DNA of 37,509 bases from a virus. Of this stretch, positions 1 to 37,509 are shown one piece after another. The stretch spans positions 1-37,509 of IMG/VR virus record IMGVR_UViG_3300045009_001106; one strand, written 5' to 3'. Numbering within the stretch: the first letter of the stretch is position 1; the number at the start of each line of letters is the position of its first letter. The notes beneath the pieces are model-generated. The model was not told the origin of the DNA and made no database searches. It saw nothing but the letters and a program-made list of their open reading frames with translations. The translations under genes and the position numbers were made by a program.

Positions 1-621
<621 letters not shown>

Positions 622-669
622 GGGGAGGGCGGGGCAATCGGCCGCGTACCGCACACTTCTCCAAAGAAG

Positions 670-699
670 TTGCCACGGCCCTGAAAACCTCGCTATACT
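670..699 (+). promoter_or_regulatory. Probable sigma70 promoter of the tRNA-Ser gene
   Basis: TTGCCA (670-675) and TATACT (694-699) are separated by 18 bp and lie about 42 bp before the tRNA. Both hexamers are close to consensus. Nothing else needs a promoter here. Confidence 0.65.
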
Positions 700-740
700 C
701 TTAGGCTTACTCGCTAACAACCACAGCGAGCACCGAATTC

Positions 741-828
741 GGAGAGGTGGCAGAGTGGTTGAATGTACCTGACTCGAAATCAGGCGGACGGAAACGTCTC
801 GGGGGTTCGAATCCCCCCCTCTCCTCCA
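741..828 (+). tRNA. tRNA-Ser, anticodon CGA
   Basis: A complete class II tRNA folds by eye. The acceptor stem is GGAGAGG (741-747) with CCTCTCC (818-824). The anticodon stem CCTGA/TCAGG holds loop CTCGAAA (anticodon CGA, reads UCG). There is a long variable arm (GGACGGAAACGTCT) and the T-loop GTTCGAATC. CCA (826-828) is encoded. The discriminator base is T (825), where serine tRNAs usually have G, so the last bases may be phage-derived after integration. The integrase gene begins just beyond and reads toward the tRNA, as in phiCTX, which uses the 3' end of a tRNA-Ser gene. Confidence 0.96.
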
Positions 829-830
829 AA
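801..830. other. Presumed attL at the 3' end of tRNA-Ser
   Basis: The integrase lies 114 bp away with its 3' end facing the tRNA, and all sequence beyond is phage. The T-arm and acceptor 3' strand are the usual crossover region for tRNA-targeting integrases; phiCTX is known to use a tRNA-Ser. The exact core cannot be fixed because no second copy (attR) occurs in the window. Confidence 0.5.
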
Positions 831-856
831 AGAAAAGCCTTTGAAATCAAGGCACT

Positions 857-882
857 AAGCCAGCCACCGAGCTGGCTTTTTT
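857..882 (+). terminator. Rho-independent terminator after tRNA-Ser
   Basis: AAGCCAGC (857-864) pairs with GCTGGCTT (871-878) around loop CACCGA, followed by TTTTTT to 882. It ends the tRNA transcript and also shields the host operon from the int side. Confidence 0.85.
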
Positions 883-941
883 ATTGCCTAAAAGTCCGAA
901 AACGGCATCGTTTCCGCACTATCGTTTCCGCATTTCTGGAT

Positions 942-2048
942 TCAGCGCGTGGGATTCGTGACCTCGCCGCGGCGCCGATAAACCAGCTGCGTGATCTCTT
1001 CCTTCGAATGCCCGAGCAGTTTCGAGGCGGTCGCCAGGTCTTCCACGTCGCTCGCGGCCTTGGCTCGCGTGTCTCGGAACTGGTATTGCCGAATCCGGGC
1101 CGCCAGCACGTCGCGGCCGGCGTCCATCGCAGCGGCGATCGCCGCGTTGCGGGCGTCAGTGAAGCGCTTTCGGAGGGTGCCGCGATTCAGCACCAGACCG
1201 CCGCTGGTCATGAGCAGGTGGGCGCCACGGACCTTGCGAGACCGAATCCGGTCGATGACCTGGCCCAGGAAGTTCCGGGACCCATCGTTGACGAGGCGAA
1301 TCCGCAGCAGCTTGCCGGTCTTGCCCTGTCGCAGCTGGAGCTCCGTGTCAGTGAGGTTGTGGATCGTGAACTTCAGGACGTCGCCGGGCCGCTGGCCGGT
1401 GAGGTAGGCGAGGTCCATCGCATCCTGTAGTTCGGCCACCGCGGCGCCGTACACCGCTGCCCAGACCTCGTCGTCGACGTAGAAGTCCCGCGGCGTCTCC
1501 TTGTTCTTGGAGATGCCGGTTACCGGGTTGGCCTTGTCGGTGTAGCCCCACTCACGGGCCTTCGCCATCACGTGCGACAGCAGCGCAAGCTCACGATTCG
1601 CCGCGACCGGCGCCGGCTTGCCGCCAGGGTCGCGGACCGAGCCGTCAGCGCGCAGTCGTCGCTTCGTCTTGCGGTTGTCGCGATAGGCGGCCACATGGCG
1701 CGGGAGGATGGCGCCGATCGGGGCAGTGCCGAAGTGGGCCCGCAGGTTCTCGATCTCGGCGAGGTTGTTCTCCTGCGTGCGCGCTGCCTTCTTCGGAATC
1801 TCGTCGCGGATGTACTTGTCGAACAGAACGCTCATGGTCCCCGCCTCAGCGGGCACCGGCTTGCTCTCGTACTCGGCCCACTTCCGCTTCGCTGCGACCA
1901 GGTCGGTACCGAGCGGCAGCTCCTTGCGCTTGCCGTCGCTGTCGCGGCCGTCGTAGTAGTAGCCGATCCAGACCTTGCCACTCTTGAGCGTGCGTCGACG
2001 TTCGATCATGCGGGGCGGGAGACGCTTCCCGCTCAGACGCGCTGCCAT
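942..2048 (-). CDS. int: Phage integrase, tyrosine recombinase
   Basis: A 368-aa protein of usual integrase length, catalysing site-specific recombination between attP and the tRNA-Ser attB. The N-terminus (about 1-65) is an Arm-type binding region (VWIGYYYDGRDSDGKRKEL), about 66-165 is the SAM-like core-binding domain, and the rest is catalytic. Catalytic residues: R220 in TGQRPGD, K243 in QGKTGK, R328 in QFRDTR (the usual His of box II is replaced), H347 in LLGHS and nucleophile Y357 in LVYRR. Its ATG overlaps the stop of the upstream DUF4224 gene (ATGA), so the two are translationally coupled and int is the last gene of the leftward early operon. Confidence 0.96.
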   Translation of the reverse strand: MAARLSGKRLPPRMIERRRTLKSGKVWIGYYYDGRDSDGKRKELPLGTDLVAAKRKWAEYESKPVPAEAGTMSVLFDKYIRDEIPKKAARTQENNLAEIENLRAHFGTAPIGAILPRHVAAYRDNRKTKRRLRADGSVRDPGGKPAPVAANRELALLSHVMAKAREWGYTDKANPVTGISKNKETPRDFYVDDEVWAAVYGAAVAELQDAMDLAYLTGQRPGDVLKFTIHNLTDTELQLRQGKTGKLLRIRLVNDGSRNFLGQVIDRIRSRKVRGAHLLMTSGGLVLNRGTLRKRFTDARNAAIAAAMDAGRDVLAARIRQYQFRDTRAKAASDVEDLATASKLLGHSKEEITQLVYRRRGEVTNPTR

Positions 2049-2290
2049 CAGAAGGACGGCTCCCAGGCCTCTTCGCGGAGCATCGTCTTAGCTTCGATGC
2101 CGGACAGCTTCAGGTTCGCGTAAAGCCGGCCCACGATGGGGTCGCCGCTGCGGTTGGTGGTGAAGTGCCAGCGGTTCTTCTTCAGCCATTCGATCTGCAG
2201 ATCGCGGCGCGCGGCGCCTGTGATCTTCGCCAGGGCGTCGGCGGTCAGGGTCTCGTCGCCCGTCTCGGGCAGGTTGAACAGGGTGGTCAT
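2048..2290 (-). CDS. DUF4224-type small protein, possible excisionase/accessory of int
   Basis: 80 aa, starting at an ATG preceded by GAGGAAC on the minus strand; a longer reading upstream overlaps other genes and is rejected. The core (about 20-55) reads KITGAARRDLQIEWLKKNRW then GDPIVGR, the pattern of DUF4224 proteins, which often sit directly before phage integrases. Its last bases overlap the int start. A role as directionality factor (Cox/Xis-like) is inferred from position, small size and the winged-helix-like motif only. Confidence 0.7.
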   Translation of the reverse strand: MTTLFNLPETGDETLTADALAKITGAARRDLQIEWLKKNRWHFTTNRSGDPIVGRLYANLKLSGIEAKTMLREEAWEPSF

Positions 2291-2399
2291 GGTGGCGTTC
2301 CTCAGACGTCGGGAGGCACGTGGGGCGTAACTGTAGCGGTGGGGGGGCAGGTCTTGCCAAGGGCCGTGCGGTATCGTGATGGCGATGAAAGGGGGCAAC

Positions 2400-2600
2400 A
2401 TGGACGACGACGACTGGGCTGCATCGGTGGATGCCGAGCAGCTGGATTCGGGGAAGTGGGCGGCGCTGGTCGTGCTGACCCCGCCGGCGGCCTCCGGCCT
2501 GGGTCGGATCCGCACTGCGCTGCCGGGTGAGTACGGCAGCCGCGACCTGGCCGAGACCGCGGCGCGGGCCGCGATCGCTGCCGAGGCGCGGGGCGAGTGA
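2400..2600 (+). CDS. Small acidic protein of unknown function, antisense to the early operon
   Basis: 66 aa, MDDDDWAASVDAEQL onward, with WAALVVLTPPAASGLGRIRTAL in the middle and an Ala-rich C-terminal helix. The chosen ATG (2400) has GAAAGGGGG 4-12 bp upstream; in-frame ATGs further up lack a better site. It is the only rightward gene within the leftward early block and lies between the DUF4224 gene and a membrane-protein gene. No family recognised. GC-rich third positions and the good ribosome site favour a real gene. Confidence 0.55.
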   Translation: MDDDDWAASVDAEQLDSGKWAALVVLTPPAASGLGRIRTALPGEYGSRDLAETAARAAIAAEARGE

Positions 2601-2610
2601 AGGGCGCGCA

Positions 2611-2757
2611 TCATCGTTTCGGCGCGCGCCGGTAGGCCTTGAACTCGTCGTAGGCCCAGGACATCACGATGATCGGGCCGACGATGACGGCCGCCGCGGC
2701 CATGGCCACGATGAAGCAGCCGGCGAACATGTTGGCGGGGATGTCGGAGCGCTTCAT
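2611..2757 (-). CDS. Small single-span membrane protein
   Basis: 48 aa. MKRSDIPANMFAG is followed by a hydrophobic span (about residues 11-34, rich in Ala, Val, Ile) and a basic tail YRRAPKR, suggesting one transmembrane helix with the C-terminus cytoplasmic. The ATG overlaps the stop of the upstream gene (ATGA), so it belongs to the early operon. No function can be assigned. Confidence 0.55.
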   Translation of the reverse strand: MKRSDIPANMFAGCFIVAMAAAAVIVGPIIVMSWAYDEFKAYRRAPKR

Positions 2758-2975
2758 GGTCCGCCTCTCTGCGACAGCGCAGCGTCCAGCGCGACGGCAG
2801 CGGCGTCGATGGCCTTGCCGCACTCATCGCCGTGACCGTTCTCGTAGCCGGCCCAGAGCGCGGTATCGCAACCGTCGCAGGCGGTGGACAGCGCTTCGAG
2901 CATCTGTCGAGCGGCGGCACGCAAGGCCATCAGGTCGCCGCGCGAGGGAGCGCGGCGCTTGTTGTTCTTGGACAC
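2754..2975 (-). CDS. Small protein with CxxC motif, unknown function
   Basis: 73 aa with GTG start (2973-2975) preceded by GGGAGAG on the minus strand. Basic N-terminus (SKNNKRRAP), then a helical region and CDGCD...GHGDECG, which could bind a metal. Overlaps the next gene by ATGA and follows the StbB-like gene by 19 bp. Not recognised. Confidence 0.6.
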   Translation of the reverse strand: MSKNNKRRAPSRGDLMALRAAARQMLEALSTACDGCDTALWAGYENGHGDECGKAIDAAAVALDAALSQRGGP

Positions 2976-2994
2976 GTTCTCTCCCTCGGGTCCC

Positions 2995-3699
2995 TTATGC
3001 CTGCGCCAGGCCGGCCCAGACCAGGTCCAGCTCGTCCTGAGCGGACTCCGCCATGCCCAGGGTTGCGATCGCGCGCACCACGGCCAGGCGCTCCTCAGGC
3101 GATTTCGCGGTCTTGCGGGCCAGCTCGAGCTGGCCGAAGTCCTGCATCACGACCTCTGCGATCGTCTGACCCGACGCTGCCAGGCGGCCATAGACCTCGC
3201 TATCGCTGATGTGGCCAGGCACCACGCTTCCGCGCTTCGTGTCCGCCAGGTAGGCCAGCAGCGGGGCGAAGGCCGTCGAGGTGGTCTCGGTCGCCTCGAG
3301 GCCGTTCAGGATGACCTTCACCTTGTCGGACGGCACCCCGATCTGGGACAGCGCGTCGAGGGTGGCGATCGCGTCGCGGATCTGTTTGGCACCTGGCATC
3401 ACGGGGACCACGAAGGCGTCGAAGAGGTGATGGGAACGCCGGGTCTGGGCCAGACGCTGCAGCCAGTCCTCGACGTTGCTGGCGCCGACGTCGACGACGA
3501 CCCCGTTGTCGCTGATCGCGACCACGTCGAGCAGCTCGGTGAACTGGCGACCGCGCAGGGTGACGTCCTCCTTGCCGTCTGCGTTGATGCTTTCCACCGA
3601 GGCCAGCAGCGCACCAGGGATGCGCGGCGCGAAGAGGTTGCGGGCCAGGGTGGTCTTGCCGGCGTTGCCCGAGTAGGAGAGCAGGACGATGTTCTTCAT
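2995..3699 (-). CDS. StbB-family ParA-like ATPase
   Basis: 234 aa beginning MKNIVLLSYSGNAGKTTLAR. A P-loop (SGNAGKTT, residues 9-16) is followed by LFAPRIPGALLASVESINAD, closely resembling the N-terminus of StbB of plasmid R388 as I recall it. The mid-region DNGVVVDVGASNVEDWLQ is the expected Walker B-like region. StbB proteins are cytoplasmic P-loop ATPases of plasmid stability/conjugation operons. It follows the StbC-like gene by 5 bp, as in a two-gene stb operon. A stability function in a P2-type phage is unexpected: it may serve maintenance of an extrachromosomal form, or a phage process that reuses the fold. Confidence 0.8.
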   Translation of the reverse strand: MKNIVLLSYSGNAGKTTLARNLFAPRIPGALLASVESINADGKEDVTLRGRQFTELLDVVAISDNGVVVDVGASNVEDWLQRLAQTRRSHHLFDAFVVPVMPGAKQIRDAIATLDALSQIGVPSDKVKVILNGLEATETTSTAFAPLLAYLADTKRGSVVPGHISDSEVYGRLAASGQTIAEVVMQDFGQLELARKTAKSPEERLAVVRAIATLGMAESAQDELDLVWAGLAQA

Positions 3700-3704
3700 G
3701 GTGG

Positions 3705-4139
3705 TCAGGTCTTTCGATTGGGCTTGCTGGACAGCAGTCGCGTCAGCAGTGGGTTGTGGATCTTGTTGAGGTACCGGTCGCCCACGGCCTGGGCGCGATC
3801 CTTGAGGGTTGCGTCGGGCCCGGGTTGGGGATCGGCGCTTGGGTTCGTCGATGTCGTCCATGGCTGCTTTGCGGTTGCCTCTCCTTGCTTGTGGCTCGGC
3901 GGCGTGTCGCCGCTCGGTTGCCGGTTGATAGCCGGCGTCAACGCCGGTTCGGATGCCAGGGCCTTGGTCACGGCCTGGCGGGACACCTGGACGCCTTGGG
4001 CGGCCAACCAGGTGCGAATCTCTTGATGCGTGTAGCCAGCGTCGGAGAGCTGCTGCATCGCCTTCCGGTGCGGCGCGAGCGGTCCGCGCTTCGCCGGCGG
4101 GTTGCTTGCCATCCAGTCGTCGAGGGATGTCTCGGTCAT
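3705..4139 (-). CDS. StbC-like DNA-binding protein
   Basis: 144 aa. The N-terminal half carries a helix-turn-helix-like segment (about 25-62: HRKAMQQLSDAGYTHQEI, then WLAAQGVQVSRQAVTKAL), typical of StbC-like proteins that recognise DNA. The second half is low-complexity (Pro, Thr, Gln, Ser) and basic. It sits immediately before the StbB-like gene in the same operon. Likely an adapter or repressor for the ATPase; the target sequence is unknown. Assignment to StbC rests on neighbour and motif rather than full-length similarity. Confidence 0.65.
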   Translation of the reverse strand: MTETSLDDWMASNPPAKRGPLAPHRKAMQQLSDAGYTHQEIRTWLAAQGVQVSRQAVTKALASEPALTPAINRQPSGDTPPSHKQGEATAKQPWTTSTNPSADPQPGPDATLKDRAQAVGDRYLNKIHNPLLTRLLSSKPNRKT

Positions 4140-4149
4140 GGGCTCTCCT

Positions 4150-4446
4150 TCAGTCGTCGCGGTCAGCCGCGGCGGCGCGCTTTCGGTCTACGGCTTGCGC
4201 TCCCTCGCTTCGGTGGGGGTAGGGCCGGCGCGTCAGCGTTTGAGCCTTGGCGGCCCTTTCTGCTGTCTTGGCGGCGGCTCTGAGGTCGGTACCAGCGGCA
4301 ATGCGGAGCAGTCGCGAGATCAAGGGGTCGTTCATTGCCTCGAGAAAGTCGACCGGCCAGTGGTCTCGCCCGGGACGCATCCGGGTCCAGGCAGCACGGA
4401 GCTGGTCCTCGCGGAGTTCTGCGTGGGAGATGAAGAGGAGGCTCAT
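4150..4446 (-). CDS. Early operon protein, unknown function
   Basis: 98 aa starting MSLLFISHAELREDQL. Central DFLEAMNDPLISRLLRIAAG resembles the 'hNPLISRLL' segment also present near the C-terminus of the neighbouring StbC-like protein (NPLLTRLLSS), perhaps a shared short interaction motif. The C-terminus is basic and disordered. Start overlaps the stop of the preceding gene by ATGA. Confidence 0.6.
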   Translation of the reverse strand: MSLLFISHAELREDQLRAAWTRMRPGRDHWPVDFLEAMNDPLISRLLRIAAGTDLRAAAKTAERAAKAQTLTRRPYPHRSEGAQAVDRKRAAAADRDD

Positions 4447-4643
4447 CGCTGGGCTCCTTCTGAGCTGCTCGAAGCAGCAGCGCGCGCCGCGTCGACCAGG
4501 GCCTTGGCCAAAGCCGTGCCGAAGGTCCGGTTCAGCCGATCCGACTCCTCGGTCGCGATCCGCCGGCGCTCGAGCTCGAAGGTCAGGCGGACGTCAGTCG
4601 CGTACCACGGCGTGTAGGGCTTGCTGAGCTGGGGTTTGACCAT
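4443..4643 (-). CDS. Early operon protein, unknown function
   Basis: 66 aa from MVKPQLSKPYTPWYATDVRL to a Ser/Ala-rich tail. The ATG at 4643 is preferred to an upstream in-frame ATG that would overlap the neighbouring gene. Mostly helical and charged, no recognised domain. Coupled to the next gene by ATGA. Confidence 0.55.
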   Translation of the reverse strand: MVKPQLSKPYTPWYATDVRLTFELERRRIATEESDRLNRTFGTALAKALVDAARAAASSSSEGAQR

Positions 4644-4650
4644 GGCGACC

Positions 4651-4824
4651 TCAGGCGGCGGGACGAACGCGAAGGCGCACCAGGTCGTCACCCAACAGGC
4701 GGGCTGCGATCGCGGCGGCGCTGCAGCTGCAGCTCGTGACGATGACCAGGCGTCCACGCTGACCCGAGGACAGCTGGTACCGGGCGCGATAGCGGCGCGG
4801 ACGGTTCTTCTCGTGGTTCTGCAT
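4651..4824 (-). CDS. Small basic protein, unknown function
   Basis: 57 aa, MQNHEKNRPRRYRARYQL onward, strongly basic, ending VRLRVRPAA. A strong ribosome site (GGGAGGAAG) lies directly before the ATG. It follows the primase gene by 14 bp. Contains VTSCSCSAAAIAARLLG, resembling the small phage proteins that modify residue-by-residue uptake of long names such as Icd-like inhibitors, but not enough to name it. Confidence 0.5.
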   Translation of the reverse strand: MQNHEKNRPRRYRARYQLSSGQRGRLVIVTSCSCSAAAIAARLLGDDLVRLRVRPAA

Positions 4825-4838
4825 CTCTTCCTCCCTGT

Positions 4839-7571
4839 TCAAGCCCTGGCGGCCTTGTTGCGCTCGAAGGTCCAGCAATGCACGGCGACGGAGCGGACGT
4901 CGCGCTGCTCCTCGAGCTGGCCCCGGATGGCGCTGTTGACGTTCTTGATGTCCTTGAAGCGATGCAGCCGGCTGGTCTTCAGCACCTTCTTCAGGTCGCC
5001 GATCGACGGCACCTGCTGGTTGCGCTCGCGGGCAACCTGGATGAAGTGGTTGAGGTTGATCGCGATCTCCTCGTCGGGCTTGCGTGAGTGGTTCAGCGGC
5101 GCGCTGCCGCCGTCGAGGTACTCGTAGGCTTCCCAGAACTCCTGTACCAGCGGGTGGTCGCTGTTGATTGCCTGCTGGCGCTCAGTCGCCATGACCACGA
5201 TCTGCTCCTGCAGCGCCTGGTACTGCTCGTCGCTCAGCGGAACCACATGCCGCAGTGCGTCCGAGAGCGCGAGGAGCTGGGCGTGGTTCTTGGCGATACG
5301 CGTGCTGCGCACCTGCGGGTGCTCCAGCAGTGCGGCTTCGTGCTGCGACGTCCTGTCGGCGATCGTCTTCAGGATCTGCTCCTCGCGCTGCGCCGCGAGC
5401 AAGATGAAGCCGCTGACGTCCTCCACAGGCATCCCTTCAAGCGCAGTCGCGTCCTGGCGCGTCTTTGGCGTCTGGCGGGACTTGTCGAAGGTCAGGTGGA
5501 CGATCCGCTGCAGGATCGGGTCCGAGGCGTTGACTTCGTTGTTCTGGCTGATGACGATCGCGCCCCGGAACGGCGGCTCATACGTCTCGTTGCCGCCTGT
5601 CGCCATGCCGCGCGCGCGCACGCTGCGACCGTTGAAGGCGGTCTTGAGCTCGTCCCAGTCGAACGACTTCACGTGCGGCCCCTTCTCGCTTCCTAGGCGC
5701 TCGCGGTCGGACTCGATCAGCACGACGGGAAGGTTGCTCACCTGGGCGAAGTTCCGGGCACGTGCGGCCAGCGAGGACTTGCTGGGGTCGAAGCCCTCAT
5801 AGTCGCGACGGCCGCAGAGCTTCCACAGGAACTCGATCAGCGTGGACTTGCCGGCGCCGGCCTCGCCGACGATCTCCAGGAACGGGAAGGACTTCTGCGT
5901 GGCGCGTATCTGTTCGGCGAACAAGGCGCCGAGCCAGAAGGTGAGGGCGGCCAGGCCCTTGGCGCCGAAGCAGTTCCAGAGCAACCCGAGCCAGTCCGCG
6001 TTGTACTCGGCCAGGTCGCGGTTGATCGTGAGCTGGACGGACTGGTTGAGCGACTTCAACGACAGGTTGCCCATGTCGAAGTAGTCCTCGGCGTTGATCT
6101 CGTACTGGCGGCCAGCCTTCACGGCGGTGTCACCCAGGACGAAGGCCGCGTGCTCCCGCGAGTAGCCGATGAAGTCGATCGTCTCGACGCGCTGGATGTT
6201 GTAGAGCTGGCGCTCCATCATCCGCTCGAGCATCTGGCTCGTGCCGGTAAAGACCGCGCCAGGCGCGAGATGCAGCAGTCGCTTCTTGAACTCCGCCGCC
6301 GCGCTCAGGTGCGAGCTGGTGAAGGTGTTCTTCACCGCTGGCGCGTCGTGCGGGAAGTCGACGCGGAAGTAGTACCAGCTCTCGTCCGTGAGCGCGTTGC
6401 GCTGGTAGTAGAGCGGCGCGGGAAGGCAATTGGCGATCGGGCGAATGTTGTGCGCCTTCTTCAGCGCCTCCTCGCGGATCTCGTCCTCGTCCAGGCGGCC
6501 CTCGTTGCCCTCCTCGAGGGCGCGCAGGGCCCGATCGAAGGCTTCCAGATCCAGCTTGAACCAGTACAGGCGCTTGCGGTACGCGACGTCGAACTCGGTC
6601 TTCTGGCCGCCGGAATGGCGGTAGATCTCCAGCGCCTTCTCACCAGCGGAAGGGGCGATGAGAAGCGCACCGTGGTGGCGGTACTCCTTGAAGTCCTCGG
6701 GCTTGAGGCGATCACGCAGAAGCAAGTCATTCCAGTCCACCTTGCCCCGCGCGGGCTGGGGGATCTGCGCCGCCTCGCACGCCCAGCCGTCCTTTCGAGC
6801 GCGCTCGACGTGCTTGAGGGTGAAGGACTGCCCGGCCTTGTCGCCATCGAGGCCGAAGACGAGGCGGGGGAAGGGGCGGCCAGCCGCAAGGCAGTCCAGC
6901 CTCAGCTTCTCCAGCGCCTGATCGGGATAGTTGTTGCAGCTCAGCAGGGCCGTCGCGTTGACGCCGGCATGGCCGAGCGCGATCGAGTCGAAGATGCCCT
7001 CGACCATCCACAGCTCCTCGGCTTCCGAGGGCGTGAAGCTCGGAGGACACCACCAGGTGCCCTGGTAGCTCATGCCTGGCTTGAACATGGCCTTCTTCTT
7101 GCCGAAGCGGGCCGTGCGGTCGATCAGACGTTCCCAGTGGCCGGTACCCACTGCGAAGCGAACTGTCGCGCTGCCGGCGCCCTTGCCGTTGTCGGCCTGG
7201 CGGTCGAAGTGGGTCTCCTCGGAGTACCAGCCCTTGATGAACGCCAGGTCGAAGCCGCGCGCCTGCTGCAGGTACAGATCGGCAGCGGCGTTCGGGTTGG
7301 CGGCCTTCAGCGGCTCGGCGCGCTTGCTCCAGTCTTCGAAGAGGAACGGGTAGAGATCCTTGACGTGGGCCTCGTAGCCGCAGTTGTTGAGGCGACCGCA
7401 ACGGACGATCCAGGGCTTGTCCTCACTGACATACAGCTCCTTCTTCCTGCATGACGGGCACTCTCCCTGCCGCAGCCAACCATTCTTCGTCGTCTTGAAG
7501 CGGAACTCGCCGAGCTCTTGCAGCACCTCGCGACGCAGTTCCTGCTGACGCTTCTCCAACTCGTGATTCAC
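4839..7571 (-). CDS. Phage DNA primase-helicase (zinc finger, TOPRIM, P-loop ATPase)
   Basis: 910 aa with GTG start (7569-7571) overlapping the upstream stop as GTGA. The zinc-binding region has C38, C41, C58 and C64. The TOPRIM domain has E191 (VEGIFDS) and D242-x-D244 (LDGDKAG). The helicase domain has Walker A GEAGAGKST (569-577), then LPVVLIESD and the sensor-like GAIVISQNN. It primes and unwinds phage DNA. It occupies the position where P2 has the rolling-circle endonuclease gene A, and no such endonuclease is seen. Replication is therefore likely theta-like or host-assisted rather than P2 rolling circle. Fourth of the upstream group in a leftward operon. Confidence 0.92.
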   Translation of the reverse strand: MNHELEKRQQELRREVLQELGEFRFKTTKNGWLRQGECPSCRKKELYVSEDKPWIVRCGRLNNCGYEAHVKDLYPFLFEDWSKRAEPLKAANPNAAADLYLQQARGFDLAFIKGWYSEETHFDRQADNGKGAGSATVRFAVGTGHWERLIDRTARFGKKKAMFKPGMSYQGTWWCPPSFTPSEAEELWMVEGIFDSIALGHAGVNATALLSCNNYPDQALEKLRLDCLAAGRPFPRLVFGLDGDKAGQSFTLKHVERARKDGWACEAAQIPQPARGKVDWNDLLLRDRLKPEDFKEYRHHGALLIAPSAGEKALEIYRHSGGQKTEFDVAYRKRLYWFKLDLEAFDRALRALEEGNEGRLDEDEIREEALKKAHNIRPIANCLPAPLYYQRNALTDESWYYFRVDFPHDAPAVKNTFTSSHLSAAAEFKKRLLHLAPGAVFTGTSQMLERMMERQLYNIQRVETIDFIGYSREHAAFVLGDTAVKAGRQYEINAEDYFDMGNLSLKSLNQSVQLTINRDLAEYNADWLGLLWNCFGAKGLAALTFWLGALFAEQIRATQKSFPFLEIVGEAGAGKSTLIEFLWKLCGRRDYEGFDPSKSSLAARARNFAQVSNLPVVLIESDRERLGSEKGPHVKSFDWDELKTAFNGRSVRARGMATGGNETYEPPFRGAIVISQNNEVNASDPILQRIVHLTFDKSRQTPKTRQDATALEGMPVEDVSGFILLAAQREEQILKTIADRTSQHEAALLEHPQVRSTRIAKNHAQLLALSDALRHVVPLSDEQYQALQEQIVVMATERQQAINSDHPLVQEFWEAYEYLDGGSAPLNHSRKPDEEIAINLNHFIQVARERNQQVPSIGDLKKVLKTSRLHRFKDIKNVNSAIRGQLEEQRDVRSVAVHCWTFERNKAARA

Positions 7572-7936
7572 GCGGCGCCTTTCAGTTGGTAGACGCACAC
7601 GCAGAGGCGCAGGGCCCCCTTAGTCAGCGCGACCAGGCTGACACCGAGGAAGTTCTCGCGCGATGCCTCGACGTAGCCCAGTGCGATCAGCTCGGCGTGG
7701 AAGCGGTTGGCGTCGTCGCGGCACGCGAGGTGAATCGAAAGCGAGGCCGGAAACGGGATCCAGAGGATCTGCTCGGGTTGCGGAGCGATCTGGCGCTGCT
7801 CCAGCGCAGGCAGGTCGAGCTCGAACAGCTCCAGGCTTCGCCGCATTGCTCGCAGATCGCGGATGCGAGCGGCATAGGCGTTCGACGCGTCGAGAACGGC
7901 TCGGGAGTACAGCCGCTGCTTCGGGTCGCTGTTCAT
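7568..7936 (-). CDS. Early operon protein, unknown function
   Basis: 122 aa, MNSDPKQRLYSRAVLDASNAY onward. The middle (IAPQPEQILWIPFPASLSIHLACRDDANRF) suggests a small mixed alpha/beta domain; the C-terminus is hydrophobic (RLCVCVYQLK). A GAAAGG ribosome site precedes the ATG. It is translationally coupled to the primase gene (TGA/GTG overlap), so it may be a replication accessory. Confidence 0.65.
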   Translation of the reverse strand: MNSDPKQRLYSRAVLDASNAYAARIRDLRAMRRSLELFELDLPALEQRQIAPQPEQILWIPFPASLSIHLACRDDANRFHAELIALGYVEASRENFLGVSLVALTKGALRLCVCVYQLKGAA

Positions 7937-8046
7937 CGGGGAAGACCTTTCAGGATGAGCGCTGCCCGCGGTGCCTCCAAACAGGCATCGCTAGGCGGGG
8001 ATTCGTAGGGATAAGGGGTAGGGCTAGCTACCCGGGGACACGTGGA

Positions 8047-8370
8047 TCAGGGGCCGTGCGCGGCGCCTTCGAAGAGATCCAGGTTTCGCGCCGGAGCGTC
8101 CGCCTCGCGGACGGTCGATACCGGCGCGACGTCGAGCTGCACCGTGAGCAGGCGTCGCTCGACGTGCGGGCTGAGGGGAATGTTCACCTGTGGGTTCGGC
8201 ATGGCGCTGGGCGACAGCGTGCGCATGACCTCCAAGCCGGCAACGTAGGTGTGACCGCAGAGCACGTTCGTGCATTGGTAGGTCACCTCTCGCATCGTCA
8301 CCGTCATCTCACGGCTCTTCACCGCTCGGGCGCGGGAAGTGCAGTGCGGGCACTTGATCGTCACTCTCAT
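8047..8370 (-). CDS. ogr: Ogr/Delta-type zinc-finger activator of late transcription
   Basis: 107 aa. The first 50 residues carry C7-x2-C10 and C33-x4-C38 (KCPHC ... YQCTNVLCGH), the Ogr/Delta zinc-finger pattern, followed by the YVAGLEV segment matching P2 Ogr. Family members activate phage late promoters by binding a dyad near -55 and contacting RNA polymerase alpha. The start is ATG at 8370, overlapping the stop of the upstream gene. Longer than P2 Ogr (72 aa) through a 50-residue non-conserved tail. In P2 ogr lies beyond D at the att end; here it is inside the early operon. Confidence 0.9.
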   Translation of the reverse strand: MRVTIKCPHCTSRARAVKSREMTVTMREVTYQCTNVLCGHTYVAGLEVMRTLSPSAMPNPQVNIPLSPHVERRLLTVQLDVAPVSTVREADAPARNLDLFEGAAHGP

Positions 8371-8558
8371 TTGCGTGCCCCCCTTGGCACAAGATAGAGG
8401 GCTCTCCCTCGGCCCGTAATGCTGCGCACGGAGCGGCGCAGCCTGCTCTTGAGCAGCCACTCCGCTGCTTGCTCCACCGTGTCGAGCCCTTGCTGCAGAC
8501 GGACGCGCTCAAGCACGTCGCGGTCGGCTTCGTTAATGGCGATCTGCAGCTCGGGCAT
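8367..8558 (-). CDS. Small helical protein, unknown function
   Basis: 63 aa, MPELQIAINEADRDVLERVR then LDTVEQAAEWLLKSRLRR. The pattern (short beta strand then two helices) looks like a ribbon-helix-helix or related fold. ATGA overlap with ogr suggests coupled production. Confidence 0.6.
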   Translation of the reverse strand: MPELQIAINEADRDVLERVRLQQGLDTVEQAAEWLLKSRLRRSVRSITGRGRALYLVPRGARK

Positions 8559-8603
8559 GGGTAGCTTTTCGTCAGACGTTGATGCGCTTGATAAAGCCTG
8601 GAA

Positions 8604-8795
8604 TCAGGCCGCGCTCGTGTCGACACTGGCGCTACCAGCCAGCACCTGTTGAGCCTCGCGCAGCACCAGCTCGCGAACCATCGTGCTCGGCTGATCCCCC
8701 TGGTAGTTCGCCAGAGCTTCGATCAATGCGTACTCGTAGTCGTCCAGTCGCAGGGTGATGCGGTTGTCTCGGACGCGCTTCGGGTCTGGATACAT
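8604..8795 (-). CDS. Ribbon-helix-helix-like protein
   Basis: 63 aa, MYPDPKRVRDNRITLRLDDY, then EYALIEALANYQGDQPSTMVRELVLREAQ. The strand RITLRLDDYEYALIEALA followed by a second helix is a CopG/Arc-type dimerising DNA-binding pattern. GAAGG precedes the ATG. Second gene of the early operon, so it may be a Cro/Apl-like regulator. Confidence 0.7.
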   Translation of the reverse strand: MYPDPKRVRDNRITLRLDDYEYALIEALANYQGDQPSTMVRELVLREAQQVLAGSASVDTSAA

Positions 8796-8848
8796 GGGTG
8801 CCTTCGAAATGACAGAACAGGACCGATGAACAGAAGGGAGAGGGAGCC

Positions 8849-9064
8849 TCAGGAAATCGACTTGCCGGCCTCAAAGGCCTTGAGGGCGTAGAGCACGAGC
8901 AGCCTGGCGAAGGCCGCGTCGGTGCGCTGCTCCTTCTGCGCTCCTGCCTTCAGGCGCTTCAGCTCGTCTTCGTAGAGCCGCAACGAAACCGGGCTGCGCG
9001 TCAGCACGCCAGTCGGGGCGCGACTCTTCTTCTCGGGCACTCGTTTCGTTGCAGCTTTGGGCAT
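8849..9064 (-). CDS. First gene of the early operon, ribbon-helix-helix-like
   Basis: 71 aa. A basic leader (MPKAATKRVPEKKSRAPTG) precedes SPVSLRLYEDELKRLKAGAQ and a helix (AAFARLLVLYALKAFEAG), again a strand-helix-helix pattern. It is the first gene after the divergent operator, the position of cro/cox-type regulators in temperate phages. Role is inferred from position. Confidence 0.65.
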   Translation of the reverse strand: MPKAATKRVPEKKSRAPTGVLTRSPVSLRLYEDELKRLKAGAQKEQRTDAAFARLLVLYALKAFEAGKSIS

Positions 9065-9097
9065 GGATGCTCAGCAGCTTCCGAGGAAACGGTGTGT

Positions 9098-9154
9098 ATC
9101 CTCAGGATGTGGATGGATGCACAAATTGTGTCCCACGAATGTGGGATTCGTCAA
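9098..9154 (-). promoter_or_regulatory. Early promoter and operator between repressor and early operon
   Basis: On the minus strand TTGACG (9149-9154) and CACAAT (9125-9130) are 18 bp apart. Three palindromes overlap or follow: CACAAATTGTG (9120-9130) over the -10, TCCCAC-GAAT-GTGGGA (9131-9146) filling the spacer, and ATCCT-C-AGGAT (9098-9108) downstream. Repressor binding in the spacer would block the early operon. Confidence 0.55.
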
Positions 9155-9497
9155 CACGCATGGTTGCAAATTGAGTGATTTTGGAGATCGTCTGCGTGAA
9201 GAGCGCACGCGACTGAAGCTGAATCAGATCGAGTTCGGAGAACTCGGTGGGGTGTCGAAAAACGCCCAGCTCAGCTACGAAAAGGCGGAGCGTCGGCCTG
9301 ACGCGGACTACCTCATGCGCCTGGTGCCGCATGGGGTGGATGTGCACTACCTTCTCACTGGCGTACATGCCGGTCATGCGCAGTCGCCGTTGCCGGTGAC
9401 GCACAGCGAGGCGTTGCTCCTGCTCGGGTCGCTGACGGAGGAGCGTCTTCGCGCAGTGTTGGTTGTCCTTGAAGGGCTGGCTGAAGCAAGCCGATAG
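9117..9497 (+). CDS. XRE-family repressor (cI/C-like)
   Basis: 126 aa from ATG 9117, the only in-frame ATG with an AGGA upstream. A TTG at 9171 (giving SDFGDRLREERTRLKLNQ) is an alternative and matches where homologues normally start. The helix-turn-helix lies in about residues 20-75 (LKLNQIEFGELGGVSKNAQLS), with HYLLTG typical of short phage repressors. The rest is a short dimerisation tail; no peptidase domain, so induction is not by LexA-like self-cleavage. It is divergent from the early operon and convergent with D. Predicted lysogeny maintenance. Confidence 0.82.
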   Translation: MHKLCPTNVGFVNTHGCKLSDFGDRLREERTRLKLNQIEFGELGGVSKNAQLSYEKAERRPDADYLMRLVPHGVDVHYLLTGVHAGHAQSPLPVTHSEALLLLGSLTEERLRAVLVVLEGLAEASR

Positions 9498-9527
9498 AGC
9501 CGCGCTGCGCATCGATTGAGCCCGATC

Positions 9528-10568
9528 TCAGCGCTCGTCCGCGGCGCTGTCCGCAACGGCGACTTGGGTCGATGTTGCGCTGGCCGTCTCCAGCTCGATG
9601 CGAGTCGTCAGTCCGCCGTCGCCCAGGCTGTGCGTGGCCTTCACGGTCAGCCATGACACGGCGTCGATCGCCGGCTTGAACCCCGCCACCGTCACCGGCG
9701 TCTGAGGTCCCAGCTCGGGACGACCGCGCGCCAAAGTCAGCTCCATCGTCGCGGCCCCGCGTTGGATGCGCTGCCATTCGGCTTTCGCACCTGCGAGCGC
9801 ATCGGCCTGGTTGGCATAGGTGTCGCGCAGCCGCTTCGCGTTGCCGCTGAGCCCCACCAAGACGCCGCGGCGCTTTGCCCGCTTCGCGTCATGCCAGTAC
9901 GCACGGACCCCGCTGTAGGCCTCACGCTCGGCGGAGTGGAAGCGGTGGCTGTCGCCGGCGTCGCGTGAGATGGTCTGCGGGCTAAGCGTTTTGCCCCGGC
10001 TGTCTCGCGTGCCGTTGATGGGCACGAAGATCAGCGACCCCTTCTTGACGGTCGACACGGCGTCGTAGCGCTTGGCAAGGCGCGAGACAAAGTTGAGGTC
10101 GCTCTCATTGGTCTGATCGATGTGATCGACGACCGTGGCGGCCAGGCGCTTGTCGATGCGGGGCGTGAGGCCATGCTTCGCCGCGATCGATCCGACGATC
10201 ATGCCGAGGGTCTTCTGATGCCAGCTCTTCTCGACGCGGACCTTGATCGTCTGCGCCATGTCCGCGCTGCGGGCCCGAACCTGGAGCTGGTCCGGGGCCC
10301 CGCTGTGCTCCACCTCGTCGACGACAAATGTGCCCTTGTCGACCAGCGCCTGGCCGGCCCACCCAAGTTGCAGTGAGATCGTGGCCTTCTTCGGAGGAAT
10401 CGCGAGCCGCCCGTCGGTGTCGTCGAGCACCAGGTCGAGCTGGTCGGCCTCACCGCCACGGCACTCGGTCAGGCTGAGGCTGATCAGCCGTGGATTGATC
10501 TTGACCGTGATGTCGGTGCCGTCGACCACCAGGCGGTAGTCCGGCATGGGATGGCTGCTCCGGCTCAC
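9528..10568 (-). CDS. D: Tail hub/late control protein D
   Basis: 346 aa. The N-terminus PDYRLVVDGTDIT followed by RLISLSLTECRGGEADQLDLVLDDTDGRL is the P2 gpD pattern, and IPPKKATISLQLGW continues it. GpD forms the baseplate hub (gp27-like) with gpV, at the base of the tail tube. The gene is the last of the FI operon and overlaps U by 4 bp (ATGA). Length is normal (P2 D about 387 aa). Confidence 0.93.
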   Translation of the reverse strand: MSRSSHPMPDYRLVVDGTDITVKINPRLISLSLTECRGGEADQLDLVLDDTDGRLAIPPKKATISLQLGWAGQALVDKGTFVVDEVEHSGAPDQLQVRARSADMAQTIKVRVEKSWHQKTLGMIVGSIAAKHGLTPRIDKRLAATVVDHIDQTNESDLNFVSRLAKRYDAVSTVKKGSLIFVPINGTRDSRGKTLSPQTISRDAGDSHRFHSAEREAYSGVRAYWHDAKRAKRRGVLVGLSGNAKRLRDTYANQADALAGAKAEWQRIQRGAATMELTLARGRPELGPQTPVTVAGFKPAIDAVSWLTVKATHSLGDGGLTTRIELETASATSTQVAVADSAADER

Positions 10569-11017
10569 TGGTCGGCTCCTGCTTCCGCTGGGCCCGCTTC
10601 GCTTGCCGAGGGCTCATCGACGCCAAGCTCGGCGCCCTCGTCTTCGTCGACGCGGATCAGCTGGATCTGGAACTCGATGCGCCGTGCACTGCCGTCCTGC
10701 ATGAAGACGGTGTGCGTCTCGTTCAGGCTCTCGATCACGAATGCACCGATGACCTCGCCGTTGCCAGACACGAGCGGCCAGGCGTGACCCGCGTCTGCCA
10801 TCTCGCGCAGCTGATCCAGGCTCGCGACGTCGCCTGCGAACTCTGGCGCCACGACGCCGGAGAGGTTGATCGTGTCCTCACCCGGGCCGAGGAACTGGCG
10901 CGCCGGCCTGGCGCCCACGCGGCTGTTGCTGGGATGGCGCCAGGCGGACTGCCGCTGCAGGTCCTGGTAGGCCAGCGTCGGCAGGCTGAAAACGAACTGT
11001 CCGTAGCCCATCATCAT
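10565..11017 (-). CDS. U: Tail protein U
   Basis: 150 aa, starting MMMGYGQFVFSLPTLAYQDL. WRHPSNSRVGARPARQFLGPGEDTI is the signature of P2 gpU, a tail-tube/terminator-associated protein. Its position between the tape measure and D is as in P2. Ends in an acidic tail. Confidence 0.93.
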   Translation of the reverse strand: MMMGYGQFVFSLPTLAYQDLQRQSAWRHPSNSRVGARPARQFLGPGEDTINLSGVVAPEFAGDVASLDQLREMADAGHAWPLVSGNGEVIGAFVIESLNETHTVFMQDGSARRIEFQIQLIRVDEDEGAELGVDEPSASEAGPAEAGADQ

Positions 11018-11029
11018 GGTGAGATCTCC

Positions 11030-13636
11030 TTAGCTGATGTCGCTGAGGCTCGACCGCCGGGCCGCGAGCTTCGAGCGCTCGCGTCGATCCAGCTCGGCGG
11101 CAACCAGGCGCGCGATCGTGCGCTCGTCCATGCCAGGTGCAGCGTGGATGTGGATCTCGTACTTGTCGCCGGGGGCTGCTGGTGCGGCGGTGGCCGGCGC
11201 GGACAGCGGGGGCCTGCGGTCCATCTGGACCGACGGAGCTGCAGACATGGGACCGGCGCCCGGCGCAGCGCTCATCGCCGCCGCAGGCATTGCAACGGTG
11301 GCGCCAGCCGCCATCGCCATGACCGCACGGCGGACGCTGTCCTGACGGTTGGCAACGCCGGCGGCGGCGCCGTTGGAGATCTCCTCGCCGGCGTCGATGA
11401 AGACCCGGCTCGGGCTGCGGATGCCCAGCCTCTCCTTGAACCACCCGATCGCGCCGTCTGCTGCACCGCTGATGGCGTCTCGCACCAGCGCCAGGCGGCT
11501 CGTGATCCCGCCGGCGAGCCCTTGAAGGATGTTCGCGCCGAACTCGCTGAACTTCTGCGGCAGATCGAAGCCAAACCAGCGCAGCACCCCTGCGAACGCT
11601 TGGTAGAACATGCCCAGCGGCGACCAGTTCACCAGCAGTGCCGACACGCCGCCGATGCCCCCTGCGAACGCCTGCCGGATGCTGTTCCAGATGCCGCCGA
11701 AGAAGCTCTTGATGGGTTCCCAGTAGCGGATGAGCAGGAAGGCGGCCAGCGCGATCGCAGTGATCGCCAGGCCGATTGGCGTGGTCATCAGCGCTCGTCC
11801 GATCCAGAGGACCGCCTGGCCGGCGATCCGGAGCACGGTGCCGATCCGCCCGATAACCGATGCGACGCCGACACCGTTGATGCTCAGCATCGCCATGCCG
11901 TAGCGCAGCAGCGCGAAGGGGCCGATCAACGAAGCCAGGGCGACCGTGACCGTACCGCCAACGATCAGGAGGACGGAGAGGGCGGCGGCCGCCTTCATGA
12001 TGAAGGTCACCAGGCCAGGGTGCGCAGCGGCGAACGCCGCCAGCTTCGACGCCATGGCCCCCAGCGTGGTCATGAGGTCGACGAGGGCGGGCTTCAAGGA
12101 CTCGCCAAGCGTGGTCGTGAGCTCGAAGGCGCGGTTCTTCGCCATGGTCCACTGCGCCGACGTCGTCTGGTTGCGGGCGTCTGCTTCTCGCCGCATCGAG
12201 CCCTTCGCCGCGGTGCCGTTCGCGAGCTCGCGCTGCCGCGCCAGCTCCTCGGGTTTGTCAACCAGCTTCGCCAGCGTGTCGGAGTGCTCCAGACCGACGA
12301 GCTCGACCATGACCCCGACGCGCTGGCTCTCCGGAAGCTTGCGGATGCCAGCGATGACCTTGTCGAAGGTCGCCGATGCGTCTGTCGCCATGCCCTGCTG
12401 GATGTCGTTGCTCTTCAGGCCGATCTCGTCGACGGCGGCCTGGAACTTCTTCGTGCCCTTGGTGGCGGCGGCCAGCTTCTGCGTGATCGCGTTGATGGCA
12501 GTGGCTGCGGTCTCTGGACGTTCACCCAGCGTGAGCAGCGTGGACGACAGCGCGGCAGCGTCCTGCGCGCTCATCTTGACCGTCGAGACCACGCCCGAGA
12601 TCCGGTTCAGGACGTTGATGATCTCGTCGCCCTTGGAGATCGCGTTGTCGTCGAGGTAGTTGATCGAGTCGGCCAGGCTCTCGATCTGCAGGATGGGGAT
12701 CTTGAAGTTCTTGGCGACCTTGCCCATCTGCTCGGCGATCTCGCCCGGCACGGCGTCGAACGCCGTCGCCATCATGGCGGCCGTTCGCGTGAACTCCTTG
12801 AGCTGGTCGGTTCCGACCTCCATGCGAGCGCCGGCGGTGACCATGTCGGCGATCTCGTTGGTCGTCAGGGGGATCTCTCGGCCCAGCTCGCGGACCTGTT
12901 GCCGGACAGCGGCGTAGACGGCTGTCAGCCGGCCGGCATCGTCGCGTGCGCCTTGCACCTGGCGTGCGACACCCAGCATGTGGTCCTCGAAGGAGGCGAA
13001 GTCCCGCACTGCGATCGCAACCGGCGCACCGATTGCGGCGCCTGTGGCACCCATGGCCACGCCTGCGCCGGTGAGCTTGCCCTGCAGGGCCTGGGCCTTG
13101 GCCAAGGCCGCGCCGGCTGCGGCACTTCGGCGCTGGTGTTCGGCCTGCTCGCGCAGCGCAGCCGTCTGTCGTTCGATGCTCGCCGTGGTCGACGCGATGC
13201 TGGCGCGCAGGTCTCGTTCGTGGGTGGCAAGGTCACGGGTGCTGATGCCAGCGGCGCTGAGACGGTCGCGGACGACCTGGAGCTGCACGCTCTGGCGTTG
13301 GTGCTGTTCGGCCAGGTCGCGGGCGACTTGGCGCGCCGCACCGAGCTGGGCCGTCATCGCCTTGGTGGGCGGGCCGACCTGGCTGAGCTCGCGCGCCAGC
13401 CTGGCGGCCTTCTCCCGGGCGTTCTCGAGCTTGGCACCGGTGGCGTCCAGGCCGGTGCGCATCTCGCGGAACTCGCCGATCGCCTTCTGCTGGGTGCCCA
13501 GCTCCTTGAGGCGTTCGCGCGTCTCGCGCAGCGCCTTGGCGGTCGCCGTGCTGCCGGCGTTGATCCGCTGCAGAGGCGCCGTAGCGCGGTCAATTGCCTG
13601 AAGGATCACCTGCAGGCGCAGGTCGCTCATTGCCAT
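11030..13636 (-). CDS. T: Tail tape measure protein T
   Basis: 868 aa. The N-terminal 250 residues are mainly coiled-coil with repeated Ala/Glu/Arg heptads. A TP901-type tape measure core follows (about 270-480: AMMATAFDAVPGEIAEQMG and VSTVKMSAQDAAALSSTLLTLG). Hydrophobic stretches near 530-640 (ALSVLLIVGGTVTVALASLIG) fit membrane-inserting segments, and the C-terminus is Ala/Pro-rich. It sets tail length, chaperoned by E/E'. Starts 6 bp after the E' stop. Confidence 0.95.
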   Translation of the reverse strand: MAMSDLRLQVILQAIDRATAPLQRINAGSTATAKALRETRERLKELGTQQKAIGEFREMRTGLDATGAKLENAREKAARLARELSQVGPPTKAMTAQLGAARQVARDLAEQHQRQSVQLQVVRDRLSAAGISTRDLATHERDLRASIASTTASIERQTAALREQAEHQRRSAAAGAALAKAQALQGKLTGAGVAMGATGAAIGAPVAIAVRDFASFEDHMLGVARQVQGARDDAGRLTAVYAAVRQQVRELGREIPLTTNEIADMVTAGARMEVGTDQLKEFTRTAAMMATAFDAVPGEIAEQMGKVAKNFKIPILQIESLADSINYLDDNAISKGDEIINVLNRISGVVSTVKMSAQDAAALSSTLLTLGERPETAATAINAITQKLAAATKGTKKFQAAVDEIGLKSNDIQQGMATDASATFDKVIAGIRKLPESQRVGVMVELVGLEHSDTLAKLVDKPEELARQRELANGTAAKGSMRREADARNQTTSAQWTMAKNRAFELTTTLGESLKPALVDLMTTLGAMASKLAAFAAAHPGLVTFIMKAAAALSVLLIVGGTVTVALASLIGPFALLRYGMAMLSINGVGVASVIGRIGTVLRIAGQAVLWIGRALMTTPIGLAITAIALAAFLLIRYWEPIKSFFGGIWNSIRQAFAGGIGGVSALLVNWSPLGMFYQAFAGVLRWFGFDLPQKFSEFGANILQGLAGGITSRLALVRDAISGAADGAIGWFKERLGIRSPSRVFIDAGEEISNGAAAGVANRQDSVRRAVMAMAAGATVAMPAAAMSAAPGAGPMSAAPSVQMDRRPPLSAPATAAPAAPGDKYEIHIHAAPGMDERTIARLVAAELDRRERSKLAARRSSLSDIS

Positions 13637-13641
13637 GCGGC

Positions 13642-14063
13642 TTACTCGGACGGTTCATGCCGGGACCGCGCGCGCTCGCGCCAGTCCATCAGCTCGGGAA
13701 GCGACAGGCCGTCCATCTCGGACGGTGCCCAGTGGAAGACGATGGCGATGTCCGCCATCGCGTCCTCTACACGGTCAGGGAGGCCTGCTCCTTGACGGCT
13801 TTCGTGGTCAAAAAAGCGGCCACCTCCGAGGCGAGCTGGAACAGATCCGCAGGATCGAGCGCGTCGACCTCGGGGCGGGTCAGCGGCGGCACTGTGATGC
13901 GCGGCAGCACCGCCTGCGCGGCAGCGACATCCATGCGCACCAGGTCGTACAGGGAGACGCCCCGCAGTTCGCCGGCGGAGGGCTTGCGCAGCTCGACCTG
14001 GCTGATCTCCTGGTTGCCGCGCTGAATGGGGTGGTCGAGGGGGACGGTGATGGTCGTGGTCAT
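13642..14063 (-). CDS. E': E+E' fusion made by -1 frameshift
   Basis: Ribosomes shifting -1 at T TTT TTG (13809-13815) leave the E frame after codon 85 and continue DHESRQGAGLPDRVEDA, then MADIAIVFHWAPSEMDGLSL to TAA 13642-13644. The result is 140 aa, close to the P2 product. The second part has the GpE family signature (WAPSEMD, ELMDWRERAR). A separate start at 13758 for a 38-aa E' is possible but less expected. Same layout as P2 and lambda G/GT. Confidence 0.88.
13767..14063 (-). CDS. E: Tail assembly chaperone E (unshifted product)
   Basis: 98 aa, MTTTITVPLDHPIQRGNQEI, then LRKPSAGELRGVSLYDLV, characteristic of P2 gpE family. Acts with the longer E+E' product in loading the tape measure. 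Lies between FII and T in the FI-D operon. The reading frame contains the slippery heptamer at codons 84-85. Confidence 0.92.
   Translation of the reverse strand: MTTTITVPLDHPIQRGNQEISQVELRKPSAGELRGVSLYDLVRMDVAAAQAVLPRITVPPLTRPEVDALDPADLFQLASEVAAFLTTKAVKEQASLTV
13809..13815 (-). other. Programmed -1 frameshift site T TTT TTG
   Basis: The heptamer is in phase with E codons (GCT TTT TTG) and the -1 frame downstream stays open to the E' stop. P2 uses the same slippery T-run. Confidence 0.85.
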
Positions 14064-14076
14064 GGTCGATGAGGGG

Positions 14077-14586
14077 TCAGATGGACAAGGCGGCGCGGAC
14101 TTCGGCCAGGCGGTCGATGCCGCCGATGTTCTCGATCAGGTTGACGAAGTCGATCTCGATCAGCAGCTCTCCGTCGAGCGTGAGCTTGTAGTAGCTCAGG
14201 GAGGTCTTGATCTTGACCTCCGTGTTGTCGCCCGCCTTGGATTTGCCTGGGTCGATCTCGGTATGACGGCCACGGACGACGACCTCGAGCGACTGGGGCC
14301 GCTCCATGTCGTCGGCCTGCAGAGCGCCGTTGAAGCGCAACAGCACGCCGTCGACCTTCAGCGTGCCGAACTGCGCGAAGACCTCGCGCAGGTAGCCCGC
14401 GGCGGTCCATTCCATTTCCAGGCCCTCCATCCCGTTGTCGAGCTTGATAGGGCCGTTCATGCCGCCGCCGCGATAGTCCTCGGTCTTGCGGCTGAGCTTG
14501 GGCAGGTTCACTTCCGGCACTTCGCCCATGTAGCGGATGCCGTCGTTGAAGACGATGAAGTTCTTGAGCTTGCGGGGCAATGCCAT
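14077..14586 (-). CDS. FII: Major tail tube protein FII
   Basis: 169 aa, starting MALPRKLKNFIVFNDGIRYM; homologues have the same N-terminus. KLSRKTEDYRGGGMNGPIK is the conserved FII segment. The C-terminus SYYKLTLDGELLIEID fits the tube fold. Forms the inner tail tube. Follows FI with a 59-bp gap containing a hairpin. Confidence 0.95.
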   Translation of the reverse strand: MALPRKLKNFIVFNDGIRYMGEVPEVNLPKLSRKTEDYRGGGMNGPIKLDNGMEGLEMEWTAAGYLREVFAQFGTLKVDGVLLRFNGALQADDMERPQSLEVVVRGRHTEIDPGKSKAGDNTEVKIKTSLSYYKLTLDGELLIEIDFVNLIENIGGIDRLAEVRAALSI

Positions 14587-14614
14587 GGTTTGGATCTGCT
14601 GGGAAGGGTAGGGA

Positions 14615-14636
14615 GCTGCCGGCGAGCGCCGGCAGC
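14615..14636 (-). promoter_or_regulatory. Strong hairpin between FI and FII
   Basis: GCTGCCGGC pairs with GCCGGCAGC around loop GAGC. No U-run follows, so it is more likely a stabiliser or attenuator that sets the sheath/tube ratio than a terminator. Confidence 0.5.
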
Positions 14637-14645
14637 GAGGGGGCG

Positions 14646-15839
14646 TCAGGCGTTGACGCGCGCGGCGAAGTCCGCGAAGTACTTGTCCGTGATGCGCTGA
14701 CGGAAGGTGAGGTCTTCCACAGGCGGGATCGGCGTGTAGTCGTAGTCGATGATCAGCTTGCCGGACTTGAGCGACGGCGCGGAGTTGGCTTCCTCGTCGT
14801 ACCAGGCGCTGCCGTCCAGGATGTAGCCGAAGTTCTTCAGCTCGCGGAACTTGGCATTCACGCCTTCGATGATGTCCTTGACCAGTGAGGGGTGCAGCGG
14901 CTTGTCCACGGCCCAAAAGTGCGCCTCGGCGATCGAGTCGGCCAGGACCTGGGCCGTACGCGTGGCGCTCTCGAAGGCGAAGAGCGGGTCATCGCTGCAG
15001 GTGCGCGAGCCCCAGAACCGATAGCCCTGGGCGTTGATCAGCGCGGTGACCTCGTTCTCGTTGAGCAGGCCTGCGTCCGTCGCAGCCTCCTGCAGGTCCC
15101 AGTAGATGTCGCGGGACAGGCCGGTGACGCCGTTGATCGGCAGGTTGGACAGCGTCTTGTGCCAGCCGACCTCCTGGTCGATCTTGGCGCGCAGTCCCAG
15201 CGCGTAGGCCACCGGCGAAACGCTCACGGTCGCGTTGATCGTCGTGTCCCAGCGCGTGAACTCGGGGTGCAGCAGCATGAGCTCGCGCGCGCCGAACTTG
15301 TCGCGGTACGCGATCGCTTCGGCGATCGTCTCGGCACCGGCGGTGCTGGCATAGGCGAAGGCGCGGAGCTTCTGCGCGATCGCGACCAGGGCGGTCGTCA
15401 CCTCCTCGGAGTCGTACTCGGGAACGCCAAGGATGCGAGGCTTGACGCCGAGCTGGGTCTGCGCCGCGAGCAGCGCCTTCATGCCCGTGTACTGGCCGGA
15501 GGGCAACGTGGTGCCGATGATCTTGCTGACCTGGTCGGCGATCTTCGCCTCGGCGGTCTCGCCGACGCCGTCAGCGACGCGAACGACGACGACGATGGGC
15601 GAGGCTTGCTGGCTGATCGCATCCAGCGCGGCAGCGAGCGTGCCCTTCGTGCCGGCCTTACCGATGGCGCTGTTGACGTTGGTGATCAGCGCCGGCTTGT
15701 CCAGCGGGAACGTTCCCGCGTCAGCGTCCGCGGCCGTGGCCACGAGGCCGATGATCGCAGTGGAGATGGACCGGATCGGACGGACGCCCTCGTTGATCTC
15801 GATGACGCGAACGCCGTGATGGTAGGAGTCGAGTGCCAT
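14646..15839 (-). CDS. FI: Tail sheath protein FI
   Basis: 397 aa. Start MALDSYHHGVRVIEINEG chosen because homologues begin there and AAGGAG precedes it; a longer frame upstream lacks support. GVRPIRSISTAIIGLVATA is the N-terminal sheath signature and the C-terminus contains FRQRITDKYFADF. Contractile sheath around the FII tube. First gene of the leftward FI-D operon; its ribosome site lies in a hairpin. Confidence 0.96.
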   Translation of the reverse strand: MALDSYHHGVRVIEINEGVRPIRSISTAIIGLVATAADADAGTFPLDKPALITNVNSAIGKAGTKGTLAAALDAISQQASPIVVVVRVADGVGETAEAKIADQVSKIIGTTLPSGQYTGMKALLAAQTQLGVKPRILGVPEYDSEEVTTALVAIAQKLRAFAYASTAGAETIAEAIAYRDKFGARELMLLHPEFTRWDTTINATVSVSPVAYALGLRAKIDQEVGWHKTLSNLPINGVTGLSRDIYWDLQEAATDAGLLNENEVTALINAQGYRFWGSRTCSDDPLFAFESATRTAQVLADSIAEAHFWAVDKPLHPSLVKDIIEGVNAKFRELKNFGYILDGSAWYDEEANSAPSLKSGKLIIDYDYTPIPPVEDLTFRQRITDKYFADFAARVNA

Positions 15840-15868
15840 GGGGCTCCTTGCAATGAATGGGGAGCCCC
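15840..15868 (-). promoter_or_regulatory. Hairpin sequestering the FI ribosome binding site
   Basis: GGGGCTCC (15840-15847) and GGAGCCCC (15861-15868) are perfect complements separated by 13 nt. On the mRNA the 3' arm contains AAGGAG immediately before the FI ATG, so folding would hide it. The rest of 15869-16056 holds no gene; GTAGACC (15907) and GGTCTAC (15956) form a wide inverted repeat, of unknown meaning. Confidence 0.5.
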
Positions 15869-16056
15869 GCACCGGGGTGAGCCCCTGACGTGCCGGAGGC
15901 TCGAGAGTAGACCCGTGAATTTGCGATAGCCTACCGCTGACGTCACCTTGATTGAGGTCTACCCATGGCGTGCCAACTCACGCTTTGACTTGCACCAATG
16001 GGATGGACGGGGCTGCGCGTCACTGAGGTTCCATTTTTCGCGCGACGGGGAGACCG

Positions 16057-17835
16057 ATGGACTGCAAGATCTCTAAGGGAACTGGTTTCATCAAGGCGGT
16101 GGATTGGCTGGATATCCCGCCCCTAGCCGTCTTGACAGGAAAGAACGGAGCGGGAAAAACCCGTCTGCTCTCGATCATCGCTGGACAGAACAATGGCAGT
16201 CCGTTCAACGAAGGCTGTCAGGTAGACATCAGCGAGAAGTTCCTGCATTCCCAGATCACTCACTACCCCAGCCTTTGGCCAGTGCAGGTGACTTCTGGGG
16301 CATCAAGTGATGAAGTGGTCGACGCAATCAGGACGTTGGCTTCCGGAGTCAACTCGAATCAGCGCGATCTAAGCGCAGCGATGGGGGAAGATGTTCTCCG
16401 ACAGAGGCTGCTTCGACAACTTTCTGAGGAGCAGGGTGTTCCGATCAAGGAGATGTTGCGCAGCGGCGAGGTCACTCTTCAGCGTTACGTAACTCCGTCC
16501 GCACTCACGAGCTTTCGAGATCGCGGGTCATCGCAAGTGAGCCTCGCCTTCTACTTCCTCGCATATCAGTTGCTCTATGGCGTTGGAGAGCTCAACGGGG
16601 AGCCGCCGGACCACATTGTTGAACGCATTGGACCTCCGCCTTGGAAGGTCTTGAACAGCATACTGGCCGCGGCAGAACTTCCGTACGAGGTCGATGAGCC
16701 CTGGGTGCCAGACCTAACCGAAGCGGGCCTCTTCAATCGGTTTGAGTACTCCTTCAGGCTTCGCGACGTGACATCAAGAGCGGTTGTTCCGCCTGAGGCA
16801 CTCTCCTCTGGCGAGAAGGTCCTGATGGGCACATCGCTGTGGATGTTCAACATTCAGCACGGCGGACAGACCCCAAAGTTGCTCCTCCTGGATGAGCCCG
16901 ATGCGCACCTGCACCCGAAGATGGTGAGGCAACTGCTCAATGTCCTTCAAGAGGTATTTGTTGATAAGGCCGGAATTCGAGTGATCCTCACGACGCACTC
17001 GCCAACGACCGTGGCGATGGCTCCGCCTGGCTCGTTGTTCGAGTTGCGACGTGGTGAGCCAGCGGTCGAGAGGATCACAAAAGCAAAGGCTATCGGCAGC
17101 TTGACCGAGGGATTGGTCGTTGTGTCGGAAGGTTGGCCACTTGCTATGTGCGAGGGACCGCACGACCCAGAGTTCTATCGAATCGCCCTCGATAAGGTCC
17201 AATCTGCGCTCAATCCTGCTTACGCCATTGATCACATGGCTTTCATGCATGGGTGTGGTGTGACCACTGTGCAGTCAGTCGTTCCGGCTTCGCGCTCGCA
17301 GGGCCTGACTCACATGGTAGGGATCATTGACGCAGATTTTCCCGAAGGTCGTAGATCTAACGGCCGGAGCGGAAACGACGGCGTTGCCGTCCTTAAGCGA
17401 GGCGCGATCGAGAACTACCTCTGCGATCCATTGGTCATTTGGTTCGCGCATCGAAGTGACTCGAAGGACATTGACGGGGTGCGGGAGGAACTCATTCCGC
17501 GGGGTGGGCACGCGCGACTTCACCGATATATGCCGGAGCTACAGCAGATCGCAGATGACGTGCTGGGTATCCTGCTGAAGGCGCTGCCGGACGACGAAAC
17601 GCGTTCGAGGGAGCTGGTGAGTGTCAAGTTCATTGAGGGAGTTGAGCTCCAGTACCCCGAATGGCTCCTCTGCGAGCGCAAGGAAGTGCTCCTAGGTGCC
17701 TGCCGGATTGCGTTCCGGCTACTTCAAAACAATCAGCGACCTCGGCTACGAACCGCCTTTGCGGCGATCGGCCTCACGCCAGTCGACCTCCATGAGGTGC
17801 TGCGGCAGGCCTGCGGTCACGCAATGCAGACCTGA
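16057..17835 (+). CDS. ABC-type ATPase fused to DUF4435 (TOPRIM-like) nuclease; PARIS-like defence candidate
   Basis: 592 aa, GGGGAGA before the ATG. ATPase module: Walker A GKNGAGKT (28-35), signature LSSGE (249-253), Walker B LLLLDEPD (275-282), H-loop TTHSP (H314). C-terminal module from about 360: EGPHD (E366, D370), GIIDADF (D425, D427) and IENYL (451-455), the acidic and ENYL pattern of DUF4435/TOPRIM-like nucleases. Separate AriA (ATPase) and AriB (DUF4435) form PARIS anti-phage systems and fused versions are known; the overlap with OLD-class ATPases is the main alternative. Transcribed against the surrounding late genes and lower in G+C, so it is acquired cargo at the Z/fun site. Confidence 0.8.
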   Translation: MDCKISKGTGFIKAVDWLDIPPLAVLTGKNGAGKTRLLSIIAGQNNGSPFNEGCQVDISEKFLHSQITHYPSLWPVQVTSGASSDEVVDAIRTLASGVNSNQRDLSAAMGEDVLRQRLLRQLSEEQGVPIKEMLRSGEVTLQRYVTPSALTSFRDRGSSQVSLAFYFLAYQLLYGVGELNGEPPDHIVERIGPPPWKVLNSILAAAELPYEVDEPWVPDLTEAGLFNRFEYSFRLRDVTSRAVVPPEALSSGEKVLMGTSLWMFNIQHGGQTPKLLLLDEPDAHLHPKMVRQLLNVLQEVFVDKAGIRVILTTHSPTTVAMAPPGSLFELRRGEPAVERITKAKAIGSLTEGLVVVSEGWPLAMCEGPHDPEFYRIALDKVQSALNPAYAIDHMAFMHGCGVTTVQSVVPASRSQGLTHMVGIIDADFPEGRRSNGRSGNDGVAVLKRGAIENYLCDPLVIWFAHRSDSKDIDGVREELIPRGGHARLHRYMPELQQIADDVLGILLKALPDDETRSRELVSVKFIEGVELQYPEWLLCERKEVLLGACRIAFRLLQNNQRPRLRTAFAAIGLTPVDLHEVLRQACGHAMQT

Positions 17836-17865
17836 CGCACGTTAAGACCTCGGTTGGTTTGGCTT

Positions 17866-18411
17866 TCATCGCGAGCCCGAGTTGAGCGTCTGAGGTACAC
17901 CGCCTGCCAATGCCCCACAGATCGCCTGGATCCGCTCCGCATCGAATCGCCAGTTACTAGGAATCTCATCGGTAGTACCAGCGCCATGAGCTCGGCTCGT
18001 CCATACCTTTCGTTCATACAGAATCGTGTCACCTCTGCCCGACGCGGTAGACCTTAGTCGGGTGGCAATCTCGATCGGAGTCGCGAGGTACATCCGGGGC
18101 ATCTCGGTCACGGGAACACCCTTGAACTGAACCAAGCAGAGGGCAGTTCTCGCGCCATGGCGCGCAAGCCATGCGTCGATCGCAGAGTGGTAGTCGGCGG
18201 AGCCTTTGGTTAGGAGGCTCTGGGTTAGGCCCCACGACCCATCCTTGCTCCCCTTCACTGAGATCTTGAGTGCAACCGACCCGTTGTCAACGATCAGATC
18301 GTACTCAGGCTGGTTCGCGCCGTACTGAACTGAGACGTCCCAGCCGCATCGAGCAAACTGTGCCGCTGCGAACGCCTCTGCCGAGGTTGCCACGTGCCAC
18401 GAGGTCTTCAT
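17866..18411 (-). CDS. PD-(D/E)XK-like nuclease-fold protein, unknown function
   Basis: 181 aa with AGGAG before the ATG. SAEAFAAAQFARCGWDVSVQ, then EYDLIV (D38) and ISVKGS (K53), match the helix, Asp strand and xVK strand of small PD-(D/E)XK endonucleases (group I intron/phage type). The residue before V52-K53 is Ser instead of Glu/Gln, so activity is uncertain. It is convergent with the ATPase gene (stops 30 bp apart) and shares its lower G+C, so the two may be one cargo unit. A partner or antitoxin role is speculation. Confidence 0.6.
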   Translation of the reverse strand: MKTSWHVATSAEAFAAAQFARCGWDVSVQYGANQPEYDLIVDNGSVALKISVKGSKDGSWGLTQSLLTKGSADYHSAIDAWLARHGARTALCLVQFKGVPVTEMPRMYLATPIEIATRLRSTASGRGDTILYERKVWTSRAHGAGTTDEIPSNWRFDAERIQAICGALAGGVPQTLNSGSR

Positions 18412-18467
18412 CTGTTGCTCCTACAGCCCATTGGGCCGCGAGTTTAGGTGGCTCCAGAGTGAAACAG

Positions 18468-19271
18468 TCAGAACAGTCCGCCCGACGTTGAAGCATCCCA
18501 GTTCGTGATCACGAGCTCACCGGAGGCCGGGCGCTGTTCCACATCGCGGCCATTGCCCACGGAGTAGCGGATCTCCAGCCCTTCCATCCAGAAGCCATCG
18601 AAGCAGCGCCGGATCTCGGGATGGTCGTTGATGCTGACCATCACCTTGCCCTTCGCTCGGCGCATGAAGTCGGCCATCCGCTCATAGTTGTCGAAGGTCC
18701 AGTCAGTGCCGTAACCCTCGGTCTCCCAGTACGGCGGGTCGGCGTAAACGAACGTGTGGGCGCGGTCGTAGCGCTGCATGACGTCGAACCACGGCAGGTT
18801 CTCGATGTAGGTCCCCGCCAGGCGGAGGTGGGCCGCGCTGAGCTGCTCCTCGATGCGACACAGGTTGATGGCGGGCGCGGTTGTCGCCGTGCCGAAGCTC
18901 TGGCCCGCAACCCGACCGCCGAAGGCGTGGTGCTGCAGGTAGTAAAACCGCGCGGCGCGCTGGATGTCGGTGAGCGTCTCCGGGCGGGTGAGCTGCTGCC
19001 ACTTGAAGACCTCGCGGCTGGACAGGGCCCACTTGAACTGCCGGACGAACTCCTCGAGGTGATGCTGGACGACTCGGTAGAGGTTCACCAGCTCGCCGTT
19101 GATGTCGTTGAGGACTTCCGTCCTCGCCGGCACAGGGCGGAGGAAGTAGAGCGCGGCGCCGCCACAGAAGGCTTCGACGTAGCAGTCGTGCTGCGGGAAC
19201 AGGGGGATCAGGCGGTCCGCCAGGCGACGCTTTCCGCCAAGCCAGGGAACGATGGGGGAGGGTTGGTACAT
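18468..19271 (-). CDS. DNA adenine methyltransferase (Dam-type, D12 class)
   Basis: 267 aa; ATG at 19271 chosen because the D12 N-terminal motif follows at once (PSPIVPWLGGKRRLADRLIP, AdoMet binding). YVEAFCGGAALYF is the second part, and VYADPPYWETEGY holds catalytic DPPY. Middle region supplies target recognition. It modifies adenine, probably protecting phage DNA from host restriction or acting in an island-level self-protection. No cognate endonuclease is recognisable. Lies between the fibre genes and the nuclease cargo. Confidence 0.92.
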   Translation of the reverse strand: MYQPSPIVPWLGGKRRLADRLIPLFPQHDCYVEAFCGGAALYFLRPVPARTEVLNDINGELVNLYRVVQHHLEEFVRQFKWALSSREVFKWQQLTRPETLTDIQRAARFYYLQHHAFGGRVAGQSFGTATTAPAINLCRIEEQLSAAHLRLAGTYIENLPWFDVMQRYDRAHTFVYADPPYWETEGYGTDWTFDNYERMADFMRRAKGKVMVSINDHPEIRRCFDGFWMEGLEIRYSVGNGRDVEQRPASGELVITNWDASTSGGLF

Positions 19272-19335
19272 CGGAATGAGAGAGGGCGCCGCGAGGGCGC
19301 CCGGGTACTGCTGAGGGTGGGGCGTGCTGCGGCGC

Positions 19336-19599
19336 TCAGAGGCTGCAGGCGAGGGCAATGAGGCCACCGATGGCCGTTGCTGCGGCGTCGCGCAGGTCAG
19401 GTGTGTGCTTGGCGCGATTGCGAAGGTCGTAGGCCTCTTTTGCGCAGGCTGCGATCACGACGACTGCATAGGCAGCGATCGCCACCTCAGCCGCGGTTCC
19501 GCCCAGAGCCAGTGCGACCACGCGCGCAGCTCCAAACAGCACGACGCCGCCGAGACAGTGCAGGGCCTTGTCGTGCGGGATGAGGGCGGCGATGCTCAC
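19336..19599 (-). CDS. Small membrane protein, YfiM-like (DUF2279-like)
   Basis: 87 aa, GTG start overlapping the previous stop (GTGA). HDKALHCLGGVVLFGAA, two hydrophobic spans and YDLRNRAKHTPDLRDAAAT match the HDKxxH/KExYD/TPDxxD pattern of YfiM/DUF2279-type proteins found in tailed phages. Likely inner-membrane; function unknown, sometimes near lysis genes. Confidence 0.65.
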   Translation of the reverse strand: MSIAALIPHDKALHCLGGVVLFGAARVVALALGGTAAEVAIAAYAVVVIAACAKEAYDLRNRAKHTPDLRDAAATAIGGLIALACSL

Positions 19600-19751
19600 A
19601 GCTCGATGACCTCGGGCTCGTTGCCCTCAGCGCGCCAGGCGAGGAACGCGAGGTAGTCGCCGTTCTGATCGTCGATGGGGATGAAGGCGCCGTCGCTCTC
19701 GCGCCGAACGGAGATCGTCTTGCCGGATTCGTCGTTGATGAGTTGGAACAT
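19596..19751 (-). CDS. Small tail-fibre-associated protein
   Basis: 51 aa: MFQLINDESGKTISVRRES, then DGAFIPIDDQNGDYLAFLAW. Too short for most gene finders, but the 'DGAFIPxDxxNxDYxAFLAWxAEGN' pattern is common in short proteins after tail-fibre genes. Starts 2 bp after the fibre stop and overlaps the next gene by 4 bp. Confidence 0.75.
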   Translation of the reverse strand: MFQLINDESGKTISVRRESDGAFIPIDDQNGDYLAFLAWRAEGNEPEVIEL

Positions 19752-19753
19752 GA

Positions 19754-20938
19754 TCAGAGTTCAGCGGTGAGGGAGTAGTCGAAGCCGTAGACCCGGCCGA
19801 TGGTGAGCCCGACGCTGGTGAGCAGACGCGGGCCAGATTGCCGTCCGGCGGTCGCCGTGGTGATGGTGATGGGGTTACCGGTGGACCAGTCGGTGACCGC
19901 GCCGGCTACCCGACCGCCCACTGCCTTGATGGTGACCGTCGGGGTCGCACGCATCTGCACGGGCGGGATCGAACCCATCGTTATCAGCCAGCTCGTGTTC
20001 GACGCGACCGCGTTGGCGTGGGCGTCGCCCAGCGCGCTGGTGGCCTGGTCGAATGTGTCGGTCTGGAAGTAGTAGCGCTGGCACAGCAGGAGCTCGACAC
20101 TGAGGGGGCGCACATCGAAGGAGGTTGCGGTGGAGCCTTTCTCCAGTTGGATGCCCGTGACCTGGAGCGACGCCCCCAGCGTCTCGATCAGGTTCACGTC
20201 GCCGGTCGTGCGAATGAAGTTGCCGGCCTGCCAGACGTTGGCCTGGTCGGTGATGGCGCCGTTGCCGCTGCCGATGTTCCAGTCCAGCAGCATCCCGAGG
20301 ACGGGCCCCTTGTTCCACTTGCCGATCTTGGGGCCGGGAATCGCGAGCACCTTCTTCTCCCAGGTGTTCGCCTTCTCCACGGTGTAGGTGGCCGCGTACG
20401 TGACCTCCTGCGATCCACCGGCCGACCGAATCGCCAGTGTGTACTTGCCGATGATGGACGCCTTGACCAAGAACGAGACGCAAAAGTCCTGCGCGTCCTC
20501 AGTCCCGAAGGCCAGGTCGGCCAGGTACGTGCCCTCGACGGGATGCTCAAGGGCCTCGACTTGGTCGGCGCCGACGGCTTCGGCGGTCGTCACCAGCACC
20601 TTGAGCGAAGCGGAGAAGCCGGCAGGGGCGTCGGTGGACTGCTGGAGCGTGAACCGACCCACCGGCAGGTCATTCCCCGCCAGGCGGAAGCGGTCGACGG
20701 GATACGCGAGGTAGCGCGACACGTTCACCAGCGCGGCGCCGCTGTTGCGCTGGTCGATTCGCATGTCGCCGTTGACGATCCGATTCTTGAACGTGAAGGC
20801 GCGGCTTGCGACCTTGCCATCGAGGTCCGAGGCGGCGGTGGCGACCTTGGCGTCGATCTGCGCCATCTTGCCGACGACTTCGGCGGTGAGTCCACTGGTC
20901 GACGTGATCAGGGCGGCGACTTGCTGTTCCAAACTCAT
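19754..20938 (-). CDS. Tail fibre distal / receptor-binding protein
   Basis: 394 aa. Short N-terminal helix (MSLEQQVAALITSTSGL) then KNRIVNGDMRIDQRNSGA, followed by Thr/Gly/Val-rich beta-sandwich repeats (ASLQVTGIQLEKGSTATSFD). This NGDMRI/LEKG pattern is found in phage receptor-binding domains with carbohydrate-binding folds. Starts within the stop of the H-like gene (ATGA). Sets host range; likely swapped by recombination. Confidence 0.8.
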   Translation of the reverse strand: MSLEQQVAALITSTSGLTAEVVGKMAQIDAKVATAASDLDGKVASRAFTFKNRIVNGDMRIDQRNSGAALVNVSRYLAYPVDRFRLAGNDLPVGRFTLQQSTDAPAGFSASLKVLVTTAEAVGADQVEALEHPVEGTYLADLAFGTEDAQDFCVSFLVKASIIGKYTLAIRSAGGSQEVTYAATYTVEKANTWEKKVLAIPGPKIGKWNKGPVLGMLLDWNIGSGNGAITDQANVWQAGNFIRTTGDVNLIETLGASLQVTGIQLEKGSTATSFDVRPLSVELLLCQRYYFQTDTFDQATSALGDAHANAVASNTSWLITMGSIPPVQMRATPTVTIKAVGGRVAGAVTDWSTGNPITITTATAGRQSGPRLLTSVGLTIGRVYGFDYSLTAEL

Positions 20939-21444
20939 TTGAGGGCTCCGGAGAGGTAGGGGTGAAGGGTGATGCGCTGCAGATCCACGATGGCGCGCGC
21001 CATCGAGGTGAACTCCTCGGCCAGCGACAGGTTGAGGTCGCCCGTGGTCTCGATGACGACGGAGCCAGCGGGGACACCGGACAGGACCAGGTCGAAACCG
21101 AGAAGCAGATCAGTGCCGTCCGCCTTGTAGGCGAGCGGCTTCTTCGGATCGCTCCAGATCGCGAGGAAGGTGCCGTCGCTCAGGACGAAGCCGACCTCCC
21201 GAATCCAGAACTCGGTGGGACCGTCGGCCTTGGCCGCGATGTGCAGTTGACGCGGCCCGACAACCTTCCCGCCGGAGACAGGGAAGCGGGCGCGCTCGCT
21301 GCGCAGGCCGAGCTGCGTCTGCACAGGCGTGTAGGCCGCGTCGCCCAGGGCGACGTAGGCGACCTTTCCGGCAAGGCCGTCACCGGATTGCTGCAGCAGC
21401 GCCGCTAGGCCGACCTCCAGGGTGGTGGTCACAAGGGTGGACAT
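20935..21444 (-). CDS. H: Tail fibre N-terminal protein (gpH-like, baseplate-attaching part)
   Basis: 169 aa, MSTLVTTTLEVGLAALLQQ, then KVAYVALGDAAYTPVQTQLGL and TEFWIREVGFVLSDGTFLAIW, the conserved N-terminus of P2-type fibres (DUF3751-like). P2 H has this plus a long fibre; here the distal part is a separate gene, the next one. Overlaps I by 4 bp (ATGA). The start excludes a longer, shadow-like extension. Confidence 0.85.
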   Translation of the reverse strand: MSTLVTTTLEVGLAALLQQSGDGLAGKVAYVALGDAAYTPVQTQLGLRSERARFPVSGGKVVGPRQLHIAAKADGPTEFWIREVGFVLSDGTFLAIWSDPKKPLAYKADGTDLLLGFDLVLSGVPAGSVVIETTGDLNLSLAEEFTSMARAIVDLQRITLHPYLSGALK

Positions 21445-22091
21445 CAGGACTCCATGCTTGCGCGAACGATGGATACGACCCGTGCGGCGGTCGCGACGCG
21501 CAGGGGTTGGGACATGGGGGATGGCTGCACGGGCAGCGCGTCGAACGCGGTGCGCGCGAGCGCGGCGGATGCCAGTGCGGACCCCACGCGCAAGCCACCA
21601 TCGAACCGGGCGCCTACGGTGAGCTGGTAGTGGCTGCGCTCGTTCTTCACCGCGTCGACCATGCGGCGGATGCGTGCGTACAGCTCGAGGTTGATGAGGC
21701 CGTCGTCGCCGGCGTTCGGGTTGGCGCCTGCCCAGACCGTGAGCGAGAACGTATAGGGGGCCCCGCCCGTCTGTTGCCACTCCGCCAGGTCGATCGACGC
21801 GCCGATGGCGTCCAGCACCCGCCGGATGGCGCCGGCGGTGCCCTTGCGCTGGTGGATCGCCACCGAGTCGCGCACCAGCGCGCGCCTGGCTGTCTCCGTG
21901 AGGGCCTCCTGCCAGCCGTCTGTGGATGCGCCCCAGGCGAGCCAGGGGAGGAATGCTGCCGGGATCCTGCTGGAGTCGCCCAGGGTGCGCAGCGGTGCCG
22001 GATCGATGACCGGTGCCGAGACTGCGGCGGCGGCGCGCTCCAGGCGCGTCGCGGACGGCGGCAGCAGAGATGGGATGGGGCCGAGCGTCAT
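21444..22091 (-). CDS. I: Tail protein I (baseplate wedge/fibre connection)
   Basis: 215 aa. MTLGPIPSLLPPSATRLERA, then IPAAFLPWLAWGASTDGWQ and HQRKGTAGAIRRVLDAIG are the hallmarks of P2 gpI. Baseplate protein that links the wedge to the fibre. Overlaps J by 4 bp. Confidence 0.94.
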   Translation of the reverse strand: MTLGPIPSLLPPSATRLERAAAAVSAPVIDPAPLRTLGDSSRIPAAFLPWLAWGASTDGWQEALTETARRALVRDSVAIHQRKGTAGAIRRVLDAIGASIDLAEWQQTGGAPYTFSLTVWAGANPNAGDDGLINLELYARIRRMVDAVKNERSHYQLTVGARFDGGLRVGSALASAALARTAFDALPVQPSPMSQPLRVATAARVVSIVRASMES

Positions 22092-23083
22092 GCCTGGGCC
22101 GGCGTGACCGTCACGCCCGTGCAGTTCGGGTAGTGGCGCAGGTCGCAGACGACGTCGGCCGGCGGCTGGTCGAGTAGAACGCGCCGCACGCCGGGTGCCT
22201 GCAGGGCCGCGAACAGGACGGAGCGAGGCATGAGGCCGCCGAGCTTGCGCCCCGCAGCGATCGTGTCATGCAGCCGCTGGCTCGCGTTGGCGAGCGCCAC
22301 CGTGTGATCTGGACCCTCTTCGAACTCGAGCACGGCCTTGACCAGGTAGTCGGTCGGCGCGCCGCTCAGAACGCGGGGCCGGTCCGTGAGCGGGCGCACC
22401 TCGTCGGCGGAGAGCGCCGCCTGTGTCGTGGCCACGAGCTCGTCGACGGGGACGCTGGCCGTCTTCGTCGCGAGGACGGCCACGGTCACGTCGCCGGGCA
22501 GCGGGTCGACCAGGCCGGCGGCGTAGCTGCAGGTCAAGACGATCGCGCCGGCAGGCAGCAGCGCCCGCACCTCGGCGCCGACGTCGACGGCCTCAAAGGT
22601 AGGGGAGTCGATCGAGGCGTCGGAGATCTGCGCGTGCGCCGACAGAGCGTGGAAGTGGTAGGCGCCGCGGCTTCCCGCGACGGTCAGGCCCTCCAGGGCC
22701 ATCTGGCAGCGATAGCGCAGGCGATCGTCGCTCTCGTAGACCGCCTCGACGGGCGGCACGGCGTCCGGATCCGCCGGCGAGAGCAGAAGGCGAGTGACGC
22801 CGTAGTCGGCGGCGCGGTTGTCTAGGTCCGTCCGCACGGCGTAGGCCAGCAGCGACGCCTTGGCGGCCTCGTTGACCCGCTGGCGCCACAGCAGCTCGCG
22901 ATAGACGTTCTCCTCGAGGAGCTTGGTCAGCGGCTCGGATTCGAGGCTGAGCATCTGCGCCAGGTCGGCGCGCTGGTCCTCCGGCATCAGCTCGAGGAAG
23001 GCCCGCTTGCGCGAGGCCAGGATCGTCTCGAAGTCCAGAATCTCGACGAGGTTGGGGGCTGGAAGTTGGGAGAGGTCGATCAC
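22088..23083 (-). CDS. J: Baseplate wedge protein J
   Basis: 331 aa with GTG start (23081-23083) overlapping W's stop (GTGA); homologues begin with xIDLSQLPAPNLVE as here. LDFETILASRKRAFLELMPED is the J N-terminus, and RLLLSPADPDAVPPVEAVYES the mid-region. Forms the wedge (gp47-like). Length matches P2 J (302 aa). Confidence 0.94.
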   Translation of the reverse strand: MIDLSQLPAPNLVEILDFETILASRKRAFLELMPEDQRADLAQMLSLESEPLTKLLEENVYRELLWRQRVNEAAKASLLAYAVRTDLDNRAADYGVTRLLLSPADPDAVPPVEAVYESDDRLRYRCQMALEGLTVAGSRGAYHFHALSAHAQISDASIDSPTFEAVDVGAEVRALLPAGAIVLTCSYAAGLVDPLPGDVTVAVLATKTASVPVDELVATTQAALSADEVRPLTDRPRVLSGAPTDYLVKAVLEFEEGPDHTVALANASQRLHDTIAAGRKLGGLMPRSVLFAALQAPGVRRVLLDQPPADVVCDLRHYPNCTGVTVTPAQA

Positions 23084-23442
23084 AGGGCGGCCCTCAGTTG
23101 CAGCGGAAGGACAAGCGCCAGCGCCTGACGCTGGCCTTGCAGCGGTTGGTAGATGCCCTCCAGCTCGACGACTACCTGGCCGGGGCGCTCGCCCTGCGCC
23201 AGGCGGACGCGGCTGACCTTCAGGCGCGGTTCCCAGCGCATGAGCGCGCCGGCGGTGGCGGCGAAGATCCGCACGCGGGTGGCCCCGTTGTCGGGTTGAT
23301 CGATGAGGTCGGGCAGGAGGCTTCCGTACGTGCGCCGCGCGATGCGGCTGCCGATGGGGGTGATGAGGATGTCCGCCACGCTTTGGCGAAGGTGCTCGAC
23401 GCCGTCGATGGCGCGGCCCGTCTGCTGGTTCAGTCCGCTCAT
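23080..23442 (-). CDS. W: Baseplate protein W (gp25-like)
   Basis: 120 aa. GVEHLRQSVADILITPIGSR and ARRTYGSLLPDLIDQP are the GPW/gp25 family signature (lysozyme-like fold of the wedge). Four-base overlaps with V and J. Confidence 0.96.
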   Translation of the reverse strand: MSGLNQQTGRAIDGVEHLRQSVADILITPIGSRIARRTYGSLLPDLIDQPDNGATRVRIFAATAGALMRWEPRLKVSRVRLAQGERPGQVVVELEGIYQPLQGQRQALALVLPLQLRAAL

Positions 23443-24119
23443 GGGACGGGCTTCCCGGAGATCTCGTCACCCTTGCGCACATCGCTGTGGCCGTGCTGCG
23501 TCAGGCTGATGTTGTTGGACACGATGTCCGGCGCCCCCGTCACGCCGTTCGGCCCAAGCGTGAGCGACGCAGGGCCGACCTTCAGCGTGATGCTGGCGCC
23601 GGCCTCGATGACGATGGCCTTGGCGGCTTTGATGGTCATCGCGCCGCCGGCGGTGGCGATCAAGTCGCCTTGCGCCTGAAGCGTCATCTCGCCGCTGGCA
23701 GTGCTGGTGATGTCGCCTTGCGCGATTGCGACGATGTCGCCGACGCACTGGATCAAGTGGCGATGTGCTGTGTGGTCGTACTCGACAAGCGAGCCGTCCG
23801 GATACAGCGTCGCCTCGGTGTTAGCCCGGTTGTCGTTGGCGGGGTGCTCGTCGCTGTAAAGGCCGACGAGAGCGAAGCCGTTAGCGAGGTCCCCGCCTGG
23901 CGAGCACAGCAGGCACTGCTCGCCCACCGACGGCGGGCTCCATTCGCGGACGACGCCAGCGCGGCGCGCAAAGGCGCGGACCCAGGACGAAAGCAGTCCG
24001 CCAGTGCGGACGCGGACGAGCGCGGCATCGTGATCGACTTGCTCGATGGTGCCGGCGCGCAGGAGGTTTTCGAGGCGGCGGATGACATCGCTGATGTCCG
24101 GAGAATCCATGCCGCTCAT
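23439..24119 (-). CDS. V: Baseplate spike V
   Basis: 226 aa from ATG 24119 (an ATG at 24110 is also possible). RLENLLRAGTIEQVDHDAALVRVRTGGL and WSPPSVGEQCLLCSPGGDL match P2 gpV OB-fold. A beta-helical repeat follows (GDIVAIAQGDITSTASGE), ending at HGHSDVRKGDEISGKPVP, the metal-binding tip region. Membrane-puncturing spike. Confidence 0.94.
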   Translation of the reverse strand: MSGMDSPDISDVIRRLENLLRAGTIEQVDHDAALVRVRTGGLLSSWVRAFARRAGVVREWSPPSVGEQCLLCSPGGDLANGFALVGLYSDEHPANDNRANTEATLYPDGSLVEYDHTAHRHLIQCVGDIVAIAQGDITSTASGEMTLQAQGDLIATAGGAMTIKAAKAIVIEAGASITLKVGPASLTLGPNGVTGAPDIVSNNISLTQHGHSDVRKGDEISGKPVP

Positions 24120-24187
24120 CTTGCCGAGATGCCTCGCGCGAGGCACGTACGGCGGGGTCTGCCCACACTGGGCAAGCCCCGCAAAGA

Positions 24188-24424
24188 TCACACGTGATCG
24201 TTCAGTGCGGCGCTCGCGCGCTTCAATGCTTGTGCATGCGGTCGGAGGAGCGCGGCGATGCTCTCGGTGGCGATCGCTCCGCCCGCGAGCTCGAGGAGCT
24301 CCATCAATCCTGCGATCCCGTCGTCAGCCTGGCTGACTGAGCGGGCGATCTCAGCGATGGGTTGCTTCGTTGCGGCACTGATGTGATGAATGCCGCTCCC
24401 TGACGTTCTTCTTTGCATGTCCAT
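24188..24424 (-). CDS. Small protein preceding V, unknown function
   Basis: 78 aa, MDMQRRTSGSGIHHISAATK, then a helical second half (IAGLMELLELAGGAIATES). The ATG at 24424 leaves a normal N-terminus. First gene of the leftward V-fibre operon, 68 bp before V, so it may be controlled with it. No family recognised. Confidence 0.5.
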   Translation of the reverse strand: MDMQRRTSGSGIHHISAATKQPIAEIARSVSQADDGIAGLMELLELAGGAIATESIAALLRPHAQALKRASAALNDHV

Positions 24425-24713
24425 ACTGCTTTCTGCTCGAGGGTGGCTCGATGTCAGTGCAGGCATGGACTACCCCGAAATCGCGCCGAAAGGCGCGCGA
24501 CTTCCCAGGGTCCGCTCTACGACGGTTCACGATGAGACGTACTGCGCGGGCGTCATTCTGGGAAGTTCTGGGTATTTGTCTTAACGAGGTCTTAATGCGT
24601 GGGCGCTGTTCAGAAGTGAGCGTCACATGTGCCCGCTCTGACCAAGTCGCGGGTCTGCCAAGAAGGGCAGCGTCGCAGCGAGAGCAGACTTCTCCTCCGG
24701 TTACTCCGCTCTA
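24425..24713. other. Intergenic region with tandem and inverted repeats
   Basis: No gene seen in 289 bp. GTCTTAA occurs at 24578-24584 and 24589-24595 (11-bp period). ACTTCCCAG (24500-24508) and CTGGGAAGT (24558-24566) are perfect inverted halves. It should contain the V operon promoter and the junction of the HNH cargo. Confidence 0.5.
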
Positions 24714-25499
24714 TCAAACCGCTGAACGAAGGGGTTTGCCGATAACCACCTGATACAGCGGCATGTCGGGGAAATACTTCAGCGAAATCTCGGCGATCAA
24801 GTAGGTCTCGCTAGCGACCACTTGCTCGCGGATAAGCAGTGGCTGCTTGTGTTGCTTCCGCTCTGGCTCGAAGCCACCGACAAAGTAGCTTGCGCTTCCG
24901 ACGTCATCGATGATGAGAGGTAAAAGGAGCGGCTGAAAGCCATTCACCCCGAGCTCGTAACAGGCAAAAGCGTGTGCGGTTTTCGCCAGTACGCGCATAA
25001 CCGTTCGAGGGTGAATGCCGGCAGACGACCAAACGATATCGCGTAGGCCGAGTTTGCGTGAGATTTTCGAACTCTGCGTGGTGTCTAGCCCAAACGTCAG
25101 GCCTACGCTAGCTTCAATGTCGGGTGACAGGCCTTGTAGCAGGCCAGGCGTCGGCAGATGCACCACCATTGGCATCCGGGGGCAGTCACTTCGCGATATT
25201 TCTACAGTCACCTCCTCCCCTCTTGAGTCCAAGCCCGTAATCGGGACCTTCTTTGACATCAACGCTTCGCGACTTTCCTTGTCACGCGTCGGTACGCCGT
25301 CTAGTGCGCGCTGTACGCCGTAGGTCTCTCGAGACATTCCCGTCTCAAGCGCTGACGTTATATCTCCGTGTTTCTTACAGCTGGCCCGCTGAAGGACAAT
25401 GTCGCCGCCGAGAGAGCGGGCTATAACGTGTTCTTTAGTAAGCGGCCCATCCGTGCGTCCACAGTAGATGCATTCATTAGCGAATCGCGCGGCAGTCAT
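24714..25499 (-). CDS. HNH-type nuclease, defence or moron candidate
   Basis: 261 aa. The first 45 residues have C10-x2-C13, E23-H24 in KEHVIARSLGGD and C41-x2-H44, the zinc-bound HNH/beta-beta-alpha fold. The remainder (IPITGLDSRGEEVTVEI, then beta-rich C-terminus) is not recognised and may sense or bind the target. Base composition is clearly lower in G+C than the tail genes. Divergent from the HEPN-motif gene, 205 bp away, between V and S: the orf30 cargo site of P2. Homing endonuclease is an alternative. Confidence 0.72.
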   Translation of the reverse strand: MTAARFANECIYCGRTDGPLTKEHVIARSLGGDIVLQRASCKKHGDITSALETGMSRETYGVQRALDGVPTRDKESREALMSKKVPITGLDSRGEEVTVEISRSDCPRMPMVVHLPTPGLLQGLSPDIEASVGLTFGLDTTQSSKISRKLGLRDIVWSSAGIHPRTVMRVLAKTAHAFACYELGVNGFQPLLLPLIIDDVGSASYFVGGFEPERKQHKQPLLIREQVVASETYLIAEISLKYFPDMPLYQVVIGKPLRSAV

Positions 25500-25704
25500 G
25501 TGGTTTTCTCTCCCCGTTTGGCTATAGGTTCTTCATCGAATGCAGTTCTTTTGGGCCAATTGTGAAGGACCACAATCAGCCTGAACACGCCAGCGGTCGC
25601 TTGTGCACTGCAGAGGGGTGGAATGTGACGTAGCTCCCTGCCCAGGAAGCCCGCAGTCCCCCAAGTTCTGATGCATTCCGCCGGTGCGTTGATACGATGA
25701 CCGG

Positions 25705-26436
25705 ATGAAAGAAGAACTTTCCGATGAAGAGCGGCAGGAAGCTGAGGCCTTCCTTGCACGAGCTGCGCAGCGGGCCGAAATTCTTGCCGGCCTCGAGACT
25801 CGACTTGGAGTGCCAAAGGGCTTCGTGGTCGGCCTTCATGACGAGAAAGATGATTGGACCTTCGTGGTGAAGATGGCTGTCTTCGTCGAGGCGGCCGTCA
25901 CGCGGGTGCTTGTTCAGCATCTTGGGAACGACCTGATGTACGACCACCTGGCGGGCATCACGAATGGTCGTCGTCTGGAGCTCTCACGGGTTTTGGGACT
26001 GCTCGAGCCGTACGAGGTGGGCGCCTTGAACGCGTTGGCTACCGTTCGCAATGCCTTCGCGCACAACGTGGCGAATCTCAACGGCTCGCTCGCCACCTAC
26101 GTCGACTCATTGACGGGCGACCAGAAGGCGAATCTCATCCTTCGCCTAGTACCCTTCGAGCCCAAGGACCGCCCCAAAGCGGCCGACGACCTCGACTGGA
26201 TGAGAACAGGCCTGCGGGCCGTCTTGCACGCCGCAGTGGTGCCTACGCTCATCTCGCTGGCAGCCCGCGGTGACGAAGCTCAGCGCGCGCGCGATCAGAA
26301 GGAATGGCAACTTGCGAATCAAGGCAAAGGCTGGACGCTCCCGGACCTGTTTCGGCACAACGGCAAGGCAGCATCAGCCCTCTTGACCGCTACCACCGAG
26401 GAGCTAGAGACAATGATCAAGGGCAAAGCAAGCTAG
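25705..26436 (+). CDS. HEPN-motif protein, putative ribonuclease/toxin
   Basis: 243 aa, entirely helical. ATVRNAFAHN gives R115-N116-x3-H120, the R-x4-H motif of HEPN ribonucleases. The N-terminus is acidic (MKEELSDEERQEAEAF), and VVKMAVFVEAAVTRVLVQHL looks like the HEPN first helix. Probably a cytoplasmic RNase acting in abortive defence, or an RNA-binding partner. Divergent neighbour of the HNH protein; the shared 205-bp region could co-regulate them. No antitoxin is visible. Confidence 0.6.
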   Translation: MKEELSDEERQEAEAFLARAAQRAEILAGLETRLGVPKGFVVGLHDEKDDWTFVVKMAVFVEAAVTRVLVQHLGNDLMYDHLAGITNGRRLELSRVLGLLEPYEVGALNALATVRNAFAHNVANLNGSLATYVDSLTGDQKANLILRLVPFEPKDRPKAADDLDWMRTGLRAVLHAAVVPTLISLAARGDEAQRARDQKEWQLANQGKGWTLPDLFRHNGKAASALLTATTEELETMIKGKAS

Positions 26437-26607
26437 CAGTGCGAGACTGTGCTGCCTCTATTGTGAGCAGCAGTATCTGCTGAACGTCGGCACATGAGGT
26501 CTGATGCGAACGACGGCAACCAGCCTAATCCGGCTGCCCTAAAGCGGTCGACTTGAACCGGCACAGGTTCACAGGTCTACCGGAGTTTGCGCGCCACACC
26601 CGCGAGG

Positions 26608-27063
26608 TCATTCGGACGCCAGAGAGCGCAGGATGCGATCTCGGATTCCTTCACGCTCGTCGGCAGTCAGGCCCAGCAGGCGGCGGGTCGCGTACTGGAC
26701 TTCCGGCCCATCTGGGCGAACGCGATCGCGCAGACCGAGCTGATGCACGGAGGCGATGCGCGCGACGCGGCCAGCGAAGCCGATGCTCGCCTCGTCGGGC
26801 GAGGCTTCGATGCGCAGGTAGGTCGCGGTTCGGATCTTGGAGAACATCGCGCCCCGGCGGATCTTGCCCTTGCGGTCGCGTAGCGTCGCCTTGCGGGCTT
26901 CATACCGCGAGCCGTCCGGGTTGAGCTGGGCGGCGATCCGCCTCTGCTGCTGTCGGCGCAGGTCCCGCGCCAGGTCGCGGGCCAGGCGTCGCCGCGCCGA
27001 AGGGGAGATGCCCGCGAGCAGCGGCGCGAGCCAGTCATCGAGTGCCCGTAGATCTTCGCTCAC
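26608..27063 (-). CDS. S: Tail completion protein S
   Basis: 151 aa with GTG start overlapping R's stop (GTGA); the longer frame upstream is a shadow. SEDLRALDDWLAPLLAGISP, then RRRLARDLARDLRRQQQRRIAAQ is the gpS signature, and NPDGSRYEARK follows. P2 S is 150 aa. Acts with R at the tail's head-proximal end. Confidence 0.92.
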   Translation of the reverse strand: MSEDLRALDDWLAPLLAGISPSARRRLARDLARDLRRQQQRRIAAQLNPDGSRYEARKATLRDRKGKIRRGAMFSKIRTATYLRIEASPDEASIGFAGRVARIASVHQLGLRDRVRPDGPEVQYATRRLLGLTADEREGIRDRILRSLASE

Positions 27064-27545
27064 GCCTTGTAGGCCCAGCTCGTGAGCAGCTCGTCGCCGA
27101 GGTAGAAGTCCCACGTCTCGCCCTTGGGCATGTCGCCGAGGTGCGCAGGTTCGCCCACGTGCTTCACGTCGAAGGCCGGTGCGCCCTCGCGTGGCCGTAC
27201 CAGCACGCGCTCCGTGAGGTCCACCTCGATCGACAGGTCCACGGACTTCAGGTTGAGGAACTCCACTTCGAACCGCACCGCCTTCTCGCGTAGGTCTGGG
27301 TTCTCCGCGATCTCGGGTTGGTTGACTCGCAGCCACGCCAGCAGCGGCACCATGACCGCGTCGGAGTGCTCCGCGTAGTCCAGCAGCAGTAGATTGAGCG
27401 TGTAGCGGTACTCAAAGGATAGTGTCTCGCCGGCAGCGGCGACGAGCTTGCCGTCCTTGAGGAACATGCTGAGTTTGTCCGGGTCACGCCGCAGCGCTGG
27501 AACGGCCTGCGACAGGTGCTCGCGCAGGCTATTGGGCTTGAGCAC
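27060..27545 (-). CDS. R: Tail completion protein R
   Basis: 161 aa, MLKPNSLREHLSQAVPALRR then GETLSFEYRYTLNLLLLDYAE, the P2 gpR pattern. It overlaps the end of the Rz gene by 17 bp, so translation is coupled to lysis genes. Confidence 0.94.
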   Translation of the reverse strand: MLKPNSLREHLSQAVPALRRDPDKLSMFLKDGKLVAAAGETLSFEYRYTLNLLLLDYAEHSDAVMVPLLAWLRVNQPEIAENPDLREKAVRFEVEFLNLKSVDLSIEVDLTERVLVRPREGAPAFDVKHVGEPAHLGDMPKGETWDFYLGDELLTSWAYKA

Positions 27546-28086
27546 TTGCCATCTCCTCGCGCAGCGCGTTCATTCGCTGCCGGATGTCGTTGTAGCGATC
27601 GATGCAGGCGTTGAGCTGGACGATGCCGGCGTTGCCATCGGTGGCAATGGCTGCAAGATCTTCAGCAGCCGCTGGCGCAAGTTCGGCTCGCGTTTCGTGC
27701 CGATCTCCGCCGGCAGCGGCGGGATCTCCGGCAGGGTAGGCACCACAAGCCGAACCGGGGGCGGCGACGACAGGGACTGACAGCCGGACAGTGCCAGCGC
27801 CCAGCTCAGCAACAAGGCGATCGTGTTGGGTCTTCTCATCGTGAAGCGCCCGCTTCAGGGCGTCAGTGGCGGTTGTTGAGCTGGTACGGAGATCTGCCTC
27901 GACGCGGCGGAAGCGAGCACCTGCGGCCTGCAGTGCCGCGGCATGCTGCGCGGAGACGTCGCGCTCACGCTGCTCGGCGACGAGCTGCTGCTCGGCGCCG
28001 CCCAGGGCGCGACCCTGCAACGTACCCAGCCAGAAGGCCAGGAGGACGACCAGCAGGAGCAGGGCACCGTTGACAAGGCTCCTCAT
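27529..28086 (-). CDS. Rz-like inner-membrane spanin
   Basis: 185 aa. One N-terminal transmembrane helix (LVNGALLLLVVLLAFWLGT) is followed by a long periplasmic coiled coil (EQQLVAEQRERDVSAQHAA onward), as in Rz/LysB. It fuses inner and outer membranes with Rz1, encoded inside it in another frame. Coupled to endolysin by ATGA. Confidence 0.88.
   Translation of the reverse strand: MRSLVNGALLLLVVLLAFWLGTLQGRALGGAEQQLVAEQRERDVSAQHAAALQAAGARFRRVEADLRTSSTTATDALKRALHDEKTQHDRLVAELGAGTVRLSVPVVAAPGSACGAYPAGDPAAAGGDRHETRAELAPAAAEDLAAIATDGNAGIVQLNACIDRYNDIRQRMNALREEMASAQAQ
27570..27839 (-). CDS. Rz1-like outer-membrane lipoprotein spanin, nested in Rz
   Basis: 89 aa in another frame of the Rz gene. 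Signal peptide MRRPNTIALLLSWALA and lipobox LSGC, then Pro-rich SSPPPVRLVVPTLPEIPPLPAE, as in LysC/Rz1. The nested arrangement is known from P2 lysBC and lambda Rz/Rz1. Confidence 0.88.
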   Translation of the reverse strand: MRRPNTIALLLSWALALSGCQSLSSPPPVRLVVPTLPEIPPLPAEIGTKREPNLRQRLLKILQPLPPMATPASSSSTPASIATTTSGSE

Positions 28087-28649
28087 TGGGCGGCCTTGCA
28101 TTGCTGGTGCCGGCGCTGCTGGCGCGTCCAGACTCCCGCGCAGGTCTTGTTCCCTGGCGTGGCGCAGTCGAACTCCCAACGAGTCGGGCGGCCGGCGGCG
28201 TCTCGTCGCGACACCTTCCAACCGTCGCGCGGCGTGGACGAGGTCATGAACCGGAACTCGAGCAGCGCATCGCACGCCTGGTCGTAGCGCTGGAGGCGCA
28301 GGTTCTCGGCGATCTTCGACGCGCAAAGCGTGGGCATGCCGTACTGGTACGCGAAGTCCAGGTACAGGTCGAACTCCGCCTGGTAGAGGGGCACATCGAC
28401 GCAGCGCCGGAAGCCGGCCTCTGCCGTCTGCATGTAGGCCAAGGACCGCTGCAGCGCCTCCACGGGCGTGGTGCGATCGCCGAGCTTCACCGGCGTGCCA
28501 TCGAGTTGCCTGGTGCTACCGAAGCCGTTCGTCGGGACGTCGCCCTTCACGGGGATGGTTGCGACCTCGGCCCAGCCTTCGCTGACAGCGAGATGCACAA
28601 GCGCGCCAGCGCTGAGCGTGAGCAGGCCAACTGCGGTGCGGGCGCGCAT
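28083..28649 (-). CDS. SAR-type endolysin (GH24 lysozyme)
   Basis: 188 aa. Weakly hydrophobic N-terminal signal-anchor (TAVGLLTLSAGALVHLAVS), then catalytic SEGW (E24), GDVPTNGFGST (D37, T46) and AEFDLYLDFAYQYGMPTLC. This fits R21-type SAR endolysins that stay tethered until the holin depolarises the membrane. Hydrolyses peptidoglycan. Cys-rich C-terminus (C163, C171 region) may regulate the fold. Overlaps holin and Rz by ATGA. Confidence 0.9.
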   Translation of the reverse strand: MRARTAVGLLTLSAGALVHLAVSEGWAEVATIPVKGDVPTNGFGSTRQLDGTPVKLGDRTTPVEALQRSLAYMQTAEAGFRRCVDVPLYQAEFDLYLDFAYQYGMPTLCASKIAENLRLQRYDQACDALLEFRFMTSSTPRDGWKVSRRDAAGRPTRWEFDCATPGNKTCAGVWTRQQRRHQQCKAAQ

Positions 28650-28891
28650 CACGATTCGACCTCCGCCTGGCGCGTCTCGGCAACCGGGCGGCCCGCAAGG
28701 CGGCGCATGTGGACGCCCCACTCGGTCTCCTCCCTCCACCACTTGCGCAGCAGATACGCGGCCTGCAGCGCGCCAAGGATCAGCGCGATCCACTGGGCGA
28801 GGGTCAGCGAGGTGATGAGCGCCCAGGCGCTGGTCGGCGTGGCGACAGCGGCCTGCACGGCGAGATCCTTGAACTCCTGCTTGATGGTCAC
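28649..28891 (-). CDS. Phage holin
   Basis: 80 aa, GTG start 2 bp after the X stop. A single hydrophobic segment (SAWALITSLTLAQWIALILGALQAAYLL) followed by basic RKWWREE tail, as in P2-type holins. Expected to trigger SAR endolysin release; a pinholin-like role is plausible. Confidence 0.75.
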   Translation of the reverse strand: MTIKQEFKDLAVQAAVATPTSAWALITSLTLAQWIALILGALQAAYLLRKWWREETEWGVHMRRLAGRPVAETRQAEVES

Positions 28892-28893
28892 GG

Positions 28894-29094
28894 TCAGGTC
28901 CAGAGCTGCACCATGGGGCGGGTGCTGGGTTGCGGGATGGGGAGGTCGACGGCCAGGCCGACAGGCAGCACTGGTCCGTGGTCGGCCAGGCCGGGGTTGA
29001 GAAGCAGGGTCTGCGCGACGACACCGTCCGTGCGGCCCAGGTGCCGCCAGCACAGCGCGTCGACGGTGTCGCCCTGCAGGGTGCGCACGAGCAT
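28894..29094 (-). CDS. X: Tail protein X (LysM-like)
   Basis: 66 aa, MLVRTLQGDTVDALCWRHLG, then VVAQTLLLNPGLADHGPVLP, the gpX pattern. Four-base overlap with L. Confidence 0.93.
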   Translation of the reverse strand: MLVRTLQGDTVDALCWRHLGRTDGVVAQTLLLNPGLADHGPVLPVGLAVDLPIPQPSTRPMVQLWT

Positions 29095-29564
29095 CAGATC
29101 AGCTCCACAGTCGTCTGACCGCGACCGTGCAGGGCGGAGATGGCCCAGCGGCGATCGCGACGCAGGCCGTCGACGCGCTGCTCCAGCTTCTCGGCGGCCT
29201 TGTCGCCGGCGCCAGTGGTGTCGAAGTCCCGGTACAGCTCGATCAGGTCGGCCTGGACGCTGGCGTAGACGGCGCGACGGTAGCGCTGCAGCTGCACGCT
29301 CACGCCGTCGAGCTTGATCGCCGGGACCGCGGCCAGGCTGGCGTGGCCGGCGAAGGACTGAGCTTCCTTGAACCCCTGCAGCTCGGCGTTGACGCTCGCC
29401 ACCGCCTCGAGCGTGGCCTCGCGCAGGCGCTGCGAGGTCACTGTGCCGTCGAGACGGCAGGCGGCCCGCAGATGGGCGAGGTCGACGTCGGGGAACCAGC
29501 CGTCGTTCGTCAGCAGCAGTTCGTCAGCAGCAGCGGGGGTGGGAAGGGTTCCGAGGAAGCTCAT
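29094..29564 (-). CDS. L: Head completion protein L
   Basis: 156 aa, MSFLGTLPTPAAADELLLTN, then FPDVDLAHLRAACRLDGTVT, the gpL family. Connects portal to tail. Confidence 0.94.
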   Translation of the reverse strand: MSFLGTLPTPAAADELLLTNDGWFPDVDLAHLRAACRLDGTVTSQRLREATLEAVASVNAELQGFKEAQSFAGHASLAAVPAIKLDGVSVQLQRYRRAVYASVQADLIELYRDFDTTGAGDKAAEKLEQRVDGLRRDRRWAISALHGRGQTTVELI

Positions 29565-29656
29565 GGTGTAGGTCGGCGGTGGTCGGGCGTCACGCGTCGG
29601 GGCCGAGGCCCTTTGCGATCAGCCCGAGCCGCCGGGGTTCCGGGGTCCGGAATCGG

Positions 29657-30364
29657 TTAGGCGCTCGGCTCGCCGGCGGACCTCAGCCGGCGCTCCAGGC
29701 GCTCAATGTCTTTCTTCACGCCGACCTGGTCGAACAGCTCCAGGGCGCGGCGGCAGTGCTGCAGGGCGAGCTTGGCGGCGTCGATCGGCACGGTGCCCAC
29801 GTCGACCTCGCTGGCCCCGGTTCGGCCCATGTAGGCGAAGCCCAGGGCCTTGTGGACCTTGGCGCGCGCCTGGTCGGGCGTGTCGGCTTCCGCCGTGAGC
29901 TCGAGGACCGTCTGCAGGCCCTGGATGCACTCCGAAGCGGTCATCCGTCCGGCCAGCGCGGCGCCACCGATCTCATCCAGCAGCACCGTCGCCAGGTTGC
30001 GGTCGTACTGGTCGGGCATCGACAGGTCGTGCTCGACCGCGTAGCGCGCCACGTAGAGCGCGTCCCCGATCTGGCCGACGTCGATCAGCCAGACTAGGAC
30101 GGTCATGAGCACCCGATCCTGGGCGCCGCGGCCCGTCTCGACCGCCGCCTCGACCCAATCCTTGTAGACCGGAAGGAAGTTGCGCTTGGCCTCGATCTTC
30201 CGCTCCACGGACTGGATCGTCTTGAGGTGACGCAGGTGCTCCACGAGCTGGGCCTGCATCAGCTCATAGGCGCTACCGACGAGCTCGTCGCCGGCGGAGC
30301 CAGAGGCAGAGGCCTGGGCGGCAAGCACGCGAGCGCGGTGGGCGCGGGCGGGGCTCATGCGCAT
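29657..30364 (-). CDS. M: Terminase small subunit M
   Basis: 235 aa. SPARAHRARVLAAQ start, EAKRNFLPVYKDWVEAAVETG and QYDRNLATVLLDEI are gpM signatures. Binds cos with P. The start ATG (30364) has GAGG upstream; ATG 30358 is possible. Confidence 0.93.
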   Translation of the reverse strand: MRMSPARAHRARVLAAQASASGSAGDELVGSAYELMQAQLVEHLRHLKTIQSVERKIEAKRNFLPVYKDWVEAAVETGRGAQDRVLMTVLVWLIDVGQIGDALYVARYAVEHDLSMPDQYDRNLATVLLDEIGGAALAGRMTASECIQGLQTVLELTAEADTPDQARAKVHKALGFAYMGRTGASEVDVGTVPIDAAKLALQHCRRALELFDQVGVKKDIERLERRLRSAGEPSA

Positions 30365-30366
30365 GG

Positions 30367-31374
30367 TCAGACCTCGGCGATCTCGATGTGCTCCACCAGG
30401 GCGGCGCGACCGTAGTCCTCGACGACGAAGGCGTCGTTGCTGGACTCGTAGTTCTCGATGCGATCGCGCTTCGGGTTGTCCTCCACGCGGCGGCGACGCG
30501 CGCTCTCCTGCCAGTAGATCGACAGGTTGTCGAAGCGCGTGATCAGGATCGCGTTGGGAGGGAAGAAGGGCACCGTGGCGGCGGGCAGGCCGCCGACGCG
30601 CTTTTGCGAGAGCACGACGTCAGCGGCCAGGATCTCGGTTGGCGCCTTGTCACTGTTCACGATCGGGAAGAGCTTGTCGTGCATCAGGTCGCGCCCCAGG
30701 ATCGCGACCAGGCCGGGGTCTTCCTGGAACCACGGGTCCAGCAGTTGGCGCGCGTCGTAGACCGCCGCATCGAGGTTCTTGTACGCGGCGTCCTGCGCGT
30801 CGCCGATCTTGATCTTCGCGTCGGCCTTGCCCATCACACGCGCCGGGGCGTTGGTGCGCATCTGCTGCAGCCAGCCGATGTTCACGTCCTGCAGCAGCGG
30901 ATTCGCGGCCACGTCGGTCTCGGCGGCGACGGAGGTGCCGTTGAAGCCGATCATGATGCGGTCCAGCGCCTGGCGCTGGACGATCAGGTCGCGGATCATG
31001 TTCTGGAACTCGGGAAACTTCGCCCAGGCGTCCAGCTTGGCATAGCCGATGTGCGTGTCGAAGTTGGTCTTCTCGCACTTGTACGTGGTCGCGTCGATGC
31101 CGGTCAGGTCCCGGGTCTGGCGGTCCTTCTGGGCCGTATTGGTCCGGCTCGCCGCCGGGCCGGAAACACCCAGCCCCAGCTTCTCGCCCTGCATCTCGAC
31201 CACGCCGATGATGTTGATGCGCTTGAGGAAGTCGCTGGTCTCCTGGATCTTCTTCTCCAGCGTCTGCTGAACAGAAGGGGCGACGGCGAAGGTGTGAGCC
31301 GCGTTCGCGACCGCGCTGAGAGCGGCCACACGGGACATGTAGGAATCGAAGACGACGCGGGTTTCGTTGCGCAT
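30367..31374 (-). CDS. N: Major capsid protein N
   Basis: 335 aa, starting MRNETRVVFDSYMSRVAALS. SDFLKRINIIGVVEMQGEKLG and PLLQDVNIGWLQQMRTNAP are gpN signatures. Forms the HK97-like shell. Confidence 0.96.
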   Translation of the reverse strand: MRNETRVVFDSYMSRVAALSAVANAAHTFAVAPSVQQTLEKKIQETSDFLKRINIIGVVEMQGEKLGLGVSGPAASRTNTAQKDRQTRDLTGIDATTYKCEKTNFDTHIGYAKLDAWAKFPEFQNMIRDLIVQRQALDRIMIGFNGTSVAAETDVAANPLLQDVNIGWLQQMRTNAPARVMGKADAKIKIGDAQDAAYKNLDAAVYDARQLLDPWFQEDPGLVAILGRDLMHDKLFPIVNSDKAPTEILAADVVLSQKRVGGLPAATVPFFPPNAILITRFDNLSIYWQESARRRRVEDNPKRDRIENYESSNDAFVVEDYGRAALVEHIEIAEV

Positions 31375-31410
31375 GAGTGTCCTAGTTGCGATGCGTGTTG
31401 GAGTGGCGGA

Positions 31411-32247
31411 TCAGCAGTCGGTCTGAGCGCCGGTGTTGGGGTTGCTGCCCGTGGCGGGCGGACGCTTCGAGTAGCCCGGCGCCAGTGTGGTGTCGAACTT
31501 CGCCACGGTGGCCTTGACCTGGTCGAACTCGGTCTTGAGCGTGTTGAAGGCCTTCTCGGCGGTGTCGGCGCGCTGCTTGATCAGCGTCGAGGCCTCGGCC
31601 TGGTCGGACAGGTGCTCGGAGATCTGCTCGAGCGCGTCGACCAGCTCGCCGAAGCGCGTGTCATCGGCCTTGCCCTTGCTGCTGAAGCTCTTGACCAGGT
31701 CGCTCAGGCGCTTGCTGAACTTCTTGGCCTCCGACGTGTCGGCCTCGTCCTCGAAGGCCAGCTCGGTCTCCACCGCTTCGGTGAACAGCGAGTCCGGCGA
31801 GGTCTTGCGGGCCGTGAACGGACTCGCCTTCGGGTTCTGCGCCGCGAAGCTCAGCATGTCGGTGCCCAGGCTCGCGGGGTTGTCCGTCACCGCCACGCCG
31901 ACCACATAGGCCTCGCCCGTGTCGGCGAACTTCGGATTGATCTCGATGCTCGTGAACAGCTTCTGGCCGGCCTTGGTCAGCGCCACGAGCTCGGGCAGCG
32001 GCTGGATCTCGGCGTACAGGCGCAGCTTTCCGTCTTCCTCCTTCGTCTCCAGCGACAGGATGTCGCCGTAGGCGCGGAACGCGCTGTCGGGATAGACGCT
32101 GCGCAGATGCTCCAGGTTCACGCGCGCGGCGTAGGTCTTGGGGTTGTAGTTCTTGGCCGCTTGCACGATCCAGTCGCGTTGGATGGTGCGACCGTCGGTG
32201 GTGGCGCCTTCGGTGGCGACGCGGAACTTGCGGGACTTGATGGACAT
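31411..32247 (-). CDS. O: Capsid scaffold / maturation protease O
   Basis: 278 aa. The N-terminal protease has the expected triad D18 (TDGR), H47 (NLEHLR) and S100 (LFTSIEI) of P2 gpO. The C-terminal half is coiled coil (scaffold). ASLGTDMLSF ends the protease region. First gene of the leftward O-S operon. Confidence 0.95.
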   Translation of the reverse strand: MSIKSRKFRVATEGATTDGRTIQRDWIVQAAKNYNPKTYAARVNLEHLRSVYPDSAFRAYGDILSLETKEEDGKLRLYAEIQPLPELVALTKAGQKLFTSIEINPKFADTGEAYVVGVAVTDNPASLGTDMLSFAAQNPKASPFTARKTSPDSLFTEAVETELAFEDEADTSEAKKFSKRLSDLVKSFSSKGKADDTRFGELVDALEQISEHLSDQAEASTLIKQRADTAEKAFNTLKTEFDQVKATVAKFDTTLAPGYSKRPPATGSNPNTGAQTDC

Positions 32248-32306
32248 GACGAACAGGGCAGGTTGCTGGTGTCGTCATCGTCTGCGCTGGGGCGCTCCCT
32301 TTCAAC

Positions 32307-32337
32307 GAGTTGCGGGTCTATCGGCGACCGGCAACTC
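32307..32337. promoter_or_regulatory. Dyad between divergent O and P operons
   Basis: GAGTTGC (32307-32313) and GCAACTC (32331-32337), perfect halves 17 bp apart, centred about 72-75 bp from both start codons. Position suits an activator of the two late promoters (Ogr binds near -55). Confidence 0.5.
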
Positions 32338-32393
32338 CGCGCGCAGGCCCCTATCCATCGCGCATACGCGCGTGCGCCCATACCCTCGGTGCC

Positions 32394-34190
32394 ATGAATT
32401 CGCAAGCCGCCGAAGCCCTGCCGACTCCACGCGAGAAGCCGGCCGAGGGCGTCAATGCAGACAAGCGCCGCACCGCGCGTCACCTCTACTGGCAGGGGTG
32501 GCGCGTGTCGTCGATCGCCGAGTGGATCGGCGAGCCACGCTCCACCGTTCAAGGTTGGAAGGATGCGGAGGCGTGGGACAAGGCCCAGCCCATCGAGCGC
32601 GTCGAGGGCGCGCTGGAGACGCGCCTGGTGCAGCTCATCGCCAAGGACCAGAAGACCGGCGGCGACTTCAAGGAGATCGACCTGCTGGGCCGCCAGGTCG
32701 AGCGCTTGGCACGCGTGCGCAAGTACGAGAAGTCGGGCAAGGAGTCGGACCTCAATCCCAACATCGAGGGGCGCAACGAGGGACCGAAGAAGAAGCCCGA
32801 GCGCAACCACTTCAGCGATGAGGCGATCGAGAAGGTGCAGTCAGCCTTCAAGGACTCGCTGTTCGGCTACCAGAAGGTCTGGCTGCGCAACGGGCACCAG
32901 CGCACGCGCATGATTCTCAAGTCGCGGCAGATCGGCGCCACCTGGTACTTCGCGCGCGAAGCCCTTATCGACGCGATCGAGACGGGGCGCAATCAGGTCT
33001 TCCTGTCGGCGAGCAAGGCTCAAGCGCACATCTTCAAGCAGTACATCCTGCAGTTCGCTGCGGAGTCCTGCGGCGTCGAGCTGGCCGGCGATCCCATCGT
33101 GCTGTCCAACGGCGCGCACATCTACTTCCTGGGCACCAACGCGCGCACCGCTCAGGGCTACCACGGGAACTTCTACTTCGACGAGTTCTTCTGGACCCAC
33201 CGCTTCGAGGAGCTGAACAAGGTCGCCTCGGGCATGGCCATGCACAAGCAGTGGCGCAAGACCTACTTCAGCACGCCCAGCTCGATCCAGCACGAGGCGT
33301 ACCAGTACTGGAGCGGCGACAAGTTCAACAAGCGCCGCGCCAAGAACGACCGCCTGCCGTTCGACCTCAGCCACCATCGGCTCGGGGGTGGTGGCTTCAC
33401 TGGCGAGGACAAGGTCTGGCGCAACATCGTCAACATCATCGACGCCGCGAGCAGCGGCTGCGATCTGTTCGACATCGATGAGCTGCGCCTCGAATACACG
33501 CCCGAGGAGTTCGAGAACCTGCTCATGTGCGGGTTCATCGACGACACCTACAGCGTCTTCCCGCTGTCTGAGCTGCAGCGCTGCATGGTCGACAGCTGGG
33601 AGGCTTGGGACGACGTCAAGCCGTTCTCGCTGCGTCCGTTCGGGCACCGGCCCGTCTGGGTCGGCTACGACCCGTCCCACACCGGCGACACCGCCGGCTG
33701 CGTGGTGATCGCGCCCCCTGCGACGCCGGGAGGCAAGTTCCGCGTCCTCGAGCGCCACCAGTTCAAGGGCATGGACTTCGAGGCACAGGCGGACTCGATC
33801 CGCAAGATCACCGAGCGCTTCAACGTGCAGCACATCGGCATCGACACGACGGGGCTGGGGCAAGGCGTCTACCAGATCGTGCAGAAGTTCTATCCGGCAG
33901 TGAAGGCGATCAACTACTCGCTGGAGACGAAGACGCGCCTGGTCCTCAAGGCCAAGAGCGTGATCACCAAGGGACGGTTGGAGTTCGATGCGGGCTGGGT
34001 CGACCTGGCGCACGCGTTCCTCGCCATCCGCCGGACCCTGACCGCGAGCGGGCGCAGCGTCACCTACGACGCAGGCCGCAGCGAGGAGACGGGGCATGCA
34101 GACCTAGCCTGGGCCTGCATGCACGCATTGGACAACGAGCCCCTGGAGGGCTTCACGCTGCAGAGCCGCAGCATCATGGAGATCTCGTGA
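32394..34190 (+). CDS. P: Terminase large subunit P
   Basis: 598 aa. An N-terminal HTH region (about 20-55: HLYWQGWRVSSIAEWI) precedes Walker A-like SRQIGAT (177-183), Walker B YFDE (261-264) and the nuclease GYDPSHTGDTAG (D426). ATP-driven packaging motor with M. Start chosen at MNSQAAEALPTP; overlaps Q by TGATG. Confidence 0.96.
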   Translation: MNSQAAEALPTPREKPAEGVNADKRRTARHLYWQGWRVSSIAEWIGEPRSTVQGWKDAEAWDKAQPIERVEGALETRLVQLIAKDQKTGGDFKEIDLLGRQVERLARVRKYEKSGKESDLNPNIEGRNEGPKKKPERNHFSDEAIEKVQSAFKDSLFGYQKVWLRNGHQRTRMILKSRQIGATWYFAREALIDAIETGRNQVFLSASKAQAHIFKQYILQFAAESCGVELAGDPIVLSNGAHIYFLGTNARTAQGYHGNFYFDEFFWTHRFEELNKVASGMAMHKQWRKTYFSTPSSIQHEAYQYWSGDKFNKRRAKNDRLPFDLSHHRLGGGGFTGEDKVWRNIVNIIDAASSGCDLFDIDELRLEYTPEEFENLLMCGFIDDTYSVFPLSELQRCMVDSWEAWDDVKPFSLRPFGHRPVWVGYDPSHTGDTAGCVVIAPPATPGGKFRVLERHQFKGMDFEAQADSIRKITERFNVQHIGIDTTGLGQGVYQIVQKFYPAVKAINYSLETKTRLVLKAKSVITKGRLEFDAGWVDLAHAFLAIRRTLTASGRSVTYDAGRSEETGHADLAWACMHALDNEPLEGFTLQSRSIMEIS

Positions 34191-35218
34191 TGGAAACGAT
34201 CGAAGCCGCCGCGCAGGCGAGTAGTGGCGCCGCAGGCGTTCAGGCATTCACGTTCGGCGATCCGGTGCCCGTGATGGACCGCGTCGAACTGCTCGACTAC
34301 CTGGAGTGCGGGCTGGTGGGGAAGTGGTACGAGCCGCCGGTGAGCTGGGAGGGGCTTGCCAAGAGCTTCCGCGCCAGCACGCACCACAGCAGCAGCATCT
34401 ACTTCAAGCGCAATGTGCTGGTGTCGACGTTCAAGCCTCACAAGCTGCTGAGCGCCGACACCTTCGGCGCGCTGGTGCTGGACTTCCTCACGTTCGGCAA
34501 CGGCTACCTGGAGCGCCCGCGCGCGCTGACTGGCCGCGCGCTCGAGCTGCGGCACGCGCTCGCGAAGTACGTGCGGCGTGGCGCGGATCTGGAGACGTAC
34601 CACTTCGTGCGGCGCTGGGGCGATGACCACGAGTTCGCCGCGGGCTCGGTGTTCCACATGCGCGAGGCCGACATCAACCAGGAGGTGTATGGGCTGCCCG
34701 AGTACCTCAGCTCGCTGCAGGCCGCCTGGCTGAATGAGTCGGCCACGCTGTTCCGGCGCCGCTACTACAACAATGGGAGCCATGCCGGCTTCATCATGTA
34801 CATCAGCGACCCGGCGCAGCAGCAAGACGACATCGACGCGATTCGCCAGGCGCTGAAGGACAGCAAGGGGCCGGGCAACTTCCGCAACCTGTTCCTGTAC
34901 TCGCCCAACGGCAAGAAGGACGGCGTGCAGCTCATCCCGGTCAGCGAGGTGGCCGCGAAGGACGAGTTCTTCAACATCAAGAACGTGAGCAGGGACGATG
35001 TGCTTGCGGCGCATCGCATCCCACCTCAGCTCCTGGGCATCGTGCCTGGCAACACGGGCGGCTTCGGCGCGGTGCTGCCAGCGGCGAAGGTCTTCGCGCG
35101 CAATGAGATCGAGCCGCTGCAGACGCGCTTTCGCGCGATGAATGACTGGATGGGCGACGAGGTGGTCCGGTTCGATCCTTACATCATCGAGCTGGCTGGC
35201 GAGGGCGGCGAGTCGTGA
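34190..35218 (+). CDS. Q: Portal protein Q
   Basis: 342 aa. FGDPVPVMDRVELLDYLECG, FKPHKLLSADTFGALVLDFL and MYISDPAQQQDDIDAIRQALK are P2 gpQ signatures. Dodecameric portal at the capsid vertex. Its stop overlaps a following short ORF. Confidence 0.96.
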   Translation: METIEAAAQASSGAAGVQAFTFGDPVPVMDRVELLDYLECGLVGKWYEPPVSWEGLAKSFRASTHHSSSIYFKRNVLVSTFKPHKLLSADTFGALVLDFLTFGNGYLERPRALTGRALELRHALAKYVRRGADLETYHFVRRWGDDHEFAAGSVFHMREADINQEVYGLPEYLSSLQAAWLNESATLFRRRYYNNGSHAGFIMYISDPAQQQDDIDAIRQALKDSKGPGNFRNLFLYSPNGKKDGVQLIPVSEVAAKDEFFNIKNVSRDDVLAAHRIPPQLLGIVPGNTGGFGAVLPAAKVFARNEIEPLQTRFRAMNDWMGDEVVRFDPYIIELAGEGGES

Positions 35219-35340
35219 TGCTCGACCTGCGCGATCCAGAGAGCATCGCGGAATGGTTCCGCGTGAATCCGGAGCGCCACGGCACTCACCTAGCTCACCC
35301 GTCAAGGATGCTGTGCCGATGCGCCAGGTCGTCGAGGTAG
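35218..35340 (+). pseudogene. Truncated small gene after portal
   Basis: 40 aa with the ATG overlapping the Q stop (TGATG). The first 21 residues (MLDLRDPESIAEWFRVNPER) look like a conserved portal-linked protein, while the tail after HG is out-of-character Arg/Cys-rich. This suggests a junction at about 35281 where the original 3' part was lost. Confidence 0.45.
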
Positions 35341-35417
35341 CGCTGCACCGGGCGGCGCCTGAGGACTGCAGGGTGCAGTTGCAGCGGCTGGTTTACTCGA
35401 TATCTCTGCTGAAATAA
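35319..35417 (+). pseudogene. Possible 3' remnant of another gene
   Basis: 32 aa, MRQVVEVALHRAAPEDCRVQ then LQRLVYSISLLK, in a frame that is open from 35142 but overlaps portal upstream. Helical and coding-like, it may be the end of a gene joined by deletion to the truncated ORF. Confidence is low. Confidence 0.3.
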
Positions 35418-35445
35418 AAAAGGGTCCCACAGACGGGACCCTTTT
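35418..35445. terminator. Bidirectional terminator between Q and hicB
   Basis: AAAAGGGTCCC (35418-35428), loop ACAGAC, GGGACCCTTTT (35435-35445): a GC stem flanked by A- and T-runs, working for the + strand P-Q operon and the - strand hicAB operon. Confidence 0.88.
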
Positions 35446-35464
35446 CATTTCACTTTTTTAGAGA

Positions 35465-35884
35465 TCAATCGGCAAGTTGGAACTGCAGCTCATGTCCGGT
35501 CGCCTTGAAAGCTTTGGCCAAGGTATCAATTTTTGTTGTGTGGTGCAAATCAAGGATTCGATGCACTTCTTGTCGTGAGATACCCATTCCGCTAGCCAAG
35601 TCGGACGGCCGCATGCGCTTTTCCACGAGCGCATTGAGCAGCAAAACTTTAGCTTGCACCGAGAGAGGAAGCGTCACAAGTTCTTCTCCATCCTCGCAAG
35701 CGCTGGGGGTGGGAACCGCGCGCTCATCTTCGATGTAGAAATCCATTGACGTGATCAGCGCGTCGAGTGCCATAGCTCGTGCGTCTTGTAGATCATCCCC
35801 TTGCGTAATTGCTTCGGGAATGTCCCGGAAGGTTACGACATACCCTCCGCCATCCTGTTCGAATTTGGCGGGGAAACTAAACAT
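35465..35884 (-). CDS. hicB: HicB-type antitoxin
   Basis: 139 aa. MFSFPAKFEQDGGGYVVTFRD, then IPEAITQGDDLQDARAMALDAL is the HicB RNase-H-like fold. The C-terminus (DLASGMGISRQEVHRILDLHH) is an HTH, which can repress the operon. Neutralises HicA. AGGAG precedes the ATG; a TTGACT hexamer (35947-35952, minus) upstream may give hicB its own promoter. Confidence 0.93.
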   Translation of the reverse strand: MFSFPAKFEQDGGGYVVTFRDIPEAITQGDDLQDARAMALDALITSMDFYIEDERAVPTPSACEDGEELVTLPLSVQAKVLLLNALVEKRMRPSDLASGMGISRQEVHRILDLHHTTKIDTLAKAFKATGHELQFQLAD

Positions 35885-35964
35885 GGCATTACTCCTATTC
35901 AGACTATAGGTAGGAAAAGAAAAGAATTTTAAAAGGAGACAAACAAAGTCAACTTGGACAAACG

Positions 35965-35988
35965 GCCCCCGGGTTGTCCCCCGGGGGC
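35965..35988 (-). promoter_or_regulatory. Hairpin between hicA and hicB
   Basis: GCCCCCGGG (35965-35973) and CCCGGGGGC (35980-35988) around TTGTCC. Following CGTTTGT is only weakly U-rich, so it may attenuate rather than stop transcription from hicA into hicB. Confidence 0.5.
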
Positions 35989-35994
35989 TTTGGC

Positions 35995-36168
35995 TTACAG
36001 TCCCAACTGCTTCAGGATTCCCTTCCGGGTGCCTTCCTTTAGCTCTTTCGCCGGGTGCCTAGGGAGCACCGTTTTACGACCCTTGTACTCAAGCTTCCAA
36101 TGGTTCGTACCGTTCGTGATGTCCACCCCTTGCGCCTGTAGCCAGCGCTTGAATTCGCTGACTTTCAC
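35995..36168 (-). CDS. hicA: HicA-type mRNA interferase toxin
   Basis: 57 aa, GTG start at 36168 with GAAAGGAGA upstream. KVSEFKRWLQAQGVDITNGT, NHWKLEYKGRKTVLPRHPAK match HicA; H23 is the catalytic residue (dsRBD-like fold). A longer TTG start would overlap the -10. Cleaves mRNA; paired with hicB 110 bp downstream. Confidence 0.93.
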   Translation of the reverse strand: MKVSEFKRWLQAQGVDITNGTNHWKLEYKGRKTVLPRHPAKELKEGTRKGILKQLGL

Positions 36169-36200
36169 GATGTCTCCTTTCGGGAGTTGTTGAAGTAAGT

Positions 36201-36238
36201 ATGTTAGCAAAATTGCTGACGACTGTCAACAATTTTGC
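36201..36238 (-). promoter_or_regulatory. hicA promoter with overlapping operator
   Basis: On the minus strand TTGACA (36224-36229), 17-bp spacer, TAACAT (36201-36206). GCAAAATTG (36207-36215) and CAATTTTGC (36230-36238) are perfect inverted halves in the spacer and beyond -35, fitting autorepression by HicB/HicAB. Confidence 0.82.
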
Positions 36239-36422
36239 GACAGCAGGATGAGCCCAGCCTTAGCCGCTCCTGCACGGTCGAGCTTGCCGGCGCGGATGGC
36301 GACGATGACGCCGAGCCGCCGGAGGGCGACGTTGGCTGCTGGCAACGCTTCGGGATGAATGCAGTAGCCGCCAACGACCAGCGGCCCTGTCCGATCGCTG
36401 CACTTGGCGTTCATGCCGAGCG

Positions 36423-36482
36423 GCAACCCAAGGCCACTGGCGCGCAACCGCTCTGCAACCTCGCGGCAACCGTTTGGCAACC
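36423..36482 (+). repeat. GCAACC repeats with 11-bp phasing
   Basis: GCAACC at 36423, 36444, 36455, 36466 and 36477. The last four are exactly 11 bp apart, so on one face of DNA; the first is 21 bp before. A likely protein-binding array. It lies about 215 bp on the portal side of the cos-like site. Confidence 0.65.
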
Positions 36483-36689
36483 GGATGAGCCACGGTGTCC
36501 CGTCAGCGATATGGGTCTGTGGAGGGCACACGAGGGCGTAAGAGGCTCCCTTGGATGGACGGCTCCTCAGGGGGCCGGCTGGCGGCGATCGGCGCTCAGT
36601 GGACCGACGCGGTGGCCGGGTGGGGGGTGCGACAGGAGGGCGCACCGGCGCGTCAGGCCGATTCGCTTCATGAAACCCGCCGGCGCGCG

Positions 36690-36708
36690 CTCGGGACCCC
36701 GCCCCGCC
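36690..36708 (-). other. Candidate cos site
   Basis: The minus strand reads GGCGGGGCGGGG then TCCCGAG. The first 12 bases match the remembered P2 cohesive end (GGCGAGGCGGGG) in 11 and the 186 end likewise. Orientation relative to Q (cos then Q on the complementary strand) is that of P2. GCGCGC inverted repeats flank it. Confidence 0.5.
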
Positions 36709-36922
36709 CGCGCGCTAAATGGCGCGCTTTCGACGGCAGTGCCGGATGGGCGCCGTGCTAGGCGCGGTGTGGCCTGGCGCGGTCCGGATGACGTCATCGG
36801 TGTGACGGGTTCTGCCGGCGTTTTATGGCCTACGCAGGGCCGAGCCGAGCGCAGCAGGGAACCCTGCGACGTTGCCGCCCAGGCTTCCCTCAGTGGCCTC
36901 CTGGGAAGCAGCTCGGGAACTA

Positions 36923-37260
36923 CCTAACCTTCCTAACCACCCCTGAAGAAGTGCGGTAAGTCATTGTCCTGCATGCGATTTTCTGATTAGGACATGGACC
37001 TAATCAGACCTAATCTACAACCTAATATCTTCGTAAGTGATTGATTTAAAAGGATAAATTTCTGAACGAAAGTTAGGGTCGAAGTTCCTAATCTGATTAG
37101 GTTGAGGTTAGAGAAAGATTAGGATTCCAGTGTGCTTCTAAGTTGTTGATTTTCATGGGAATTTCAGGCTTCCGCCCGCGCTGGTTAGGAAGATTAGGGA
37201 CTTCCCGACACCGTCCCGATTCTGGAGAAGCGGCTTCCACGAGCCGCCGGCGGCCCCTAA
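36923..37260. repeat. Cluster of TTAGG/CCTAA elements
   Basis: CCTAA at 36923, 36932, 36999, 37009, 37021, 37087, 37256; TTAGG at 36987, 37073, 37097, 37119, 37185, 37194. Many extend to GATTAGG or CCTAATC, including the palindrome CCTAATC-T-GATTAGG (37087-37101). AT-rich, without a gene. Confidence 0.7.
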
Positions 37261-37269
37261 AGTCGCTCC

Positions 37270-37509
37270 ATGGACGCTGAAAATTTCTGGGCTGATGTCG
37301 AGGTCGACGAGACCGAGCTGGGGACCTTCGTTGCTGTCCTTGTGATGGGACTGGGCGACGATCCCGACCAGGTCACGCGCTTGTCGCTTGCCGGCGAGCA
37401 CCTGCTGCCGGAGCAGGCCAGGAGCGCGGCGATCGACGCGATCACCGCCATGGCACACGAGGGCGACGCCGACGGCACCACCTCTGCAGCGTCGCCGGCG
37501 GATTCCTGA
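37270..37509 (+). CDS. Small acidic protein, unknown function
   Basis: 79 aa, MDAENFWADVEVDETELGTF, VAVLVMGLGDDPDQVTRLSL, ending at TGA 37507-37509. Helical, acidic; no strong ribosome site upstream. Follows the repeat cluster by 10 bp; could be autoregulated through it. Phage or host origin unclear. Confidence 0.5.
   Translation: MDAENFWADVEVDETELGTFVAVLVMGLGDDPDQVTRLSLAGEHLLPEQARSAAIDAITAMAHEGDADGTTSAASPADS

Follow-up and report, generated by a model that had tools for sequence, protein, structure and literature searches.

Why would a phage that integrates into the chromosome carry a gene pair known from conjugative plasmids? The question is raised by a 37,509-nt IMG/VR virus contig, IMGVR_UViG_3300045009_001106, which was analysed over its whole length (positions 1-37,509) and is called the window below. 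In plasmids, StbAB is thought of as balancing vertical stability against conjugation. The IncW plasmid R388 has the gene order stbA-stbB-stbC, of which StbA is a DNA-binding protein and StbC is dispensable. StbA bound to its repeats gives the plasmid a stable, nucleoid-associated distribution, while StbB, dispensable for stability and required for conjugation, gives access to the poles; StbA without StbB blocks transfer. The verified StbA site is TTGCATCAT with an 11-bp period and a 2-nt spacer, its motif also occurs in further R388 promoters, and StbB is defined by a deviant P-loop, SGxxGK[T/S] (all from Guynet et al. 2011, PMC3098194).

The locus in the window is a StbA-StbB module as found in conjugative plasmids and ICEs, which a P2-like temperate phage lineage has captured. 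This identity is well supported, and what the module does for the phage is what we infer below. New here is the presence of StbAB, known from conjugative plasmids, in a chromosomally integrating phage together with a docking-site-like array, which suggests active DNA positioning. In the literature searched, which left out most subscription journals and preprints, no description of StbAB from an integrating phage came up.

Identity of the gene pair

Both open reading frames of the pair predicted at 2995-4139 are present on the minus strand, separated by exactly 5 bp (3700-3704). The downstream frame is open over 2995-3861, and its in-frame ATG at 3699 gives a 234-aa protein (MKNIVLLSYSGNAGKTT...SVESIN...) in whose translation the predicted SGNAGKTT P-loop and SVESIN segment are both seen. 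The NCBIfam StbB model NF041292 matched residues 3-230 of this protein at E 7e-60, its 202.3 bits narrowly exceeding the curated cut-off of 200; a Pfam search gave no family above cut-off. By tblastn (E <= 1e-3), the window StbB matched 1,478 plasmid records. All of them fall short of 60% identity, the best plasmid StbB reaching ~42% across 99% of the length, and a search of 50,697 phage records yielded nothing. Across 12 aligned StbB sequences, the window's among them, residues G11, G14, K15, E36, N39, D70, G72, S74 and N75 are invariant, which makes the P-loop and the VESIN segment features of the family; the window protein has both the deviant P-loop SGxxGK[T/S] and the invariant DxGxSN. 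Its structure model (pLDDT 90.6) has the ParA/Soj/MinD fold, and the closest solved folds are the ParA partition ATPases ParF/TP228, with ParF best at E 5e-8. A BFVD fold search returned nothing at E <= 0.001. The family model, plasmid identity, alignment, tree and fold all identify the protein as a full-length member of the conjugative-plasmid StbB family, as the original prediction had it; the unrelated ATPase families that were to have counted against that prediction did not emerge from the full-length comparison.

The name given to the partner gene did not hold. The HTH gene had been called StbC, a label that is ruled out by gene order, since plasmid stbA precedes stbB and plasmid stbC lies downstream of it; the HTH gene is directly upstream of stbB on the same strand and thus in the StbA position. 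In the plasmids read, a small gene of HTH type or annotated as 'hypothetical' is found directly upstream of stbB, while in the pIE321 record the gene upstream of stbB is absent from the listing. An hhalign comparison with a plasmid/phage StbA profile gave 96.0% probability for a four-sequence alignment (A4) and 84.9%, over 37 columns covering the HTH, for two phage sequences alone, which shows distant homology of the window protein to StbA at the level of profiles. A profile of 12 StbA-position proteins, in which plasmid proteins dominate, finds the R388 StbA domain 7PC1 at 4e-17; 7PC1 was not among the hits when the window protein or A4 was searched directly against the PDB. The window StbA is divergent (10-27% identity in alignment A2). 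It had a single plasmid match at E <= 0.1, with 30.5% identity, and on its own no match in IMG/VR or among the phage records. Its structure model was poor (pLDDT 55) and was not used.

Two loci with similar names were also considered. The stbCBA genes of P. syringae were rejected as members of the same family, as their products are described as a ribbon-helix-helix protein, a VapC-type protein and a resolvase (PMC6354349). For a D6-like plasmid prophage, a gene named stbB, which may or may not belong to this family, is listed beside parM (PMC6799933).

Phage setting and gene order

The P2-like prophage context of the original prediction was confirmed. PHROGs identified tail and baseplate families, and the P2-type genes of the window further include those for sheath, tape measure, terminase, portal and capsid. 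Its relatives are Peduoviridae, and P2 order is kept among the genes for capsid, terminase, tail and late control. The features relevant to the locus are collected in Table 1.

Table 1 Features of the window relevant to the StbAB module.
Feature	Position	Strand	Basis or remark
tRNA-Ser(cga)	741..828	+	beside integrase; likely left attachment side
Tyrosine integrase	942..2048	-	
Small ORF directly downstream of stbB	2754..2975	-	position of plasmid stbC; no family above cut-off
stbB, ParA/MinD-superfamily ATPase, R388-type StbB group	2995..3699	-	SGNAGKTT P-loop; family model, alignment, tree, fold
stbA-position HTH protein, 144 aa	3705..4139	-	conserved HTH and C-terminal NPL motif; position, alignment, profiles
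orf98	4150..4446	-	10 bp upstream of stbA; no family above cut-off
Small ORF between primase and orf98	4443..4757	-	true start probably further in
Primase/helicase (phrog_1139)	4839..7598	-	first long gene upstream of the pair, same strand
Ogr/Delta-like late activator (phrog_603)	8047..8460	-	
Terminase P and portal Q	32310..35218	+	array ~1.2 kb past portal end
HicB-like antitoxin; HicA toxin	35465-35884; 35995-36210	-	cargo between portal gene and array
Candidate StbA docking array (stbDR-like)	36423..36482	-	four GGTTGC at exactly 11 bp and a fifth 21 bp on; stbA strand

The pair is located in a slot between the primase and integrase genes, and the order on the minus strand is primase, small ORF, orf98, stbA, stbB. 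The shared strand and the final gaps of 10 and 5 bp make it likely that stbAB is co-transcribed with the phage primase. The relaxase families Relaxase PF03432 and TrwC PF08751 were both searched for and neither was found in the window; stb operons of conjugative or mobilizable elements adjoin oriT/MOB genes. A chromosomal fragment upstream, at 64-621, is presumably seryl-tRNA synthetase. In the search for an attachment repeat, no stretch of at least 12 bp from the tRNA-Ser region (741-840) was found to recur elsewhere in the window; the right att site is therefore probably outside the record, and the prophage may be incomplete. Within the tail gene region, a weak PD-(D/E)XK endonuclease match below cut-off (17866-18411) lies beside a DNA methyltransferase gene (18468-19367), a pair that looks like restriction-modification cargo.

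The same pair was found in the same slot of a P2-like prophage in Mitsuaria sp. GD03876. This prophage is 86% identical to the window at the nucleotide level over window positions 2937-13691, and the protein identities are 94% for StbB, 86% for StbA and 91% for the primase. Between the two prophages, dN/dS (NG86) was 0.074 for stbB, 0.102 for the primase gene, 0.083 for T and 0.126 for D. Phage stbB is thus under strong purifying selection, and stbA, with a value of 0.40, is less constrained. A close relative devoid of StbAB (the G179 prophage, primase 79-80% identical) aligns with the Mitsuaria prophage on both flanks of the pair; its slot holds unrelated DNA of 0.69 kb, compared to 1.64 kb in Mitsuaria. 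These alignments show the StbAB module filling what appears to be an accessory slot. Neither StbB nor StbA was found near the primase in the best 80 of at least 598 IMG/VR primase relatives, among which 44 loci reach the whole slot.

A phased repeat array near the opposite end

The candidate docking array lies past the portal gene. GGTTGC is the sole 6-mer with a four-copy phased array in the 37.5-kb window, and a four-copy array of this type, at any period of 8-24, appeared in none of 40 shuffles and in none of 60 order-2 Markov replicas. In the Mitsuaria prophage, where an array was looked for because of the one in the window, eight [A/G]GTTGC units (one mismatch allowed) are present at the matching place and strand relative to stbA; the bases around the array align poorly between the two prophages. 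Chains of at least three [A/G]GTTGC units were absent from all eight StbAB-less records with a homologous primase, seven of which were shown to be P2-like (the other, G153, has the primase and no P2 structural match in 60 kb). Similarly, no array was found beside the terminase in 80 neighbourhoods, 47 of which extend far enough past the portal.

Beside stbA itself no array was detected in the window by TRF, 9-mer clustering or lag correlation, and the stb promoter region holds no phased direct repeats of the kind associated with StbA. The scan did recover plasmid stbA promoters with 11-bp-phased repeats from IncW, IncI2, IncN and Paraburkholderia. Of 50 stb loci, 20 have phased arrays upstream of stbA that exceed all 20 shuffles, some narrowly, and 30 do not; those above all shuffles include TTGCA in nine and in five copies and GGTTGA in four.

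A link between the array and StbA is suggested by the period, the core motif and the orientation, and by co-occurrence in a small sample (2 of 2 StbAB-bearing prophages against 0 of 8 others), in which the two positive prophages are related by descent (86-88% nt) and do not count as two independent events. The phage locus resembles stbABC of R388 (IncW) and of IncN, IncI2 and Xanthomonas in its adjacent genes for an HTH protein and a deviant-Walker-A (SGxxGK[TS]) ATPase, in a StbB 42% identical to that of the IncW relative pIE321, and in 11-bp-phased repeats with a TTGC core, the period and core of the R388 StbA sites. It differs in that the repeats lie near the opposite end of the element and not in the stb promoter, no relaxase was found (two families), no stbC is recognisable and the carrier integrates.

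Proposed role of the module

Tentatively, and with slightly more doubt than belief, we read the captured StbAB module with its relocated docking array as positioning excised or replicating phage DNA. StbA would bind the array at 36423-36482 as R388 StbA binds its stbDRs (TTGCATCAT, 11-bp period), and stbAB would be switched on along with the early replication genes upon infection or induction. When the excised genome circularises, both prophage ends would meet and bring the array and the stb genes together. Array-bound StbA would then tether the phage DNA to the nucleoid, and the StbB ATPase would counteract StbA or move the StbA-bound DNA. Phage DNA outside the chromosome would in this way be positioned, or divided between the daughter cells, ahead of integration or packaging. 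It is also possible, at a lower level of confidence and rather against our expectation, that a centromere-like array evolved near the opposite map end such that the StbAB system becomes complete only once the genome is excised and circular, which would provide an actively positioned extrachromosomal stage (a phage-plasmid-like phase or positioned replication before packaging).

The extrachromosomal stage that we infer here is strengthened by the array being present in both StbAB-bearing P2-like prophages and in none of the eight StbAB-less relatives. Since no relaxase of the two families was detected, the conjugative half of the R388 StbAB role has no evident object. The parts that remain, an ATPase, an HTH partner and a phased array on ends that join on circularisation, favour extrachromosomal positioning. 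Against it, an integrated prophage needs no partition, the array is not beside stbA, stbA is the less constrained gene of the pair, and R388 StbB serves conjugation whereas the phage has no detected relaxase. ParABS of the phage-plasmids P1 and N15 likewise consists of an ATPase, a DNA-binding protein and cis repeats; StbA, however, is not ParB, and the window phage integrates, unlike phage-plasmids of the P1/N15 type. If positioning is true, active placement of phage DNA within the cell would be part of the life of some P2-like prophages, a stage seldom considered for integrating phages. The finding of StbAB under selection in phages where no relaxase was detected sets its role in DNA positioning apart from conjugation and provides a natural test of how StbA and StbB act by themselves.

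The main rival to positioning is transcriptional control of the right-end cargo, with StbA acting mainly as a transcription regulator that binds the array in the cargo promoter, StbB modulating it, and the cargo silenced or timed with the early operon. The location of the array, just upstream of the cargo and on the cargo strand in both prophages, is consistent with such control, as is the occurrence of the StbA motif in other R388 promoters. The cargo, however, is HicA/HicB in the window and a 528-aa ORF in the Mitsuaria prophage, wholly different genes beside an array that is kept, and the window ORF overlapping the array (36226-36645) has no Pfam match and is a doubtful gene. Control of the cargo is considered unlikely, if deserving of weight.

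The array could also consist of replication-origin iterons unrelated to StbA, with StbAB as a passenger. The RGTTGC four-copy pattern was found in 95 IMG/VR stretches, several of which resemble replication-origin iterons by eye, and in 80 of the 95 searched by tblastn (1e-3) neither StbA, StbB nor the P2 proteins tested were found. Such 11-bp, iteron-like RGTTGC arrays in unrelated StbAB-less phages fit this explanation, and they weaken any specificity of the array for StbAB. With up to two mismatches, an RGTTGC array occurs in 6 of 399 family-level genomes, only one of them beside StbAB. The [A/G]GTTGC motif alone is not diagnostic of StbAB. On the other hand, the array is missing from eight relatives with a homologous primase, one of them 79-80% identical; the strong purifying selection on stbB likewise argues against a passenger. 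We regard iterons as improbable. In the unrelated phages (IMG/VR stretches L091-L170) the arrays are often followed by GGATAG/TAGATAAG-like runs and resemble replication iterons inside initiator genes.

Distribution and phylogeny of StbB

StbB was found in 2 of 16 genomes of the Mitsuaria genus, 38 of 399 of the family and 2 of 369 of the class, each count including Mitsuaria itself. The integrated elements and plasmids of this family, whose class as ICE or plasmid was assigned by gene reading, carry the same StbB family, often with a stbA-like gene upstream. Genes resembling mobilisation relaxases were seen by eye in two of the four family loci read, and a small conjugation gene panel gave no match in 27 family StbB loci. 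P2-like phages carry anti-competitor genes in slots of this kind. That habit, the frequency of StbB-bearing elements in the host's family (38 of 399 genomes) and the block to transfer described for R388 StbA when StbB is absent would fit phage StbA/StbB acting on co-resident conjugative plasmids or ICEs by disturbing their positioning or transfer (exclusion or competition), to which we give very little credence, as the phage has its own candidate docking array and the early-operon position favours action on phage DNA.

The window StbB alone found no relative in IMG/VR, and an alignment query found StbB in ten IMG/VR contigs. The viral status of these contigs rests mainly on the IMG/VR label; phage-type genes are carried by L018, L022 and L023, and a terminase match was obtained in two of the ten records with the one terminase family searched. 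In contigs L017-L023, which represent other phage types, StbB mostly has a StbA-like gene upstream. The StbB tree unites the window, Mitsuaria, viral contig L017 and remnant L059 in a 100/100 clade with a stem of 1.43 changes per site, so that phage StbB forms its own long, fully supported branch outside the elements of the Mitsuaria family. The StbBs of viral contigs L018, L020 and L021 nest instead within the IncW/Xanthomonas plasmid group. These two separate positions indicate that phage-classed contigs took up StbB more than once, the L018/L020/L021 proteins representing an acquisition separate from that of the window's phage StbB.

Further observations were made on individual StbB contigs. 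L026 (1-1838) has a 23-copy phased GGGACA array upstream, and, by eye, a nearby ORF resembles a BREX protein; although a terminase matched, it is uncertain whether the contig is viral. A small ORF shortly downstream of stbB (48-49% identical; L017 10672-10989, L027 11642-11887, L059 10099-10335) is present in three of four members of the phage StbB clade, has no family above cut-off and was not seen in the window. In L017 the StbA gene is split between two frames. A two-gene cargo by the stb end of the contig (11219-12852) matches DHHC and DUF4747 weakly, below cut-off, and is possibly a defence-type module. In L059 the StbB is decayed, and a ~130-bp direct repeat (8843-8969 and 14988-15119) flanks the decayed StbB-bearing element. 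As this repeat matches DNA beside the StbAB prophage of Mitsuaria (concatenate 42106-42236), the L059 element and the Mitsuaria prophage seem to use the same chromosomal site.

Follow-up and report, generated by a model that had tools for sequence, protein, structure and literature searches.

A predicted PARIS-like fusion of an ABC ATPase and an AriB-type nuclease in the tail-gene cargo site of a P2-like prophage

The fused gene and its location

The DNA examined here (the window, that is, the whole stretch at its full length) is a virus record from IMG/VR, 37509 bp long. It begins with the 3' end of the host serS gene, recognized by eye, and a tRNA-Ser(CGA) gene (741-828), positions 1-828 being the apparent integration site, and continues with an integrase (942-2048); because these three elements come in succession, we consider the record to represent an integrated prophage. 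No att repeat of at least 12 nt for the end of the tRNA was found in the window. On the minus strand, the genes follow the P2-like order, namely, gpI, the fibre genes, cargo, the sheath gene FI, and the tape-measure and tail genes including gpD. The position between gpFI and the fibre genes is one that we take to be the Z/fun site of P2. In this region, the following features were identified:

14646..15872, minus strand: tail sheath gene gpFI, the left border of the cargo site
15831..16056, plus strand: intergenic stretch between the divergent sheath and fused genes, containing GGGGAG
16057..17835, plus strand: fused ABC-ATPase / predicted AriB-type TOPRIM protein, 592 aa
16057..17106, plus strand: ABC-ATPase sensor domain (predicted), residues 1-350
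17107..17136, plus strand: low-confidence linker, residues ~351-360, pLDDT 61
17134..17832, plus strand: predicted AriB-type TOPRIM nuclease domain, residues 360-592
17866..18411, minus strand: PD-(D/E)XK_5-like orphan ORF, Pfam 23.2 bits against a cut-off of 26.1
18468..19367, minus strand: D12 adenine methylase within the cargo interval, GC3 0.87, phage-like
19754..22091, minus strand: fibre genes and gpI, the right border of the cargo site

As originally predicted, the fused gene is a single intact reading frame of 592 codons that starts with ATG and has no internal stop. Directly 5' of the ATG, a ribosome-binding-like GGGGAG was recognized by eye; no match to a sigma-70-type promoter was detected in the upstream stretch (15831..16056), nor was a terminator match found for this gene. 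All the motifs named in the original prediction are located at the residues given there: in the ATPase half, Walker A (GKNGAGKT, 28-35), the LSSGE signature (249-253), Walker B (LLLLDEPD, 275-282) and the H-loop histidine H314; in the nuclease half, EGPHD (366-370), DADF (425-428) and IENYL (451-455), with E366, D425, D427 and E452 forming the acidic set. In an alignment of 50 relatives, this acidic set is invariant, and so are G252, E253, D279, E280 and H314 of the ATPase.

The opposite orientation of the gene with respect to the late genes and its lower G+C content likewise bear out the initial description: GC is 0.574 and GC3 0.66, against 0.66-0.70 and 0.79-0.91, respectively, in the phage genes. 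Together with the convergent PD-(D/E)XK-like ORF (GC3 0.67), which is only 30 bp away, the fused gene makes up a compositionally foreign, low-GC island. In the window, gpI and FI lie about 5.6 kb apart, compared with mostly 1.8-3.5 kb, filled by fibre genes, in the relatives retrieved with the sheath protein. In the Pseudomonas phage vB_PaeM-D14A (BK061475, Citexvirus), FI and the fibre-assembly gene are immediate neighbours, an example of this site lacking cargo of the kind described here. Some of the related phages carry low-GC cargo at this position, acyltransferases in three of them (L148-L150) and a D12 methylase in another (L185); the cargo identified in these relatives consists of surface acyltransferases and a DNA methylase. 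The claim that this is a P2-type cargo site is borne out with respect to the lower-GC cargo in the gpFI-fibre interval; the P2 hotspot that was actually tested (PMC9122126), however, is a different one, the gpA-gpQ (old/tin) locus.

Two further genes of the window deserve mention. An HNH_5-like ORF (24714-25499, minus strand) lies between baseplate genes, 7 kb from the fused gene, and may represent a second piece of cargo or an insertion of the homing type, and a HicB-like antitoxin or regulator (phrog_497; 35465-35884, minus strand) is encoded near the right end.

The ATPase domain

The N-terminal half of the fused protein matched the Pfam families AAA_21 (66.4 bits, cut-off 27) and AAA_15 (48.8 bits, cut-off 32.1), so its motifs are not fortuitous, and the protein contains an ABC ATPase of the AAA_15/AAA_21 type above the Pfam cut-offs, as expected of PARIS. 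The full-length structural model had a pLDDT of 86.5 and a pTM of 0.65, the latter value leaving the arrangement of the domains uncertain. The whole-protein fold search was informative for the ATPase half only: the best solved matches for residues 1-354 were many ABC/SMC-type ATPases, including PtuA of Septu and of retrons, which, judging from the model, reflects a common fold that is not diagnostic of PARIS. Similarly, in profile-profile comparison, the N-terminal domain matched the corresponding domains of AriA, OLD and the recognized fusions at 99.5-99.8% each, so that by this measure the ATPase does not appear to discriminate PARIS from OLD. The insert between Walker A and the signature spans 213 aa in the fused protein (family median 248), compared with 314-337 aa (about 320; measurable in four of the nine) in two-gene AriA and about 144 aa in the recognized fusions. 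Given that the insert is shorter than that of two-gene AriA, the trigger may differ as well.

The nuclease domain

The original prediction assigned the C-terminal half to the DUF4435 type. At the level of Pfam, this assignment falls short, with 15.8 bits over residues 365-458 against a cut-off of 27, and only 8 of the 50 relatives matched DUF4435 at an E-value of 0.01. The assignment to the AriB type, in contrast, is upheld by profile and by fold. The profile of the C-terminal domain matched AriB (nine DUF4435 loci, each immediately preceded by an ORF of 381-479 codons) at 97.6% and the fused DUF4435 set (fourteen longer DUF4435 ORFs, mostly fused) at 98.9%, as opposed to 18% for 23 OLD TOPRIM domains. 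Modelled alone, this domain reached a pLDDT of 85.9 and a pTM of 0.84, and structural comparison singled out two solved AriB chains as its best counterparts. In the Foldseek search, these chains, 8ux9_A (4.4e-5) and 8v46_D (1.2e-4), were the only ones with E-values below 0.001, followed by OLD at 0.012; the VIA comparison gave Z 12.7 for 8ux9_A (198 residues, rmsd 3.8) and Z 11.8 for 8v46_D (197 residues, rmsd 4.1). The DxD...EN pattern is frequent in the AriB and fused sets but present in only 1 of the 23 OLD domains. No sequence match to AriB was obtained when the profile of the C-terminal domain was run against the PDB; with the reference AriB unmatched by sequence, the tRNA-contacting lysines K60/K64 were not placed on the fused protein. 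Because the profile-profile comparison, the fold and the motifs agree, we assign the nuclease half, as judged from sequence profiles and modelling, to the AriB/DUF4435-like type, with the TOPRIM fold (as modelled) and the acidic motifs that are characteristic of PARIS.

The principal competing explanation is that the protein is a DNase of the OLD kind, regulated by its ATPase and attacking phage DNA in the manner of P2 Old or GajA, with a TOPRIM domain that has drifted. The ATPase domain lends itself to this reading, matching the N-terminal domains of OLD as well as those of AriA (99.8% each), and a careful tree joins the family to the OLD ATPases, albeit weakly (87/53); moreover, in the fold comparison, OLD C-terminal domains rank next after AriB (Z 7.7 and 7.6). 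The nuclease half, however, speaks for AriB in each comparison: besides the disparity between the profile matches, the Z-scores differ by 4-5, the EN motif is rare in OLD, and Pfam yielded no match to the OLD-like TOPRIM (PF20469) in the window. We therefore regard an OLD-like DNase as unlikely and reject a plain OLD TOPRIM, the finding that, according to the original prediction, would have spoken against it.

Relatives of the fused gene

Database searches returned 9 plasmid, 52 genome and 22 viral loci, the weakest of which are other ATPases; the 22 viral contigs came from the alignment-based search, the single-sequence scan of the viral contigs having detected no relatives, and phage records contained no close ones. 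In all, there are about 70 relatives, single-ORF fusions that are recurrently phage-borne and represent at least eight phyla (Pseudomonadota, Bacteroidota, Cyanobacteriota, Actinomycetota, Planctomycetota, Acidobacteriota, Verrucomicrobiota and Candidatus Uhriibacteriota). Among the close relatives, each full-length copy is encoded by one ORF, about 560-680 aa in length. No gene recurs as a partner beside the relatives, and the fusion is self-contained, in agreement with the proposal that no separate partner is required.

The relatives in phage contexts are flanked by a variety of genes, namely, terminase (L059), spanins and tail genes (L063, L064, L074), a DNA-pilot/head gene (L068) and a P2-type baseplate gene (L022), and this variety suggests that the family was repeatedly gained as a moron. 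Type I restriction subunits are encoded near two relatives (L003, L048), a proximity that may, by analogy, fit the PARIS logic of guarding restriction. Several other observations concern individual copies. In three different phages, the window and two others (L063 and L074), the family gene is followed downstream by a D12 adenine methylase, which may reflect either chance or a common cargo habit. UmuD/UmuC-like (Y-family polymerase) genes occur within about 2 kb of family members in four unrelated loci, annotated as such in L006 and grouped with it by sequence in L067, L068 and L074. The Acinetobacter copy (L014:5347-7206) is split by one in-frame stop, due either to decay or to a sequencing error.

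Another possibility is that the fused gene is a moron without a defence role, maintaining a plasmid or prophage, or a decaying passenger. The cargo of this site does include acyltransferases and a methylase, one class of the OLD family is non-antiviral in archaea (PMC12796447), and the Acinetobacter relative contains a stop. Nevertheless, we consider this explanation improbable given that the gene in the window has an intact frame with the full catalytic set, the catalytic residues are invariant across phyla, and the nearest folds and profiles are those of defence nucleases. Even less probable is a two-component defence cassette comprising the fused gene and the convergent PD-(D/E)XK-like ORF: a similar, low GC3 and a shared island speak for it, whereas the strands are convergent, about 70 relatives occur without this ORF, no homologue of it was found beside any of them, and searches for it in phage and plasmid records came back empty, a single viral contig (L211) being its one match. 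Since this ORF is not conserved next to the relatives, we do not judge it to be part of the system and reject it as a partner.

Place among the PARIS systems

Single-gene fusions of the ATPase with DUF4435 were already described as PARIS in 2022 (PMC9122126), so a compact variant, as the gene was initially viewed, is not new in itself. In that study, PARIS, fused and two-gene forms together, was found in 5.2% of genomes; the two-gene form was recognized by a DUF4435 score exceeding the 27-bit cut-off of Pfam, and fused AriAB by profile thresholds of 80 or 20 bits. In PADLOC, the window protein matched AriA (5e-20) and ATPase-Toprim_I-B (7e-20) as well as the fused AriAB model PDLC02981 (56.2 bits, 6e-16, residues 234-461, covering both domains), which is not the profile of PMC9122126 itself. 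The second model, PDLC02982 (570 aa), did not match the window protein; on this model, the recognized Pfam-DUF4435 fusions score 166-616 bits, and one family member (L012) scores 100 bits. On these profiles, then, the family appears to be mostly missed by the Pfam DUF4435 cut-off and to be weak or absent on the curated fused-AriAB models.

In the tree of the ATPases, the present family comprised one clade with full support (100/100), apart from the recognized fusions (100/99), two-gene AriA and OLD, with weakly supported deep branching. A single clade of all fusions was not rejected by the AU test (p 0.276), and for this reason we do not claim independent fusion; an independent origin is possible. 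Among 398 Pseudomonadota genomes, DUF4435 was matched in 22 and the fused family was detected in 3, with no overlap; these counts are lower bounds, three candidates per genome having been scored, and one of the three family genomes was the centre of the sample. Because the three family genomes are absent from the 22, surveys of ATPase-TOPRIM defence probably undercount the fused family, if only modestly. On the strength of the tree, the insert lengths, the scores on PDLC02982 and the lack of overlap with the DUF4435 genomes, we classify the protein as PARIS-like and assign it to a fused lineage of its own, rather than counting it as a PARIS member under the DUF4435 criterion of that study.

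Predicted function

In two-gene PARIS, a homohexamer of AriA holds up to three AriB subunits; once set free by anti-restriction triggers such as Ocr, AriB forms a dimer that cleaves tRNA-Lys (PMC12409363, PMC11455837). On the basis of homology, the fused protein probably senses a phage protein, cuts RNA and causes abortive infection, and it is with fair confidence that we predict it to be a prophage-borne, single-polypeptide, PARIS-like abortive-infection protein. In the mechanism that we propose, the ATPase part would oligomerise and keep the nuclease inactive until it is bound by a protein from an infecting phage; a rearrangement of the ATPase would then allow two tethered nuclease domains to pair and to cleave RNA, most likely tRNA as AriB does, whereupon translation would stop, the invader would be blocked and the lysogen population would be protected. 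Being covalently attached, the nuclease would have to be activated in place, without the release of free AriB that is typical of two-gene PARIS, cleavage of the linker being the one exception.

Our broader proposal is more tentative, and we consider it rather less probable than the alternative that it does not hold as a whole: these proteins would be an independently evolved lineage of ATPase-AriB fusions that are mostly missed by current defence profiles and activated in place, through pairing of the nuclease domains within the ATPase assembly, with the different insert sensing triggers other than Ocr-type proteins. Whether fused PARIS resembles the two-gene form or is a separate OLD class is a question already posed (PMC10568477). 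Natural fusions with the AriB catalytic set offer a direct test of whether the release of AriB is needed for its action.

Comparison with known systems

With two-gene PARIS (the E. coli B185 type; 8ux9, 8v46), the predicted protein shares the combination of an ABC ATPase with an AriB-type TOPRIM nuclease, the E, DxD and EN acidic motifs, and carriage by P2/P4-type elements. It differs in that both domains belong to one polypeptide, from which the effector could not come free without cleavage, in that the ATPase belongs to a separate clade, and in the insert of about 213 aa versus about 314-337. The AriAB fusions (PDLC02981, PDLC02982; PMC9122126) have the same order of domains in one gene but differ by the separate, well-supported clade, by their insert of about 144 aa and by their scores on PDLC02982 (166-616 bits), a model that the window protein does not match, its score on PDLC02981 being 56 bits.

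OLD of class 1 and GajA of Gabija similarly combine an ATPase with a downstream TOPRIM domain; the TOPRIM domain of the window protein, however, differs from theirs in type, as judged by both profile and fold, and there is no UvrD-like partner. Gabija can be rejected given that the neighbours are the sheath gene, the PD-(D/E)XK-like ORF and the D12 methylase, with no adjacent UvrD-like GajB, and Septu given that no HNH nuclease PtuB is adjacent. PtuA of Septu and the ATPases of the retrons Ec78 and Ec83 share the ATPase domain fold and are among the best matches of the N-terminal domain; in those systems, the nuclease is a separate HNH protein, whereas here the predicted AriB-type domain is attached to the ATPase.
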